From: a virus
Reading direction: 5' to 3' (one strand)
Length of the DNA: 52,295 nt
Virus record (IMG/VR): IMGVR_UViG_3300045963_000039
Span: 1-52,295 of that record
Part shown: one piece after another, positions 1 through 52,295 of the stretch
Numbering within the stretch: position 1 is the first letter of the stretch
Layout: each line of letters begins with the position of its first letter
Notes under the pieces: model-generated
The model's input: only the letters and a program-made list of their open reading frames with translations
The model's database searches: none
What the model was told of the DNA's origin: nothing
Program-made: the position numbers and the translations under genes

Positions 1-633
1 AAATTTTAATGCATCTATATGCATACTTGATATTTGTTCATCGTCAAACAAAAACCAGTCTGATATTTTATGTTTTTGGCATCCTATAAACATAAACTCA
101 GAGTTAAAAGTGATGATCCATTTATCAGCATGGATTGATTTAATTTCTTTACAGTTTCCAATCGATCTGGATAAATTAGCTCCAGATAAATTAGCTCCAG
201 ATAAATTAGCTACAGATAAATTAGCTCCGTATAAATTAGCTCCAGATAAATTAGCTCCAGATAAATTAGCTACAGATAAATTAGCTCCGTATAAATTAGC
301 TCCAGATAGATTAGCTCCAGATAAATTAGCTCCAGATAAATTAGCTACAGATAAATTAGCTCCAGATAAATTAGCTAAGGCTAAATCAGCTACAGATAAA
401 TTAGCTCTGTATAGATCAGCTTCGGATAAATTAGCTCTGGATAAATTAGCTCTGGATAAATTAGCTCTGGATAAATCAGCTCTGGATAAATCAGCTCTGG
501 ATAAATCAGCCCTAGATAAACTTACTTTTAAATCAATAGCTATCTTTACTGTTAAAGCAATATTGTTTTCTTCTATTTCATGAGAAAAAATTACATTTCC
601 TGAGTATCTGTTTTTTATTTCTATTTTTGACAT
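1..633 (-). CDS. Pentapeptide-repeat protein (3' end beyond window)
   Basis: The frame is open from the ATG at 633 to the window edge (211 codons, no stop). The N-terminus (about 35 residues, beginning [13 protein letters not shown]) is non-repetitive. It is followed by about 23-24 pentapeptides of the form A(N/D)L(S/Y)(G/R/V), the signature of a right-handed quadrilateral beta-helix. A C-terminal cap follows, with the motif [10 protein letters not shown] and an acidic segment, a tail often seen on phage pentapeptide proteins. Some family members (Qnr, MfpA) mimic DNA and bind gyrase; nothing here shows that this one does. Its start overlaps the stop of the amidotransferase gene (TAATG), so the two are probably translationally coupled. 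The plus-strand reading of the repeat is only a shadow. Confidence 0.85.
165..525 (-). repeat. Tandem 15-bp repeats encoding pentapeptides
   Basis: About 23 tandem 15-bp units encode the pentapeptides of the preceding gene. Bases 181-240 and 241-300 are identical, a 60-bp duplication equal to four pentapeptides, which is one coil of the predicted beta-helix. Other units differ by single bases. Confidence 0.9.
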
Positions 634-1871
634 TACATACACTCACTAATTGAATTATAACAAGGATCGCAGTAATCCCTATTAAATTGACTACTTATAG
701 AGCTTAAAGTTTCACAACAGTTCTTACAATGCTTTATGTTTGGATCTGATTTACCGTGTAAGCTCTGATAGTAGTGTTCTATTTGTTTTTCCCATAACTC
801 ATCATCTTCTTCATCCTCTTCTGTTGTTACTAGAACTAGTTCCTTTTTTTTCTTAGATAGACCTATTAAGGTTGCGTAAGCATTGCTAGATGTTACAGAG
901 GTGACCCTAATATCTATTAATTTATCTAATAGGGATTCTGCTTCATTCCTATTTATACCAGTAACATTAATATCTTCACCTAAATAAGTACAAGAAATAT
1001 AGCCATAGTTATTTCCATTCTGATAAGCCACAAATTTCTTTGCAATAACTGATATATTCCCTTGCTTTAACAAAAAACCTTTATCTTTTGCCTCTTCTTT
1101 CTTTGGCAATAAGACAACCTTTTTTGTAGAGTAATAATTCGAGTAGTCATATGTATCATGAGTATGAGGACTAAATTTATTAATAAAGACATCATCATCT
1201 CCGATTGTCTTTATAGCAATATGAACTCCTTCTTTTGTTGATGTAATACTTTCATAGTCTATATCATTTCTAATAAGTAACCATTCTAGCATACCTTTTT
1301 CACTTGCAAAGAAAGTAGATTTACTACCTTTAATAGTAGCAAAATACATTGGCCTCTCTTTATTTCTAGCAAAGTTTAAGGTTTGGAGGGCATCATCATA
1401 CCATACCAGAGAATATGCACCTTTTAAAGACTCTAAAGATTCTTTTATATTCAATGACTTACTAAAGTTAGCTGTAATAGCTTCAGAGTCTACAGTATAG
1501 TTCTCTTTGTTTAGAAGATTATGACTGTTTAAAGTTCCATTATGGAATAGGGTAATATCTCCATGAGAAAACGGATGTGCATTAGTATCATTTATACTTC
1601 CAGTTGTAGCAAATCTATTATGTCCTACTACAAAAGTATTATTGTGTGATATTAGTCTTTTAGTAACTGGCATTTCTAGGAAGTCTATCGCATTCAATGA
1701 CTTCTTATAACTGCTAGACACACCTTGATTAGTAACAGTTAGTAGCCCCGTTGAATGCAAACCTCTAACACTATCACATATCAACATTTGATTGAATACT
1801 TTATCAAAGGTAGTAGGGTATAGCTTTGATCCAGGTTTTTCTTTATTTATATATCCAACTATTCCACACAT
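633..1871 (-). CDS. Class II glutamine amidotransferase
   Basis: The protein begins MCGIVGYIN; after removal of Met, Cys2 is the N-terminal nucleophile of class II glutamine amidotransferases, which release ammonia from glutamine. Further family signatures are [13 protein letters not shown] and [14 protein letters not shown] in the first 110 residues and SEAITANF later. The amidotransferase domain fills roughly residues 1-210. The remaining 200 residues hold an acidic stretch and a C-terminal zinc-ribbon-like CxxC pair (CKNC and CDPC). It is the first of six adjacent genes resembling the predicted phiEco32 peptide-modification system, where it would supply ammonia or hydrolyse an amide. It shares TAATG junctions with the genes on both sides. 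Confidence 0.9.
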
Positions 1872-2974
1872 TAGTCTAACTCCGTAGGTGTTGCTTGATC
1901 AAACGAGATAGGTGCATCAAATAGATCATTAAAGATATTTTCTGCATTAAGTACTATATTAGGTTCATTAGTTTTACTTATATTATTTTTATCTGCATAT
2001 GCCTTAAGTAAAGAGTCTTTACCATATTTAACTCTACTTATCTTAGGTTTAGTTGCATATAACTTCTCATAATATATAACTTCTTTAACATCTGTAATAC
2101 CCTTCCTTAATAGAATATTCATATCTCTATTATTAGATAAGGGTTCAAATACACTTCCTTTAAATATTAAAGACAGAACTTTAATACCCCATCTATCGTA
2201 GTAATCTATTAGGTCTGTTATAGTATACTTAAGAGATGCATTTTTAATTGAGAATATAATATTAATCCAATTTTTAAGACTATTAATATCTGATGTACCT
2301 TGATGATGCCTAAACTCAACACTACCATAATTAGACAAAGGTAAGATATTAAGTGCAGAGTATTTATCACAAGTATTTCTAATAGCATCAACTAGATGTG
2401 GAAACAATCCATTCTCTGAATAATATCTAAAATCTTTTAATAGTAACATGAAGTCAGAATCAGTCAATGGTCTGCAATAGTTATTCTTAGATCTATTAAT
2501 ATTACAATATGTAAAGATAACCCTCTCTACCATAAGATATATCATAATAAAATTCAGAACTTCCTTCTCACTGTTGTCTCTAAAATCTAAGTGAACATGT
2601 ACTGATGTACGATCACTAGGCTCTACTTGTTTATTCTTATATATATACCCTTCAAAAAACATGTGTAAATCATTTAAGGCTGCTGTTATATTAGCCCCTT
2701 TTAAAGGTTGATTAAATGTGAATTCAGCTCCATCTCTTAAAGAACCATCCTTAATAACATGCCAGAAAGTAGACAGCTCATTTAGAGAACAAGCATTAGA
2801 GTATCTAAATCTACTAAGTCTTGGCTCTTCTTTGTTAGATGTAGAGAAATCATATCTACAATTTTCAATCTCAACTTCAACGCCTATTGCATCTGTATTA
2901 GATAGAAGAGTGAGGTCAGTCTGATATAAAAGACGGTCTACCTTCTTACCTAGAACATTATATAGCTGAGTCAT
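1871..2974 (-). CDS. Amidoligase (glutamine synthetase-like COOH-NH2 ligase)
   Basis: Motifs of the amidoligase family appear in order: GVEVEIENC near the N-terminus (acidic metal ligands), DGSLRDGAEFTF, RTSVHVHLDF, NNYCRPL and GSVEFRHHQGT. Together these form the predicted ATP- and metal-binding centre of GS-fold ligases that join a carboxylate to an amine. The 367-residue length is normal. The upstream 216-aa gene overlaps its start by 17 bases. Substrate is unknown; in related phages the cluster is predicted to make peptide conjugates on proteins or the cell surface. Confidence 0.85.
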   Translation of the reverse strand: MTQLYNVLGKKVDRLLYQTDLTLLSNTDAIGVEVEIENCRYDFSTSNKEEPRLSRFRYSNACSLNELSTFWHVIKDGSLRDGAEFTFNQPLKGANITAALNDLHMFFEGYIYKNKQVEPSDRTSVHVHLDFRDNSEKEVLNFIMIYLMVERVIFTYCNINRSKNNYCRPLTDSDFMLLLKDFRYYSENGLFPHLVDAIRNTCDKYSALNILPLSNYGSVEFRHHQGTSDINSLKNWINIIFSIKNASLKYTITDLIDYYDRWGIKVLSLIFKGSVFEPLSNNRDMNILLRKGITDVKEVIYYEKLYATKPKISRVKYGKDSLLKAYADKNNISKTNEPNIVLNAENIFNDLFDAPISFDQATPTELD

Positions 2975-3608
2975 ATTTTCTCCTAAAAGGTATTCCTAGA
3001 TCTGATAATTCTTCATTAAATATATTTATATTTAGTTCAAAGAGACCCTCATCTACATTAAAAGACCCTATAGACCATGAGTTTTTAACTAGATCCATAG
3101 TATTAGTAATTCCATTAAGTTTAATGGCTATTGATGGGGTAATGGCAGTTGATAGCCTAGCCAGTGTAAGCACTGATTCTATAGCTTCCTCAAAAGTATA
3201 GAACTTAGGGTTGAATAGATCATCTACTATTTTTGTTATAGGATCACTATAGCTAAGTGACATATAGCTTTTTTCTACATATGAAAGATCCTTATAAGCT
3301 ATAGTGTCTAAATGAAGAGCTCTTTTAAACCTAGAACTAGAATCTCTCTTATGTTTACGTGTTACATTTACTACACTATCTTTTATATTTATAAATCCTA
3401 ATTTAGGTAAAGTAAAATCATACTCCTCTTGATTAAAGAGGATAGATGGAACTGATAACAAGTTTTTATTTTTAAATGTATTATAGTAAATGTATATCGG
3501 AGATTCTGAACCATCTTGAGTGAACTCTTCTACTCTTATAATAGAATCTTTGTATTTTACAAAACATTTAGAATACTTTACTGTTAAATCATGCGCTGTC
3601 TCAAGCAT
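2958..3608 (-). CDS. Unknown protein inside the amidoligase cluster
   Basis: A 216-residue protein I do not recognise. It has no signal peptide or membrane span. It is rich in beta-forming stretches in the N-terminal half, with a helical middle (around DLFNPKFYTFEEAIESVL) and a hydrophobic C-terminal half. It lies between the two ligase genes with overlapping ends (17 bases downstream, 8 bases upstream), so it is co-translated with them and is probably a subunit, substrate or adaptor of the pathway. This is inferred from position only. Confidence 0.75.
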   Translation of the reverse strand: MLETAHDLTVKYSKCFVKYKDSIIRVEEFTQDGSESPIYIYYNTFKNKNLLSVPSILFNQEEYDFTLPKLGFINIKDSVVNVTRKHKRDSSSRFKRALHLDTIAYKDLSYVEKSYMSLSYSDPITKIVDDLFNPKFYTFEEAIESVLTLARLSTAITPSIAIKLNGITNTMDLVKNSWSIGSFNVDEGLFELNINIFNEELSDLGIPFRRKYDSAI

Positions 3609-4407
3609 ACAAGTTATTCCTTGTCATAATAATCTCTGCTAAATTCTTATCAGACTGATTAATGCATTGAACTATATGAGCTTTTTCGAAGATGGCTATC
3701 TCGCTAAGCTCTTCTAAGTTATCATATACTCTCTTAACACTGTCAAATACCCAACCCATCAACCCTTCTGATCTAAGCCAGAAATTAGATAGGGTACGAT
3801 ACTCCACCCCATCGTACGGATCTTCATTAAGAGTATCTTTAGGTCTAAAAGACCCTGCTTTACCATAGAGTGACCTCCTATCTATATCATCATCTAATAG
3901 GACACTAGGTACACCTAATACTAAATCTAAAGCTTTAACGAACTTAGCTCTATTCTCATAACTGCCTTCAGCTTGATCAAATGATATATGTAAATGGCCT
4001 CCTGCTGCTCTCTTATTAGTTTTAGAGTAGTCTACCTTTACATTCTCTCTCCAATTCCACACATCAAAGTCAGGTTCACAACCGGCCAACTGAGCCAATG
4101 GATCTGATAGTAGTGATTTAGTGCATAGGCTACTAGCAATAAAATCTAACTTAAGATCTAAAGGCTTTAATACTTCTTCTAAATCTTTTATAATAAGACG
4201 ATGATTATTAATAAAGTCTAGTTTATTATCTGCTGGAATACTATTAAACTCAGCTAAGATATTATCATGCTGAATATAACCATGATTAGTTTTATGAGGA
4301 GAATATTTAGTACCTGGGATATACTTAATAGCAGATACTAACTTTCCTTTCTTATCTCTTAAAAAAGCTTCTGGATCTGAACCAACTTTTAAATATTTAT
4401 TCATCAT
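3601..4407 (-). CDS. PhiEco32-type COOH-NH2 ligase type 2
   Basis: The 268-residue protein carries the signatures of the phiEco32-like amidoligase type 2 family: GSDPEAFLRDKKG near the N-terminus, QHDNILAEFNSIPADN, GCEPDFDVWNW, AAGGHLHISFD and GVEYRTLSNFWL. The acidic and histidine residues in these motifs are the expected metal and ATP ligands of a GS-like fold. It is the second amide-bond-forming enzyme of the cluster. It ends inside the start of the unknown 216-aa gene and follows the ATP-grasp gene by 6 bases. Confidence 0.88.
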   Translation of the reverse strand: MMNKYLKVGSDPEAFLRDKKGKLVSAIKYIPGTKYSPHKTNHGYIQHDNILAEFNSIPADNKLDFINNHRLIIKDLEEVLKPLDLKLDFIASSLCTKSLLSDPLAQLAGCEPDFDVWNWRENVKVDYSKTNKRAAGGHLHISFDQAEGSYENRAKFVKALDLVLGVPSVLLDDDIDRRSLYGKAGSFRPKDTLNEDPYDGVEYRTLSNFWLRSEGLMGWVFDSVKRVYDNLEELSEIAIFEKAHIVQCINQSDKNLAEIIMTRNNLYA

Positions 4408-4413
4408 GTTTTC

Positions 4414-5202
4414 CTATAAGTAATGTATCTTAAAAGCATCTATATATTTCTGTACAGTATTACCCTCTAAACCTGGAGATGTATTAACTTCTAGTGCGTA
4501 TACTTCTCCCTCTTTAGTTACAATAACATCTACAGCTCCAAAATCAAGGCCTAAGGAAGAAACAGACCTTACCCCTATACCTACTACTGCTTGATAAATA
4601 TCAGAGTCTAAGTCATGCTTAAGATTCGTAGAAAAGTAATAGCCATTCCCATGGCAACGTACTAGCTGATTATCTATACCAGCCTTCCTCTTCTTCTGTT
4701 GGATGTGTATTACATTCCCAGAGACTACATGAACTCTATATTCCCACATCTTAGGAATATATAAGGTATATAAGCCAGCCTCTACTAACTCATCAGGATT
4801 TCTAGCTATAACAATTCCAGATCCACCTGATCCATTAATCTTAGTTCTACAAAATACTATAGCTTTACTATTATTATCAAAGAACATTTCTGCTAGTTCA
4901 GGTTGTAGTGTCCATTGAACTGTATTAATATTATAATCTTCAAACAGTCTTAAAGTAGCTATCTTATTAATAGCACATGAAACACTCCAAGGGTGGTTAA
5001 AAAGAATACCAGATCGCAACCAAGGTATACTACTACACCCCCAATTAATCATAGGTTGCATTTTATCTTTAGGTTTAATTCTAGGTGTATATATTTTAAG
5101 ACCTAAAGATAGAGCAATTTGTGTAGAGTAGAGATGAGATAGCTCGTTCTTATTACCTTTGTGATATTTTCTACGTTGTATAAAGATCATATTAACACCC
5201 AC
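4414..5202 (-). CDS. ATP-grasp carboxylate-amine ligase
   Basis: This 262-residue protein has an ATP-grasp layout: a glycine-rich loop RTKINGSGGSGIVIA (about residues 119-133), a central strand with YIPKMWEYRVHVV, and the C-terminal catalytic motif DFGAVDVIVT followed by YALEVNTSPGLEG (Glu and Asn bind Mg-ATP). The family makes acyl-phosphate intermediates and joins them to amines. With the two GS-like ligases it makes this a three-ligase cluster, as in phiEco32. The start may be MGVNMI or the internal ATG at MIFIQ; the first overlaps the cyclotransferase stop. Confidence 0.87.
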   Translation of the reverse strand: MGVNMIFIQRRKYHKGNKNELSHLYSTQIALSLGLKIYTPRIKPKDKMQPMINWGCSSIPWLRSGILFNHPWSVSCAINKIATLRLFEDYNINTVQWTLQPELAEMFFDNNSKAIVFCRTKINGSGGSGIVIARNPDELVEAGLYTLYIPKMWEYRVHVVSGNVIHIQQKKRKAGIDNQLVRCHGNGYYFSTNLKHDLDSDIYQAVVGIGVRSVSSLGLDFGAVDVIVTKEGEVYALEVNTSPGLEGNTVQKYIDAFKIHYL

Positions 5203-5611
5203 ACCCTATCAACTCTGATAGGCTTACTTTATTCTTATAAGACCAGTCGATTACTGTAGAGTCTGGAGATATTCTAGGCCTATTAAGAATAGTCTCCTCT
5301 TTTACTACTTTATAAATATAAGGGCTATACGTAATACCATTATTAAATACCTCAACCTTATCTCTACGGTAGAAATGAGGGTGGCCTTCTAACTGGTCTA
5401 ATCTTTTTAAAGTAGCCTCATCAACCTCATATATCTCTACCTTAATAATCTTACCCCCTGATATAATGCTAGGGAATGATCCCATAGATACCATATCATA
5501 CTCTTCGTTGGTAATTCCTTCAGCTACAAATGTACTATCTTTAAGTAGATAATGATTAGACTCACCTTTCTTCAATGTACCATATACTGCCACTAATTCT
5601 TTATTCATCAA
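5192..5611 (-). CDS. Gamma-glutamylcyclotransferase-like protein
   Basis: The 139-residue protein starts with VAVYGTLKKGESNHYLL, the substrate-cavity motif of the GGCT/AIG2 fold, and has LDQLEGHPHFYRR, whose glutamate matches the catalytic acid of the family. These enzymes release an amino acid from a gamma-glutamyl amide by forming 5-oxoproline. In the cluster it would act as an editing or reversal enzyme for gamma-linked peptides, an inference from the known phiEco32 gene set. It overlaps both neighbours by about 11 bases. Confidence 0.88.
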   Translation of the reverse strand: MMNKELVAVYGTLKKGESNHYLLKDSTFVAEGITNEEYDMVSMGSFPSIISGGKIIKVEIYEVDEATLKRLDQLEGHPHFYRRDKVEVFNNGITYSPYIYKVVKEETILNRPRISPDSTVIDWSYKNKVSLSELIGCGC

Positions 5612-5783
5612 GTTTCTCCTTTAATCTGACAATCTCTCTTTCTAGTTCTACACTATAACTCTCAAAAGCTCTAAGTTGTAATTCAATAGCATCTTGAATG
5701 TTATAAGCTACATTAACTTTATCATAGCAATCTATAAATGAGAATTGGCCTGTATTATATTTTATTTCAGTTGGTCTTTTCAT
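5601..5783 (-). CDS. Small protein, paralogue of 6087-6278
   Basis: A 60-residue protein of unknown function. It resembles the 63-aa product of 6087-6278: both begin with a basic residue followed by PT(E/Q)I, have a W/F-S-F segment near residue 14, and end in a helix with the pattern LER(E/D)IVR. Its stop overlaps the cyclotransferase start and its own start overlaps the preceding stop. Confidence 0.7.
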   Translation of the reverse strand: MKRPTEIKYNTGQFSFIDCYDKVNVAYNIQDAIELQLRAFESYSVELEREIVRLKEKLDE

Positions 5784-6094
5784 TTATAGCCATCTCTTAA
5801 CGGCCTAATATGCTCTTTAATCTCAAACTTATGATTAGGATTTAATCTAAGATCATATTCTACAATACATGTATAACCTGATAGTAGTCGAGCCTGCCTA
5901 ATTTCTGAGTGTTTAATTTCTTCTGCGATACATTTGACATATTCTTTATTTATATCTATCTCTTTACAGTAAGCTTGTTTAGTGATAAGAAATGTACTAA
6001 CTATTAATACTAAAGATATTAGTAATCTTTTAATAAATAGAGTATTAACTATAGCGAGTAAGAGACCGATAGGTGTTATTAAGATGTTAATCAT
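5780..6094 (-). CDS. Small membrane or exported protein
   Basis: A 104-residue protein with an N-terminal hydrophobic stretch (about residues 3-40, including LLLAIVNTLF and LLISLVLIVSTFLI) followed by a charged C-terminal domain with three cysteines. This could be a membrane anchor or a signal sequence (possible cleavage near KQAYC). No known family is recognised. It overlaps the paralogue gene on each side. Confidence 0.65.
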   Translation of the reverse strand: MINILITPIGLLLAIVNTLFIKRLLISLVLIVSTFLITKQAYCKEIDINKEYVKCIAEEIKHSEIRQARLLSGYTCIVEYDLRLNPNHKFEIKEHIRPLRDGYK

Positions 6095-6278
6095 AAGTTA
6101 CTTCTAGTGCTTTACTTATTCTAACTATATCTCTTTCAAGTGCATTGCAATATTCTTCAAGAGCAGTCATACGTTGAGTAACTAAACATATATTGCTACT
6201 AGACATGATGATAGTTTCATTATGATCTACAAAAGACCATGTTGAATTGTCTTTACGGATTTGTGTAGGCTTTTGCAT
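6087..6278 (-). CDS. Small protein, paralogue of 5601-5783
   Basis: A 63-residue protein. Its start MQKPTQI, the WSFVDHNE segment and the helix ALERDIVRISKAL align with the protein encoded 300 bases downstream on the same strand. The two copies are separated by the membrane-protein gene, so the duplication is old or the insert came later. Confidence 0.7.
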   Translation of the reverse strand: MQKPTQIRKDNSTWSFVDHNETIIMSSSNICLVTQRMTALEEYCNALERDIVRISKALEVTYD

Positions 6279-6280
6279 TA

Positions 6281-6400
6281 TTATTCCTTCATTGAATTTG
6301 AAGTTAAGTGTTGATCATTAAAATCTTGATTGCTTACATAGGCATAGCTAATAAAGAGTAAGATGATAACTGTTATTGTGTAAAGGATACTTTCATTCAT
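6281..6400 (-). CDS. Microprotein with one membrane span (39 aa)
   Basis: ATG at 6400, stop at 6281-6283. The hydrophobic segment ILYTITVIILLFISYAYV covers residues 5-22; the tail is polar. It overlaps the end of the next microprotein gene and ends two bases before the start of the 63-aa gene. No known function. Confidence 0.55.
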   Translation of the reverse strand: MNESILYTITVIILLFISYAYVSNQDFNDQHLTSNSMKE

Positions 6401-6509
6401 CTTTATCTAAAGACTTACTATATTTAGCAATAGCAATCAACCCCATGAATACAGGAAAGATTATAAAGACGGCTCCAGAACGGGCTAGCTGTTGTATGAG
6501 TTCTAACAT
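6393..6509 (-). CDS. Microprotein with one membrane span (38 aa)
   Basis: ATG at 6509, TGA at 6393-6395. The hydrophobic centre AVFIIFPVFMGLIAIA is followed by a charged tail KYSKSLDKDE. An AAAGGAAAAC ribosome-binding stretch precedes the start. Its end overlaps the start of the 39-aa gene by 8 bases. Confidence 0.55.
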   Translation of the reverse strand: MLELIQQLARSGAVFIIFPVFMGLIAIAKYSKSLDKDE

Positions 6510-6529
6510 TTAGTTTTCCTTTTAGTAAG

Positions 6530-6661
6530 TTAATCTTTCTTGCCTTTAAGTATATAAAGACCTGCTATAACATGGAAGGCTACTACAAAGACAGTAGCAA
6601 ATCCAGTGATAATTGTTCTAGGTGAAAGGCCTAGTGAGAATATAAAGTTTATAGCTTTCAT
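6530..6661 (-). CDS. Microprotein with one membrane span (43 aa)
   Basis: ATG at 6661 with AAGAGG five bases upstream. The protein starts MKAINFIFSLGLSPR, has a hydrophobic helix TGFATVFVVAFHVIAGLYI and ends KGKKD, giving a positive-inside cytoplasmic tail. No known family. Its ribosome-binding site overlaps the -35 box of the plus-strand promoter at 6670-6698. Confidence 0.6.
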   Translation of the reverse strand: MKAINFIFSLGLSPRTIITGFATVFVVAFHVIAGLYILKGKKD

Positions 6662-6669
6662 AAGACCTC

Positions 6670-6698
6670 TTGACAAATTAAAAAAGGTATGGTATAAT
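6670..6698 (+). promoter_or_regulatory. Perfect sigma70 consensus promoter, antisense to early genes
   Basis: TTGACA at 6670-6675, 17-base spacer, TATAAT at 6693-6698. It points rightward, against every gene between 633 and 8911. The predicted transcript would begin near 6705 and run antisense to the small genes at 6736-7384. No plus-strand gene of credible length follows. Confidence 0.7.
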
Positions 6699-6735
6699 AC
6701 TCATGTCCCCGAGAGGCTATGGAGTTCTATATAAT

Positions 6736-6906
6736 CTATAGATCTAATAGGGAATAAATCTTATCCATATATAAGTCAATATCATTTAACTTAGAATCTA
6801 TAGAGTGATTATCTTCATTCTCTTTATGTATCTGTTTAAGTTTATAATAGATAATATTGAGATATGTTTTAAGATACTTCTTATCTTTAGTTAATAGTAG
6901 TTTCAT
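6736..6906 (-). CDS. Small helical protein, paralogue of 6917-7090
   Basis: A 56-residue protein starting MKLLLTKDKKYL and ending IDLYMDKIYSLLDL. The start, a central LKQI and the SLLDL end match the 57-aa protein encoded immediately upstream, so these are tandem paralogues. It is mostly charged and helical. Function unknown. Confidence 0.65.
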   Translation of the reverse strand: MKLLLTKDKKYLKTYLNIIYYKLKQIHKENEDNHSIDSKLNDIDLYMDKIYSLLDL

Positions 6907-6916
6907 AAATACTCCT

Positions 6917-7090
6917 CTATAGGTCTAGTAAAGAATAGAGTGATTCTATCTTAGAGTCTATCTCTTCTAGTCTAAGATTTATTAGCTTATCATCTTCTAG
7001 CGTATAAGACTTTATCTGTTTTAATCTTATCTTTATATTCTGTAATAAGACAGAGGCAGTAGCTTGATCTTTAGTAGTAAGAAGTTTCAT
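6917..7090 (-). CDS. Small helical protein, paralogue of 6736-6906
   Basis: A 57-residue protein starting MKLLTTKDQATA and ending IDSKIESLYSLLDL. It has the same MKLL-TKD start, LKQIK centre and YSLLDL end as its neighbour. The ATG overlaps the stop of the 26-aa membrane peptide (ATGAGATGA arrangement). Function unknown. Confidence 0.65.
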   Translation of the reverse strand: MKLLTTKDQATASVLLQNIKIRLKQIKSYTLEDDKLINLRLEEIDSKIESLYSLLDL

Positions 7091-7167
7091 CTCATTCTCT
7101 TACTTATTAATTCAGCTAAGATCATTACAACTATAATAACTATAGATATAATAAGTAATTTAATCAT
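7087..7167 (-). CDS. Microprotein, 26-aa membrane peptide
   Basis: MIKLLIISIVIIVVMILAEL plus a short basic end. It is almost entirely one hydrophobic helix. Both ends overlap neighbours in the ATGA style, which supports real translation despite its size. Confidence 0.5.
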   Translation of the reverse strand: MIKLLIISIVIIVVMILAELISKRMR

Positions 7168-7304
7168 CTATCCTCCTTAGTTACATTCTTATGTACTTTG
7201 TAGAGTAGTTGTGATAGATCGTGAGATTCAGATTTAGATAGCTCTTGTTTATCTATAGAATCTACTACTTTCTTTAGTGTTAGGTATTCAGAGTGAGTAA
7301 ACAT
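7164..7304 (-). CDS. Small hydrophilic protein (46 aa)
   Basis: Starts MFTHSEYLTLKKVV, charged and helical, no recognised family. It ends with an ATGA overlap onto the 26-aa membrane peptide, and AAGGAGG at its own 3' end serves as that peptide's ribosome-binding site. Confidence 0.6.
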   Translation of the reverse strand: MFTHSEYLTLKKVVDSIDKQELSKSESHDLSQLLYKVHKNVTKEDR

Positions 7305-7306
7305 AA

Positions 7307-7384
7307 TTATTCCTTACTATAAAATATAGCATTTAATAGGATTAGGACAACTGAAATTATGATTGTTATCTTTATGAAAAGCAT
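7307..7384 (-). CDS. Microprotein, 25-aa membrane peptide
   Basis: MLFIKITIIISVVLILLNAI followed by FYSKE: a single hydrophobic helix with a short polar end. The stop is two bases before the next gene. Supported by position in the chain and by similarity in design to the 26-aa peptide. Confidence 0.4.
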   Translation of the reverse strand: MLFIKITIIISVVLILLNAIFYSKE

Positions 7385-7421
7385 AGGCTTAGTGAGTGAT
7401 GGACATCCTTGTCCGTTTCGG

Positions 7422-8219
7422 TTAATTCATTAAAGCAGCAGCTAAAGACTGGTTGTCAGTAGTTGTAAAATAGAACCCATCCATACCTTCAGAGAGTAGC
7501 TCTTTTACAAACTCTGGAGTTACTTCATCAGATTGATTTAGAGAGTCTCTAAAGTCAGTAGCTGAGACAGTGCTAGGCTCTTCTTCTTTCGTTGAGCTAG
7601 GGGCATTTTTAGCAGCTTCCTGAGCTAGATAATTACTTACCCAATCTTTTACTTTCTTGTCATTCTCTAAAGATTTAACTTTCTCGAACATATCTAAGCA
7701 GGCTTGTTGTACTTCTTCAAGTGTTACAGTACCAGCTACCAATGCACGAGCCATCTGAATTTCAGCACCTAAAACAATCTTACTCAGGTCATCAGGCAAT
7801 TTCAGTTCTTTTACTTCGACAGGAGCAATCTTATAGAATCTATATTTATCTGCCTTACAGAATGTGTTCAAATGATCTGCATTAAAGGTGAACCTTACCT
7901 CTTTGAAGGCTTTTGACTCTGAAAGTTTAGAAAACTTAACAGACCAAGTTTCACTCTTTTCATCATAGCTAGGCTCTAATCCTGAAATATGTTTATACCA
8001 GTAGGCAACTGCTTCAACCCTAGCAAAACCTTTTAAATGGGTAATAGAATCTAAGACCATCAATACAGCCTCATCACCTTTATACTTGTAAGTGTGAATG
8101 ACACTATCAATTAAGATAGAGTGTACTGTTTCTTGAATTGTAGTAAACTTTTTAGAGAAGTCTTTAAGTTTACGCTCAATTGAGAGTAGTGATTTAGTTT
8201 TTTCTTGGGACATATTCAT
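7422..8219 (-). CDS. Unknown early-region protein (265 aa)
   Basis: Not recognised. The sequence is soluble and mixed helix/strand, with a helical N-terminus, a central part containing EAVAYWYKHISGLEPSYDEK and EVRFTFNADHLNTFCKADKY, and a low-complexity Ala/Ser/Glu linker at about residues 200-218. It is the largest gene of the block between the ligase cluster and the divergent region. A strong terminator lies upstream of it, so it probably has its own promoter in the 8230-8290 interval, where the GACTCTAA motif sits. Confidence 0.7.
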   Translation of the reverse strand: MNMSQEKTKSLLSIERKLKDFSKKFTTIQETVHSILIDSVIHTYKYKGDEAVLMVLDSITHLKGFARVEAVAYWYKHISGLEPSYDEKSETWSVKFSKLSESKAFKEVRFTFNADHLNTFCKADKYRFYKIAPVEVKELKLPDDLSKIVLGAEIQMARALVAGTVTLEEVQQACLDMFEKVKSLENDKKVKDWVSNYLAQEAAKNAPSSTKEEEPSTVSATDFRDSLNQSDEVTPEFVKELLSEGMDGFYFTTTDNQSLAAALMN

Positions 8220-8250
8220 AATAATTCCTATTAAAAGTTAATGATAAATA

Positions 8251-8268
8251 GACTCTAATATAAAGCCT
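8251..8268 (-). promoter_or_regulatory. Leader motif, copy 1
   Basis: On the plus strand GACTCTAATATAAAGCCT; on the minus strand it reads AGGCTTTATATTAGAGTC about 30 bases before the ATG at 8219. Close relatives occur at 8941-8957, before the ATG at 8911, and at 9064-9090. It may be a phage promoter or a protein-binding site. Confidence 0.4.
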
Positions 8269-8291
8269 ATTTGAATTAAATCTTAAGGCAT

Positions 8292-8325
8292 AAAAAAGCC
8301 TATCAAACTTTGCAGAATGATAGGC
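8292..8325 (-). terminator. Rho-independent terminator, leftward
   Basis: An 8-bp perfect stem (GCCTATCA at 8298-8305 with TGATAGGC at 8318-8325) is followed on the minus strand by six T residues (8297-8292). It would stop or attenuate transcripts coming from the leftward promoter near 9.66 kb after the first three genes. Confidence 0.85.
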
Positions 8326-8343
8326 ATATTCCTTAGGAGGGAA

Positions 8344-8469
8344 TTAGTTAACTATAAATTTAGTGTAGCCTAGCTTATAAGCTAGTTTTACTACATCTAA
8401 ATGTCTTTTGAAACCTAGTATAACTTTAATTTTACTTGTCAGTAAGTCGGTTATATAAAATATTTTCAT
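8344..8469 (-). CDS. Small protein (41 aa)
   Basis: Starts MKIFYITDLLTSKIKVILGF. No family recognised. The start overlaps the stop of the 95-aa gene (TAATG), and the terminator lies about 20 bases beyond its stop. Confidence 0.55.
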   Translation of the reverse strand: MKIFYITDLLTSKIKVILGFKRHLDVVKLAYKLGYTKFIVN

Positions 8470-8756
8470 TATGCAGCCTCAATCCAAATTTTACGAGTAG
8501 AATCGAACTGCACATGAATTTGAATGCCATGTTTATTTAGAGTTCTGCCTTTGATTATTCCTGAGTTATGAGATTCGACGTAATCTATAGTCCTAAAATA
8601 AACTTGATTTTTAGTCTCTTTACTAGTGAATAACTCTTTTGCTTTTGATACATTTACACTGTTAAAAAGATTCTTAACAGATAACATTTCATCGAAAAGT
8701 TTTCGAGTTACTACTATTTGTTTAGTTTGGCTCAATAGCCGCTTTGCTTGCTTCAT
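8469..8756 (-). CDS. Unknown basic protein (95 aa)
   Basis: A lysine- and arginine-rich protein, starting MKQAKRLLSQTKQIVVTRKLF. The C-terminal half looks beta-rich (YFRTIDYVESHNSGIIKG, then IQIHVQFDS). Possibly nucleic-acid binding by composition only. Overlaps both neighbours by one to four bases. Confidence 0.65.
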   Translation of the reverse strand: MKQAKRLLSQTKQIVVTRKLFDEMLSVKNLFNSVNVSKAKELFTSKETKNQVYFRTIDYVESHNSGIIKGRTLNKHGIQIHVQFDSTRKIWIEAA

Positions 8757-8911
8757 AAGACACCTATATTATCAGTAATGTTCCATTTAAGAGCATACCG
8801 GCTTAACCTTCTTAAGAGTCTGAGACGGGTATAATCACTAAAATTATCAGCTCTTTTAAATCTGAGAGCTAATCTATCTAAATGATTTTGTTTGTCTAGT
8901 TTAGTTTTCAT
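8753..8911 (-). CDS. Small basic protein (52 aa), first gene of the leftward block
   Basis: Starts MKTKLDKQNHLDRLALRFKR with many Arg and Lys residues; likely helical. It joins the 95-aa gene by an ATGA overlap. It is the first gene after the long leader, preceded by the second copy of the GACTCTAA motif at 8941-8957. Confidence 0.6.
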   Translation of the reverse strand: MKTKLDKQNHLDRLALRFKRADNFSDYTRLRLLRRLSRYALKWNITDNIGVL

Positions 8912-8940
8912 AATAACCCCATGTTAATAATTAAGTAAAA

Positions 8941-8957
8941 GACTCTAAATAGAACCT
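8941..8957 (-). promoter_or_regulatory. Leader motif, copy 2
   Basis: On the plus strand GACTCTAAATAGAACCT. It matches copy 1 at 8251-8268 in sequence and in distance (about 30 bases) to the next minus-strand ATG, here at 8911. Confidence 0.4.
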
Positions 8958-8968
8958 TTTAGTTAATC

Positions 8969-9000
8969 GAAAGTGTACAATCAATAAACTGTACACTTTC
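8969..9000. repeat. Perfect 11-bp inverted repeat
   Basis: GAAAGTGTACA (8969-8979) and TGTACACTTTC (8990-9000) with a 10-base spacer. No T-tract follows on either strand, so it fits an operator or RNA stem better than a terminator. Confidence 0.7.
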
Positions 9001-9058
9001 AAAACATAAAAGTTTTTATTATTTCCATATGCCGGTGTTATCGAATATTCCTATTTAA

Positions 9059-9372
9059 AGGCTGACTCTAATCTTAAAAGATTAAAGCCTATTCACACTC
9101 GAACCGCAATAGTTTCAATTGCTCGTTTATCTATACGAATATAGATAGTCCCTTAAAGTTTTGATATGCTTTAGCTAGTCCACTGCTGATAGACTAGTCT
9201 TTTATATGCTAAATCCTACACTCTTTAATTCAGACTGAATCATTCAATCTGGTATACATTCTAGCAGGTTTAACAAGATTTATTAAACCCTAGTTAAAGC
9301 CTAAAACTCTTTAACTGGTAAACAGTATATCAGGATTGTAAAACCTTTACAACCCTCCCGAATCCATCCGGG
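9059..9372 (-). other. Array of nine hairpins in the leftward leader
   Basis: Nine inverted repeats follow one another: 9059-9090 (AGGCT and TAATCT arms), 9106-9122 (GCAAT/ATTGC), 9129-9146 (ATCTATA with a CGAA loop), 9175-9197 (CTAGTC/GACTAG), 9231-9251, 9267-9289 (GGTTTAA/TTAAACC), 9292-9316 (AGTTAAAG/CTTTAACT), 9332-9356 (TTGTAAA/TTTACAA) and 9357-9372. Loops are mostly 7-11 bases and stems differ in sequence. The array lies between the promoter at 9657-9685 and the first leftward gene, so it would be transcribed as a long 5' leader or a separate structured RNA. No tRNA fold was found in it. Strand is assigned from that promoter. Confidence 0.6.
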
Positions 9373-9656
9373 CTAACTTTCCCAACTGGACTCTATTAAA
9401 TCACATATAAAAGAGAATTGCAATAGCCTAGAGAGATAACAGGTTGTATATTACATTATATGTATGTAGGTTAGAAACTATAGAAACACTAGATATAGTA
9501 TACATATCAAAACCTATCTACTATATATAGTATCTCATATATATCAATGACCTATCTATACTCCAACTTACTCATTCTGTCATAACTAATAGAATCTAAT
9601 AGACCCTAGCCTATCCCTATAGACTTAATATACTCATCAGGCTTGGCGGCTAATAC

Positions 9657-9685
9657 ATTATAACATGAGAAAAAGATCTTGTCAA
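9657..9685 (-). promoter_or_regulatory. Perfect sigma70 promoter for the leftward block
   Basis: On the minus strand TTGACA (9685-9680), a 17-base spacer and TATAAT (9662-9657). Transcription would start near 9650 and run left through the hairpin array into the gene at 8911, giving a leader of about 740 bases. A second TTGACA on the same strand at 9776-9771 lacks a good -10 box. Confidence 0.8.
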
Positions 9686-9743
9686 GTTTTCACATAATTC
9701 TATGTTAAAGTGCACTGTGAGGATCTGACAAGGAAAGAGTACC

Positions 9744-9755
9744 TCATCATGATGA
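9744..9755. promoter_or_regulatory. 12-bp palindrome, possible operator
   Basis: TCATCATGATGA is self-complementary and lies about 60 bases upstream of the -35 box of the leftward promoter. No regulator gene can be linked to it. Confidence 0.3.
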
Positions 9756-10465
9756 CATGTCTAGGAGATCCTGTCAAGACCTAGGGGGGAAGGTTAGAGA
9801 TAGAGAGTATCTTGACTATATGTACTATATAATCCATGTCACATACCTGTCTTAACTAATATACATAATAAAAATAATAACTTAATATAGAGCAGGCCTG
9901 TCTTACTTAATATATAAAATAGTTTTTAATATACCTTCCAGAGCTTCCAGGGGCACTTTTTATTAAGGAGTAAAAGAGATAAGATATAATATATATAATA
10001 GATTCTCTATGTTCTGTATTTGTTCTATATTTATAGGTATTTAAGAGTTTTAAAAAATATAAAAATAAAAATTATAAAATAGATTTATAGATTGAACTTT
10101 CTTTAATAAAAGTTGTCTATCTATAATTTATTAAGATTAAAGATTATATACTTTTATAATTAAGTAATTAAGAAGTAAGTCTATTCTTACTTTAAAAAAG
10201 TAAGCAAAGATATACTTCCTACTATATATAATATATCTAGATAGATACTGGAGTATTGATAATAATATTTAAATATAGTAATTGAACTTATTCGAAATAA
10301 TACTGTCTAAAAGACTATTAGGCCCTCCGGGAATACTATAATACACTATAGAGTCTTAATGATAGACTTAATTAAGATACTATAAGGATAGAAGATTGAG
10401 TACTATAGAAGCTATGAATAAGCTAGACTTATTAATTAATACATTTAAAGAAATAAAGATCTTAT

Positions 10466-10729
10466 ATGCCTTCATCTAAAAATTATGTAAGAGATTATAA
10501 AAAAGAATATTCTAATTATCATTCCTCTGATACTCAGAAAGCTAAGAGAGCTTCTAGAGGTAGAGCTAGATATAAACTTATGAAGAAAGGTAGAGTTAGA
10601 CTAGGAGATGGTATGGATGTAGATCATAAAGATACTAATGCTAATAATAACTCTTCTTCTAATCTTAGAGTTAAATCTAAATCTAGTAATAGATCTTTTA
10701 AGCGTAATGCTAATGCAGGAAAAAAATGA
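10466..10729 (+). CDS. Small HNH-like endonuclease
   Basis: An 87-residue, very basic protein. The HNH-type core is visible as GMDVDHKDTNANNNSSSNLR followed by a conserved NRS: the DH pair, the central Asn-rich segment and the final Asn fit the beta-beta-alpha metal fold. Small HNH proteins next to terminase genes often assist DNA packaging; its position at the head of the packaging and structural block supports that role over a homing role. First gene of the rightward block; ATGA overlap with the next gene. Confidence 0.7.
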   Translation: MPSSKNYVRDYKKEYSNYHSSDTQKAKRASRGRARYKLMKKGRVRLGDGMDVDHKDTNANNNSSSNLRVKSKSSNRSFKRNANAGKK

Positions 10730-10902
10730 AATCTTATAAAGTAGTATTCTACTATAAGAATGATATATCCTATAAAGGAATTATAGGCATTCAAGCAGAC
10801 TCAGAAGTTATAGTGACTAAGATGGTCAAACTATTAGAACTCTCTGATTCTCCATCTCTCCCCCAGAATTATGATCGTTATGAGATCAAGGAAGATATAT
10901 GA
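10726..10902 (+). CDS. Small unknown protein (58 aa)
   Basis: Starts MKSYKVVFYYKNDISYKG. Both ends overlap neighbours in ATGA style, which is good evidence that it is translated. No family recognised. Confidence 0.65.
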   Translation: MKSYKVVFYYKNDISYKGIIGIQADSEVIVTKMVKLLELSDSPSLPQNYDRYEIKEDI

Positions 10903-11105
10903 AGGAGTACTCTATAGACCTAGCTTCTAGAAGACCATACTCTATCTCTCCAGTAGATGAGAGTCAATTAGCTACTCCTAGAGGTTGGGTATGCCCTGTA
11001 TGCAATAGAGTCTTAGCTCCATCTCAACCTTTCTGCATGTTCTGTTTAGCTAATAATAATAAACAACCTATCTGTCCTGTAGACTACCCTCCTCCAATCG
11101 AATAA
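10899..11105 (+). CDS. Small zinc-ribbon protein (68 aa)
   Basis: The central segment has two CxxC knuckles, CPVC and CMFC, 12 residues apart, typical of a zinc ribbon. The N-terminus is Arg/Ser rich and the C-terminus proline rich. Sits just upstream of the small terminase gene; role unknown. Confidence 0.65.
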   Translation: MKEYSIDLASRRPYSISPVDESQLATPRGWVCPVCNRVLAPSQPFCMFCLANNNKQPICPVDYPPPIE

Positions 11106-11106
11106 T

Positions 11107-11598
11107 ATGGAAGTTAAAGAGGAAGAAAATATAGTCTCTATTAGAGCCCCTAGACTAGATGCTTTAGAGAAGTTGTATGTTAGAACTTATCTCTCTACTC
11201 ATTCTCATCCTAGGGCTCATACTGCCGTCACTCCTAATCTAAAGAATCCTAGAGAAGATAATCCATATTCTCGTAGAGAGAATGTACAATTTCATATCTC
11301 TCTAGCTCTACAGGAAAGAGCTGAATCTTTAATGCTAACTCCAGATTTAATTATGGAGAAGTTATATAAGGAGGCTACTAGAGAGGGAAGTGGCTCTAAT
11401 CACTCTGCACGTATACAAGCTTTAACACAGATAGGCAAACATCTTGGTATGTTCCAAGAGAAGAAAGAGGACACCTCTCCTATCTTTAATATAATTAATT
11501 ACTCTTCAGAGCCTATTAAAATAGAGCATATAGAAGAAAAAAAGACTGAAGAAGTAACTCTTCTCCCAGATAATATAATACTAGAAAACTACTCTTAA
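11107..11598 (+). CDS. terS: Terminase small subunit
   Basis: A 163-residue protein. Residues around LEKLYVRTYLSTHSHPRAHTA resemble the N-terminal DNA-binding helix-turn-helix of small terminases, and the centre (LTPDLIMEKLYKEATRE, then ARIQALTQIGKHLGMF) matches the conserved oligomerisation region of the Terminase_2-type family. The C-terminus is acidic. It recognises phage DNA and hands it to the large subunit at 19284. The two subunits are about 7.7 kb apart here, separated by fibre and lysis genes. Confidence 0.75.
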   Translation: MEVKEEENIVSIRAPRLDALEKLYVRTYLSTHSHPRAHTAVTPNLKNPREDNPYSRRENVQFHISLALQERAESLMLTPDLIMEKLYKEATREGSGSNHSARIQALTQIGKHLGMFQEKKEDTSPIFNIINYSSEPIKIEHIEEKKTEEVTLLPDNIILENYS

Positions 11599-11608
11599 GG
11601 AAATATAA

Positions 11609-12193
11609 ATGGCTCTTAGCTATAATGCTACAATTAGAAATGCTCGTTTAGATCAAATTACAACTGGAGCTGGTGCTTCTGCTTTCTTAAGAATCTATGA
11701 TTCTACTAGACCGGCTACAGGTGGTACAGCTACAACACTATTAGCAGAGCTTACATGTAATGCTACCTTTGCACCTGGGGCATCTGGTGGTGTATTAACT
11801 CTAAATGCTATCACTCAAGACTCTTCTGCTAATGCTTCTGGAACTGCTACATGGTTCCGTATAGTTAAGTCAGATGGTACTACTCATGTTCTAGATGGTA
11901 ATGTTGGAGTGCAGGTTGTAACTACTGCCACTGGATCATCTGGTGCTGCAACAATTACTGTCGGCTCTAATACTGGTCTTGCTATTGGTATGACTGCAAG
12001 TGGAACTGGCATAGCTACTGGAGCAACTATTGTTAACATCTCTGGTACAACTATTACCCTATCTATTAATAATACTGGTGCTGTATCTGGTAATGGTACA
12101 TTTGGAACAGATCTAAACTTAACGACGACTACAATTGTAATCACTCAGCCAGTCTCTGTTACCTCCTTTGTAGTTACAGAAGGTAATGCATAA
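11609..12193 (+). CDS. Virion decoration or fibre-associated protein (194 aa)
   Basis: Rich in Thr, Ala, Gly and Ser, all-beta in appearance. The N-terminal half (MALSYNATIRNARLDQITTG and AFLRIYDSTRPATGG) resembles a common phage structural family found near tail-fibre genes. The C-terminal half contains a short beta repeat (GLAIGMTASGTGIATGATIV). Its stop overlaps the next start. Confidence 0.6.
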   Translation: MALSYNATIRNARLDQITTGAGASAFLRIYDSTRPATGGTATTLLAELTCNATFAPGASGGVLTLNAITQDSSANASGTATWFRIVKSDGTTHVLDGNVGVQVVTTATGSSGAATITVGSNTGLAIGMTASGTGIATGATIVNISGTTITLSINNTGAVSGNGTFGTDLNLTTTTIVITQPVSVTSFVVTEGNA

Positions 12194-12780
12194 TGGGTTT
12201 CTATACTCAGGCTCAGATTATTGCTATGCACTCTGCTGTACTCGCACAGGCCGCTATTGATACAACTCTTGCAGCAGCTCTTGCTATAGGAGATGAGACT
12301 AAAGGAGCTGATTGGCTTAATGCACCTTCAACATTTGTTGTATGGCGGTCAAGCACGCCGGTTAGTGATATTCAGGCGGCTATTGTCGGTGCTAACTTTA
12401 CACCAGTTAATCCAGTGGCCGGAGCAGGTCAAGACGCTGCCAACTGGATGATAGCTTGCCAAGGAAAGCAGATGAACTTGCAATTAGTGCTTGGTACTAC
12501 TGGCTATGTAGCGACAATTAACGCTAATACACGAGCCTGGCTATTCGATGCATTGACAGCAGTCCCCTCTGGAAAGAACGTATCTAATGTTATGGATGGC
12601 TCAACAGGCAACGTCGGGTTAGCGGCTGTTAAGACTATAATCCAAAGATTTGCTACTAATGCAGAGCATATATTTGCTACTGGAACAGGTACTGCTGCAA
12701 CTCCAGGCGATCTAAACTTTGAACATACTATTCAATATGCTGAAATGCCTTATATTATGCAGAGGTTCCCACAACCATGA
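12193..12780 (+). CDS. Phage structural protein with less AT-rich codon use
   Basis: A 195-residue protein. It has the segments STFVVWRSSTPVSDI, RAWLFDALTAVPSG and IIQRFATNAEHIFATGTGTA, seen in a widespread family of phage structural proteins encoded next to decoration or adhesin genes. Codons such as CGG, GCG and CCG are used here but are rare in neighbours, suggesting recent acquisition. It ends in an ATGA overlap with the next gene, using TGA as stop. Confidence 0.6.
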   Translation: MGFYTQAQIIAMHSAVLAQAAIDTTLAAALAIGDETKGADWLNAPSTFVVWRSSTPVSDIQAAIVGANFTPVNPVAGAGQDAANWMIACQGKQMNLQLVLGTTGYVATINANTRAWLFDALTAVPSGKNVSNVMDGSTGNVGLAAVKTIIQRFATNAEHIFATGTGTAATPGDLNFEHTIQYAEMPYIMQRFPQP

Positions 12781-13262
12781 GTACTGAATTTAGCTGGGCT
12801 GCACCTAGTAGTGCAGTTAATGTAATAGACTCTACTGGAACTTCTGGTGATGGCGGCGGTGCTGATCTTAAAAACTTAGCAAGTGGTACATATGTCATTA
12901 CTCCAGTTATAACTCCAGCCTCCCCAAGACCTTTGTTCTGTTCATATATGGCTAAAGGGAAGTCTGGAGTTGCTGTAACTGGTGTACCTTACCTAAAAGG
13001 CTGGTTCTTAGATATTATTGATGGAACTAATATACTAAGTGATAGTGGTACAAACTTACCAACTAACTCTCCTGACTTTATAATCTATTGGCCTAGTATA
13101 TCTAGTGTTGGCCCATTTATAATGCGTTCAACTCCTAGATTTATACAAAGACCCCCTTGGGCATATAAGATACTCTTACAGAATAATCTTGGACAAGCTA
13201 CTACTAACGTTAATAATGATAATATTCTGTACGAAGTTACTACAGATGAGTTAGGTACATAA
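12777..13262 (+). CDS. Structural protein of unknown role (161 aa)
   Basis: Beta-rich, with a flexible Gly-rich N-terminus (GTSGDGGGADLKNL) and an aromatic C-terminal half (FIIYWPSISSVGPFIMRS, QRPPWAYKILL). No known domain recognised. Belongs by position and overlap to the fibre/decoration group. Confidence 0.6.
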   Translation: MSTEFSWAAPSSAVNVIDSTGTSGDGGGADLKNLASGTYVITPVITPASPRPLFCSYMAKGKSGVAVTGVPYLKGWFLDIIDGTNILSDSGTNLPTNSPDFIIYWPSISSVGPFIMRSTPRFIQRPPWAYKILLQNNLGQATTNVNNDNILYEVTTDELGT

Positions 13263-14347
13263 TGCAGCGAATATGGGATAAGTCAAAATTCCCATCGGGT
13301 CCGTTTACCATCAATAAAGACTGTTGGCAGGCGCAACAGCTTGTTAACTGGTATCCCTTAGGTGGAGTATCTAGTCGATCATACGCACAAGATTTAGTAT
13401 CGGGTAAAAATGCAACAGGGACAAGCTCACCTATAATACTTCCTGATGGATCACCTGCTAATACATATAATGGTATTTCAGATAGATTATTAAGTAATTC
13501 ACCGCCTTCTATCTATTCATCACCTTTAACTGTTAGTGCGTGGGCTGTACCAGCAAATACAGGTGCAGGAGGTCTTAGTTCATTTGGCGATCCTACTGTA
13601 GGCTCTATTAATAGGTTCCAATTCGATATTACTGCTGGCTCTTTAAGATGGATTGCTGTAGGCCAGGGCACTAATGGGACTGCATCAGTTACTGGAATAG
13701 TAGCGGGTAAACTACAACATTGTTTAGCTTCTCAACTAAGTGCTACAAGTAGAACAACGTATTTAAACGGTAAACCTGGAACTACGGATACAACAAATGT
13801 CACTCCTGCTGGTACACCTAGTTATTTACTAATTGGTGCCATACAAGATAATAACCTTATTCAAGGGTTTTTTACTGGTTCTATTGGAGAGGTCTGCATA
13901 TGGTCTAAAGCCATGTCAGCGGCAGAGGCGGCCTACTTAGCTGATCCAGGAAATCGATTTGAACTGTATTATCCACTTAGAAGTAGAAAATGGTTTTTAA
14001 AAAATCCATCAAGTATTGCTACCATCTATCGTAATAAAGGCGATAGTGTATCTTCTACCGGCTCTGATGTAAACCCACAACATGGAGTGATCCTACTAGA
14101 CTTTAAAAATAATAATAACGAAGCCTCTATAACTATAACAAATCCTGCCATTTTATCTACATCTAAAGCAGATTCTTACTTTATAGGCTATGGTTCTACA
14201 ACAGATCACTCAGTATCAGACCATAGATATGCTCCATTATTTATAAAGCTCTCATGTGAAGCTTTCAATGGCTCTATGACCATCCATGCAAGAAGTAAAC
14301 AAAAGATGTCAGGAAAGTTCTTAATTAAATACTTATGGGTTAACTAA
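13262..14347 (+). CDS. LamG-like adhesin or fibre protein
   Basis: A 361-residue protein. Residues about 25-240 look like a concanavalin A/LamG jelly roll (LVNWYPLGG start, SPLTVSAWAVPANTG, TTYLNGKPG, GSIGEVCIWSKAMSAAEAAYL), which often binds glycans in phage fibres. The last 95 residues are a separate domain with SVSDHRYAPL, MTIHARSKQKM and IKYLWVN, homologous to the whole 97-aa protein encoded next. The N-terminal part has less AT-biased codons than the C-terminal part. Confidence 0.7.
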   Translation: MQRIWDKSKFPSGPFTINKDCWQAQQLVNWYPLGGVSSRSYAQDLVSGKNATGTSSPIILPDGSPANTYNGISDRLLSNSPPSIYSSPLTVSAWAVPANTGAGGLSSFGDPTVGSINRFQFDITAGSLRWIAVGQGTNGTASVTGIVAGKLQHCLASQLSATSRTTYLNGKPGTTDTTNVTPAGTPSYLLIGAIQDNNLIQGFFTGSIGEVCIWSKAMSAAEAAYLADPGNRFELYYPLRSRKWFLKNPSSIATIYRNKGDSVSSTGSDVNPQHGVILLDFKNNNNEASITITNPAILSTSKADSYFIGYGSTTDHSVSDHRYAPLFIKLSCEAFNGSMTIHARSKQKMSGKFLIKYLWVN

Positions 14348-14640
14348 TGGCTACAGGATCAGGATCAGCTACCATAGACTTCGGAGCATTACCAGGCTCT
14401 AATGAAGCACAAGTAGACGTAACAGGTCAAACTACAATCTCTTCTACATCCTCTGCTGAAGCATATATCTTTGGAGGTGATACTTCATCTAGTCATACAG
14501 CCTCCGATCACCGCTATCTAGGTACAGTATGCTCTGTTACCTGTGGAGTAGCTACTGCCGGTACAGGATTTACAATTTACGCTAGAAGTCTAGAAAAACT
14601 TACTGGCACTTTTACTATTAGATATATATGGGCAGATTAA
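14347..14640 (+). CDS. Small structural protein, paralogue of preceding C-terminus
   Basis: A 97-residue protein: TASDHRYLGT, FTIYARSLEKLTGTF and IRYIWAD match the C-terminal domain of the preceding LamG protein. The same domain is common as a short stand-alone phage structural protein. Overlaps the previous stop (TAATG). Confidence 0.65.
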   Translation: MATGSGSATIDFGALPGSNEAQVDVTGQTTISSTSSAEAYIFGGDTSSSHTASDHRYLGTVCSVTCGVATAGTGFTIYARSLEKLTGTFTIRYIWAD

Positions 14641-14641
14641 T

Positions 14642-16123
14642 ATGGCGTTAGACGCAAATATAAGAGGGAGTTCCTCTGGAAATGGTGCTGAGGTTACAGC
14701 AACTAATGAATTAAGAGTTACTGGAGGTAGTGCAACTCTAGCAAATGCAGGCTATGCTGTTCATGCTTTCGAGAACTCAGATGGCACATATACTTCTGGA
14801 GTCCCTTATAGGATGTCTCCAAGAGTTACTGCTAATAAAGCGTTAAATGTAGGACAAGAGACTCCACTGTTCGACTATACATTCAACGCTACAGCTCAGA
14901 ATACCTCTCTATGGAAACATGTCTTTGTTACTCAAACAATGACACAATCCTCTGGATTCTTGAACGTTAATGCAAATGCTACAGGAACTACAACTACTCA
15001 CTGTTATCTACAAACATGGGCGCACTTTGCCCTTCGTGGTGGAAGTGGCATAAATGTATCCTTTTCTGCTCAAACTTCTCTAGCAGTACCAGCAAACCAG
15101 GTATTTGAAACAGGCCTGTTTCTTGGAGTAGCTAATGCTGTACCTGGAGATGGTGTATTTATACGTTGGACATCTGCTGGATTATATGGTGTTCTTTTAT
15201 ATAATGGTACAGAAACTGCAACATCAGTTTTCTCAGCTTTTACGCCATCTGTAGGTGTAAACTATACCTTCTATATTAAATGTCATGAGAACGAAGTAGA
15301 GTTCTATGTAGCACCACAGGGCTCTGAGCCACACCTTCTAGGAGAAATCTCTACTCCAGCAGGTAATGGACAGCCTTTTACAACTACAGCTCTTCCATTT
15401 ACTATCTCCAATAGAAACGCTGCTGCTGTAACATCTGCCACTACTTTTAAAGTATCTGATGTCTTTATAAACGCAATAGATCTTAACTATAATATTCCGA
15501 TCTCTCAACAGCAAGCAATGCTTGGTTTGATGGGTTCACAAGGGCAAGATGGCGGCACTTTAGGTACTACTGCTGTGTTTCCTAATGCTGCTGGTGCAAC
15601 TACTGTAACAGGTGGCTCATTATCACAGACTGTAGCATTATCTACAGGTCTTGGCGGTCAAGTAGGTATTACTGCCACTGTACCAGGTGTTGATGGTATG
15701 GTTACTAACTTCCAAGTCCCTACAGGTGGCGTAGCACAGACTCCTCGTAGGCTTGTTATAACAGGAATGAGAGTATCATCAGTTAACATCGGTGCTGCTG
15801 TTGCTGGTACAGCCAGTACACTATCTTGGTCATTGGCATATGGTGCAACAGGTGGCTCTATACCATCATTAGCTCAAGCAGATACTGGTTCTTTTGTAAC
15901 TGCTACAGCTAAATCATGGAGAAGAGTTCCAGTCGGTATGCAATCTTGGATTATAGGTGCTGCTGTAGGTCAACGAGAAGTTGATATAGATGTTAAGTTT
16001 ACATCACCTATAGTTGTAAATCCAGGTGAATGGGTCGGTGCTTGCGCTAAGTTTATTCAAGGTACTACTACAGCCTCTCAAGTTATCTTTACTAATGTGA
16101 TGTTTGATACCCACTATATTTAA
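14642..16123 (+). CDS. Large virion surface or fibre protein (493 aa)
   Basis: An all-beta, Thr/Ala/Gly-rich protein beginning MALDANIRGSSSGNGAEVTA, a start seen in several phage structural proteins. A middle segment has a jelly-roll look (residues 75-280). The C-terminal part (RRLVITGMRVSSVNIGAAV, PSLAQADTGSF) looks like a second beta domain. No enzymatic motif. Likely a decoration or receptor-contact protein. Confidence 0.6.
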   Translation: MALDANIRGSSSGNGAEVTATNELRVTGGSATLANAGYAVHAFENSDGTYTSGVPYRMSPRVTANKALNVGQETPLFDYTFNATAQNTSLWKHVFVTQTMTQSSGFLNVNANATGTTTTHCYLQTWAHFALRGGSGINVSFSAQTSLAVPANQVFETGLFLGVANAVPGDGVFIRWTSAGLYGVLLYNGTETATSVFSAFTPSVGVNYTFYIKCHENEVEFYVAPQGSEPHLLGEISTPAGNGQPFTTTALPFTISNRNAAAVTSATTFKVSDVFINAIDLNYNIPISQQQAMLGLMGSQGQDGGTLGTTAVFPNAAGATTVTGGSLSQTVALSTGLGGQVGITATVPGVDGMVTNFQVPTGGVAQTPRRLVITGMRVSSVNIGAAVAGTASTLSWSLAYGATGGSIPSLAQADTGSFVTATAKSWRRVPVGMQSWIIGAAVGQREVDIDVKFTSPIVVNPGEWVGACAKFIQGTTTASQVIFTNVMFDTHYI

Positions 16124-16141
16124 GTAGTGGTATAAACATAA

Positions 16142-17536
16142 ATGTCATTATTATTAGCACTCTTAAATACTACAAGTGGAGTTACTGGAACTGAAGTTAG
16201 AACTAATAATAATGACTCACTAGTCTCTAGCGGTACAACTTCAGTACTAGGTGCTTCTACCTATTTAAATAAAAAAGATTTCGGAGTTATCTCTGGAACA
16301 ACTACAATTTCAGGGTCATTATCTTATAATAATAAATTTGACTCTATAAGTTCATCAGGAAGTGTTGGAGTCTCAATCTCCGGTACACTCTCCTATAATA
16401 ATATAAGTGATACTGTCTCCTCCTCTGGTACTGGGGTTATAGTAGCTACACTTAATAGAATAAATATAAATGACTCAGTAGTTTCATCAGGAACTTCTAT
16501 AGTTTCTGGAACTATTTCATTTATTAATAAAAATGATACAATATCTTCTATTGGTACAAGTACAATCTCCGGTAGTACTTCTTATCTACTCTTTAGTGAT
16601 AAAGTAGTCTCTAGTGGTAGTGTAGGCTCAGCAATATCTGGAACACTCTCCTATACTAACAAGAATGACACCTTAGTTTCTGCTGGTAATATACTAATAG
16701 TAGGCTCTACTTCTTACTTAAATAAGAATGATTTTTTAGTTTCTATAGGGACAGTCTTAGTATCTGGATTTGTAGCATTTCTTAATAAGAATGATACTAT
16801 AAGCTCTACTGGTTCCCCAAGTGTATCAGCTACTCTAAATAGAATACTATTTAATGATACTATAGTTGCATCTGGAAGTTCTGGAACAGCAGCATTTGGT
16901 ACTCTAGCCTATACAAATAAAGATGACAAAGTAGTATCTGCTGGAGTTGTATCAATACTAGGCTCTTCTAGTACTCTTAATAAGAATGATACTTTAATCT
17001 CTGCTGGTAATATACTAATATCAGGAAGTAGTTCTACTCGTAATAAGAATGACAACTTATTATCTTCTGGTAATGTAGGAAGCCCTATATCTGGAGCACT
17101 ATCTACTACCAACAAGAATGATACTATAAGCTCTTCGGGAACAAGTATAGTCTCTGGAACTGTTAGTAGAAATAATAATCCAGACTCAAATGCCTCTTCT
17201 GGAACTACTAAGATATTAGGTAGTCTAAGTTATACTGAATCTAGAGATAGAGTAAGCTCTACTGGAAGTATAGTACAAAGTTCAACAGGTACAGTATCTG
17301 TAAGAAATAAGAATGACTCAGGAGTGGCAGTAAGTGTTATACAAATTACTGGGTCTGCAAATGTAAAAGAAATAAAAGATGCTATATTCTCTTCTGGGTT
17401 TACTGGATCATTTAATATAGTTAATTCACAAGTTAAAGCTTATGTACTAAGATCTACTCCAATTATCATAGTCTCAAGTAAATCACCAAATATAGTATCT
17501 GTTTCTAGTACTATTAAAGTTATAAATACAATATAA
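16142..17536 (+). CDS. Repetitive beta-solenoid-like fibre protein
   Basis: 464 residues built mainly from about 17 imperfect repeats of 22-27 residues, consensus near NKNDTISSSGTSIVSGTLSY. Each repeat has the pattern N-x-x-D followed by a Ser/Gly-rich turn and a short strand. The last 60 residues are non-repetitive and basic. Probably a rod-like surface protein. Copy number could vary by recombination; no other function is visible. Confidence 0.65.
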   Translation: MSLLLALLNTTSGVTGTEVRTNNNDSLVSSGTTSVLGASTYLNKKDFGVISGTTTISGSLSYNNKFDSISSSGSVGVSISGTLSYNNISDTVSSSGTGVIVATLNRININDSVVSSGTSIVSGTISFINKNDTISSIGTSTISGSTSYLLFSDKVVSSGSVGSAISGTLSYTNKNDTLVSAGNILIVGSTSYLNKNDFLVSIGTVLVSGFVAFLNKNDTISSTGSPSVSATLNRILFNDTIVASGSSGTAAFGTLAYTNKDDKVVSAGVVSILGSSSTLNKNDTLISAGNILISGSSSTRNKNDNLLSSGNVGSPISGALSTTNKNDTISSSGTSIVSGTVSRNNNPDSNASSGTTKILGSLSYTESRDRVSSTGSIVQSSTGTVSVRNKNDSGVAVSVIQITGSANVKEIKDAIFSSGFTGSFNIVNSQVKAYVLRSTPIIIVSSKSPNIVSVSSTIKVINTI

Positions 17537-17544
17537 GGTAATAA

Positions 17545-18063
17545 ATGACAATACTATATGTCGATGATTCTGGGCCAATAATATGGCCTGATACTGACTC
17601 TCATGATATTAACTCTAAGAAGTTCTACTATATTAACTATAGGCCTTCTACTCGTATAAACTCTACAGAATATATAAAGGGGGTAGATGTTATCATCCCC
17701 TCTACTTCTAATGGTTGTATGTATGAGTGTGTGTCAGGGGGTATTAGTGCAATATCAGAGCCTATATTTGATACTACAGAGGGTAAATTTGTAGTAGATG
17801 GCACAGTAAAGTGGAAATGTAAGCCCTTCTTGGCTAGATTAGGTTCTGCTGATGTTATTACAATATCCTCTTGGACTGGAGATGTGGGAGTGACTACTTC
17901 CAGTCCTATTATATTGAATAATATAGCTACAGGAGTTAGAGTTGACTCAGCACCTTCTACAGTTAAGAAGATCACAATAACAAATCATATTACAGTTCTT
18001 AGATCTTCTGGTCGTACAGAAGAGTTTGAGAAAAGTATTATAATTCCTATTAAGACTTTATAA
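17545..18063 (+). CDS. Small virion surface protein (172 aa)
   Basis: The middle has MYECVSGGISAISEPIFD and DGTVKWKCKPF, a cysteine-bearing pattern common in short phage surface proteins. The C-terminal half resembles an Ig-like fold (ITISSWTGDVGVTTSS, KKITITNHITVLRSSGRTEE). Probably a head or fibre appendage. The overlapping stop and start (TAATG) tie it to the next gene. Confidence 0.55.
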   Translation: MTILYVDDSGPIIWPDTDSHDINSKKFYYINYRPSTRINSTEYIKGVDVIIPSTSNGCMYECVSGGISAISEPIFDTTEGKFVVDGTVKWKCKPFLARLGSADVITISSWTGDVGVTTSSPIILNNIATGVRVDSAPSTVKKITITNHITVLRSSGRTEEFEKSIIIPIKTL

Positions 18064-18560
18064 TGAGTACTGCTACTGTACAAGAAGAAAGAAGAAAGGC
18101 AGATGATCTAGCTGCACTATATACTAAATTAGGTGAACTAGCCTCTAAGTCTGAGACAAATGCAGATAGCATATCAAAGTTATGGGCTAGTCATACTACT
18201 GTAGAGAAAGAGATAGAGGCTAAACTAAGCTCGTTGACCACCTCTGTAACTACTTTCTCTACTCAATTTCAAGTATATATGGCCTCTCAAAAGTCATCTA
18301 GTGAAACTAAATATGATATATTTAAAACAGGATGGCCTGTATTAGTCACTCTGGTGGGTGCTGCCTTCTTTCTATTTCAACTAATAGACTCTAGACTTCC
18401 TCCTAAATTCGTACAACAACCCCCCGTAAAAGTAGAGTCTAGTACAGAGTCTCTAGAGTTTCTTAGACAAATGATGAAAGAGCAGAGTGAAACTATGAGT
18501 AAGATTAATGACTCTTTACTCGATATAAGTAACAAAAAGTCTGTTAAGTTCAGTAAATAA
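18063..18560 (+). CDS. Coiled-coil single-span membrane protein, lysis-associated
   Basis: 165 residues: a long charged coiled coil (about 5-85), one transmembrane segment (about residues 93-112, GWPVLVTLVGAAFFLFQLID), then a proline-rich linker and a second short helix. The layout and position directly before the holin suggest a spanin- or antiholin-like role, an inference from architecture alone. Confidence 0.55.
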   Translation: MSTATVQEERRKADDLAALYTKLGELASKSETNADSISKLWASHTTVEKEIEAKLSSLTTSVTTFSTQFQVYMASQKSSSETKYDIFKTGWPVLVTLVGAAFFLFQLIDSRLPPKFVQQPPVKVESSTESLEFLRQMMKEQSETMSKINDSLLDISNKKSVKFSK

Positions 18561-18575
18561 TTATATAGGAAAAGT

Positions 18576-18998
18576 ATGTTTGATATACCAGCAGCAGTAG
18601 AAGCAGGATCTAATTTAATTAGTAAGATCCTAGATAAAGTAGCACCTGATGCAGACTTTGCAGAAAAGAATAGAATTACTCTAGCTCTAACAGAGATGCA
18701 GAATGAGTATAATGTAGTTCTAGCACAATTAAAGATCAATGATACAGAGGCTGCATCTCCTAGCTTCTTTGTTGCTGGAGCAAGACCTGCTGCTATGTGG
18801 GTAGGCGTTATCTCATTGGCATACTCTGGCATTGGTATTTCACTCTTATCATGGATCAGTCTTCTATTCGGTGGAGCACCTCTACCATTCATAGATACCT
18901 CTACCCAAATGAACTTACTAATGGGTCTATTAGGTCTTGGTGGTATGCGTACTTATGAAAAGACTAAAGGTGTAGATACTAAAACTATGGGGAAATAG
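18576..18998 (+). CDS. Holin, GTA 3TM type
   Basis: 140 residues. The N-terminal amphipathic helices are followed by SFFVAGARPAAMWVGVISLA, the conserved Arg-Pro-containing start of the GTA_holin_3TM family, and two further hydrophobic segments (IGISLLSWISLLF and LLMGLLGLGGMRTYEK). Holins permeabilise the inner membrane and time lysis. The GH108 lysin lies 3.6 kb downstream, so the cassette is interrupted by terminase and portal genes. Confidence 0.8.
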   Translation: MFDIPAAVEAGSNLISKILDKVAPDADFAEKNRITLALTEMQNEYNVVLAQLKINDTEAASPSFFVAGARPAAMWVGVISLAYSGIGISLLSWISLLFGGAPLPFIDTSTQMNLLMGLLGLGGMRTYEKTKGVDTKTMGK

Positions 18999-19276
18999 TG
19001 CTAATAAAAGTCTCTGATATAAGAAAAGATTCTATACACATAAGATTTATACGAAGAGAAGATGCTAATTTAGAATATCCAGAGTATCTTACTCATACAA
19101 TATTAGAACCGATAGGTGATGGTGGGGCTGAATTAAAAGGATTTAATAATTCTTTTAAAATGACATCTAAAATATATAAAATGGTTTTAGAAGTAGCACG
19201 TCAACGAGGTTATATATATGTTAATGTTACTCGTATTAAAAATGATAAGCCAATAAAGAAGACATTCTGGCTATAA
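18998..19276 (+). CDS. Unknown basic protein (92 aa), GTG start
   Basis: Starts with GTG at 18998, which overlaps the holin TAG stop. The protein is basic (SDIRKDSIHIRFIRRED at the start, KNDKPIKKTFWL at the end). No family recognised. Confidence 0.55.
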   Translation: MLIKVSDIRKDSIHIRFIRREDANLEYPEYLTHTILEPIGDGGAELKGFNNSFKMTSKIYKMVLEVARQRGYIYVNVTRIKNDKPIKKTFWL

Positions 19277-19283
19277 GGATACT

Positions 19284-20621
19284 ATGTCAGTTATAACAAT
19301 ACCATACCAATTTACTCCTAGAATATATCAAAAGGAGCTATTAGCTGCTAGAGATCATGGGTTTAAAAGACTACTGGCTATCTACCACCGTAGAGCTGGT
19401 AAAGATAAAACTATGTTCAACATGACAGTCAGAGAGGCTGTAAAGAGAAGAGGTGTTTATTACTACTTCTTTCCAGAGTATGCTCAAGGAAGACGGGTAA
19501 TATGGGATGGGATGGACTCTTCTGGATTCCCATTCATAGAGCATATACCAGAGCCTCTCATCCAATCTAAGAATAGTACTGAGATGAAGATAGTCCTTAC
19601 AAATGGGAGTGTTATTCAAATTATGGGGACTGATAAGTTCAATAAAGTTCGTGGTGCTAATCCTGTAGGATGTGTATTCTCAGAGTATGCTTTCCAAAAC
19701 CCTAAAGCATGGAATATTATCAGACCTATTCTAGCAGAGAATGAAGGGTGGGCAGCATTTAACTCCTCTACAAATGGAAAAAACCATTTCTATGATATGT
19801 TCCAAATGGCCTCTAGAAATCAGAATTGGTTTGTACAGAATTATAATGTAGAACAAACCTTAGATGAGAATGGAAATAGATATGTATCTGATGAGGTAAT
19901 AGAGGAAGAAAGAGCCTCTGGTATGTCTGAAGAAATGATACAACAAGAGTTTTATAACTCATGGACTGCAAACTCACAAGGTTTTTATTATCTATCTCTA
20001 CTAGAAGACCTCGATAAAAGTGGTAATATTACTAAAGTTCCTCATGATCCTTCAGCTCCTGTAGAGACATGGTGGGATATTGGAATGGGAGATAGTACTT
20101 GTATCTGGTTTACTCAAACTATGGGTAAGGAAATTCATGTTATAGATTACTATGCATCCAACAATAAAGGATTAGATCACTATGCTAAGAAATTACAGAG
20201 TAATAGGTATGTCTACAAGTCTCATAACTTTCCTTGGGATATGATTAATACTGAGTTTGGTACAGGACGTACTCGCTATGAAGTTGCAGAAGAGCTCTTT
20301 AAAGGCACTAGACTTAACATACTCCCTAAACTAAGTAAAGAGGAGGGGATCAACGCAGTACGAATGATCCTCCCGCAATGTAGATTCGATAAGAAATTAA
20401 CACTAGATGGATTAGATGGATTAAAGAACTATAGAAAGGAGTGGGATGAAAAGAATCAAGTATTCAAAACAACACCAGTGCATGATTGGGCATCAGATCC
20501 AGCAGACGCATTTAGATATTTAGCAATAGGTATAACAATGCCTAAATCTAGATCTTTTAAAAATGAATTTATGAGAGCTAACTCTAAGTTAATCTCTACT
20601 AGAAATTGGAAGACAGCTTAA
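19284..20621 (+). CDS. terL: Terminase large subunit
   Basis: 445 residues. The ATPase shows a Walker A-type motif YHRRAGKDKT (about residues 34-43), Walker B GCVFSEYAF, and a coupling motif NSSTNGKNHFYD. The C-terminal nuclease has ETWWDIGMGDSTCIWF (RNase H-like first acidic residue) and HDWASDPADAFRYLAIG. The enzyme pumps DNA into the prohead and cuts it. The stop overlaps the portal ATG. Confidence 0.92.
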   Translation: MSVITIPYQFTPRIYQKELLAARDHGFKRLLAIYHRRAGKDKTMFNMTVREAVKRRGVYYYFFPEYAQGRRVIWDGMDSSGFPFIEHIPEPLIQSKNSTEMKIVLTNGSVIQIMGTDKFNKVRGANPVGCVFSEYAFQNPKAWNIIRPILAENEGWAAFNSSTNGKNHFYDMFQMASRNQNWFVQNYNVEQTLDENGNRYVSDEVIEEERASGMSEEMIQQEFYNSWTANSQGFYYLSLLEDLDKSGNITKVPHDPSAPVETWWDIGMGDSTCIWFTQTMGKEIHVIDYYASNNKGLDHYAKKLQSNRYVYKSHNFPWDMINTEFGTGRTRYEVAEELFKGTRLNILPKLSKEEGINAVRMILPQCRFDKKLTLDGLDGLKNYRKEWDEKNQVFKTTPVHDWASDPADAFRYLAIGITMPKSRSFKNEFMRANSKLISTRNWKTA

Positions 20622-22633
20622 TGGCAATAGAAGATTTAAAAGACTATGATTTAGCTACACGACACTGGCTCCGTTATCAACACTCCCTTCTAAGAGGACA
20701 TAATACCTACCAACGCCAAGCACGTCTCTGTGAGGACTTTTATTTAGGTGGTGGTAGGCAGTGGTCAGATGATGATAAACAGGCCTTAGATGACCTTGGA
20801 AGACCTTGGTTAGAAGAGAATATAATCTTTAGTACAGTTAATACTGTAGTAGGTTATCAAACTCAGTCTAGGATGGACATAGCATATAAACCTAGAGAAG
20901 ACGATGATCAGAAAATATCTGATGTACTCTCTAAGGTAGCGATGTTCTTAACAGATCAGAACAAGTTTCCTTGGAAAGAGAGTACAGTCTTTGCAGATGG
21001 GTTAATACAGCAAAGAGGTTACTTTGACATTAAAATGGACTTTAATGAGAATGTATATGGTGATATATCTATAGAGGTGTTAGATCCTCTTGATGTTATA
21101 CCAGATCCAGATTCTAAGAGTTATGACCCAGATGACTGGGCAGATGTAACAACTACCTCCTGGATGACCTTCGATGATATTAAGACTACCTACGGTCTAG
21201 CTAAATGGAGACAAGTTCAAGCTCAAATTGAGTCATCTCCTGACTTTGGTAGAGGTACTCTAGAGCAAGAAAGAAATAAATTTGGTACTACTAATAACTT
21301 CTCTTCTTTTTATGTAAGTGAAGCGGATGTACCACATGCTCGTATTATCAATAGACAGTACTGGAAGTTACAAAATAGAGAATTCTTCTTTGATCCAGTT
21401 GTAGGTGATCTATATCCTACTTCTGACTCTATGACTACTAAAGATAAAAAGAAGTATGCTAAAGATAATAAGTTTGAGATTATTAAGAAGACCACTAAGC
21501 GAGTAAGATGGACAGTATCTACAAAAGATGTAGTTCTATTTGATGAGTGGAGCCCTTATGATCACTTTACAACAGTCCCATACTTTCCTTATTTTAGGAG
21601 AGGTGTAACAGTAGGTCTTGTAGATAATCTTATTAAGACTCAAGAGATGCTTAATAAAGTATTCTCTCAAATATTGCATACAGTAAATACTACAGCAAAC
21701 TCTGGATGGATTGTAGAAGAAAACTCCTTATCTAATATGGATACAGAAGATCTTGAAGATGTAGGTGGTCAGACCGGCCTAGTATTAGAGTTTAAAGCTG
21801 GTAGACAAAAACCAGAAAAGATTGAACCAAATCAGGTTCCTAGTGGTCTAAAGGATTTAGTCACTTCAGGAATTGATCTAATAAGATTGATATCAGGAGT
21901 CTCTGAAACATTCCAAGGTGGAAAAGGCCCAGAGGTATCTGGTGCAGCTATACAATCTAGAGTTCATCAGTCAGCCATCCAACTGGCAAGTCCAATCGAC
22001 AACCTATTTAGAACTCGTAATATGATAGCTGACCGTATATTAAAGCTACTACAAGCTTTCTATACACAAGAAAGAACATTCATGATTGTTGGGCCTAATC
22101 CTAATGGGAAACATGTACCACAGAAAGTCACAATTAATAAAGAATCAGATGATGGTTCTAGCCTTATTAATGATATTACTGTTGGTAAATATGATGTTGT
22201 AATTGCAGATGTTCCTACACAGATTACCTTCCAAAATGCTCAGTTCTCTCAAGCTATAGAACTTAGAAAATATGGTGTTCAGATACCTGATGATGAAATG
22301 GTTCTAATGAGTACTCTATCTAGAAAAGTTGATATAGCTAAAAAGTTATCAGGAGATCAAACACCTGAACAACAACAGCAAGCTCAGCTTCAAGTTGAAA
22401 CAATGAAGAAGACTATCGAAGATATGGAGTCTAAAGCAAAAGCTAAGAATGCTGAGGCACTAAAACAAATAGCAGATGTTGCTACACTTATTGCAGCTAA
22501 TCCTAAATTAAGCCCATTAATGGATGCACTATTATCCACTCTAGATTCTGATGAGTCTACTGAATCACCTAATGAACAAGATCAAGCTCCTTCTGTACAG
22601 CCTGCTCAACCACAGCAATTAGGACAGACATAA
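20621..22633 (+). CDS. Portal protein, P22 type
   Basis: About 670 residues from the ATG at 20621, which overlaps the terminase stop (TAATG); a TTG at 20606 would add five residues and is less likely. Family features are FYLGGGRQWSDDDKQAL, the RPWLEENII region, VLDPLDVIPDPDS and a central GVSETFQGGKG segment of the P22-type portal. The C-terminus is a Gln-rich coiled coil. It forms the dodecameric DNA gate at one capsid vertex. Confidence 0.88.
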   Translation: MAIEDLKDYDLATRHWLRYQHSLLRGHNTYQRQARLCEDFYLGGGRQWSDDDKQALDDLGRPWLEENIIFSTVNTVVGYQTQSRMDIAYKPREDDDQKISDVLSKVAMFLTDQNKFPWKESTVFADGLIQQRGYFDIKMDFNENVYGDISIEVLDPLDVIPDPDSKSYDPDDWADVTTTSWMTFDDIKTTYGLAKWRQVQAQIESSPDFGRGTLEQERNKFGTTNNFSSFYVSEADVPHARIINRQYWKLQNREFFFDPVVGDLYPTSDSMTTKDKKKYAKDNKFEIIKKTTKRVRWTVSTKDVVLFDEWSPYDHFTTVPYFPYFRRGVTVGLVDNLIKTQEMLNKVFSQILHTVNTTANSGWIVEENSLSNMDTEDLEDVGGQTGLVLEFKAGRQKPEKIEPNQVPSGLKDLVTSGIDLIRLISGVSETFQGGKGPEVSGAAIQSRVHQSAIQLASPIDNLFRTRNMIADRILKLLQAFYTQERTFMIVGPNPNGKHVPQKVTINKESDDGSSLINDITVGKYDVVIADVPTQITFQNAQFSQAIELRKYGVQIPDDEMVLMSTLSRKVDIAKKLSGDQTPEQQQQAQLQVETMKKTIEDMESKAKAKNAEALKQIADVATLIAANPKLSPLMDALLSTLDSDESTESPNEQDQAPSVQPAQPQQLGQT

Positions 22634-23136
22634 TGAAATTTGATGAAGCTTTTGAGAAACTAATAGGTAATGAAGGTAGTTACTCTGGAAATAGTAATGA
22701 TTCTGGGAATTGGACAGGAGGAAAGATTAGCTCTGGTACTCTAAAAGGTACTAAGTATGGTATCTCAGCGGCCTCTTATCCATCTATAGATATTAAGAAT
22801 CTTACTCTTGAGCAAGCTAAAGGGATCTATATTAAGGACTACTGGAATAAGTTAGGTCTTGATAGACTGCCTCCAGAAATGGCTTTTGATATGTTTGATA
22901 CAGCAGTAAATAGTGGTGTGTCTAGAGCTATTAAGCTTTTACAACATACTGTTGGAACAATAGAAGACGGTATTATAGGGCCTAAAACATTAGATATTGC
23001 ATCTGATTTTATACCCTCAGTACTAAAAATGAGATTTAATGCAAATAGACTACTCTTTATGACTAATCTAAATGCATGGGATGATTTTGGCAAAGGATGG
23101 GCTAGAAGAGTAGCAAATAATATGCTACTTATTTAA
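22633..23136 (+). CDS. Endolysin, glycoside hydrolase 108 family
   Basis: 167 residues. The catalytic Glu lies in IGNEGSYSGNSND (Glu14), followed by GTKYGISAASYPSID, the GH108 pattern. The C-terminal half (MFDTAVNSGVSRAIKLLQ, GIIGPKTL) matches the peptidoglycan-binding PG_binding_3 part. It cleaves glycan strands of the cell wall. No signal peptide, so it depends on the holin. Its place between portal and scaffold genes is unusual and may mark an insertion or a virion-associated role. Confidence 0.85.
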   Translation: MKFDEAFEKLIGNEGSYSGNSNDSGNWTGGKISSGTLKGTKYGISAASYPSIDIKNLTLEQAKGIYIKDYWNKLGLDRLPPEMAFDMFDTAVNSGVSRAIKLLQHTVGTIEDGIIGPKTLDIASDFIPSVLKMRFNANRLLFMTNLNAWDDFGKGWARRVANNMLLI

Positions 23137-23143
23137 CTCGTTT

Positions 23144-23160
23144 CACTGAACGTATCAGTG
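23144..23160 (+). other. Intergenic hairpin after lysin
   Basis: CACTGA and TCAGTG with a 5-base loop. No T-tract follows, so it is more likely an mRNA processing or stability element than a terminator. Confidence 0.5.
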
Positions 23161-23189
23161 TTATAGTAACCTAACGATATAGGAAATGT

Positions 23190-24107
23190 ATGGCGTTTAA
23201 CGAAGAATATGATGATTTAGATGAAACTCTTGAAGATGAAGATCGTGGTAATGATCTAACTGGAGAAGATGATGAAGAGGCTGAAGATGAGGATTCAGAT
23301 GATACTGAAGAGTCAGAAGAGGAGGGAGATGATGAGGAAGTTGAAGAAGAGGAAGAGCCTGCTAAACCCAGTCCTGCAAGAATACCTAAAGCTAGATTAG
23401 ATGAAGTTATTCGTCAAAGAGAAGAGGCTAAAGAAAGGAATCTTTGGTTAGAGGAACAATTAGAGAAACTAATAAATCAAAAATCTTCTACTCAAGAGGC
23501 TGCAAAACCAGCAAAGCTAACTTATGATTATGCTACTGCTGAAGGTAAGTATATAGATTTAATCATAGAAGGTCAGACTAAAGAAGCAGCAGCTCTTAGA
23601 TCAGAGATTGATAGATTTAGACGTGATGAAATGATGGAGTTAATCTCCGAAGTTAAAAATACATCATCTGCTCAAGCTAAAACAGAATCAGCTCAAGCTC
23701 TAGATCAAGATAGATTTAATACTCTAATTGAGAACATGGAGTCTAAGTATAAGTTCCTAGACTCATCTCACAAATCTTATAATGAAGAAGCAGTAGATAC
23801 TATAAATACACTGTTAGCAGGCTATATAGCAGCAGGCAAAACTAAGTCAGAAGGACTCAGATTAGCAGTAAATAAAGTAGCACCCTTATATGAAAAAGAA
23901 GTTACACCTGTTAAACAAACTCTAGGTAAAAAGAGGATAGAAGAGTCTGGTAAGAAGGCTGTTGTAGCTGCTAAATCTCAACCACCTAAATCTAAATCAT
24001 CATCTGTAAAGAGTATAGATCTTGACGCTATTAATATAAATAAGTTGTCTGATAAAGACTTTAAGAGTCTTACAGAGAAAGAAAGGCGTACTCTAAGAGG
24101 TGACTAG
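23190..24107 (+). CDS. Capsid scaffold protein
   Basis: 305 residues. The first 60 are strongly acidic (long Asp/Glu runs), followed by ARIPKARLDEVIRQREEAKE, a motif typical of podovirus scaffolds next to N4-gp56 capsids, then a long coiled coil and a basic Lys/Ser-rich end that would bind the capsid protein. It guides prohead assembly and is absent from mature heads. Confidence 0.8.
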   Translation: MAFNEEYDDLDETLEDEDRGNDLTGEDDEEAEDEDSDDTEESEEEGDDEEVEEEEEPAKPSPARIPKARLDEVIRQREEAKERNLWLEEQLEKLINQKSSTQEAAKPAKLTYDYATAEGKYIDLIIEGQTKEAAALRSEIDRFRRDEMMELISEVKNTSSAQAKTESAQALDQDRFNTLIENMESKYKFLDSSHKSYNEEAVDTINTLLAGYIAAGKTKSEGLRLAVNKVAPLYEKEVTPVKQTLGKKRIEESGKKAVVAAKSQPPKSKSSSVKSIDLDAININKLSDKDFKSLTEKERRTLRGD

Positions 24108-24116
24108 TTTGGTTTG

Positions 24117-24136
24117 CAGCTTACCATTCTAAGCTG
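24117..24136 (+). other. Intergenic hairpin after scaffold gene
   Basis: CAGCTTA and TAAGCTG form a perfect 7-bp stem with a 6-base loop between the scaffold stop and the next ribosome-binding site. No T-tract. Confidence 0.55.
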
Positions 24137-24153
24137 AGTAAATTGGAGATTAA

Positions 24154-24492
24154 ATGAGTTTCGTAATTAATAATGGCTTTAAACGTGTAGTAACTATTAC
24201 TGGTTATTTTCAAGCTGATGGTACTCCTGGTCAGATCCAAGGTGTTCCAGTATGGTCTGTATCTAAACCAAGTGCATCTTTGGTAGTTGCTCCAGATGGT
24301 ATGAGTGCAGAGGTATTCTATGTCTCTCCTGATACTGCTGTCGAAGTAACTTCAGTTGCTAATGGTGATCTTGGTACTGGCGTATCTCATGTAACTATTA
24401 CTGATGTTTTCGATATGGTGGAACTTCCCGTGGTTAGTACTATTAGTGCTGTATCTGGAACATCTACTGTATCTGATCAAATCCCAGTATAA
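24154..24492 (+). CDS. Ig-like head decoration protein candidate
   Basis: 112 residues, all-beta and small-residue rich, with an Ig/BIG-like pattern (FQADGTPGQIQGVPVWSVS, SAEVFYVSPDTAVEVTSVAN). Position between scaffold and capsid genes fits a decoration protein. Its stop overlaps the next ATG. Confidence 0.6.
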   Translation: MSFVINNGFKRVVTITGYFQADGTPGQIQGVPVWSVSKPSASLVVAPDGMSAEVFYVSPDTAVEVTSVANGDLGTGVSHVTITDVFDMVELPVVSTISAVSGTSTVSDQIPV

Positions 24493-24860
24493 TGTCTAAC
24501 CTAGACTCACTCTTAACAGAGTTAAGGTATGCTTTCTTAAATGAAGAGAAAGTAATAAAAGGATATGTAGGACTCTTAGCCTTACCTAAAGAATTCTTAA
24601 GTGATGAGGCTAGGTTTCAACTAGATATATTATATACAAAAGCAGTTGTAAAACTGTCTACTATAAAAAATACGATAGACTGTCTATTAGCTCTTCAAAG
24701 TATGGGTTATCCTAATACATTAGAAGATAAGGTATCACACGATACTCTCTTAGAACTTCAAATGGAAGCTAGTGCTATACAGTCTGCAATAACTAATCTA
24801 GTAGATGGCGGGACTTTGATAGGTAAGTCCGAGGTTTCTCCTCAAATACCAATCATATAG
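24492..24860 (+). CDS. Unknown head-region protein (122 aa)
   Basis: A helical protein (EEKVIKGYVGLLALPKEFLS, DILYTKAVVKLSTIKNTI). Not recognised. Sits between the decoration candidate and the structured region before the capsid gene. Confidence 0.6.
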   Translation: MSNLDSLLTELRYAFLNEEKVIKGYVGLLALPKEFLSDEARFQLDILYTKAVVKLSTIKNTIDCLLALQSMGYPNTLEDKVSHDTLLELQMEASAIQSAITNLVDGGTLIGKSEVSPQIPII

Positions 24861-24863
24861 TTT

Positions 24864-24990
24864 AGTACTCTAAAGGTACTCGGGATGAGATCAGCTAGTC
24901 CGATAACCTAGCGAGGGATTGTGTAACCCTCACTCTAAGCCCTATAGTATACAATTGTGTATCAATCATCTATAGGCACTCAATTTTTTT
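24864..24990 (+). ncRNA. Structured intergenic RNA before the capsid gene
   Basis: Four consecutive hairpins: 24864-24880 (AGTAC/GTACT, 7-base loop), 24894-24912 (GCTAG/CTAGC), 24913-24931 (GAGGG/CCCTC) and a larger stem 24939-24977 (GC(C)CTATAG with CTATAGGC, inner ATACA/TGTAT), then seven T residues at 24984-24990. The last stem plus T-run resembles a weak intrinsic terminator. The whole could be a small RNA, an attenuator or a processed leader of the capsid mRNA. No tRNA or known riboswitch was recognised. Confidence 0.45.
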
Positions 24991-25075
24991 CGTATACCTT
25001 TACGTTAGAAGGTCGGCAAGGACTCCGTATGTTCACAATAACTTTAATATTAACATATAAAATAGGAAGCCTAAA

Positions 25076-25452
25076 ATGGCGTTAACAAACTTCGCTGGCT
25101 TAACATCCCAGCAAAAACTTGTCTGGTCTAGAGAGATCTGGCAGGCAGCTCGTGATTTATCATTCATCAATAAATTTGTTGGTGGTCCTGATGCTGTAAT
25201 TCAACGTATTACTGAGTTGACTAAAACTGAAAAAGGCGAACAGGTAATCATGTTCCTCTTGGCAGATTTGGTAGATGACGGTGTTGTTGGTGATAGCGAA
25301 AGGGAAGGTAACGAAGAAGAGATGAAGTCTTACAACCAGACTATCTCTATTGATTTGTTGTCTCACGGAGTTAGACAGAAGGGTAAATTAGCTGAGCAAA
25401 AGACTGTAGTTGGTTTTAGAGAAAATGCTCGTGACAGATTAGCATATTGGCT
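25076..25452 (+). CDS. Major capsid protein, exon 1 (N4-gp56 family)
   Basis: N-terminal 125 codons plus two bases. FAGLTSQQKLVWSREIW, RITELTKTEKGEQVIMFLLA, GDSEREGNEEEMKSYNQTI and KLAEQKTVVGFRENARDRLA are signatures of the N4-gp56 major capsid family. The frame runs on only to a TAA just past the splice site, so the protein requires splicing to exon 2 at 26356. Joined, the junction reads YWLANRMDQLAFL, as expected for the family, and the mature protein has 367 residues. AGGAAG precedes the ATG. Confidence 0.9.
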
Positions 25453-25613
25453 TAACGATACCAGGCCCTTAGCAGCGTAAGTTGTTTAGCAAATCCCTCT
25501 AATTGCTGGAAACTCTTTAAAATAGTTAAACTACAACATAATCTGAAAAGATAAGTGTGAATGTCAAAAATTAACTATTATAAGACAATCAGCAGCTAAT
25601 ACCCTAAAAAGTC

Positions 25614-25641
25614 TTGACAAACTAAAAATTTGTGATATACT
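25614..25641 (+). promoter_or_regulatory. Near-perfect sigma70 promoter inside the intron
   Basis: TTGACA (25614-25619), 16-base spacer, TATACT (25636-25641). It lies just upstream of the R box and about 70 bases before the homing endonuclease ATG, so it could drive separate expression of that gene. Confidence 0.5.
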
Positions 25642-25711
25642 ATATGGGTAAAGTTCAGAGACTAGTCGAAAGACGTAGAGTTATAGTATTAACTTGAAAT
25701 GGGGGAGTAGT

Positions 25712-26297
25712 ATGCATTATTGTAAGTCTTGTAATGAGACAGATTTAAGTAAGTTCGGAGTTCACTCAACATCTAAAAAGCCACATGGTTATTGCAGAGT
25801 GTGTAGGAACTCTAGGTATATTGAAAAATCTAGAGAATATTACCAGTCAGATAAAGGCAAGTGTATAAAAGCTAAATCTGATAAAAAATACTATATAGAT
25901 AATGTAGATAAAAGAATATAATAAACTTTATAGACTTAAAAATGCTGAGCATATAAAGAAGTCTAGAAGGGATTCATACCTTAAAAATAAAGATGAAATA
26001 CTATTAAAATTATCTAATTATAAAAAGAATAATAAAGATAAAGTAAATAATCTATGTGCAAAGAGAAGAGCTAGTAAATTATCAGCTACTCCAGATTGGG
26101 GTAAGTTAAATTTATTAATTATAGAAGAAGCATATAATCTATCTAAACTAAGAGATGAGTTAACGAATATAAAATGACATGTTGATCATATAATACCTTT
26201 AAATAATAATAAAGTATGTGGATTACATGTTGGAATAAATCTACAAGTTATACCAAGAATAGAAAACTTAATAAAATCTAATAATGTAAGACTATAA
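25712..26297 (+). pseudogene. Degenerate HNH homing endonuclease in the intron
   Basis: The frame opens at ATG 25712 (GGGGGAG upstream) with two zinc knuckles (HYCKSCNETDLSKFG, YCRVCRN) and is closed at 25919-25921. Removing one A from the run at 25910-25913 restores a frame through repeated KN-rich helices to a TGA at 26175-26177. The TGA stands just before HVDHIIPLNNNKVCGLHV, where HNH relatives usually have Trp (TGG). Beyond it the core continues through INLQVIPRIENLIKSNN to TAA at 26295-26297, overlapping the S box. Two independent lesions indicate a non-functional gene. Confidence 0.85.
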
Positions 26298-26355
26298 GAT
26301 ATAGTCCGATCTCTATAGAGATATAGAGTGAGAAAGGATTTCTCGTAACATAATG

Positions 26356-27082
26356 TGCCAATCGTATGGATCAGCTAGCTTTCTTAACTATGGCAGGTAT
26401 TTCTTATGCCTTTAACAATGATGGTTCTCCTAGAACCTCAGGAGCTTTCGCAAGCTTGTCATTTGCATCTACTGTCGCTGCACCTACTACCAACCGTGCT
26501 AAACGTTGGGATGGGTTAAATAGCCAGTTAGTAGCAAGTAACACTGCTGCAATGCTTGCAACAGATACTTTAACTTATAAAGCTATCGTAGATACTGTTG
26601 TACAAGCTAAAACTCATTATATTAAGCCTTTGATGCAAGGTGGTAAAGAATACTATGTAGCCTTTATTCGCCCTGAAGGTCTTGCTCAGCTTAAGAAAGA
26701 TCAAGATTATCAAAGAGCAGTTGTAACTGGTGCTGATCGTGGCAAAGATAACCCTTTCTTCTCTGGTGGTATTCTGACTATTGATGGTGTTGTTTTCCAA
26801 GAACATCGTTTAGTCTATAATACTAAAGGTGCTTTATCTGGCTCTAAGTGGGGCGCATCAGGTACTATTGACGGTTCTAGAATGATGCTTTGTGGTAGCC
26901 AAGCTTTAGGTATGGCTGATCTAGGCGCTCCAGAATGGAATGAAAAATGGTTTAACTATGCTTCATCTCCTGGTATTAACGTAGATAAGATGTTTGGTTT
27001 ATTGAAACCTAAATTCTTCAGCATCTACGATAAGAGCGTTGAAGATTTCGGTGTATTCTGCGTAGATCACGCTATCTCTTAA
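26356..27082 (+). CDS. Major capsid protein, exon 2
   Basis: Begins with T-GCC-AAT-CGT-ATG in phase with exon 1. The internal ATG at 26366 is not a start but a codon in the NRMDQLAFLTMAGISYAF segment. The C-terminal two-thirds of the N4-gp56 capsid follows, including ANRAKRWDGLNSQLVAS and YYVAFIRPEGLAQLKKDQDY and the terminal DFGVFCVDHAIS. A terminator lies ten bases after the stop. Confidence 0.88.
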
Positions 27083-27092
27083 TAACTATTAA

Positions 27093-27126
27093 ACTGCCTA
27101 TTGGGGATTCTCGGTGGGCAGTCTTT
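27093..27126 (+). terminator. Terminator after the capsid gene
   Basis: ACTGCCTA (27093-27100) pairs with TGGGCAGT (27115-27122), 8 bp with one G-U, followed by CTTTT. Confidence 0.7.
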
Positions 27127-27137
27127 TAAGGATTTAT

Positions 27138-27209
27138 ATGAAAAAGACACCTAAAGTACCAGCTAAGATGCCAATGAAAATGCCTACTAAAAAGAAAGGC
27201 AAGTGCTAA
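27138..27209 (+). CDS. Tiny very basic protein (23 aa)
   Basis: Starts MKKTPKVPAKMPMKMPTKKK and ends GKC; nine Lys of 23 residues, no acids. AAGGA precedes the ATG. It sits between the capsid terminator and the next structural gene. It could bind DNA or the acidic capsid lumen; function unknown. Confidence 0.5.
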   Translation: MKKTPKVPAKMPMKMPTKKKGKC

Positions 27210-27235
27210 TTAACATACAACTCGGAAATAAATAA

Positions 27236-27673
27236 ATGGCTATTACAAAAAAAGCAGGTCGTCAGGAAGTCATCCTGGCTACTTCAACATTCGCCTTAGC
27301 AGATTTGGTAAGTGGTACAGCGGTTGCTGCTATTGATCTACCATCTAAAGCTAGGGTTATCAATACTCTCTTGCGTATTGATACAGCTTTCAATAGTGGT
27401 ACTACAGATGCTTTGGTAGTCCAAAGTAACGAAGGTACTCCTAAAGCATATATTACCATCGCAGCAGCAGCAGGTTCTCTTGCAGCCGGTAAAGTCTGGT
27501 CAGGTGATCCAGGTTTGGCAGGTACTGCCTCCTCTAACACCGCTTTCGTAAACCCAGTAGTGTCTACTATTGATATTAAATGGACTGGCGCTGGTACTGT
27601 AGCTACTACAGGATCAGGCGTTCTGTTAGTTGAATATATTAGAGATGATAGAGCCGAATTCTCACAAGGCTAA
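27236..27673 (+). CDS. Capsid-adjacent structural protein (145 aa)
   Basis: Ala/Thr/Val-rich, all-beta in appearance (ALADLVSGTAVAAIDLPSKA, NTLLRIDTAFNSGTTDALVV). Codons are less AT-biased than average, as in the capsid gene, which fits high expression. Likely a head decoration or minor capsid protein. A strong terminator follows. Confidence 0.6.
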   Translation: MAITKKAGRQEVILATSTFALADLVSGTAVAAIDLPSKARVINTLLRIDTAFNSGTTDALVVQSNEGTPKAYITIAAAAGSLAAGKVWSGDPGLAGTASSNTAFVNPVVSTIDIKWTGAGTVATTGSGVLLVEYIRDDRAEFSQG

Positions 27674-27682
27674 ATAACACGG

Positions 27683-27717
27683 CCCCCTTATATACTTGTA
27701 TATCTAGGGGGTTTTTT
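27683..27717 (+). terminator. Strong rho-independent terminator
   Basis: CCCCCT (27683-27688) pairs with AGGGGG (27706-27711), with an inner TATAC/GTATA stem, followed by six T residues. Confidence 0.9.
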
Positions 27718-27734
27718 AGTATATAAGGAATATA

Positions 27735-28127
27735 ATGTCAGAATTTAAGAATTTTAGAAGTCCAGCAGAGGATATAAGAGTTACCTCTGACTCTGGACAT
27801 ATTGCAGTTATTGGTAAGGAATTAACTCCAGTACACTCTTCCATGTGGAGAGAGGCATACTCCTTAGGCGCTTTATCTGAAGGTATGCAAGATCCAAGTA
27901 TGAATGATTATATAGCTCAAAAGAAATTAGAAAAAGAAGAAGAATTAAATGAGTTATATAAAGAGTTAATAGTTGCCCTGGAAGGGGTAGTGCATGACCC
28001 AGTTACTTATCTTGATGCATCAGGTAAATTGATATATCGTAAAGTTATAGCACTGATAGGTCGTACAGAAAAGAAAGATATTATAGATAAAGCATGGGCT
28101 GAAGTAACATCTAAGTTAGAGGATTAA
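27735..28127 (+). CDS. Unknown head or connector protein (130 aa)
   Basis: The N-terminal half has SDSGHIAVIGKELTPVHSSM, a beta start common in small phage head proteins; the C-terminal half is helical and charged. Position between capsid and adaptor genes suggests a neck or head-completion role. Confidence 0.6.
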   Translation: MSEFKNFRSPAEDIRVTSDSGHIAVIGKELTPVHSSMWREAYSLGALSEGMQDPSMNDYIAQKKLEKEEELNELYKELIVALEGVVHDPVTYLDASGKLIYRKVIALIGRTEKKDIIDKAWAEVTSKLED

Positions 28128-28128
28128 T

Positions 28129-28824
28129 ATGAATTTACTAGAGTTGGTCACACATCTCAGAACTGCTATATTAGATGATACAGGTGGACAGGGTGTTGAC
28201 TGGACTGGCTACTCTAAGGATGACTTTGACTCTATACAACTGAGATGGTCTAATGAGGAATTGGTAGCCAATATAAATGAAGCTATTAATCTAGTCTACC
28301 GTAGAATAGAACCAGTTAAAGACTCTATAGATTTTGATATAAGTTCAGGAGTATATACCTATGTCCTTCCTGACTATATTATAAAGACGCTAAGAGCTAA
28401 GAGGGGAGATGGAAAGGAAGTCCATGAGAAAGATATAAATGACTTTTGGGAAAGAAGAGGTCTTAATACTAAGATTGGAGAGATAGAAGAGTACTTTCCA
28501 GATATAACAACTGGCTTCTTTAGAGTATACCCTATCCCAGTATTGGATGATACACTTACCTTAATGGTTTATAGAACTCCTATCACCACTCTATCTTGGG
28601 ATGATAATGAGGCAACTCCAGAACTGAAGCAGCTCTTCCATCTACCAATGCTATACCATGCTGCCTTTAGATGTTATCTTAAAGACGAGGCTAATACTCT
28701 AGATCCTAGAAGAGCTGCTACATTTAAACAACTATTTGATGCTGAATTTCCAGAGACATCTGCATACTCTAATCAAAGAAAACTTAGAACATCTAATAGA
28801 CCTGTTAGATATGGTGGGTTATAA
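28129..28824 (+). CDS. Head-to-tail adaptor protein
   Basis: 231 residues. Features of podovirus adaptor proteins: LRWSNEELVANINEAINLVY, a beta segment DFDISSGVYTYVLPDYIIKT, RVYPIPVLDDTLTLMVYRTP and ELKQLFHLPMLYHAAFRCYL. It would dock under the portal. The start is 1 base after the previous stop and the stop overlaps the next ATG. Confidence 0.75.
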   Translation: MNLLELVTHLRTAILDDTGGQGVDWTGYSKDDFDSIQLRWSNEELVANINEAINLVYRRIEPVKDSIDFDISSGVYTYVLPDYIIKTLRAKRGDGKEVHEKDINDFWERRGLNTKIGEIEEYFPDITTGFFRVYPIPVLDDTLTLMVYRTPITTLSWDDNEATPELKQLFHLPMLYHAAFRCYLKDEANTLDPRRAATFKQLFDAEFPETSAYSNQRKLRTSNRPVRYGGL

Positions 28825-30095
28825 TGCCTCTTCATCCTAAAGTAGTTACCTACTCCTCTTTTAAAGGGATAAATAGTGTAGGTAATCCAGAGAATGTAGA
28901 TCCTTCATACTTAATGAAGGCATTGAATATAGATATAGATAAGACAGGTAATCTGTCTAAAAGAAAAGGTTATAGCAAAGTTGATACTGCAAACTATACT
29001 TCCTTATGGGCTTCAGAGAATGGCCTAGGCTGTTATGCTGTAAGAAATGGAGATCTAGTAGAGGTACTACCTAACTACTTACATGTTACTCTAAAGAGTT
29101 CTATAGGAAATATAAGGCTTTCATTTGAAGAGGTAGATGGTACAATTTATCTTTCATCTCCTATCCTAAATGGAACTATAGTAAATCATACATTTAAGAA
29201 TTGGGGTATAGAGAAGAATCATCTTTCTCCTACCCTATCTATAGGGGCTGGTACATTACCTGCTGGAGATTATCAAGTATCATTTACTTATGTAAATACT
29301 TCTGGTATAGAATCTGGTACAGGGCCAGCCTCTCTAATTAATGTACCTAATAATTCTAGTATCTTAGTTACAATTCCAAATATAACAGATCCAGAGATAT
29401 TATATGCTAGAGTTTATTCTTCAACACCAAACGGAAATAGTCTTTATTTTAATAACATTGGCTTATCTGGATCTACAGTAACAATCTCCTCCATATCAAA
29501 TCTTATAGATCCTCTTAGAACTTTTAATATAGATAAAGCTCCTCTAGGACATATAGTAAAGTATTATAGAGGAAGAATGTACATCGCACAAGATAATATC
29601 TTATGGTACTCTGAACCATTTCAATATACTAACTTTAAACTTGCATCTAATTACTTTGAGTTTCCAGAAAGAATACGAGAGGTAATGCCAGTTGAGGATG
29701 GCATATGGTTAGGTTCTGATAAGCTTTATTATCTATCTGGTGAAGAGCCTGAGAAGTTTAAACGAACTACCAAAGAACGCATAAAGGTAGTAGAGGGTAC
29801 GTCTACTCTTTTCTCTGGAAGTTATATACATTTAGATAATACTCCAGTAGGCTATAAATGGTTAGTAACATCTGATCTTGGAATCTTTGTATTATTTAAT
29901 CAAGGTTTGGTTATAAATCTTACATCTCAAACTATCTCTCTTAAAAAAGCTAATCAAGGTACGTCTATATTTTTACAAGAAAACGGTAATAATCAATACT
30001 TATCCATATTGAAAATAAATGAAAACCCTAACAATTCTGTTATGGGAGATTTAGTAGAAACCTCCATTATAAGAAATGGATTAATAATAACTTAG
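28824..30095 (+). CDS. Beta-propeller tail nozzle or stopper protein
   Basis: 423 residues. The N-terminus FKGINSVGNPENVDPSYLMKALNIDIDKTGNLSKRKGYSKV (positions about 15-55) is typical of podovirus tail hub proteins resembling P22 gp10. Repeated beta blades follow (YYRGRMYIAQDNILWYSEPF, GIWLGSDKLYYLSG). It would close the tail channel. Overlaps the adaptor stop (TAATG). Confidence 0.72.
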   Translation: MPLHPKVVTYSSFKGINSVGNPENVDPSYLMKALNIDIDKTGNLSKRKGYSKVDTANYTSLWASENGLGCYAVRNGDLVEVLPNYLHVTLKSSIGNIRLSFEEVDGTIYLSSPILNGTIVNHTFKNWGIEKNHLSPTLSIGAGTLPAGDYQVSFTYVNTSGIESGTGPASLINVPNNSSILVTIPNITDPEILYARVYSSTPNGNSLYFNNIGLSGSTVTISSISNLIDPLRTFNIDKAPLGHIVKYYRGRMYIAQDNILWYSEPFQYTNFKLASNYFEFPERIREVMPVEDGIWLGSDKLYYLSGEEPEKFKRTTKERIKVVEGTSTLFSGSYIHLDNTPVGYKWLVTSDLGIFVLFNQGLVINLTSQTISLKKANQGTSIFLQENGNNQYLSILKINENPNNSVMGDLVETSIIRNGLIIT

Positions 30096-30103
30096 GAAAA
30101 TAA

Positions 30104-30631
30104 ATGACTTTAGAAAATGTACCTCAAGAAAATGAGTTAAAAGTTGGTGGTGTTTTTACTTATGAACACATAAGAGATGGAAAGGTAATTGACGTTTGGA
30201 AACAGCCAAATCTAGTTGTAAATGAAGGATTAACATATATTCTAGGATCAGCATTCGCTGCATCAACACCTCTGACAACATGGTTCGTAGGACTCTTTAA
30301 AAATAACTATACACCTATTGCATCTAATGTAGCTGCTACTTTTGGTGGAGCTGGTGTTGCTAATGAAGTGACTACAGAGTATACAGAAACAGTTAGGCCT
30401 ACATGGACTCAGGCTGGTGTAACCTCTAATACTATTACAAATTCAGCGTCAGTAGCAGTCTTTACTTTTGGAACTACCGTTACTATATATGGAGCTTTTT
30501 TAATATCTAATAATACTAAAGGTGGTACTACTGGTTCTCTAGCAGCAGCCTCTAAGTTTGCATCGTCAAGAAATATGTTAGTATCAGATAAACTCAACGT
30601 AACCTATACACTTACTGCTTCTTCTGTATAA
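30104..30631 (+). CDS. Tail fibre-associated protein (175 aa)
   Basis: Begins with VFTYEHIRDGKVIDVWKQPN and NEGLTYILGSAF, a frequent start of small podovirus tail or fibre proteins; the rest is Thr/Ala-rich beta (TTWFVGLFKNNYTPIASNVA). No catalytic motif. Confidence 0.6.
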   Translation: MTLENVPQENELKVGGVFTYEHIRDGKVIDVWKQPNLVVNEGLTYILGSAFAASTPLTTWFVGLFKNNYTPIASNVAATFGGAGVANEVTTEYTETVRPTWTQAGVTSNTITNSASVAVFTFGTTVTIYGAFLISNNTKGGTTGSLAAASKFASSRNMLVSDKLNVTYTLTASSV

Positions 30632-30634
30632 TAG

Positions 30635-32917
30635 ATGACACTCATACCGCCGACCATTCATATTAAAGGGGATCATAGCAAATCTTCTCTGTTAATACCG
30701 AAAGCTAGGCAACTCTATTCTTTTGTAGCTAATAAAGCTACACTGGCTAACTTAGACTTCCTAACTGAGGATACTGTCTTTTCTGATGGTTCTGAAATAT
30801 CTATTTCAGTAAAAAGAAATGGTGTATATGGATATCAGCACGGGATAATAGATATAACATCAATCCCCAAAGAAACTAGTAGTCTACCAAAAGAAGTATA
30901 TATGGAGAGCGGTTTTCTATTTCATGGTAGTAATTTTATAAATAATGAAAAATCATACCTTCCTTCTACTGTATATTTTAATACTTTTATAAGCAGTACT
31001 ACAGAGGCAGCTCCAGATAATAATGTATTAACCTTAATCAATGCTTCTGAATCTAGAAGAATAAAATCTGGGGATGAATCCTATGCTGTTGGTTCTAAAT
31101 CTAAAAAAGTTAAGGTAATAACTACTACAGACTCTTTAGGTATAGAGACAACTTTTAGAAGCCCTACAAATATATATGTAGAGAATCTATGGTTAAAGAA
31201 GTTATATCAAACTTTTTGTCCGGCAAGTGTCTTTACAGGAAAATTAAGACTAATGGTACAGGCCATCTATGGTAGTCTACGCTCTGACTATAGTATGGTT
31301 TTGGGAGAGAATAAAAGACCATTAAATCCAATTCCTCACTTAGATTTACAGATTACACAAGGTACCACTCTTACACTCCTATCTGAAGGCTTGAGTACAA
31401 GCGGATTATATAGAGATCCTACTGACGAGTACTGGCTAATTACTCCTAGAGGTAATGAAGTCTTTGCTAGGAATATGAAGTATGATAAAAAACTATTATC
31501 TAAAGTAAATAGATTAGATAATAAATTAAACGAGGCTTACATACTCTCTACTCTAGTCCCAGATAAGATTGAATATAGCATTGGTATTAATGATAATATA
31601 CTCGATTTTAAACCACTTACTTATGGGTGGAAATTTAATCAACTAGGTGATAAGTTTAGTGCTGTTCTATATAGACCTGCTAATAATCTAAGTACAGAGG
31701 CTGGTGTAAATGGTTTTGAGACAATTTTAATGACTGTCTCTTTAGTATACAATGTATCTAAAAAACTACCAGAGGTATCTTACACTCTTATAAGTTCTAG
31801 AGGGTTTCATATACCCTACGCACAAACTAAAGTCTTCTATCCTGCATATTTTCTAAACTCTATGCAATGCCTTCGTGGAAGTAGCGGTCCAGGCAATACC
31901 TATGCAGATCTATCAGCACCTCTCTATTGCTATTATACTAATAAACCAGGGGCTCTTGAAAGCGATAGCTCATTAGTTGTTTTTAATATTAATAATGGTC
32001 TAAGACAAACAATAGATGGAAATAGTTGGTCATACGAGGGACAATTGGATTGGTCATCAGGCGGCTCCGTCTTAATATCAGGATTAGTAGATCCCATGTT
32101 TGGGATATATAAATATACTTATTTTAAAACAAATAAATCTGGCGTCTCATCAACAACTACCTCTGAACCATGTAATTTTATTCAATCATTTGAAAGCTAT
32201 GAGAATGGTCTTTCAACACTATCTGAGTATTTAGAATTAAATAATACTCCTCAAAACCCTATAGATGGTGTTGAGGCTAACCCTGCCAATAGATACTCTT
32301 ATCTACCTGCACATACTGAAGCAACTAGATATGATACTGCATATACTTCAATAAGCATAGATTATACTACCCTAGCTGTTATACCTATGTTTGACGCAGA
32401 AGCTATTATGGTAGGTGAAAGAAAAAAAGTAACTACAATACTAGCAAGTCAGTTTTCATATGTATATGAAGGTAATTTCTTTTGGAAAAACGATTACTGG
32501 AACTGGAGTGGAAGGGATTCTATAGGTGGGTATCTCTGGACAACATTTAATCACTCAAATCTTCTCTCGGGAGTAGCTGCTACAACTGCTTGGGCTTTAA
32601 ACTCAGGGTTTCCAGAAACGGGAGATCTAGCAGGGGATCACTATAAAATAAATACAGGCTCTTCTTTTAAAAAGGCCACACTATATACTTCTAGAGATGA
32701 TAAGATTTTATTAGTAGAAGGGGGCTCCTTAATATCTACAAATATGGAGGCTCTTCTTTCCGTCTCTTTTCTAGATCCGTTTTTTAATACTCAACTAGAA
32801 GTAAGAGCAGGGTACTCTAGTGGAATGAAGTGGAATCTTTCAGGAACATTGTCTGGAAAAGATGAGTGGCCTATTTACGAAGATATAGATTTTTCAGGCC
32901 CAGTAGGTTGGGCATAA
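30635..32917 (+). CDS. Large tail protein, possible tailspike or receptor-binding protein
   Basis: 760 residues, Ser/Tyr/Asn-rich and mostly beta. No recognised domain. Located between two small tail proteins in the tail module. Several aromatic segments (GNFFWKNDYWNWSGRDSIGG, LDWSSGGSVLISG) would suit a carbohydrate contact. No signal peptide or membrane span. Confidence 0.6.
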   Translation: MTLIPPTIHIKGDHSKSSLLIPKARQLYSFVANKATLANLDFLTEDTVFSDGSEISISVKRNGVYGYQHGIIDITSIPKETSSLPKEVYMESGFLFHGSNFINNEKSYLPSTVYFNTFISSTTEAAPDNNVLTLINASESRRIKSGDESYAVGSKSKKVKVITTTDSLGIETTFRSPTNIYVENLWLKKLYQTFCPASVFTGKLRLMVQAIYGSLRSDYSMVLGENKRPLNPIPHLDLQITQGTTLTLLSEGLSTSGLYRDPTDEYWLITPRGNEVFARNMKYDKKLLSKVNRLDNKLNEAYILSTLVPDKIEYSIGINDNILDFKPLTYGWKFNQLGDKFSAVLYRPANNLSTEAGVNGFETILMTVSLVYNVSKKLPEVSYTLISSRGFHIPYAQTKVFYPAYFLNSMQCLRGSSGPGNTYADLSAPLYCYYTNKPGALESDSSLVVFNINNGLRQTIDGNSWSYEGQLDWSSGGSVLISGLVDPMFGIYKYTYFKTNKSGVSSTTTSEPCNFIQSFESYENGLSTLSEYLELNNTPQNPIDGVEANPANRYSYLPAHTEATRYDTAYTSISIDYTTLAVIPMFDAEAIMVGERKKVTTILASQFSYVYEGNFFWKNDYWNWSGRDSIGGYLWTTFNHSNLLSGVAATTAWALNSGFPETGDLAGDHYKINTGSSFKKATLYTSRDDKILLVEGGSLISTNMEALLSVSFLDPFFNTQLEVRAGYSSGMKWNLSGTLSGKDEWPIYEDIDFSGPVGWA

Positions 32918-32938
32918 TATACATTATTAGGAGTTAAT

Positions 32939-33343
32939 ATGGCAGGTCTTTTGCCAAATGAAGGTGAGAACTTAGTAGCTAATTTACTATTTAAGAATAC
33001 AAGCGTTGATAGAGGTACTAACTTACAGTTAGGCCTATTTACAAACTCTACTATTGGCGAGACTATAACAGAGGCCCTTATCACAGAACCTACTGGTGGT
33101 GGCTATGCCAGGAAGACACTTACCGATGCATCTTGGACTGTTGTTAATGATCTAGCTAGTTATGCTATTCAAACCTTTCTAGCTACAGGATCTGATTACA
33201 CTGGAGTTGTTTATGGTTACTTTATATGTACACTAGGTACTACTAAACGTATTATTGCAATTGAAGCTAATACTGTTGCTGGTGGTGTTAGTTTGATACA
33301 AGGAGACTCTTATACAGTTACTCCTCAGATACTAGTAGCTTAA
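32939..33343 (+). CDS. Small tail or fibre protein (134 aa)
   Basis: Contains LLPNEGENLVANLLFKN, LQLGLFTNSTIGETITEA and GGGYARKTLTDASWTV, a pattern found in short phage structural proteins near fibres. All-beta. A GGAG ribosome-binding site precedes it. Confidence 0.6.
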   Translation: MAGLLPNEGENLVANLLFKNTSVDRGTNLQLGLFTNSTIGETITEALITEPTGGGYARKTLTDASWTVVNDLASYAIQTFLATGSDYTGVVYGYFICTLGTTKRIIAIEANTVAGGVSLIQGDSYTVTPQILVA

Positions 33344-33344
33344 C

Positions 33345-35183
33345 ATGTCTGTAGATGCTGATTATGCAAGCGTTAGTTTATTACTGCATTGTAATGGTAC
33401 TACTGGCTCAACAACCTTTACAGATAGAAGCCCGTCCCCACATACAGTAACTGTAACAGGTATTGCTGTATCTACTGCTCAAGCTAAGTTTGGGAGTGGT
33501 AGTGCTCTAGCAGCGTCATCAGGTAAATATTTTACATTAGATGGATCGGCAGCCTTTGCATTTGGCACTGGTGACTATACTATAGAGTTTCAGATATATC
33601 CAACTGCTCCGGGTAATGGTCAGTACCTCTATGACTCTAGACCACAATTAGGTACAGGGCAATATCCTGTTATCTATATGTCAAGCTCAGCGAATATAGT
33701 TGTCGAAATAAATGAAACTACAGTCATTACAGGGACTGCACCTACTGCAAACACATGGACGCATATAGCTGTATGTAGATCTGGAACTTCTACACGCCTA
33801 TTCCTCAACGGGACTCAAGCAGGTTCTACATTTACTGGTAGTAATAACCTTGTAAATGGAACTAATAGGCCTGCAATATGCCAGTTTGGTAACAATATAG
33901 CTAACCCAAATGGTTTAATTGGCTATATGGACGAAATTCGTGTTACAAAAGGGGTTGCTAGATATACAGCGAATTTCACAGCCCCAACTGAAGAGTTTTA
34001 TATTAGAGATAATATAGTTACAGCTATTACAGGAAACTCTCCAGTAACAATAAATCCAACTTCAGTTCAAAGAAAAACAATATTATATCCTATTGTATCT
34101 TCTCTATCTATACAGGTTATACCTGTTTCTACATTATCTACCTTAAAAATACTTAATATATCAGATAATGTTCAGGTGGTTGACTCTCAAATAAGTGATT
34201 TTATATTTAATATAATAGATTCTATAAATACTTTATCTTCTTTTGATAATACTGTTTATGGAAATAATACTATAGTAGATAATTTACAAACTATTTCAGA
34301 ATTACTGGTTACTATTATAGCTTCTATTTCTGAAAGTGTAGTATTATCAGACTCTATAAATAATATTCTAGTTGTTCTAAAAGACATATTAGAACTAAAT
34401 ACTTTTAACTCATCAACCTCTTCTAGTTCTATATTTATAAATACTATTATAGATATAGTAAATTTACTAGATATATTAGACAAAGGAATTAAAGGGGATA
34501 TATCAGAAAGTATTACTATTTTAGACTCTATGTCTATTATATCGAATCTATTATCTACGATCATAGAAGCGCTAATACATTCTGATACTATAAATAGTAA
34601 CTCTGTTATTATGCTTTTTAATTCAGATAATGTAGGCATCTCCTCATCTGTTCAGAGTTCAGCACTACTTGCATCTTTAGTACAAGAAGGTATTATAATA
34701 TCTATACCTACTGCTAGAGGTCAAGATACTTACTTAGGCTATGTACTCTCTCCAGAAACTAATTCTATATCCACATATGATAATTACAATTTTGATGGAG
34801 TTGTCAATTATAACGGAAACTACTTATTGTATAATTCTTCTGGAATGTATAAATATGGAGGAGTTTTAGATGATTCAAGTAAAATTACATCTTATATAGA
34901 AACAGTAGCTTATAATTTTAATAGCTCTAATCTTAAACAAGTACCAAGTGTTTATCTAGGAGTTAGTTCTACAGGGACTTTTATATTAAAAGTTAGGGTA
35001 GATGGTAAAGCAGAGACTACTTACAAATTAAACAAAAATACAAATAACTTACAAACTCAAAAAATTGATATAGGTAAAGGGATGATAGGTCGGTATTTTC
35101 AATTTGAATTGATTACTGATGCAGATACTTTTAATATGGAGAGTGTGGAGTTTTATCCAGTTGAAATGAAAAGGAAACTATAA
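33345..35183 (+). CDS. LamG-domain tail fibre protein
   Basis: 612 residues in three parts. Residues about 5-225 form a LamG/concanavalin-like fold (SLLLHCNGTTGSTTFTDRS, FGTGDYTIEFQIYPTAPG, WTHIAVCRSGTSTRLFLNGT, GYMDEIRVTKGVARYTANF). Residues 230-450 are Ile/Ser/Asp-rich with recurring D-S/N-I units. The last 150 form a conserved-looking beta domain (GRYFQFELITDADTFNMESV). Probably a glycan-binding fibre anchored by its ends. Confidence 0.7.
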   Translation: MSVDADYASVSLLLHCNGTTGSTTFTDRSPSPHTVTVTGIAVSTAQAKFGSGSALAASSGKYFTLDGSAAFAFGTGDYTIEFQIYPTAPGNGQYLYDSRPQLGTGQYPVIYMSSSANIVVEINETTVITGTAPTANTWTHIAVCRSGTSTRLFLNGTQAGSTFTGSNNLVNGTNRPAICQFGNNIANPNGLIGYMDEIRVTKGVARYTANFTAPTEEFYIRDNIVTAITGNSPVTINPTSVQRKTILYPIVSSLSIQVIPVSTLSTLKILNISDNVQVVDSQISDFIFNIIDSINTLSSFDNTVYGNNTIVDNLQTISELLVTIIASISESVVLSDSINNILVVLKDILELNTFNSSTSSSSIFINTIIDIVNLLDILDKGIKGDISESITILDSMSIISNLLSTIIEALIHSDTINSNSVIMLFNSDNVGISSSVQSSALLASLVQEGIIISIPTARGQDTYLGYVLSPETNSISTYDNYNFDGVVNYNGNYLLYNSSGMYKYGGVLDDSSKITSYIETVAYNFNSSNLKQVPSVYLGVSSTGTFILKVRVDGKAETTYKLNKNTNNLQTQKIDIGKGMIGRYFQFELITDADTFNMESVEFYPVEMKRKL

Positions 35184-37042
35184 TGGCAGGTTTAAGTAAT
35201 ATAGATGTCTCGGTTAATTCTCCTGATATTAATAGTTATTTCATAAAACTAGATAGTTATGCAAAATCAGCAATCACCTCTGCTGGTACGATTGCTAGCT
35301 CTTTAAATAATTTCTATCCAGTACAGTACTCTCCAGTAGTATCTTTCGATTCTACATCAACAAACACTACTCTAGGAGCTTTAACAAGGCCTACAGTGCC
35401 TACCCTATCTCTAGGATCTAGAGTTCTACCAGCATCTCCTTCTATAGTTTCTCCAACAGTAGCCTTAGTAGCAGCACCTCTATTTACAGAAATCTCTCCT
35501 GATATTAATCTACCTGCTGTTCCGAGTCCGCTTACAGCTCTCACCCCTGTAAAAGACTTTATAGTTAATACCTCTTTTGACTACCCAGTTACACCAGATA
35601 CTACTCTCCCTATAGTTCCTACATTAAGAAGTTTAAACCTACCTACCCTAGATATAATCAATCTTCCTACTTTCGATTTAGCATTTCCTACTAGCAATGC
35701 TTTGGTAGTACCTGGGATTACCTTTAGTTACTCTGATGGCCCATTCTCTTCTACTCTGTTAGATGGAGTGAAGAATGAACTATTATCTAGATTATCTAAA
35801 AGCACAGGGCTTAATCCTACTGTCGAACAGGCACTTTGGGATAGAGGCAGAGATAGAGAGTCAAGGGCAGCCCTCTTAGCACAAAGAAGTTTATTAGTAG
35901 ATCAAGCAAGTTCAGGGTTTACTAGGCCTACTGGGGCAATTAATGCTTCATTAGATTCAATTATACAAGACACTCAATCTAAATTAATTGAACTTAGTAG
36001 AGAAATAATGATCAAACAAGCTGATCTAGAACAAGAAAATATTAAGTTCTCTATTCAGCAAAGTATAGCTTTAGAAGATATATTAATAAGAGAGCATAAT
36101 AATATAGCTCAAAGATCTTTTGAAGTTGCTAAGTATATTCAAGATATTCAAGTAGAACTATTTAAAGCATCTGTTGCAAAATATACTAGTGAGGTAGAGG
36201 CCTATAAAGCTTTCTCTAATGCATATCAAAGTAGAGTTCAAGCTGAACTAACTAAAGTAGAGATTTTTAAAGCTAAGATAGAAGGAGAGAAATTAAAAGG
36301 GGATTTGAATGAACAGGACATTAGAGTTTATCTTGCTCAATTAGAAGGAATTAAGAGCAACGTAGAGATCTATAAATCTTTAGTTGCTACTATATCTGAA
36401 AAGTTAAAGGCTGAAGGTTTGAAGTTAGATGTATTTAAAACTGACATAGAGGCTTACTCAGAGTTTGTTAAAGCTAAGGCTAGTGAGTATAGTATCTACT
36501 CTGAACAAATCAAAGGAGAGCTTGCTAAGGTTGAAATATTCGATAGTAAAGTTAAAGCTTTTACATCTCGTATACAAGCTTATGCTGCTCAATCAGATAC
36601 TGTTCTTAAGAAAGCTGAAGTAGAATCCTCTATTCAAGGTTTAAATATCAAGAAGTATGAAGCTGACATTCAATCTTTCATAGAACAAGTAAGAGCAGAT
36701 CAATTAATATATACAAGTGCTGTAGAGTTATATAGAGGACAGTCTCAGATCTACTTAGCAGATGCGGGTGTTAATAGAGCGGTAGCTGAGTTAGAACTTA
36801 AAAACTCTGAGAATATTATTACTCAGAATAAGTATAAGGCAGATGTATCTCTCCAGAATGCACAGATTACTCTAGAGTCTTTAAAGAGTGCTTATGGTGC
36901 AACTCTAGAAGGTAAGAAAGCTGCTGGTTCTATCTACTCTCAAATTGGTGCTAGTTCATTATCTGCACTTAATGTCAGTGCAAGTGTTCAAGGTCAAGTT
37001 AGCATTGGTGCTAGTGAATCTCATAACTATACAGATCAATAA
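35183..37042 (+). CDS. Long coiled-coil virion protein (619 aa)
   Basis: Residues 1-180 are Pro/Ser/Thr-rich beta (TRPTVPTLSLGSRVLPASPS). The rest is almost entirely charged helix with recurrent KVEIFKAKIEG-type segments and ends in a small Ser/Gln tail. No tape-measure features. In podoviruses such proteins may form a tail needle or an internal core ejected with DNA. Overlaps the fibre gene stop (TAATG). Confidence 0.6.
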   Translation: MAGLSNIDVSVNSPDINSYFIKLDSYAKSAITSAGTIASSLNNFYPVQYSPVVSFDSTSTNTTLGALTRPTVPTLSLGSRVLPASPSIVSPTVALVAAPLFTEISPDINLPAVPSPLTALTPVKDFIVNTSFDYPVTPDTTLPIVPTLRSLNLPTLDIINLPTFDLAFPTSNALVVPGITFSYSDGPFSSTLLDGVKNELLSRLSKSTGLNPTVEQALWDRGRDRESRAALLAQRSLLVDQASSGFTRPTGAINASLDSIIQDTQSKLIELSREIMIKQADLEQENIKFSIQQSIALEDILIREHNNIAQRSFEVAKYIQDIQVELFKASVAKYTSEVEAYKAFSNAYQSRVQAELTKVEIFKAKIEGEKLKGDLNEQDIRVYLAQLEGIKSNVEIYKSLVATISEKLKAEGLKLDVFKTDIEAYSEFVKAKASEYSIYSEQIKGELAKVEIFDSKVKAFTSRIQAYAAQSDTVLKKAEVESSIQGLNIKKYEADIQSFIEQVRADQLIYTSAVELYRGQSQIYLADAGVNRAVAELELKNSENIITQNKYKADVSLQNAQITLESLKSAYGATLEGKKAAGSIYSQIGASSLSALNVSASVQGQVSIGASESHNYTDQ

Positions 37043-37050
37043 GGAATAAC

Positions 37051-38148
37051 ATGGCATCAGATGCAATGAATAAGAAGAATCAGTTAACAGCAGGAGGCTC
37101 TGGTAGTCTAGGAGCTACTACCGGAGATAATAGTGGTACTGGTGTTTTAACTGATATAAAGAATAGATTTGCTAATACTATACCTAATATACAACAAAAA
37201 GGTCTCTTAGGTAGTATAGCTCAAGGGGTTGTTGATGCTGCTACTCTATCTACTAATGCTAGTAAAGGTTATATAGATGGAGCTAAGAAGTTTGGTAGTG
37301 ACTCTATTCAAGGTGCTAAGAGTGTTCTCTTTGGTAAAAGTTTAGATAATACGAATACAGACCCTACACCAACCACCGTTCTAGTACAGGATAATCTAAC
37401 AGGCCCTCAGACACAGGTACCAGCCTTTAAACCTACCCCAGTTCAGACACCTCTTCAGGAACCTGCATCATATCAAAGGATAGGAGGTACAACTGGTTTC
37501 AGTAATGGTCAAGGTGGAAATGCAAGTATTACCTCTGATAAAGGGTTCTCAGCAGATCAAACAAATTCTCTTAATAATACTCTAGCTTTTAATGCTAAGC
37601 AGTCTACTAAAGATATGTTTGCTAGAGATGCACAGAATACTGCTGATCAGAATGCTAAGTATGGAAACGGTTTAGAGTCTCCGCAGGATAAGCTAAGATC
37701 TTTTTATACTCAGCAACTCCAACAAGAAGCATCTCAGCCTTTTAAACGAACCGCTCTCATTAATCATTATGTAGATGCATTGCAAGGTTTAGATAATGGT
37801 AATACAGCTAAATCAAACCAGGCTATAGAAGCTCAGAAGCTAGGTTTTACTCAACAGTCTAAAACTACAGATCAGAATATAGAAGCTCAGAAGCTTATTA
37901 ATAATAATAAGGATAATGCTCTTAAGCTAATAACAGAGAGTAATAAATCTGGTATACCTAATCCAGCTTTTAATTATCAAGTATATAAACAGCATGGGCT
38001 TACTCCTTCTCTAGGAGATTTACCCGCCCTTCTATCTCCAGAAGATCTTAAATCGTATGGTGAAGCATCTCCAGAAGATAAGGTAGCTCTCCTAGATTCT
38101 AGGTTTGGTAAGAGTGCTAGAGATGAGTTATTAGGACAACAACAATAG
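37051..38148 (+). CDS. Probable internal virion protein (365 aa)
   Basis: Gly/Ser-rich N-terminus, a short amphipathic stretch (KGLLGSIAQGVVDAATLSTN), a low-complexity Pro/Thr/Gln linker and a helical Gln-rich C-terminus. Directly precedes the giant polyvalent protein gene and is probably an ejection partner. Not recognised as a known family. Confidence 0.55.
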   Translation: MASDAMNKKNQLTAGGSGSLGATTGDNSGTGVLTDIKNRFANTIPNIQQKGLLGSIAQGVVDAATLSTNASKGYIDGAKKFGSDSIQGAKSVLFGKSLDNTNTDPTPTTVLVQDNLTGPQTQVPAFKPTPVQTPLQEPASYQRIGGTTGFSNGQGGNASITSDKGFSADQTNSLNNTLAFNAKQSTKDMFARDAQNTADQNAKYGNGLESPQDKLRSFYTQQLQQEASQPFKRTALINHYVDALQGLDNGNTAKSNQAIEAQKLGFTQQSKTTDQNIEAQKLINNNKDNALKLITESNKSGIPNPAFNYQVYKQHGLTPSLGDLPALLSPEDLKSYGEASPEDKVALLDSRFGKSARDELLGQQQ

Positions 38149-38155
38149 GACCACA

Positions 38156-41100
38156 ATGGCAGCTCTAGGACAAATAGACAATAATGCAGTTAGTAAATAT
38201 TTAGGAACTGGTAAGAAGTTAGGATCGACTCCAGCTCAACCTAGTGAAGAATTAAACGCTCTTAGAACTGCTGCTAGTAACGTAGACTCTGGAGATGGAC
38301 AAAGTACTCCAGGGCTTGCTAGAAACTTAGGTAAAACCTTCTTATCTAGTACTGTTAATCTAGGTAATGCAACTATAGAATCTGGTAGACAGCTCGGCCT
38401 AATCTCAAATGAGACAGCTAATCAACAACAAAAATTAGGCTCAGAATCAGCTCAAAAACTAGGTCAGTCTACCTCTCCTTCTTTTCAGAAAGAAGCTGCT
38501 AAACAAATATTCGATGAGAATGGAAAGTATACTGGAGATTTCTCTGGTACTACCCTTCTGCATAGACTTGTATCATCTACTCCAGATTTATTAGCTACAG
38601 TAGGACCAGCAGGTCTAGCGTCTAAAGGTCTTAAAGCCTTAGGAGCATCTAGTAAGATTGCAGGTGCTTTAGGAGCTGGAGCAGCAGAGGGAGTTGTTGC
38701 AGGTGCTGAAGGTGCTTCACAGAAACGTGGAGAGGTACTAAATACTCCTATAGAACAATTAAGAAATAGCCCAGAGTTTCAAAGCTCTCTTGTATCTCAA
38801 GATCAATCTATTCCATTAGATCAAAGAGAACAGAAAGCTAGAGAAGATATAGCAGGGAAGGCTGCATCTGATGTATTTGGACAGACTGCTGCATCTACTG
38901 GTATTATTGGGGTGGCTACAGGTGGTGGTGCTCTAGGAAGTATTCTAGCTAGTTCAGGTGGAAAGATTACTAAGAGTATTATTAAGTCAGTTGGTAAAGG
39001 ATTTGCTGAAGAAGCTCTACAAGAAGCTCCACAGTCTTACAATGAACAACTCATCTCTAATGCTGCCACTAAGAAGTATGTAGATCCTAATAAGAATATT
39101 ATGGATGGTACTCTTAATGCATTAGCAGAAGGTGCAGTTACTGGAGGTGTGTTAGGTGGAGTAGGGGCAGGTGGTGCTCATGTGACTGGTTCTATTGGAA
39201 GTAAACCAGTAGATCACTCAGAAGCAGTACAAGATCTTAATCCGCTTACAGGTGAGAAGTTCCAGAATAAAGATGTAATAAATGCATATACTAAATATAA
39301 TAATACTTTCAAGAATGTAGGGGATACTCAAGCTCCTGCCTACCAAGAAATTTATAATGCTGCTAAGACTAATTTAGATGGTATAATTCAGAAAGAACAA
39401 GAGAGTTCTCAACCTGACGCTATTAAAGTATCTGAAGCAAAGACTGTCCTCGATTTAATTCAAAGATCTCATGAGTCTTTATCTAAACAAGAAGACCTAG
39501 TAAAACAACAGGATCAAGAAGCTACTAAGCAAGTAGATGAAGCTACTAAAGTAACTCCAGAATCTTTTAATCCAGATAATTTATCTGGAACTGCCAATGT
39601 GACTGATAGTAGTCCAGCAGCTATAGATAATACTGTGTCTCCTGAAGCTCCGAATGTAAATGATATTACATCTGCATTTGATAATAAAACTACTATACAG
39701 CCTATAGAGGGCATTAATGCCAACCAAATCGAAAGCACAGCAACGACTGATGTTAGTAGCGGAGCACAACCCCAAGTTCAGGAAGCAAGTGGGCCTACCT
39801 CTGAAAGTAGCACAGGACTTCACACAAGCGGACAAGAAACTGGGCAAACTCAAGAGCAAAAAGTAGGCAATAATGGATCTAAGATAATACAATCTCAAAT
39901 TGAAAACTTAGATAATACTATTAAGCAGTTACCTAAAGATAGTGAAGAGCTTCCTAATATTATAGCTAGGAGAGATGCTTTAGTAACTCATCTTAATACT
40001 AATAATAATTTAGAATCTATTGTAGATTCTTCCAAAGTTAGTCAGTCTACTCCAGAGCCAGTACTTGATAGAAGAGACAACACTTCTAAACGTGATAGAT
40101 ACTCTAAACTAATATTAGATAGAAAGATAGCAGAGAATAGAACTCTTAAATCAGACTTGGCTGATGCTAACAAGGAATTAAGAACATCTTCAGTTACTGG
40201 CCTTCCTAATAAGAAAGCATTTACTGAGCTAGCCCCACCTCCCTTCGTTGCATCTGTTGATATAGATTCATTAAAATATATTAATGATAATCTAGGGCAT
40301 GATGCAGGTAATGAACTATTAAAGACTGTTGCTAAGGTTATAGCTAAACACTCTGATGCTTATCATATCTCTGGAGATGAAATATTAGTTAGAGGTAATT
40401 CTCAACAAGAACTTGAGACTCAACTTAGAGCTGCTCAGACTGAACTTAGATCTGGTGAGCATATTATTACTGGAGATAAAGCTACCTTCAATAAGCCAGG
40501 TTTCAGTTATGGTATAGCTCCTGTCTCTCAAGATGTACCTAGTGCAGTAAAGCAATCTGACTTATCTATGTTAGATAATAAAATTGCTAGAGAGGCTACA
40601 GGTGAAAGGGCGGCTCGTGGTGAGAAGCCAGATGGTTTTCAAGATATAGCTCTTACTCCAGCAGAAGAAGATGTTAAGATTAAATCTTTATCTAATATCC
40701 AATCTATTAAAGATGCTTTAGAGTCTGAAGAGGTAACGGTAGATAATGGAGTCATAGAAGATAACTCTATAGAACCAAATCTTTCTCCATACTCTCTAGA
40801 AGATCTACATACCCTCGATCAAGTAGTAGAAGCTATCTATAATAAAGATTTAGAAATAAAAGAAGCTAAAGATAATGGAGAATCTCTGGAAGTTCGCAAG
40901 AGTCTTCAACAAGAGAGAACTCAATTAGGTCTTAAGAAGGCTGAGATAGAAGGGGTTACTAGAACTACTCCAGTTAAAGTATCTCCTAAAAATAATTTAT
41001 TTAATGATGAAATAGACGAGGATGATAATGGTGACTTTACCGAAATTTCATTTGATACATCAGGTAGTATCTTTCAAAGTAAAACAACTTTTGAGCAAAA

Positions 41101-44100
41101 TAAAACTACTCTTAAAAGGTTAACTGATTCACTTAAGAAGAGTGTTCTTGATAATATATCTTTCCATTATATAGAAGATTTTAATACACATGACTGGGCT
41201 AATGAACCTAACATGTCTAACAGTATTAAGTCTAGAACTTTCTCTTCTAAAGAAAGGGCTTTCATAGTTACATCTAAAGGAAAGAGTTCTGTATACTTTA
41301 ATGATAAACTGATAGACTCTACTGAGCGTTTAGTAGGTACATTTGCTCATGAGGTGATAGGTCACTTTGGATTAAGAAAGATATTCACTAATCGTAATGA
41401 TGAGATCTCTGGAAGTAGAACAGGCTATGATACATTCTTATTAGATCTAGTAAATAATAATCCTAAGATGAGAGCTGATATTCTTTCACTCTTGCCTAGA
41501 TGGAAAACCTATTTAATGGACTATAATCTGTCACGACCTGAAAATCATATAAACACTTTATCATCAGATCAGGTGATTCAGTTCGGTAGAGAGAAGGTGC
41601 CTGTTGAAGTTGCTATTAAATTGGCAGATGAATACATGGCAGAGCTTGCCAAAGCTAAATTCCTTAATAGACAATTCGTAGATAAGGAAGTTGGTCTAGG
41701 TGCATCTCTTGGTAAAAAGAGATCTGCTTTAAGGATACAGAGAGATAACTGGTTTAATGGGTTTATTAGAAAAGTAAGACATATGTTTAGAAGAGTCTTC
41801 GGAGATGTGTTTGCTAATAATATATCTGATCAAGACTTAGAACAAGTTATAGCTAAGAGTGTTGATGATCAATTTGAAGTCTTATCAGACAAGTATTTAG
41901 ATACTCCATTTGATAGCAGTAATTATCTGGTATATGGAGGTTTAGATACTCCAGAAACTAATATTCCTTATCAGAGTAATGGTGAAGTGCAATTTGATTC
42001 AGAAGAGTTAGATGAGGATTTAATAACTCATAAGATGACTTTGATAGATGATACTTCTGCATTTATCACTGGAACATTAGATGGCTTTGGTAGTTTATCA
42101 GATACTATTCGTAGTAAAGCTTGGAAGGTTATAAATCAAAAGATTAATGATAGTCCAATACTTGCCTCTTTTAAAACATTTGGCAACATGTCCTATCAAG
42201 ATGCATATACCTCCATGCAGAATATCTTTAAAGGAAATATATCTCAGGTTGAAAAGAGTACTCATGCATTGGCTAAAGCTTTGAATGGTCTTAATGCTTT
42301 ACAGAATCAAGCAGTCTTTGAATACTTTACTACTAAAGATGCACAAGTAGACTCTCTTCCTTTAACTCCTATACAAAAGAATATAGTAAAAAATGCTAAA
42401 GATAATATACGAAACGTTGGTAGATCATTAGCAGATCTTAATATTATTAATAAAGATTCTTTTGAGAAGAATGAAGATGCTTACTTACACACAGTTTATC
42501 TAAAGTATGTAGATCAATATAGAGGTAGCAACAAGAAAACTTCTATGCTAAGTTGGGCTAAATCTCAGAAGAATTTAAGTGAAAGAGAGAAGTTAGCCTT
42601 AGGTCAGATTAAAGATGTTAAGTTCTTAGTACCTGAAACTCTAGGAGTTCTATTAAGAGATCATACTCTTCTTACTATGTTCTCTACTCTTAATCAAATG
42701 TCTAATGAAAATAATCTATTTTGGGTTATGACTAATAATGCTAAGATTAAGTATGGGACTACTAAGTTGGATATTGATTCAGCTTATGAGCAATTAGATC
42801 GTAATAATTTTATTATAGATCAACACTCTAAAGTTGATAAGAATACATTCGGTACTACTGATACTCAAATAGAACAACTTAAGAAAGATACAGAATCTCT
42901 TAAAGTTAATATAGATGCTGTAGAGAATGCAATATTATCTCAAGCTCATTCTCATGCTCTATCTAATAATCAGACTACTGAGCAAGATAAACACGCCTTC
43001 TTAAGACAACACTACGTTCGTTTACCTAAGAAGCCTCAGTTAGGCCGTCTTAGTAATAAGTGGGTACGTAAAGAGATTGCTAACGATCTTGATGCTATAA
43101 CATCTGCTTATACTCTACACGATAAGAATACTATAGAGAGGTTCTTTGCCCAGGGCGGTACTCTTGAAAGAATCAATAGATTCTGGAAAATGAGTATGGT
43201 TGCTTTAAATCCTGGAAGTTGGGTTAGAAATACCTTTGGTAACTTTGCGTTATTAGATTTATCTACTTCTACAAATAAAGCTAAATTGATAGGTATGCTT
43301 CACCAAGAAATCTCTGGTACTTTATCAGGAAATCAAAGTGAGTACTGGAGATTGGCAGATCAGTATGGTCTATTCGGTAGCACTTGGAGTGCTGTAGAGT
43401 TACAGGATATTTATAATAACTATGGAGATGATCTTAAGAAAGCTCAGATTGAATTTCATGCTAGAGAGAATACACCTATAGATCAAGCTTTACATTTTAC
43501 TGATGAAAGATTACTAGCATTTGGTAGAATAGCTGGACATAAAATAGGTAATAGTACATCAAAGGCTTATGCTCTATTAGAAGGTACATTTAAAACTGTA
43601 TCCTTTAGGGATTATATTCAACAATGGGAGTCTCAGAATAAAGATCAATATCCTAATGGATATAAAGATCAGCAATTAACTGCTTCTCAAAGACAAATTA
43701 TTTTCTCTAAGGCTGCATCACATGCCAATGAATCTCTATTTGATTATAGTCAAGTAAACAGTATGGTTAAGACTCTTCGGAGGGTACCATTTGGCGCTCC
43801 ATTTATAACATTCTCTTATAAAGCTGGCCCTGCTGCTATTAAAGCTATGGTCAATCATCCTATTAAGTTTGCTCAATATGCTACTCTTCCTGCTTTATTA
43901 ACTACCATCGCTATGATGGCTAATGATTGGGATGATGATGATATAGCTAAATTTAGACAAGCTCTTCCAGACTATTATAGAACTAATCCAGGAGTAGCTT
44001 TCTTACCTTTTAAAGATAAGGTTGGGAGAGTACAGATTCTACCTTTAGACTATATAATACCTTGGAGTCAGTACACAACTGCTGCTAGAGCAGTCTATGA

Positions 44101-44647
44101 AAACTTTAAGGTGGATGGAGGTGAGAGCCCTATTTCAACTGGAATAAAGTCAGGTGGTACAGTTCTTAATAAGTTTGGATTTTTAGGAGGCCCTACTCCT
44201 AGTGCAATCTCTGCTATGCTATCTGGTAAGGATAAGTTTACTGGACAATCTATTATAACTCCAGGTGCTTCAGCTTCTCAGCAGTTAGGGGAAAGTATGA
44301 CATTTGCATATAATATGATAACTCCAGCATGGCTAAGTAGTCATGGTTGGTTTGCTAAGATGTATGATGCTTTTAAAGATAAACCTACTACCAATAAGTT
44401 TGGGGATATTAAGTTTACTCCATTACAAGCAGTAGCAGATATAACAGGCTTTAGAGCTACATCAGTAAATGTACAAGCTGGGCTCCAGAATAGAAAGACT
44501 GGATTTGAATACAGACTTAAAGAAACAGCAACTCTTCGATCTAAGATCATTCATGATCCTAATGAGACTAATAAGGCTGCTAAATTAAGAGATGTAGCTC
44601 AGAGAGAGAAACTTATTCGTATACAGATGAGTGAAGCTTTAAAGTAA
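38156..44647 (+). CDS. Giant polyvalent virion protein: GGDEF, zincin and LPD38-like parts
   Basis: 2163 residues. In order: small-residue-rich hydrophobic stretches at about 138-188, 245-270 and 326-348 (possible membrane insertion); a disordered linker; a GGDEF-like domain at about 675-820 with TGLPNKKAF, VDIDSLKYINDNLGHDAGNEL and S-G-D-E at 739-742 (the first Gly of the signature is Ser; the metal acids are kept); a coiled coil near 880-940; a zincin metalloprotease motif HEVIGH at 1065-1070; a long helical region; and a C-terminal part with VALNPGSWVRNTFGNFALLD and ALPDYYRTNPGVAFLPF, resembling large-polyvalent-protein domain LPD38. Such proteins are packaged and ejected with DNA and act early in the cell. 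Domain names rest on motifs. Confidence 0.75.
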   Translation: MAALGQIDNNAVSKYLGTGKKLGSTPAQPSEELNALRTAASNVDSGDGQSTPGLARNLGKTFLSSTVNLGNATIESGRQLGLISNETANQQQKLGSESAQKLGQSTSPSFQKEAAKQIFDENGKYTGDFSGTTLLHRLVSSTPDLLATVGPAGLASKGLKALGASSKIAGALGAGAAEGVVAGAEGASQKRGEVLNTPIEQLRNSPEFQSSLVSQDQSIPLDQREQKAREDIAGKAASDVFGQTAASTGIIGVATGGGALGSILASSGGKITKSIIKSVGKGFAEEALQEAPQSYNEQLISNAATKKYVDPNKNIMDGTLNALAEGAVTGGVLGGVGAGGAHVTGSIGSKPVDHSEAVQDLNPLTGEKFQNKDVINAYTKYNNTFKNVGDTQAPAYQEIYNAAKTNLDGIIQKEQESSQPDAIKVSEAKTVLDLIQRSHESLSKQEDLVKQQDQEATKQVDEATKVTPESFNPDNLSGTANVTDSSPAAIDNTVSPEAPNVNDITSAFDNKTTIQPIEGINANQIESTATTDVSSGAQPQVQEASGPTSESSTGLHTSGQETGQTQEQKVGNNGSKIIQSQIENLDNTIKQLPKDSEELPNIIARRDALVTHLNTNNNLESIVDSSKVSQSTPEPVLDRRDNTSKRDRYSKLILDRKIAENRTLKSDLADANKELRTSSVTGLPNKKAFTELAPPPFVASVDIDSLKYINDNLGHDAGNELLKTVAKVIAKHSDAYHISGDEILVRGNSQQELETQLRAAQTELRSGEHIITGDKATFNKPGFSYGIAPVSQDVPSAVKQSDLSMLDNKIAREATGERAARGEKPDGFQDIALTPAEEDVKIKSLSNIQSIKDALESEEVTVDNGVIEDNSIEPNLSPYSLEDLHTLDQVVEAIYNKDLEIKEAKDNGESLEVRKSLQQERTQLGLKKAEIEGVTRTTPVKVSPKNNLFNDEIDEDDNGDFTEISFDTSGSIFQSKTTFEQNKTTLKRLTDSLKKSVLDNISFHYIEDFNTHDWANEPNMSNSIKSRTFSSKERAFIVTSKGKSSVYFNDKLIDSTERLVGTFAHEVIGHFGLRKIFTNRNDEISGSRTGYDTFLLDLVNNNPKMRADILSLLPRWKTYLMDYNLSRPENHINTLSSDQVIQFGREKVPVEVAIKLADEYMAELAKAKFLNRQFVDKEVGLGASLGKKRSALRIQRDNWFNGFIRKVRHMFRRVFGDVFANNISDQDLEQVIAKSVDDQFEVLSDKYLDTPFDSSNYLVYGGLDTPETNIPYQSNGEVQFDSEELDEDLITHKMTLIDDTSAFITGTLDGFGSLSDTIRSKAWKVINQKINDSPILASFKTFGNMSYQDAYTSMQNIFKGNISQVEKSTHALAKALNGLNALQNQAVFEYFTTKDAQVDSLPLTPIQKNIVKNAKDNIRNVGRSLADLNIINKDSFEKNEDAYLHTVYLKYVDQYRGSNKKTSMLSWAKSQKNLSEREKLALGQIKDVKFLVPETLGVLLRDHTLLTMFSTLNQMSNENNLFWVMTNNAKIKYGTTKLDIDSAYEQLDRNNFIIDQHSKVDKNTFGTTDTQIEQLKKDTESLKVNIDAVENAILSQAHSHALSNNQTTEQDKHAFLRQHYVRLPKKPQLGRLSNKWVRKEIANDLDAITSAYTLHDKNTIERFFAQGGTLERINRFWKMSMVALNPGSWVRNTFGNFALLDLSTSTNKAKLIGMLHQEISGTLSGNQSEYWRLADQYGLFGSTWSAVELQDIYNNYGDDLKKAQIEFHARENTPIDQALHFTDERLLAFGRIAGHKIGNSTSKAYALLEGTFKTVSFRDYIQQWESQNKDQYPNGYKDQQLTASQRQIIFSKAASHANESLFDYSQVNSMVKTLRRVPFGAPFITFSYKAGPAAIKAMVNHPIKFAQYATLPALLTTIAMMANDWDDDDIAKFRQALPDYYRTNPGVAFLPFKDKVGRVQILPLDYIIPWSQYTTAARAVYENFKVDGGESPISTGIKSGGTVLNKFGFLGGPTPSAISAMLSGKDKFTGQSIITPGASASQQLGESMTFAYNMITPAWLSSHGWFAKMYDAFKDKPTTNKFGDIKFTPLQAVADITGFRATSVNVQAGLQNRKTGFEYRLKETATLRSKIIHDPNETNKAAKLRDVAQREKLIRIQMSEALK

Positions 44648-44665
44648 TTAAATTTTAGACAAAAT

Positions 44666-44714
44666 AAAACCCCTATAGATCTAGTAGAATATACTAAGTC
44701 TGTAGGGGTTTTTT
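44666..44714. terminator. Bidirectional terminator between convergent blocks
   Basis: AAAACCCCTA(T)AGA at 44666-44679 pairs with TCTGTAGGGGTTTT from 44699, with six T residues ending at 44714 on the plus strand and a complementary A-tract for the minus strand. It separates the rightward late block from the leftward nucleotide-metabolism block. Confidence 0.9.
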
Positions 44715-44719
44715 ATTGT

Positions 44720-44920
44720 CTAGAGATTACAGAATATTAGATCAGCATATGCTTTCTCTAAAGCTTCTTCTTCTATCATCTTCTCTGTTTCTATATTATC
44801 CTGAACTAATCCAATAAATACATTCTGTAAGTATTCTCCTAAATGAGGGTTTCTATTTAGAAGCCATTGCTTATCAAAGAATGCATTATCAACATGAGTT
44901 CTTTCATTACGATCTATCAT
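44720..44920 (-). CDS. Unknown small protein (66 aa)
   Basis: A charged, probably helical protein (RNERTHVDNAFFDKQWLL, EEEALEKAYADLIF). Its start has an ATGA overlap with the preceding gene and its stop is followed by the bidirectional terminator. No family recognised. Confidence 0.65.
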   Translation of the reverse strand: MIDRNERTHVDNAFFDKQWLLNRNPHLGEYLQNVFIGLVQDNIETEKMIEEEALEKAYADLIFCNL

Positions 44921-45555
44921 CTCACTACCTCTATTTTCTCTATAGGATATATTATATCTAATGTACCATCTTTAAGAAGCTTCGCCATTTCTCCTTTCTT
45001 TATAATACTATCTCTTATTTTCTTAGCTGACTTATGAGAGGTAGTATATATTAAGATCTCAGCATTAGCTGGAGAGTATACTTTAGAGAGTTTATATATC
45101 TTCTTACGAAGAAGTTCAGGTTGAAACTTGGCTAGGCCTTCCTTTATAATCTTCTTCATTCTTGTATAGAAGGTATACTCCCATTTCCACTCTAAAGACT
45201 CACCTCTTCTAATCTCATTAATCTTACAAGGGGCCATATCATATAACTTAGCAACTTTAATAGAAGGATCATAAGAACTCAATATAAAGAGGACATCAGC
45301 ACTTGTTAATTTACCACGAGGATTATGTACAAAGTAACCTGCCTTAGGTCCTTGTCTAGCAAATGCATATATCCTTCTCTCTTTATCTAACTCTTCTTTT
45401 GTTAAAGATTTATTAGATACAGCATAATCTAATATCTTATATAGATATTCAGATGTCATATCAAAAGCTTCTTTAAGTTCCTCCTCAGTACCTTCTGGCT
45501 TTTGATCATACCAATATTTTCTAGTTTTCTGAGCTTCTCTTCTTCTCTCTTGCAT
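44917..45555 (-). CDS. Unknown protein with possible helix-turn-helix (212 aa)
   Basis: Basic at both ends. The centre VAKLYDMAPCKINEIRRGES resembles the helix-turn-helix 'IRRG' element that ends many phage DNA-binding or homing proteins, but no nuclease motif is visible. Possibly a DNA-binding regulator; assignment is weak. Confidence 0.6.
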   Translation of the reverse strand: MQERRREAQKTRKYWYDQKPEGTEEELKEAFDMTSEYLYKILDYAVSNKSLTKEELDKERRIYAFARQGPKAGYFVHNPRGKLTSADVLFILSSYDPSIKVAKLYDMAPCKINEIRRGESLEWKWEYTFYTRMKKIIKEGLAKFQPELLRKKIYKLSKVYSPANAEILIYTTSHKSAKKIRDSIIKKGEMAKLLKDGTLDIIYPIEKIEVVR

Positions 45556-45558
45556 TTA

Positions 45559-45723
45559 CTATTTCTCAGTTAAATCCGGTCTCATATCAGATGTACACAT
45601 AACATGCCTACTAGGATCACTAAATTGACTACAAGGGTTTCCTGAGTCTATCTCCATGAATAACCACCCTACCAGCATTAAACCTAATACAAATATTCCA
45701 AACGCATTAATCATTTCATTCAT
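45559..45723 (-). CDS. Small single-span membrane protein (54 aa)
   Basis: Starts MNEMINAFGIFVLGLMLVGW, giving one transmembrane segment, then a short hydrophilic part with two Cys. Sits between nrdA and the 212-aa gene. Its stop is three bases before the next start. Function unknown. Confidence 0.5.
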   Translation of the reverse strand: MNEMINAFGIFVLGLMLVGWLFMEIDSGNPCSQFSDPSRHVMCTSDMRPDLTEK

Positions 45724-45725
45724 AA

Positions 45726-47408
45726 TTAGCCCTCACAAGCTACACATTCACCTTTACTGGTACTAACACCAGACTCACTTCTTATATAGTATAAAGATTT
45801 AATGTTGGGGTCTTTGAAGGCCATTTGATGAACTTCAGATATATACCCTTCATCTTCATCAGCACTAAAGAATAGATTGATAGACTGAGCTTGATCTATA
45901 TATCTCTGTCTAGTAGATGCCATTCGTATGATGGCCTTCTGATCTATTTCAAATGCGGTCTTAAATACATCCTTCTCATGATCTGATAACCAATCAACTC
46001 CTTGTACACTTCCTTTATTCTTTATAATATCTGAAATAGTTTCTTTAGAATATACCCCCTTCTCTTTCATAACTTTAAGAAGAGAGGGATTCACTCTATC
46101 CATTTCTCCTGATGCACTGCCTTGTATATAGGCATTCTTATATATAGGCTCTATACCTTGACTAACTCCACCGCATATCAACGATGAGGAGAGATTAGGA
46201 GCTATAGCTAATAGAGTAGAGTTTGCTCTTCCTGTAGCAAATGTAACCTTACACTCTTTAAATACATCTACTAACCATCTACTAGCATTATTGCTTTCAT
46301 GATATATCTCTTTAAATAATTCTATATTCTTAAGATGTGCTTCTAAACTCTCAAAAGGAATACTCTTATCTTGTAGATATGTATGGAAACCTAATGCTCC
46401 TAATCCTAAAGCCATATGATTACGTGTAAAGTTTACAGCTTTCTCTAGACCTTTTATCTTAGACCCAATCTCTATAAAGTTTAATGCTACACAATGCAGA
46501 AATACTATGCTATCAAAGATTGTATCTGTATCTTTCCACTCATCATATTTAGAAAGATTAAGTGAAGATAATACGCAAGTAAAAGTTTCATCATGATTTG
46601 ATGGAAGAGCTATTTCTGTACAAAGATTAGAGGCTAGGATTGGCATATCAACATAGAAATCTGGAGCTAGTCTATTCACTTTATCTGTAAAGAAGTAATA
46701 ACCTTTACCAGAGATCATTTTTAACTTTAGAGACTTCTGATAACGATCTATAGCATCAGGATCTCCTTTATCTAATCTATCTATAAAATCATCAGATATA
46801 CACCAACCAATATTAGCATCATCAGGATTCTTAGATATATAGTTTAATAGCTCATAGAAATCATCATGATCTATGGGTAGATAGCCAGCCCATGCACCTC
46901 TTCTACTTCCTTGATTAATATCTCTGCTAACTTGAACGAAGTCTTTGAAGACTGGCAAAACTCCAGAACTACTCCCTCTCATACCAGTTATCTTACTTCC
47001 TCTAGGTCTAATATCTCCTAGATAGCCTGAAGTACCAAACCCATTTTTAGAGAGAAGTGCAGCTTCTAATTGTCCTTCATAGAAACCATAAACACTATCA
47101 TCTATATACCCTCCAGAACAAGATACAGGACAACCTTTACTTCTTCCCATACTAGAAAGAACTGGAGTAGATGCCGCTAACCAACCATTCCAAAGTAGAT
47201 TGAAGAACTTCTTATTCCAGTAAGGTCTCTCTGGCATATATCTGGAAGCAGTCCTTGCTATCATTTGGAATCTAGCTTTGAGAGTCTCTCCTTCTTCTAG
47301 ATACTTATCCTTAAGCATTTGATAGGAGTTAGTTGTTACCCATTCTGGCATCTCTCCAGCATCTTGTAACTCTTTCCTCTCTTTAGATAATTGTTTATAC
47401 AGATTCAT
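45726..47408 (-). CDS. nrdA: Ribonucleotide reductase large subunit, class I
   Basis: 560 residues. The active-site motif SNLCTEIALP (Asn261, Cys263, Glu265) carries the thiyl-radical Cys and catalytic Glu; redox Cys partners are probably near CPVSC (93-97) and Cys278 (FTCVLSSLNL). The radical-transfer Tyr pair is in KSLYYIRSE near the end and the C-terminal swapping cysteines are in ECVACEG. It lacks an N-terminal ATP-cone, so dATP inhibition is not expected, common in phage enzymes. It reduces NDPs to dNDPs with the subunit encoded next door; the ends of the two genes touch. Confidence 0.95.
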   Translation of the reverse strand: MNLYKQLSKERKELQDAGEMPEWVTTNSYQMLKDKYLEEGETLKARFQMIARTASRYMPERPYWNKKFFNLLWNGWLAASTPVLSSMGRSKGCPVSCSGGYIDDSVYGFYEGQLEAALLSKNGFGTSGYLGDIRPRGSKITGMRGSSSGVLPVFKDFVQVSRDINQGSRRGAWAGYLPIDHDDFYELLNYISKNPDDANIGWCISDDFIDRLDKGDPDAIDRYQKSLKLKMISGKGYYFFTDKVNRLAPDFYVDMPILASNLCTEIALPSNHDETFTCVLSSLNLSKYDEWKDTDTIFDSIVFLHCVALNFIEIGSKIKGLEKAVNFTRNHMALGLGALGFHTYLQDKSIPFESLEAHLKNIELFKEIYHESNNASRWLVDVFKECKVTFATGRANSTLLAIAPNLSSSLICGGVSQGIEPIYKNAYIQGSASGEMDRVNPSLLKVMKEKGVYSKETISDIIKNKGSVQGVDWLSDHEKDVFKTAFEIDQKAIIRMASTRQRYIDQAQSINLFFSADEDEGYISEVHQMAFKDPNIKSLYYIRSESGVSTSKGECVACEG

Positions 47409-48421
47409 TAAGAGACCTCATAGTTTACTAAAGACCCACTCCACTTAAATGCGGTCTCACTCCAATTTCTATTATAATCTGACCCCTGACGAACAAAGAA
47501 ATCATGGAGTACAGAACTATTCAAGTTATTATAAAACCAATCTTTAATAGGATTATATTTAGGTAAATAAATCGGTTTAATATTTAATTGAGATAAACAA
47601 ATATCTAATCTAGATTCTACAAAGTTTATAAGTTGATGAGCTGTTATCCCTTTTATCTCACCTCTCTCAAATATCTTATTAATGATTACAGTTTCATGTT
47701 CTAATATAATCTTAGAAGTATCTACTATATCTTCTACAAGCTCTGTAATATTGAAATTAGGATTCTCGGATAGAACTTCAGATAGGTACGTGTTATATAA
47801 CCAAGCACCTCCTTGACTATGAAGATCTTCATCTTGTGCAGAGAAGTTAATACCAGCATTAATATTGACAAGTTTATTCTTTCCTTGTGTTTGAAAGTGC
47901 TTAATAAAAGCAAATGAACTATAAAGTACAGCCCCTTCTATCATAGAGAAAATTGCTATACTCTTCAATCTATTAAAATGTGTATCTCTTTTTTCAACTC
48001 GCTTTCCTATCCACTTCATTCTATTAGTTAATATAGGATCATCTAAGTATGAGTTATAAAACTCATCAGTATCCAAACCTAGCAGCTCATTAAGTCTACT
48101 ATAGAATGGTGCATGAACACCTAACTCCATAAAAGAGAATGTAGCTGCCATACGCTGAATATCAGGGCGAGGGAAGATACTAGAAATATAGTCTTTCCAG
48201 TATTCGTTCCCAACTGACAACTCGTAGATTGTAAAAAGCTTAAGAACAGAGATGATACCATGATACTCACTAGCAGTAAAATTAGTTTTAAGATCATGTA
48301 TATCCTTTTCTATTTCTATTTCATCTGGCAACCAGAAGATTTCAGATTGTTGTCTAGCAAATGAGACAGCCTGTGGATAGTCTATTGTATATGTAGATTT
48401 AGGTTGTAGAATTTTTATCAA
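47408..48421 (-). CDS. nrdB: Ribonucleotide reductase small subunit, class I
   Basis: 337 residues from a TTG start at 48421 preceded by ACGAGG. Metal ligands by pattern: Glu67 (IYELSVGNEYW), Glu99 and His103 (FMELGVHAPFY), Glu162 (MIEGAVLYSSF), Glu198 and His201 (AQDEDLHSQGG). Tyr107 lies four residues after His103, matching the radical Tyr of E. coli NrdB. The Glu99-His103 spacing is four rather than the usual three. The stop touches the nrdA start. Confidence 0.92.
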   Translation of the reverse strand: MIKILQPKSTYTIDYPQAVSFARQQSEIFWLPDEIEIEKDIHDLKTNFTASEYHGIISVLKLFTIYELSVGNEYWKDYISSIFPRPDIQRMAATFSFMELGVHAPFYSRLNELLGLDTDEFYNSYLDDPILTNRMKWIGKRVEKRDTHFNRLKSIAIFSMIEGAVLYSSFAFIKHFQTQGKNKLVNINAGINFSAQDEDLHSQGGAWLYNTYLSEVLSENPNFNITELVEDIVDTSKIILEHETVIINKIFERGEIKGITAHQLINFVESRLDICLSQLNIKPIYLPKYNPIKDWFYNNLNSSVLHDFFVRQGSDYNRNWSETAFKWSGSLVNYEVS

Positions 48422-48551
48422 ATAATAACCTCGTTAGTTTGCCTATTAAAAATATAATAGATGTAAAAAATATACTTAGTAAAATAAAATCTGAAAGAGT
48501 GGCTATATTAAATATATAATATATAAAGTAGTATAACAAATATAGATCCAT
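48399..48551 (-). CDS. Possible hydrophobic microprotein overlapping nrdB start (50 aa)
   Basis: ATG at 48551. Two hydrophobic stretches (LYLLYYFIYYIFNIA and ILLSIFFTSIIFLIG) followed by a basic end. The last 22 bases overlap the start of nrdB in another frame, which could couple nrdB translation. AT-rich DNA favours such hydrophobic frames by chance. Confidence 0.3.
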   Translation of the reverse strand: MDLYLLYYFIYYIFNIATLSDFILLSIFFTSIIFLIGKLTRLLFDKNSTT

Positions 48552-48561
48552 ATCTTAAACC

Positions 48562-48726
48562 CTATGAGTTGTTAATAAAGTGGATTACCGGCACTACTTC
48601 ATAATCAGATGATCCTTCTAAGATCATATACCTATGAACTTGGTCTAAGGTATCGAACCTAAGGATAGATTCGCATAACTCTCCATCTATAGCGATGATT
48701 CGATACTTTGTTGTTTCTGTTAGCAT
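48562..48726 (-). CDS. Small soluble protein (54 aa)
   Basis: ATG at 48726 with AGGAG upstream, directly after the protease gene. Starts MLTETTKYRIIAIDGELCES; beta-alpha-beta look. No family recognised. Confidence 0.6.
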   Translation of the reverse strand: MLTETTKYRIIAIDGELCESILRFDTLDQVHRYMILEGSSDYEVVPVIHFINNS

Positions 48727-48735
48727 TGGGTTCTC

Positions 48736-50403
48736 CTATGGTTTAGGTAAATTTGGATCAGTTGCTGACCATTGAATCTCATAACTAGCAGGTTGTACTT
48801 GGCTTAATGGGTCTTTAGTTGACCAGTATAGGAAGGAGCTATTAATAACAATAGTTTTACCGTTATTAATAATATACCAACCATTATCAGCACTATTCGG
48901 CATGTGTGCTTCTATTATCCCTATTAATGCATTTAATATTGGATCAGAAGTTGTAGTATTTCCTGTCCAACCTGTACCTAATGTTACTGGATACCATTTT
49001 TTATTAATAATTGGTTTACACTTCGGCAACTTCATCAGCTCATCCATGACCTTTTTAAAGTTAACTACTCCGGTTTTTACTTGGCTATTAGCTATATTAG
49101 TTATATGAGCTACTCTATTTAAAGCTTGATCTGGTAAGTTTTCCAAGAAGTCTTTTTTAAGCGGAGTAGCCGTAGCAGCCATAGCCTTATAGACGTCATC
49201 TCTATTAACCGAAGGGCACTGATCTTTAATTAGCGTACCCATTGCTGCCGAATCACTAGTAGCAGTAGAAGAGCCACCATAATAAGCAGGTTTACTTGTA
49301 ACACCACCGCCATCAGTTACTTTCTGTGCAAGCCCACTCATGTGAACACAGAAGTCGGGCCCGTCTACTCCAGAATCGGATGCTAAGGTAACTGCTCCTA
49401 ATACTGGATTATCAACACACATACCAACTCGTAAGATACTAGGGTTATACTTCTTACCGTGATCAGTAAACCCATTATTGCCCATTGCTTGGAATACTAG
49501 TGTATTATGCTTACTAGCAATAGAAGTCATCATGGCATCTTCTTCTGGCCTATTACCGTTAGCCTTATCTTCTGAGAGTGATACCACTGACTGATCTGTA
49601 TGTGCTGGAAAATTTAACTCCGCATCTACTTGTGTAAGCCCTGCCTCTATATCTCTATCCGCAATATCAGCACCCTCAGATACAGCAACTGGAAATACTT
49701 TAGTCGTCTCATGTGTTAGACTACACACGTTATTATCCATAATATTTCCGTGCTCTTGTATTTCGCTAGGTAGTTTTTCATAAGGCTGTTGATATCCTTT
49801 AGCCTTAGCTGTACCGGTTACTTTACCAGGAAGTAGTTTAGGTGGGCATCCAATTACTCCAAATGGTTCATTCCGTTCCGAATCTACAACGTAAATTTTA
49901 GCTGGTACTCCATCTATACCTTTATGTGGGTAAACTTGTAGGAACTCATTAAGACCTAACCAGGTAGGTTCATCATAAACAGGTATACCAAAAGGCTCTG
50001 ATACTGTCCAGGTACTTTCTGCGGCGTTACCGATAAAAGTTAAACATTTATTATTTAACGTAAGCTTATTGGAAAATCTTTTTAAGATAGTCCTTAGGAA
50101 AACCTGGTATGACACAGCCCCTTTAGGTGTTACCCTATTCTTATACATAGCCATATAAAGAGGGTCAAGCTGAGGAGAGCTAATAACGTAGTCTATGTAG
50201 GTAACACCTAAAGATTTATGGGTTAAGCTAGCCTTATTATACATAGGCCCATCATTTAAAAATACGGAAGTACCCCTAGGCATCGACACTTGAGCCATGA
50301 AGTTTTTGTAAGTACAAGAAGGAGTTTTTGTAACATGAACGCCGAGTATAGGGGCTGCATTTAAACTTGAACAAAACAACATCAATATCAAAAGTTTCTT
50401 CAT
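48736..50403 (-). CDS. Secreted subtilisin-like serine protease (S8)
   Basis: 555 residues with a Sec signal peptide (MKKLLILMLFCSSLNAA, cleavage likely after Ala17). The catalytic residues occur in subtilase order: Asp174 in KIYVVDSERN, His218 in QEHGNIMD, oxyanion Asn309 in FQAMGNNGF, and Ser379 in YYGGSSTATSDSAA. These replace the common DSG, HGTH and GTSMA contexts, so the family is divergent. Several Cys pairs suit a periplasmic protein. About 150 residues precede the Asp, like a propeptide or N-domain, and about 110 follow the catalytic core. Base composition is less AT-rich than its neighbours, hinting at separate origin. The target is unknown; lysis or surface remodelling are possible. 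Confidence 0.8.
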   Translation of the reverse strand: MKKLLILMLFCSSLNAAPILGVHVTKTPSCTYKNFMAQVSMPRGTSVFLNDGPMYNKASLTHKSLGVTYIDYVISSPQLDPLYMAMYKNRVTPKGAVSYQVFLRTILKRFSNKLTLNNKCLTFIGNAAESTWTVSEPFGIPVYDEPTWLGLNEFLQVYPHKGIDGVPAKIYVVDSERNEPFGVIGCPPKLLPGKVTGTAKAKGYQQPYEKLPSEIQEHGNIMDNNVCSLTHETTKVFPVAVSEGADIADRDIEAGLTQVDAELNFPAHTDQSVVSLSEDKANGNRPEEDAMMTSIASKHNTLVFQAMGNNGFTDHGKKYNPSILRVGMCVDNPVLGAVTLASDSGVDGPDFCVHMSGLAQKVTDGGGVTSKPAYYGGSSTATSDSAAMGTLIKDQCPSVNRDDVYKAMAATATPLKKDFLENLPDQALNRVAHITNIANSQVKTGVVNFKKVMDELMKLPKCKPIINKKWYPVTLGTGWTGNTTTSDPILNALIGIIEAHMPNSADNGWYIINNGKTIVINSSFLYWSTKDPLSQVQPASYEIQWSATDPNLPKP

Positions 50404-50434
50404 TTTAACTCCTATTATTTATAGTGAAAAGGAT

Positions 50435-50453
50435 GCTCTGAATCTCACAGAGC
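50435..50453 (-). terminator. Weak hairpin after SleB-like gene
   Basis: GCTCTG (50435-50440) and CAGAGC (50448-50453) with a 7-base loop. On the minus strand only four T residues follow after a short gap, so termination would be partial. Confidence 0.4.
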
Positions 50454-50483
50454 TAGTATTTTTCTAATACCTAAATATACTCA

Positions 50484-50861
50484 TTAGTAATAAATCATGT
50501 TACTAATTCTAATCGGTTTATAGGGTGTATCAAATCTTTTACCTAGTCTTACATGGTTAAAGAATTTACGATTACCTATAGGATTGGCGTGTTTACCAAG
50601 TAAGTACTGATGAGCGATCTTTTTGGCCCTATTAAATGACTCTTCTTCGCTAATCTTTACATGACTTTTAGTCCATGAGAAAGCTTTCTTTTCATATACA
50701 ACTCTACAAATGGTAGTTGGATAGTCCTTATCAACAACTCGATTAAGTGTAATAGCTGCTACTGCGATCTGGCCTTTCAAAGACTCTCCCCTAGACTCAT
50801 GATAGATATTCATCGCTAAGCATAGAAGAGCTGCCTGTAGTATTATCCGTATCCTACCCAA
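50484..50861 (-). CDS. SleB-type cell wall hydrolase
   Basis: 125 residues. CLAMNIYHESRGESLKGQIA carries the catalytic Glu of the Hydrolase_2/SleB family, followed by VAAITLNRVVDKDYPTTICR and KKAFSWTKS. The family cleaves peptidoglycan glycan strands as a lytic transglycosylase. It is a second wall-degrading enzyme besides the GH108 protein. The start is unclear: TTG at 50861 lies inside the 20-codon frame 50843-50905, and an ATG comes only at residue 17, inside the catalytic domain. The N-terminus is hydrophobic but belongs to the first domain helix. Confidence 0.8.
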   Translation of the reverse strand: MGRIRIILQAALLCLAMNIYHESRGESLKGQIAVAAITLNRVVDKDYPTTICRVVYEKKAFSWTKSHVKISEEESFNRAKKIAHQYLLGKHANPIGNRKFFNHVRLGKRFDTPYKPIRISNMIYY

Positions 50862-50905
50862 CCTGCTACATCCTGTCTCAGATACTCTTTAGTTTTAATA
50901 GTCAT
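50843..50905 (-). CDS. Leader peptide (20 aa) overlapping the SleB-like gene
   Basis: ATG at 50905 with a strong GAGGAAA ribosome-binding site; reads MTIKTKEYLRQDVAGWVGYG then stop. It overlaps the first 19 bases of the SleB-like gene in another frame, suggesting translational coupling or, if a base is missing, a broken N-terminus of that protein. Confidence 0.5.
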   Translation of the reverse strand: MTIKTKEYLRQDVAGWVGYG

Positions 50906-50923
50906 AAAGTTTCCTCTATAGTT

Positions 50924-50948
50924 AAAAAAATACGGTTACGGTTCCGTA
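50924..50948 (-). terminator. Rho-independent terminator, leftward
   Basis: On the minus strand TACGG (50948-50944) pairs with CCGTA (50935-50931), followed by seven T residues (50930-50924). It ends the MazG/DUF5664 group. Confidence 0.75.
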
Positions 50949-50974
50949 GCAATCTAGCCGTTATAACATCTATG

Positions 50975-51388
50975 TTATTTTTCTACCTCCAACTCCCTTA
51001 AAGCTAGTTCAAGAACTGCCAAGGAATTCCAAGCTTTATGTGCCTTATGTAATAATCCTGAATCAGAATCGTAAGGCCCGTCTATCTCATCATAGAACTG
51101 ATGTCGTAGTTCAGCAGAGGTATATCTTCGGATGCCGTTAGGTACATGCAACCAACCATGCTCCGAATACTTCTTAGCTCCGAAGGTTCCTACTTTACCT
51201 ACTTCAATTAAAGCCCTACTAAAATCACCGAGTACCAAACCAAGATCAGGCTTTCCATGATCTAACTTAGCGCCTTTATCTTTACTAGAAAGTCCAGTTG
51301 GATCTGCCTCTTTTATAATAGTAGTATCTTCTCCATCAATATTATTATCTAAATTCTCAGTTACTAGAAATTTATATAGTTTCTGCAT
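50975..51388 (-). CDS. dATP/dGTP diphosphohydrolase-like (DUF5664) protein
   Basis: 137 residues. DKGAKLDHGKPDLGLVLGDF, GTFGAKKYSEHGWLHV and RHQFYDEIDG, plus HKAHKAWNSLAVLELAL, match the phage dATP/dGTP diphosphohydrolase N-terminal domain family. The helical acidic and His residues would bind metal and split dNTPs to dNMPs. With MazG and NrdAB it belongs to the dNTP-pool module. Its start overlaps the next gene's end. Confidence 0.75.
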   Translation of the reverse strand: MQKLYKFLVTENLDNNIDGEDTTIIKEADPTGLSSKDKGAKLDHGKPDLGLVLGDFSRALIEVGKVGTFGAKKYSEHGWLHVPNGIRRYTSAELRHQFYDEIDGPYDSDSGLLHKAHKAWNSLAVLELALRELEVEK

Positions 51389-51578
51389 TACTATTAACTA
51401 TCTCCTGTTCTTGTCGCTTATATAATAGAATATCGGCTAATAAATCATCTAACTTATTAGCTCTATCATATAAACTAACTATCTCTCTAATTGTATAGAT
51501 TCCAATATCATATCCTGTGTCATCATAGTCTTCTTTTTCAGCATTTAAATCCCCATCACAATCTACATATACAAACAT
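51372..51578 (-). CDS. Unknown acidic protein (68 aa)
   Basis: Strongly acidic N-terminus (VDCDGDLNAEKEDYDDTGYD) followed by a helix (ANKLDDLLADILLYKRQEQE). No family recognised. One base separates it from the MazG-like gene. Confidence 0.6.
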   Translation of the reverse strand: MFVYVDCDGDLNAEKEDYDDTGYDIGIYTIREIVSLYDRANKLDDLLADILLYKRQEQEIVNSNAETI

Positions 51579-51579
51579 A

Positions 51580-51954
51580 CTATTTAAAATTAAGCATAGC
51601 TTTAATATCTAAAAGAGTAGACTCTTTAGGAAGATCTGCTTCTTTTACAAAGACTCCATTAATCATTTTACCTTTACGATCTTTAATTTCATTCCATGCT
51701 AACTCTAAACACTTTTCTACAGAAGTATTATGTAATGCTGCATTAATGATAAGAGTTACAACTATATCTCCTATATCATCTTTAATACAAAAGCCACGAG
51801 CAGCATGATTAGCAAACTCTCCAACCTCACTTACACACTTAAGAGCTTGAGTAGCCTTGTGTAATGGAGTAGGATTATCCAATAATCCTCTATCCTTAGC
51901 CCAGAATATTACATTTTCTTCTAGCTCATTAAAACCTTTATTTCCCATTTGCAC
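51580..51954 (-). CDS. MazG-like nucleotide pyrophosphohydrolase
   Basis: 124 residues. The metal-binding motif is SEVGEFANHAARG followed by KDDIGDIVVTLIINAA, the E-x-x-E ... D/E-x-x-D arrangement of all-alpha NTP pyrophosphatases. It would hydrolyse (d)NTPs or host alarmones. Near the thymidylate synthase and DUF5664 genes. Confidence 0.8.
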   Translation of the reverse strand: MQMGNKGFNELEENVIFWAKDRGLLDNPTPLHKATQALKCVSEVGEFANHAARGFCIKDDIGDIVVTLIINAALHNTSVEKCLELAWNEIKDRKGKMINGVFVKEADLPKESTLLDIKAMLNFK

Positions 51955-52141
51955 TTCTCTTAAGTTTGTTATAGTGGAATTTAGTACATTTATTATTCAG
52001 AGTAAGAGTATGATGGAGAACACTATTCTTCATATCCCTACTAAAAAATCTCTTTTCTTTATGATCATATGATGCCCAAGGGAGTCCTTTAGTCACACCT
52101 TTTGCTAACTTTCTTAATGTCTTACATTTCTTTTGATTCAT
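51938..52141 (-). CDS. Small basic protein (67 aa)
   Basis: Basic and helical: MNQKKCKTLRKLAKGVTKGL, then WASYDHKEKRFFSRD. A similar short protein with a Leu-Arg-rich start and a GLP-x-x-x-Y segment is common in phages, function unknown. ATGA overlap with the thymidylate synthase stop. Confidence 0.6.
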   Translation of the reverse strand: MNQKKCKTLRKLAKGVTKGLPWASYDHKEKRFFSRDMKNSVLHHTLTLNNKCTKFHYNKLKRSANGK

Positions 52142-52295
52142 ATAAAAGATCTCAATTGATTCCAGCCTTTAAAATTACTACTACTAAGTACTGCTTCAGG
52201 AAATGCCACATGTTCAAATGGACTTAAGTGCCTTTCAGATTTTAAAGTATCATATAAAGTAATATCCTTATCATAGTCTAATACTTTATCATGAT
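52138..52295 (-). CDS. thyX: Thymidylate synthase ThyX, C-terminal part (5' end beyond window)
   Basis: The frame is open to the window edge. The last 51 residues read ERHLSPFEHVAFPEAV, then NFKGWNQLRSFI and stop. HLSPFEH with a following NF-GW-Q-R is the conserved C-terminal region of FAD-dependent thymidylate synthase, which methylates dUMP with NADPH and folate. Completes the nucleotide module with NrdAB. Confidence 0.8.
   Translation of the reverse strand, partial: HDKVLDYDKDITLYDTLKSERHLSPFEHVAFPEAVLSSSNFKGWNQLRSFI

What the first reader, a model, noticed from the sequence alone, without database searches (positions are those of the whole stretch)
38156..44647. Giant ejected protein with a GGDEF-like domain and a zincin protease
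The protein joins membrane-active Gly/Ala stretches, a GGDEF-like domain keeping the metal acids (SGDE signature), a HEVIGH metalloprotease motif and an LPD38-like end. If active, the phage could deliver a c-di-GMP (or other cyclic nucleotide) synthase and a protease with its DNA to alter host signalling or defence.
Basis: partly seen in the sequence, partly recalled or inferred. Interest (0 to 1): 0.75.

Follow-up and report, generated by a model that had tools for sequence, protein, structure and literature searches.

The report
Phage polyvalent protein with GGDEF domain
A podovirus-like phage encodes a 2,163-residue protein of the kind that is packed into the virus particle and probably injected with the DNA; it carries what looks like an intact enzyme for making a bacterial cyclic-dinucleotide signal and a zinc-protease-like domain, a predicted but experimentally untested way of meddling with host signalling.

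Summary
Window 38156-44647 (+) is one frame of 2163 aa with a GGDEF domain above Pfam's cut-off (aa 659-832) and a metallopeptidase-type domain (H1065, E1066, H1070, E1159). The GGDEF model is excellent (pLDDT 95.7) and superposes on active diguanylate cyclases (DgcB, Z 17.0). Metal ligands, catalytic Glu and one phosphate-binding Lys are kept; one guanine contact is changed (D to N719). The "LPD38-like" end is not supported; membrane activity of the Gly/Ala part is unproven. The protein is a phage-type polyvalent protein; Iyer et al. (2017) already reported GGDEF and HEXXXH peptidases in this class. Added here: (1) a phage clade of GGDEF domains on 54 viral contigs, 49 of them inside frames of 1000 aa or more, with conserved catalytic residues and no canonical product-inhibition site; (2) three sister phages have the same giant protein without GGDEF and with unrelated sequence in that stretch, so GGDEF is swappable cargo. 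Best reading: a virion cargo protein delivering an unregulated cyclic-dinucleotide synthase. Delivery, activity and product are untested. A new member of a known kind.

The parts
38156..44647 (+). Giant polyvalent-type protein, 2163 aa, last gene of the + strand structural module
   Evidence: ORF; syntenic homologues in MW202615, L152, L153
38423..39673 (+). N-terminal region (aa 90-506) similar to DarB-like giant virion proteins and to the N-terminal part of N4-type virion RNA polymerase
   Evidence: phrog_10089 E 1.1e-13, phrog_2206 E 2.6e-11, phrog_938 E 1.9e-9; same families hit by sister L153
39506..41077 (+). Variable cargo slot (about aa 451-974) with low-complexity linkers; holds GGDEF here, other sequence in three sister phages
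   Evidence: Identity to MW202615 falls to 12-27% here against 37-57% before and up to 85% after; sisters lack GGDEF
40130..40651 (+). GGDEF domain (aa 659-832), phage-type clade; preceded by a helix that superposes on the coiled coil of DgcB
   Evidence: Pfam, AF2 pLDDT 95.7, Foldseek and VIA matches to diguanylate cyclases
40259..40261 (+). D702, metal ligand (PleD D327); D in 55 of 55 phage-type domains
40310..40312 (+). N719 at the place of the guanine-contacting Asp (PleD D344): D in 47, N in 5, T in 3 of 55
40370..40381 (+). SGDE signature (aa 739-742): D741 metal ligand and E742; both kept in 54 of 54
40580..40582 (+). K809, phosphate contact (PleD K442); K in 53 of 54
41084..41908 (+). 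Zincin-like metallopeptidase domain (aa 977-1251)
   Evidence: A8 alignment, AF2 pLDDT 71, VIA matches to zincins Z 5.3-6.7
41348..41365 (+). HEVIGH (HExxxH) active-site helix, aa 1065-1070
   Evidence: invariant H, E, H and G1072 in 8 homologues; HEVIGH, HELVGH, HELGH in sisters
41630..41632 (+). E1159, predicted third zinc ligand in the DEYMAELA helix
   Evidence: invariant; helix in model
42053..44644 (+). Conserved C-terminal core (aa about 1300-2163), 66% identical to sister; function unknown, perhaps the packaging/ejection body; not recognised as LPD38
37051..38148 (+). Syntenic neighbour upstream of the giant gene (365 aa)
   Evidence: no Pfam or PHROG match; same gene order in MW202615, L152, L153
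35183..37042 (+). Syntenic neighbour (619 aa)
   Evidence: phrog_10969 E 2.2e-105

Best explanation
The gene encodes a phage-type polyvalent protein. Its N- and C-terminal parts form a conserved body that is packed into the virion and leaves it with the DNA (inferred). The middle carries swappable cargo, here a GGDEF cyclase that keeps the catalytic residues and lacks the canonical feedback-inhibition site, so that once in the cell it would make a cyclic dinucleotide (c-di-GMP, or another if N719 relaxes base choice) without host control. The HEVIGH zincin domain most likely cuts the long chain to fit or release the cargo. Shown here: domains, fold, conservation of residues, gene position, variation of the slot among sister phages. 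Inferred: packaging, ejection, catalysis, cleavage, effect on the host.
For: GGDEF family match and high-confidence fold matching active diguanylate cyclases. Equivalents of D327, E370, E371 and K442, none of them part of the search pattern LK[WY][VI]NDN, are kept in 55/55, 54/54, 54/54 and 53/54 phage-type domains. RxxD inhibitory site at canonical spacing in 0 of 53. N-terminal region matches DarB-like and virion RNA polymerase families; a DarB-like 4515-aa protein is virion-associated by mass spectrometry in podovirus JC1 (PMC9144972) and DarB is in the P1 head (PMC9024508). The gene is the last of the structural module and this order is conserved in three sisters. GGDEF is absent from all three sister records. 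49 of 54 viral contigs with the phage-type GGDEF hold it in a frame of 1000 aa or more, some with other polyvalent domains such as InPase and GNAT (L041) or LPD22 (L030). Zincin triad conserved in 8 proteins.
Against: N719 replaces a guanine contact and E813 stands where PleD has R446, so affinity or specificity may be altered. The window's domain sits on a long branch (1.46). Packaging rests on homology and position only; the DarB and RNA-polymerase matches lie in a Gly/Ala-rich part and sister L152 does not hit them. The zincin model is moderate (pLDDT 71) and Foldseek gives no match below E 0.001. No biochemical data.
Confidence: 0.55

Rival explanations
1. The GGDEF domain is not a cyclase any more but a nucleotide-binding module (GTP or c-di-GMP sensor or sponge) within the ejected protein, for example binding or sensing host signal nucleotides.
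For: Many bacterial GGDEF domains are degenerate receptors (general knowledge). N719, E813 and the I in SGDEI depart from the canonical site.
Against: Degenerate receptors usually lose the metal acids; here they are kept in the window and in almost every relative. No RxxD c-di-GMP-binding site.
Confidence: 0.2
2. The giant protein is purely structural (inner core or ejection channel) and GGDEF and zincin are relics without a role in infection.
For: The C-terminal core is the best kept part; sisters do without GGDEF.
Against: Catalytic residues are kept over great divergence in the clade, and the slot differs between sisters, as expected for cargo rather than relics.
Confidence: 0.12
3. The protein is made late and acts inside the producing cell rather than being injected; GGDEF changes signalling during the late stage or in lysogens. 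The standalone GGDEF genes of Yuavirus and Vojvodinavirus show that this domain can also work outside a virion protein.
For: Standalone 152-156 aa genes of the same clade outside the structural module.
Against: The window gene lies in the structural module, with N-terminal similarity to packaged proteins.
Confidence: 0.13

Closest known systems
Phage-type polyvalent proteins with GGDEF (Iyer et al. 2017, PMC5512222; e.g. Acetonema longum prophage protein WP_004096050.1)
   Same: Giant multidomain protein of a phage, GGDEF plus zincin-like MPTase, HEXXXH form of the MPTase described, polyvalent domains in relatives
   Different: The Acetonema protein also has SWI2/SNF2, methyltransferase and ART domains; LPD38 not found here; here the GGDEF slot is shown to vary between sister phages
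DarB-like giant virion proteins of Bcep22-like podoviruses (JC1 gp69, PMC9144972)
   Same: N-terminal region similar (phrog_10089), podovirus-type phage, end of the morphogenesis module
   Different: About twice as long; no GGDEF mentioned; only part of the protein is similar
Bacterial diguanylate cyclases (DgcB 6ttr, SiaD 7e6g, WspR, PleD)
   Same: GGDEF fold, metal acids, K442 equivalent, leading helix
   Different: D344 to N, F330 to S, canonical RxxD site absent, no sensory input domain seen; separate clade
Standalone GGDEF genes of Yuavirus / Vojvodinavirus (Mesyanzhinovviridae)
   Same: Same GGDEF clade with the GxRAARGxxP tail
   Different: About 150-residue solo proteins outside the structural module, not part of a virion giant
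Dipeptidyl peptidase III (M49), HELLGH...E
   Same: HExxGH zinc motif with a downstream Glu (PMC3268031)
   Different: Fold comparison points to other zincins (Z 5-7); no sequence homology to M49 found

Membership tests
Phage polyvalent proteins (Iyer et al. 2017) | Very long protein combining unrelated enzymatic domains in one chain | tested here: met
   2163 aa with GGDEF and zincin-like domains
Phage polyvalent proteins (Iyer et al. 2017) | Encoded among late / virion genes | tested here: met
   Portal, capsid, head closure and other structural genes upstream on the same strand; giant gene is last of the module
Phage polyvalent proteins (Iyer et al. 2017) | Packaged and delivered with the DNA | not testable with these tools
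   Only homology to packaged proteins
   No match at E up to 10 in protein, sisters or C-terminal alignment; control rang nowhere
GGDEF / diguanylate cyclase | GGDEF fold | tested here: met
   pLDDT 95.7; DgcB Z 17.0, rmsd 2.2 over 159 residues
GGDEF / diguanylate cyclase | Metal ligands (Asp in first strand, third acid of GG[DE]EF) and the following Glu | tested here: met
   D702, D741, E742
GGDEF / diguanylate cyclase | Guanine contacts N335 and D344 | tested here: inconclusive
   N710 kept; D344 is N719
GGDEF / diguanylate cyclase | Makes c-di-GMP from GTP | not testable with these tools
   needs an assay
Hypr GGDEF (cGAMP synthases) | Ser/Thr at the D344 position | tested here: not met
   Asn at 719; Ser348 rule from PMC6456294
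Zincin metallopeptidase, polyvalent HEXXXH type | HExx(x)H helix plus third-ligand Glu on a second helix | tested here: met
   H1065, E1066, H1070, E1159 invariant in 8; both helices in the model
Zincin metallopeptidase, polyvalent HEXXXH type | Zincin fold | tested here: inconclusive
   VIA Z 5.3-6.7 to several zincins, Foldseek none below 0.001
M49 dipeptidyl peptidase III | M49 fold and sequence family | tested here: inconclusive
   No sequence match in PDB search with profile A8; M49 not among the fold matches

The most novel reading that the evidence does not exclude
Many phages inject, as a swappable module of a virion protein, an unregulated cyclic-dinucleotide synthase of a phage-only GGDEF clade, which raises c-di-GMP or a variant dinucleotide in the new host from the first minutes, before phage genes are expressed, to saturate or misdirect cyclic-nucleotide defence or lifestyle switches.
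Probability: 0.3. Interest if true: 0.85.

Novelty: new member of a known kind. Interest (0 to 1): 0.5.

Why it matters
If active, it would be direct evidence that phages deliver a second-messenger synthase with their DNA, a prediction open since 2017. The clade described here (54 viral contigs) gives a choice of proteins to test, some short (L008, 637 aa), and the sister phages that lack GGDEF in an otherwise matching protein make natural controls.

Tried and rejected
Scans of viral contigs with P0001, alignment A1 and the C-terminal alignment A3 found no relatives; the metallopeptidase alignment did. LPD38 as the C-terminal domain: not supported, no match anywhere. Hypr-type cGAMP synthase: rejected, Asn not Ser/Thr. 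ADP-ribosyltransferase in the slot of MW202615 (motif-like YHSS and HFGVHLS): no Pfam or PHROG match, left as a guess. GNAT in the slot of L152: Pfam Acetyltransf_1 E 0.012-0.017, below cut-off, and the PDB search gave nothing; weak. M49 relationship suggested by the HExxGH motif: motif resemblance only. Phage record MT836492 (H2) with a GGDEF hit: a GGDEF-EAL regulator among bacterial-looking genes, set aside. Caveats: relatives were found through the pattern LK[WY][VI]NDN, so conservation of K707, N710 and D711 is partly by selection; the bacterial comparison set was picked by nearly the same pattern.

Full report
The window is a 52,295-base virus record of IMG/VR, 35% G+C, with a portal (20606-22633), a major capsid protein, a head-closure protein and other structural genes on the + strand, and ribonucleotide reductase genes on the - strand after the giant gene. 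Its nearest annotated relative is MW202615, a complete 65 kb 'Podoviridae sp.' genome from Manatee Spring.

The observation. Window 38156-44647 (+) is one frame of 2163 codons. Pfam finds one family, GGDEF, aa 698-809, above its cut-off. PHROGs finds a GGDEF-containing family at aa 661-826 and, in the N-terminal region, DarB-like, virion-RNA-polymerase and giant-endolysin families. HEVIGH lies at aa 1065-1070. The LPD38 model matches neither this protein nor its sisters.

The GGDEF domain. From an alignment of 51 phage sequences AlphaFold2 gives a model with mean pLDDT 95.7. The top matches of Foldseek and VIA-align are GGDEF enzymes: SiaD, WspR, SadC, DgcB, PleD, best among those covering the leading helix DgcB with its coiled coil, Z 17.0, rmsd 2.2 over 159 residues. 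In PleD numbering (from general knowledge of that enzyme) the window keeps D327, D329, K332, N335, D336, H340, G343, the acid at 370 (as D), E371 and K442, with F330S, D344N, R366H, G368S, F372I and R446E. S at 330, H at 366 and S at 368 are the commonest letters in the phage clade; N at 344 is found in 5 of 55, and T in 3. In canonical enzymes Asp at that place drives specificity for GTP and Ser marks the promiscuous Hypr enzymes (PMC6456294); the effect of Asn is not known to me. The RxxD product-inhibition site is absent at canonical spacing in the window and in all 53 phage domains checked; it is also rare (5 of 75) in the bacterial set used here, so its absence alone says little about regulation.

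A phage clade. Scans of viral contigs gave 54 distinct contigs with a domain scoring 100 bits or more against the phage profile, whereas the bacterial cyclases fetched score at most about 98. In 49 of the 54 the domain lies in a frame of 1000 residues or more (up to 4065), in two in frames of 665 and 968, and in three in a small gene. A likelihood tree separates 54 phage-type rows from 45 bacterial rows by one branch (99/90), with the solo genes of Yuavirus and Vojvodinavirus as one subgroup. The root is not known, the comparison set was chosen by a similar pattern, a few phage-type rows come from MAG contigs, and the window's own branch is long (1.46). Companions in the same chains include InPase and GNAT (L041), LPD22 (L030 above cut-off, L020 below) and weak ART-PolyVal and RadC matches, all of them domains that Pfam or Iyer et al. 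place in polyvalent proteins.

The metallopeptidase. In sister phages the motif reads HEVIGH (L152), HELVGH (L153) and HELGH (MW202615). Across 8 proteins, five of them other giant GGDEF proteins, the invariant columns are H1065, E1066, H1070, G1072, E1159 and A1162. The model (pLDDT 71) shows a helix, strands, the HEVIGH helix and a second helix with E1159, the core that Iyer et al. describe. VIA-align ranks zincins first: the lethal-factor-type fold (Z 6.7), MATCAP (6.1), two small zincins and a DNA-protein-crosslink protease (5.3-5.7); Foldseek alone has no match under E 0.001. This is a fold-level resemblance of middling strength and says nothing about substrate. HExxxH with a third-ligand Glu is a working zinc site in dipeptidyl peptidase III (PMC3268031), and Iyer et al. 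list HEXXXH as one form of the polyvalent peptidases.

A cargo slot. Against MW202615 identity is 37-57% over aa 1-420, falls to 12-27% over about aa 481-1020, and climbs to as much as 85% in the C-terminal core. GGDEF is absent from the whole records of MW202615, L152 and L153, while the giant gene, the genes before it and the genes after it are arranged alike by size and strand. The slot of L152 has a weak acetyltransferase match (E 0.012); those of MW202615 and L153 are unassigned. So GGDEF is optional in an otherwise conserved protein.

How it most likely works. The conserved ends package and eject the protein; the middle is cargo; the zincin trims it. Precedents: the 4515-aa DarB-like protein of podovirus JC1 was found in purified virions with 51 unique peptides (PMC9144972); P1 DarB is a head protein whose first 30 residues suffice for packaging a reporter (PMC9024508); Iyer et al. 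propose that the peptidase processes the chain. A synthase without an input domain would be expected to be constitutively active when released. This chain of inference is untested at every step beyond fold and conservation.

Novelty. The class, its GGDEF content and the HEXXXH peptidase are published (PMC5512222), so this is a new member of a known kind. The size of the clade and the variation of the slot between sister phages go beyond that paper's remark that GGDEF is not very widespread in polyvalent proteins. I found no paper in the held library that tests a phage GGDEF of this kind, but the library is partial.

Noticed in passing
25076-27082 (+): The major capsid gene is split: 25076-25480 matches positions 1-129 and 26366-27082 positions 130-379 of phrog_334. 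The gap has two sub-threshold matches to the group I intron family RF00028 (25443-25678 and 26227-26328, E about 1e-4), so a group I intron in the capsid gene is likely; a small ORF with CxxC motifs lies inside.
   Followed up: partly
633-5611 (-): Gene cassette with glutamine amidotransferase, amidoligase, COOH-NH2 ligase, RimK-like ATP-grasp and GGACT families, like the peptide-ligation cassettes known from phiEco32-type phages.
   Followed up: no
50975-51954 (-): dATP/dGTP diphosphohydrolase N-terminal family (PF18909) next to a MazG-like gene. Relatives occur in phages with modified adenine; no adenylosuccinate synthetase-like gene was found in the record, which may be incomplete.
   Followed up: partly
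45726-48421 (-): Separate large and small ribonucleotide reductase genes that both match one fused PHROG (phrog_30939), while sister MW202615 has a single 1025-aa reductase gene.
   Followed up: no
L156 (MT491207.1 28440-43283): Pseudomonas phage vB_PaeM_USP_18, which shares the head-closure protein, ends its structural module with a gene of about 4947 aa annotated only as hypothetical.
   Followed up: no
L006 (MT836492.1): A record named 'Bacteriophage sp.' carries a GGDEF-EAL regulator among bacterial-looking transporter and metabolic genes; probably bacterial contamination.
   Followed up: no

What the first reader, a model, noticed from the sequence alone, without database searches (positions are those of the whole stretch)
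48736..50403. Exported subtilisin-like protease encoded by a phage
A signal peptide and the ordered Asp174-His218-Asn309-Ser379 set identify a divergent S8 protease in a lytic-type genome, where secreted subtilases are rarely described. Periplasmic proteolysis could aid lysis, remove receptors to prevent rebinding, or counter host periplasmic defence.
Basis: partly seen in the sequence, partly recalled or inferred. Interest (0 to 1): 0.7.

Follow-up and report, generated by a model that had tools for sequence, protein, structure and literature searches.

The report
Phage-encoded exported subtilisin-like protease
A virus of bacteria carries an extra gene for a highly divergent, probably active, subtilisin-type protein-cutting enzyme with an export signal; most such enzymes in other bacterial viruses have no such signal, so this one probably acts on the infected cell's envelope, though its target is unknown.

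Summary
ORF 48736-50403 (minus strand, 555 aa) has a good ribosome-binding site, a textbook signal peptide and Asp174, His218, Asn309 and Ser379, with S8 spacing (44/91/70; 5-95% ranges of 73 S8 domains 30-55/91-101/62-91).

Pfam and PHROGs see nothing. The only NCBIfam hit is an S8 model (mycosin, E=9.8e-4). A 73-sequence S8 profile scores it above all 400 shuffles and 333 other ORFs. A structure from the lone sequence failed. One built on an S8 alignment gives a subtilase (Z about 24), but that alignment favours the fold.

The phage is a relative of MW202615 and KPP25-like podoviruses, with no integrase found. In two near relatives nrdB and a SleB-type hydrolase are neighbours with 0.2-0.3 kb between; here the protease gene sits between them. 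It is in the replication/nucleotide block, far from holin and endolysin, so a dedicated lysis role is not favoured. No homologue was found in any collection searched.

S8 genes in phages are known (110 of 50,697 records), but 12 of 13 examined in credible phage records lack a signal peptide. Best reading: an accessory exported serine endopeptidase that remodels the host envelope. Substrate and role are inferred.

The parts
48736..50403 (-). CDS of the exported S8-like protease, 555 aa plus stop
50409..50413 (-). Shine-Dalgarno AGGAG, 5 bases before the ATG
   Evidence: sequence printed
50356..50403 (-). signal peptide, residues 1-16 (MKKLLILMLFCSSLNA), likely signal peptidase I cut A16|A17
   Evidence: by inspection; hydropathy 2.9
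49993..50355 (-). residues 17-137, between signal peptide and catalytic domain; possible pro-region, fold not resolved (pLDDT about 30)
   Evidence: pro-region role is inference
49015..49992 (-). catalytic S8 domain, residues about 138-463
49882..49884 (-). Asp174 codon (triad)
49750..49752 (-). His218 codon (triad)
49477..49479 (-). Asn309 codon (oxyanion hole)
49267..49269 (-). Ser379 codon (nucleophile)
48739..49014 (-). C-terminal extension, residues 464-555, no assigned fold
50435..50453 (.). 6-bp hairpin between the SleB-type gene and the protease gene (terminator-like, at chance frequency)
47408..48421 (-). nrdB (ribonucleotide reductase small subunit), downstream flank shared with relatives
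50484..50861 (-). SleB-type cell wall hydrolase (PF07486), upstream flank shared with relatives

Best explanation
The gene encodes a divergent S8 (subtilisin-type) serine endopeptidase that the infected Gram-negative host exports through Sec. The signal peptide is cut after Ala16, the protein folds in the periplasm (eight cysteines remain for disulfides), residues 17 to about 137 probably serve as a pro-region, and the Asp174/His218/Ser379 triad with Asn309 cleaves proteins of the cell envelope. It is an accessory gene inserted between nrdB and a SleB-type hydrolase gene, in the block that carries nucleotide and replication genes. It is therefore more likely made before the lysis stage, and more likely remodels the envelope (receptor removal, exclusion of rival phages, or destruction of envelope defence factors) than drives lysis. 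Shown: ORF, residues, spacing, signal-like N-terminus, S8 profile similarity, insertion relative to kin, distance from lysis genes. Inferred: Gram-negative host (from relatives), folding, activity, localisation, timing, substrate. The S8 assignment is about 0.9 likely, export about 0.85, envelope remodelling as the main role about 0.35.
For: Catalytic residues and spacing. Calibrated S8 profile score far above shuffles and other ORFs, with N309 and S379 in register. The only NCBIfam family hit is S8 mycosin, E=9.8e-4. Model on an S8 alignment: core blocks at pLDDT 70-95, VIA Z up to 24.2 to Kex2 over 277 residues, Foldseek E=5.9e-11 to subtilisin BPN'. Signal-like N-terminus and eight mature cysteines. 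Insertion between genes that neighbour each other in relatives G004 and G011. Holin and endolysin elsewhere. Precedent that lytic phages export receptor-blocking proteins: T5 Llp (PMC9586334).
Against: No hit to Pfam PF00082 even at E=10; the mycosin hit is far below its curated cut-off (18.3 against 278.75 bits). Single-sequence AlphaFold failed, and the good model used an S8 alignment that pushes toward the answer. The signature motifs are degenerate (HGNIMD for HGTxVA, GSSTATS for GTSxAxP), so reduced or no activity is possible. No homologue means no test of selection. Timing and substrate are untested. The neighbour SleB-type hydrolase could hint at a lysis-time role.
Confidence: 0.7

Rival explanations
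1. Lysis helper: the exported protease accumulates in the periplasm and at lysis weakens envelope proteins, or stands in for a spanin, working with the adjacent SleB-type hydrolase.
For: Neighbouring gene is a cell wall hydrolase; no spanin was recognised among the genes scanned near the holin.
Against: The hydrolase is conserved next to the RNR genes in relatives that lack the protease. The main holin and GH108 endolysin lie 26-30 kb away on the opposite strand. The spanin search was not exhaustive.
Confidence: 0.2
2. Counter-defence or anti-competitor protease that destroys a specific periplasmic or outer-membrane defence factor or toxin of the host.
For: Accessory, single-phage gene at a cargo-like position; exported.
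Against: No direct evidence of any target; such host-range cargo would be expected in some relatives, and none was found.
Confidence: 0.2
3. Catalytically dead S8-fold protein kept as an exported binding or blocking protein.
For: Motif surroundings are degenerate at all three triad residues.
Against: All four catalytic residues and their spacing are intact, which is unlikely to persist without use.
Confidence: 0.12
4. Not a protease: chance motifs in an orphan exported protein.
For: Pfam and PHROGs show nothing; the unaided fold failed.
Against: Calibrated S8 profile score above all 733 controls, plus D/H at the right distance outside the aligned stretch.
Confidence: 0.08

Closest known systems
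MEROPS family S8 / Pfam PF00082 (subtilisins; by NCBIfam, mycosin TIGR03921)
   Same: Asp-His-Asn-Ser order and spacing; profile similarity over the N-S half; subtilase fold when modelled on an S8 alignment
   Different: Below every curated cut-off; degenerate motif surroundings; about 120 aa between signal peptide and catalytic domain and a 92-aa C-terminal tail without assigned fold
Cyanophage S8 proteins (P-SSM2 PSSM2_297, S-WAM2, S-H38)
   Same: Tailed-phage S8 proteases of about 550-610 aa
   Different: No signal peptide; encoded between tail-fibre/baseplate or virion genes, so probably virion-associated; no detectable sequence match to this protein
S8 proteases of Bacillus and Staphylococcus phages (Goe25, SP-15, FADO, phiSA_BS1, PSU4; PHROG 3677 for the ones scanned)
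   Same: Phage-encoded S8, some outside the structural genes
   Different: No signal peptide; close to intracellular-type subtilisins; Gram-positive hosts
T5 Llp superinfection-exclusion lipoprotein
   Same: Exported protein of a lytic phage that acts on the host outer membrane (analogy in role only)
   Different: Small lipoprotein that blocks its receptor without cleaving it (PMC9586334)

Membership tests
Peptidase family S8 (subtilases) | Catalytic Asp, His, Ser in that order with S8 spacing | tested here: met
   D174-H218-S379; spacings within the 5-95% range of 73 S8 domains
Peptidase family S8 (subtilases) | Oxyanion-hole Asn between His and Ser | tested here: met
   N309 in AMGNNG, in register in HMM and hhalign alignments
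Peptidase family S8 (subtilases) | Sequence homology to S8 profiles | tested here: met
   hhalign 36.8 versus a control maximum of 26.1; TIGR03921 E=9.8e-4. Curated cut-offs are not reached and PF00082 gives no hit
Peptidase family S8 (subtilases) | Subtilase alpha/beta fold | tested here: inconclusive
   Model on an S8 alignment matches subtilases, Z up to 24.2, but the alignment favours that fold; the single-sequence model failed
Peptidase family S8 (subtilases) | Serine endopeptidase activity | not testable with these tools
   needs purified protein and an S379A control
Secreted S8 (subtilisin-like) | Sec signal peptide | tested here: met
   By inspection: KK n-region, 11-residue hydrophobic core, LNA|AP cut site; no predictor was available
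Secreted S8 (subtilisin-like) | Inhibitor_I9-type propeptide | tested here: inconclusive
   Residues 17-137 have no Pfam hit and no confident fold
Phage lysis-cassette protein | Encoded with the holin/endolysin genes | tested here: not met
   Holin 18576-18998 and GH108 endolysin 22633-23136 are 26-30 kb away on the other strand; only a SleB-type hydrolase is adjacent
Virion-associated phage S8 protease | Encoded among tail/baseplate genes, no signal peptide | tested here: not met
   Located between nrdB and SleB-type gene; signal peptide present

The most novel reading that the evidence does not exclude
Probability: 0.25. Interest if true: 0.75.

Novelty: new variant of a known kind. Interest (0 to 1): 0.42.

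Why it matters
Known phage S8 proteases examined here mostly lack export signals, and some sit with tail genes. An exported, very divergent one in a replication-type block would mean a phage re-targets a general protease to the envelope of the cell it is already inside. It is a defined single-gene test case for proteolytic superinfection exclusion or envelope counter-defence, and it shows that standard Pfam/PHROG annotation can miss phage subtilases.

Tried and rejected
Homologues: none in phages, plasmids, IMG/VR (three peptide-pattern scans with the protein or parts of it), genome contigs, 20 related phage records, or 369 genomes of the class of G021. The pattern scans need an exact 8-residue match, so distant relatives can be missed. 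Two weak hits (E about 0.003 over 68 residues) do not score as S8 and are taken as chance. Single-sequence AlphaFold was uninformative. Catalytic-column matching by MAFFT was rejected as evidence because shuffles pass at about 1%; one search had a column error and is not used, and timed out. hmmalign placed only Ser379. A first hhalign with 8 S8 sequences was weak (E=0.13), improving to P=3.3e-4 with 73. Promoter-like sites are at chance level. Contig chimera rejected: both flanks are phage genes syntenic in relatives. PDB sequence search gave only E>=0.1 non-S8 hits.

Full report
Setting. The window is a 52,295-base IMG/VR virus record, classed as linear. Its portal is 74% identical to that of MW202615.1 (a circular 65 kb podovirus from Manatee Spring) and 34-45% to portals of Acidovorax phage AP1 and Pseudomonas phage KPP25. 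IMG/VR records of 63-67 kb (G003, G004, G011) share most of its gene order. No tyrosine integrase or serine recombinase was found in it or in those three records, and the KPP25-like relative CRPAP1904 is reported as lytic (PMC13340246). 'Lytic-type' is therefore reasonable, but about 13 kb of the genome may be missing.

The observation. ORF 48736-50403 (minus) encodes 555 aa, with AGGAG 5 bases before the ATG and all four named residues at the stated numbers. The N-terminus MKKLLILMLFCSSLNA|APIL fits a Sec signal peptide cut by signal peptidase I. Its hydropathy peak (2.9) is second among the 43 window genes tabulated. This is inspection, since no predictor was available. Nine cysteines include one in the signal, leaving eight in the mature protein.

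Is it S8? Pfam and PHROGs give nothing useful, even with relaxed cut-offs, and PF00082 finds nothing in the record at E<=10. The only NCBIfam hit is TIGR03921, the S8 family mycosin (E=9.8e-4, residues 271-414, far below its curated cut-off). I collected 73 S8 domains from phage and bacterial loci. An HMM of them ranks the protein first among 5,475 sequences including 2,000 shuffles (E=0.0053, next 1.1), aligning AMGNNG with AAGNEG and GSSTAT with GTSMAT. hhalign scores it 36.8 (P=3.3e-4) against at most 26.1 in 400 shuffles and 25.0 in 333 other ORFs. Asp174 and His218 lie outside that aligned stretch, and such a pair arises by chance in 0.7% of shuffled segments. The spacings D-H 44, H-N 91 and N-S 70 all fall inside the 5-95% range of the S8 set. 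A control showed that catalytic-column matching by MAFFT alone is weak evidence. AlphaFold on the single sequence failed (pLDDT 29.7). With 65 S8 rows aligned, core blocks reach pLDDT 70-95, and the model matches Kex2 (Z 24.2, 277 residues, rmsd 3.1) and subtilisin BPN' (Foldseek E=5.9e-11). Because those rows are S8 proteins, the model is consistent with the fold rather than independent proof of it. I put S8 membership at about 0.9. The motif surroundings are degenerate, so activity is likely but unproven.

Where it sits. In G004 and G011 nrdB and the SleB-type hydrolase are separated by about 340 and 200 bases; in the window the same two genes flank the protease, leaving 2.06 kb between them. 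Its GC (38.7%) is the highest of the minus-strand genes tabulated (mean 33.6%, sd 3.0). In MW202615 the corresponding minus-strand block carries RNR, thymidylate synthase and DNA polymerase genes. The holin (PF11351, PHROG 3427) and GH108 endolysin are in the plus-strand structural block. The gene is thus accessory cargo in a nucleotide/replication block, not part of the main lysis genes.

Comparison with known phage S8 proteins. S8 genes occur in 110 of 50,697 phage records, so phage subtilases are not new. Of 13 inspected in credible phage records, 12 have no signal-like N-terminus and one (MTATph1) is ambiguous. Clear signal peptides appeared only in records I doubt are phage (MD-2021a contigs of 100-240 kb; unverified Y5 and Efs 1-1-1). 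Several cyanophage and staphylococcal ones lie among tail or virion genes. The window protein differs in export, genomic context and extreme divergence, and no relative was found in any collection searched.

Mechanism. The most likely course is Sec export, signal cleavage, oxidative folding in the periplasm, possible pro-region processing, then serine-protease attack on envelope proteins. Placement away from the lysis genes favours action during infection: removal or alteration of a receptor, exclusion of rivals, or disabling of envelope defence. T5 Llp shows that lytic phages do export proteins for receptor inactivation (PMC9586334), although by blocking rather than cutting. The role is inferred; lysis help and a dead binding protein remain possible.

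Verdict. A real, well-observed feature and a new variant of a known kind, of moderate interest unless the envelope role is shown.

Noticed in passing
window 25076-27082 (+): The major capsid protein gene is split into two ORFs (25076-25480 and 26366-27082) that align to one intact ~366-aa protein in relatives. The gap holds two sub-threshold Rfam group I intron matches (25443-25678 and 26227-26328, E about 2-4e-4) around a small Cys-rich ORF, suggesting a group I intron in the capsid gene. MW202615 has a split capsid region with an endonuclease-annotated ORF too.
   Followed up: partly
window 170-520: Array of 23.4 copies of a 15-bp unit (GATAAATTAGCTCCA), in frame in ORF 110-583, at the very start of the contig.
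   Followed up: no
window 633-5611 (-): Cassette of glutamine-amidotransferase-like, amidoligase-like, ATP-grasp-like and gamma-glutamyl-cyclotransferase-like genes conserved in all four large relatives; possibly a peptide- or surface-modifying pathway.
   Followed up: no
window 50975-51388 (-): dATP/dGTP diphosphohydrolase N-terminal domain protein (PF18909) next to a MazG-like protein (51580-51954): nucleotide-pool genes upstream of the hydrolase.
   Followed up: no
window 50484-50861 (-): SleB-type cell wall hydrolase (PF07486) in the nucleotide-metabolism block, a second peptidoglycan hydrolase besides the GH108 endolysin; conserved in relatives.
   Followed up: partly
L129 (CAKLQH020000003.1): 'Acinetobacter phage MD-2021a' contigs of 100-240 kb with a signal-bearing subtilisin precursor look more like bacterial than phage sequence.
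   Followed up: no
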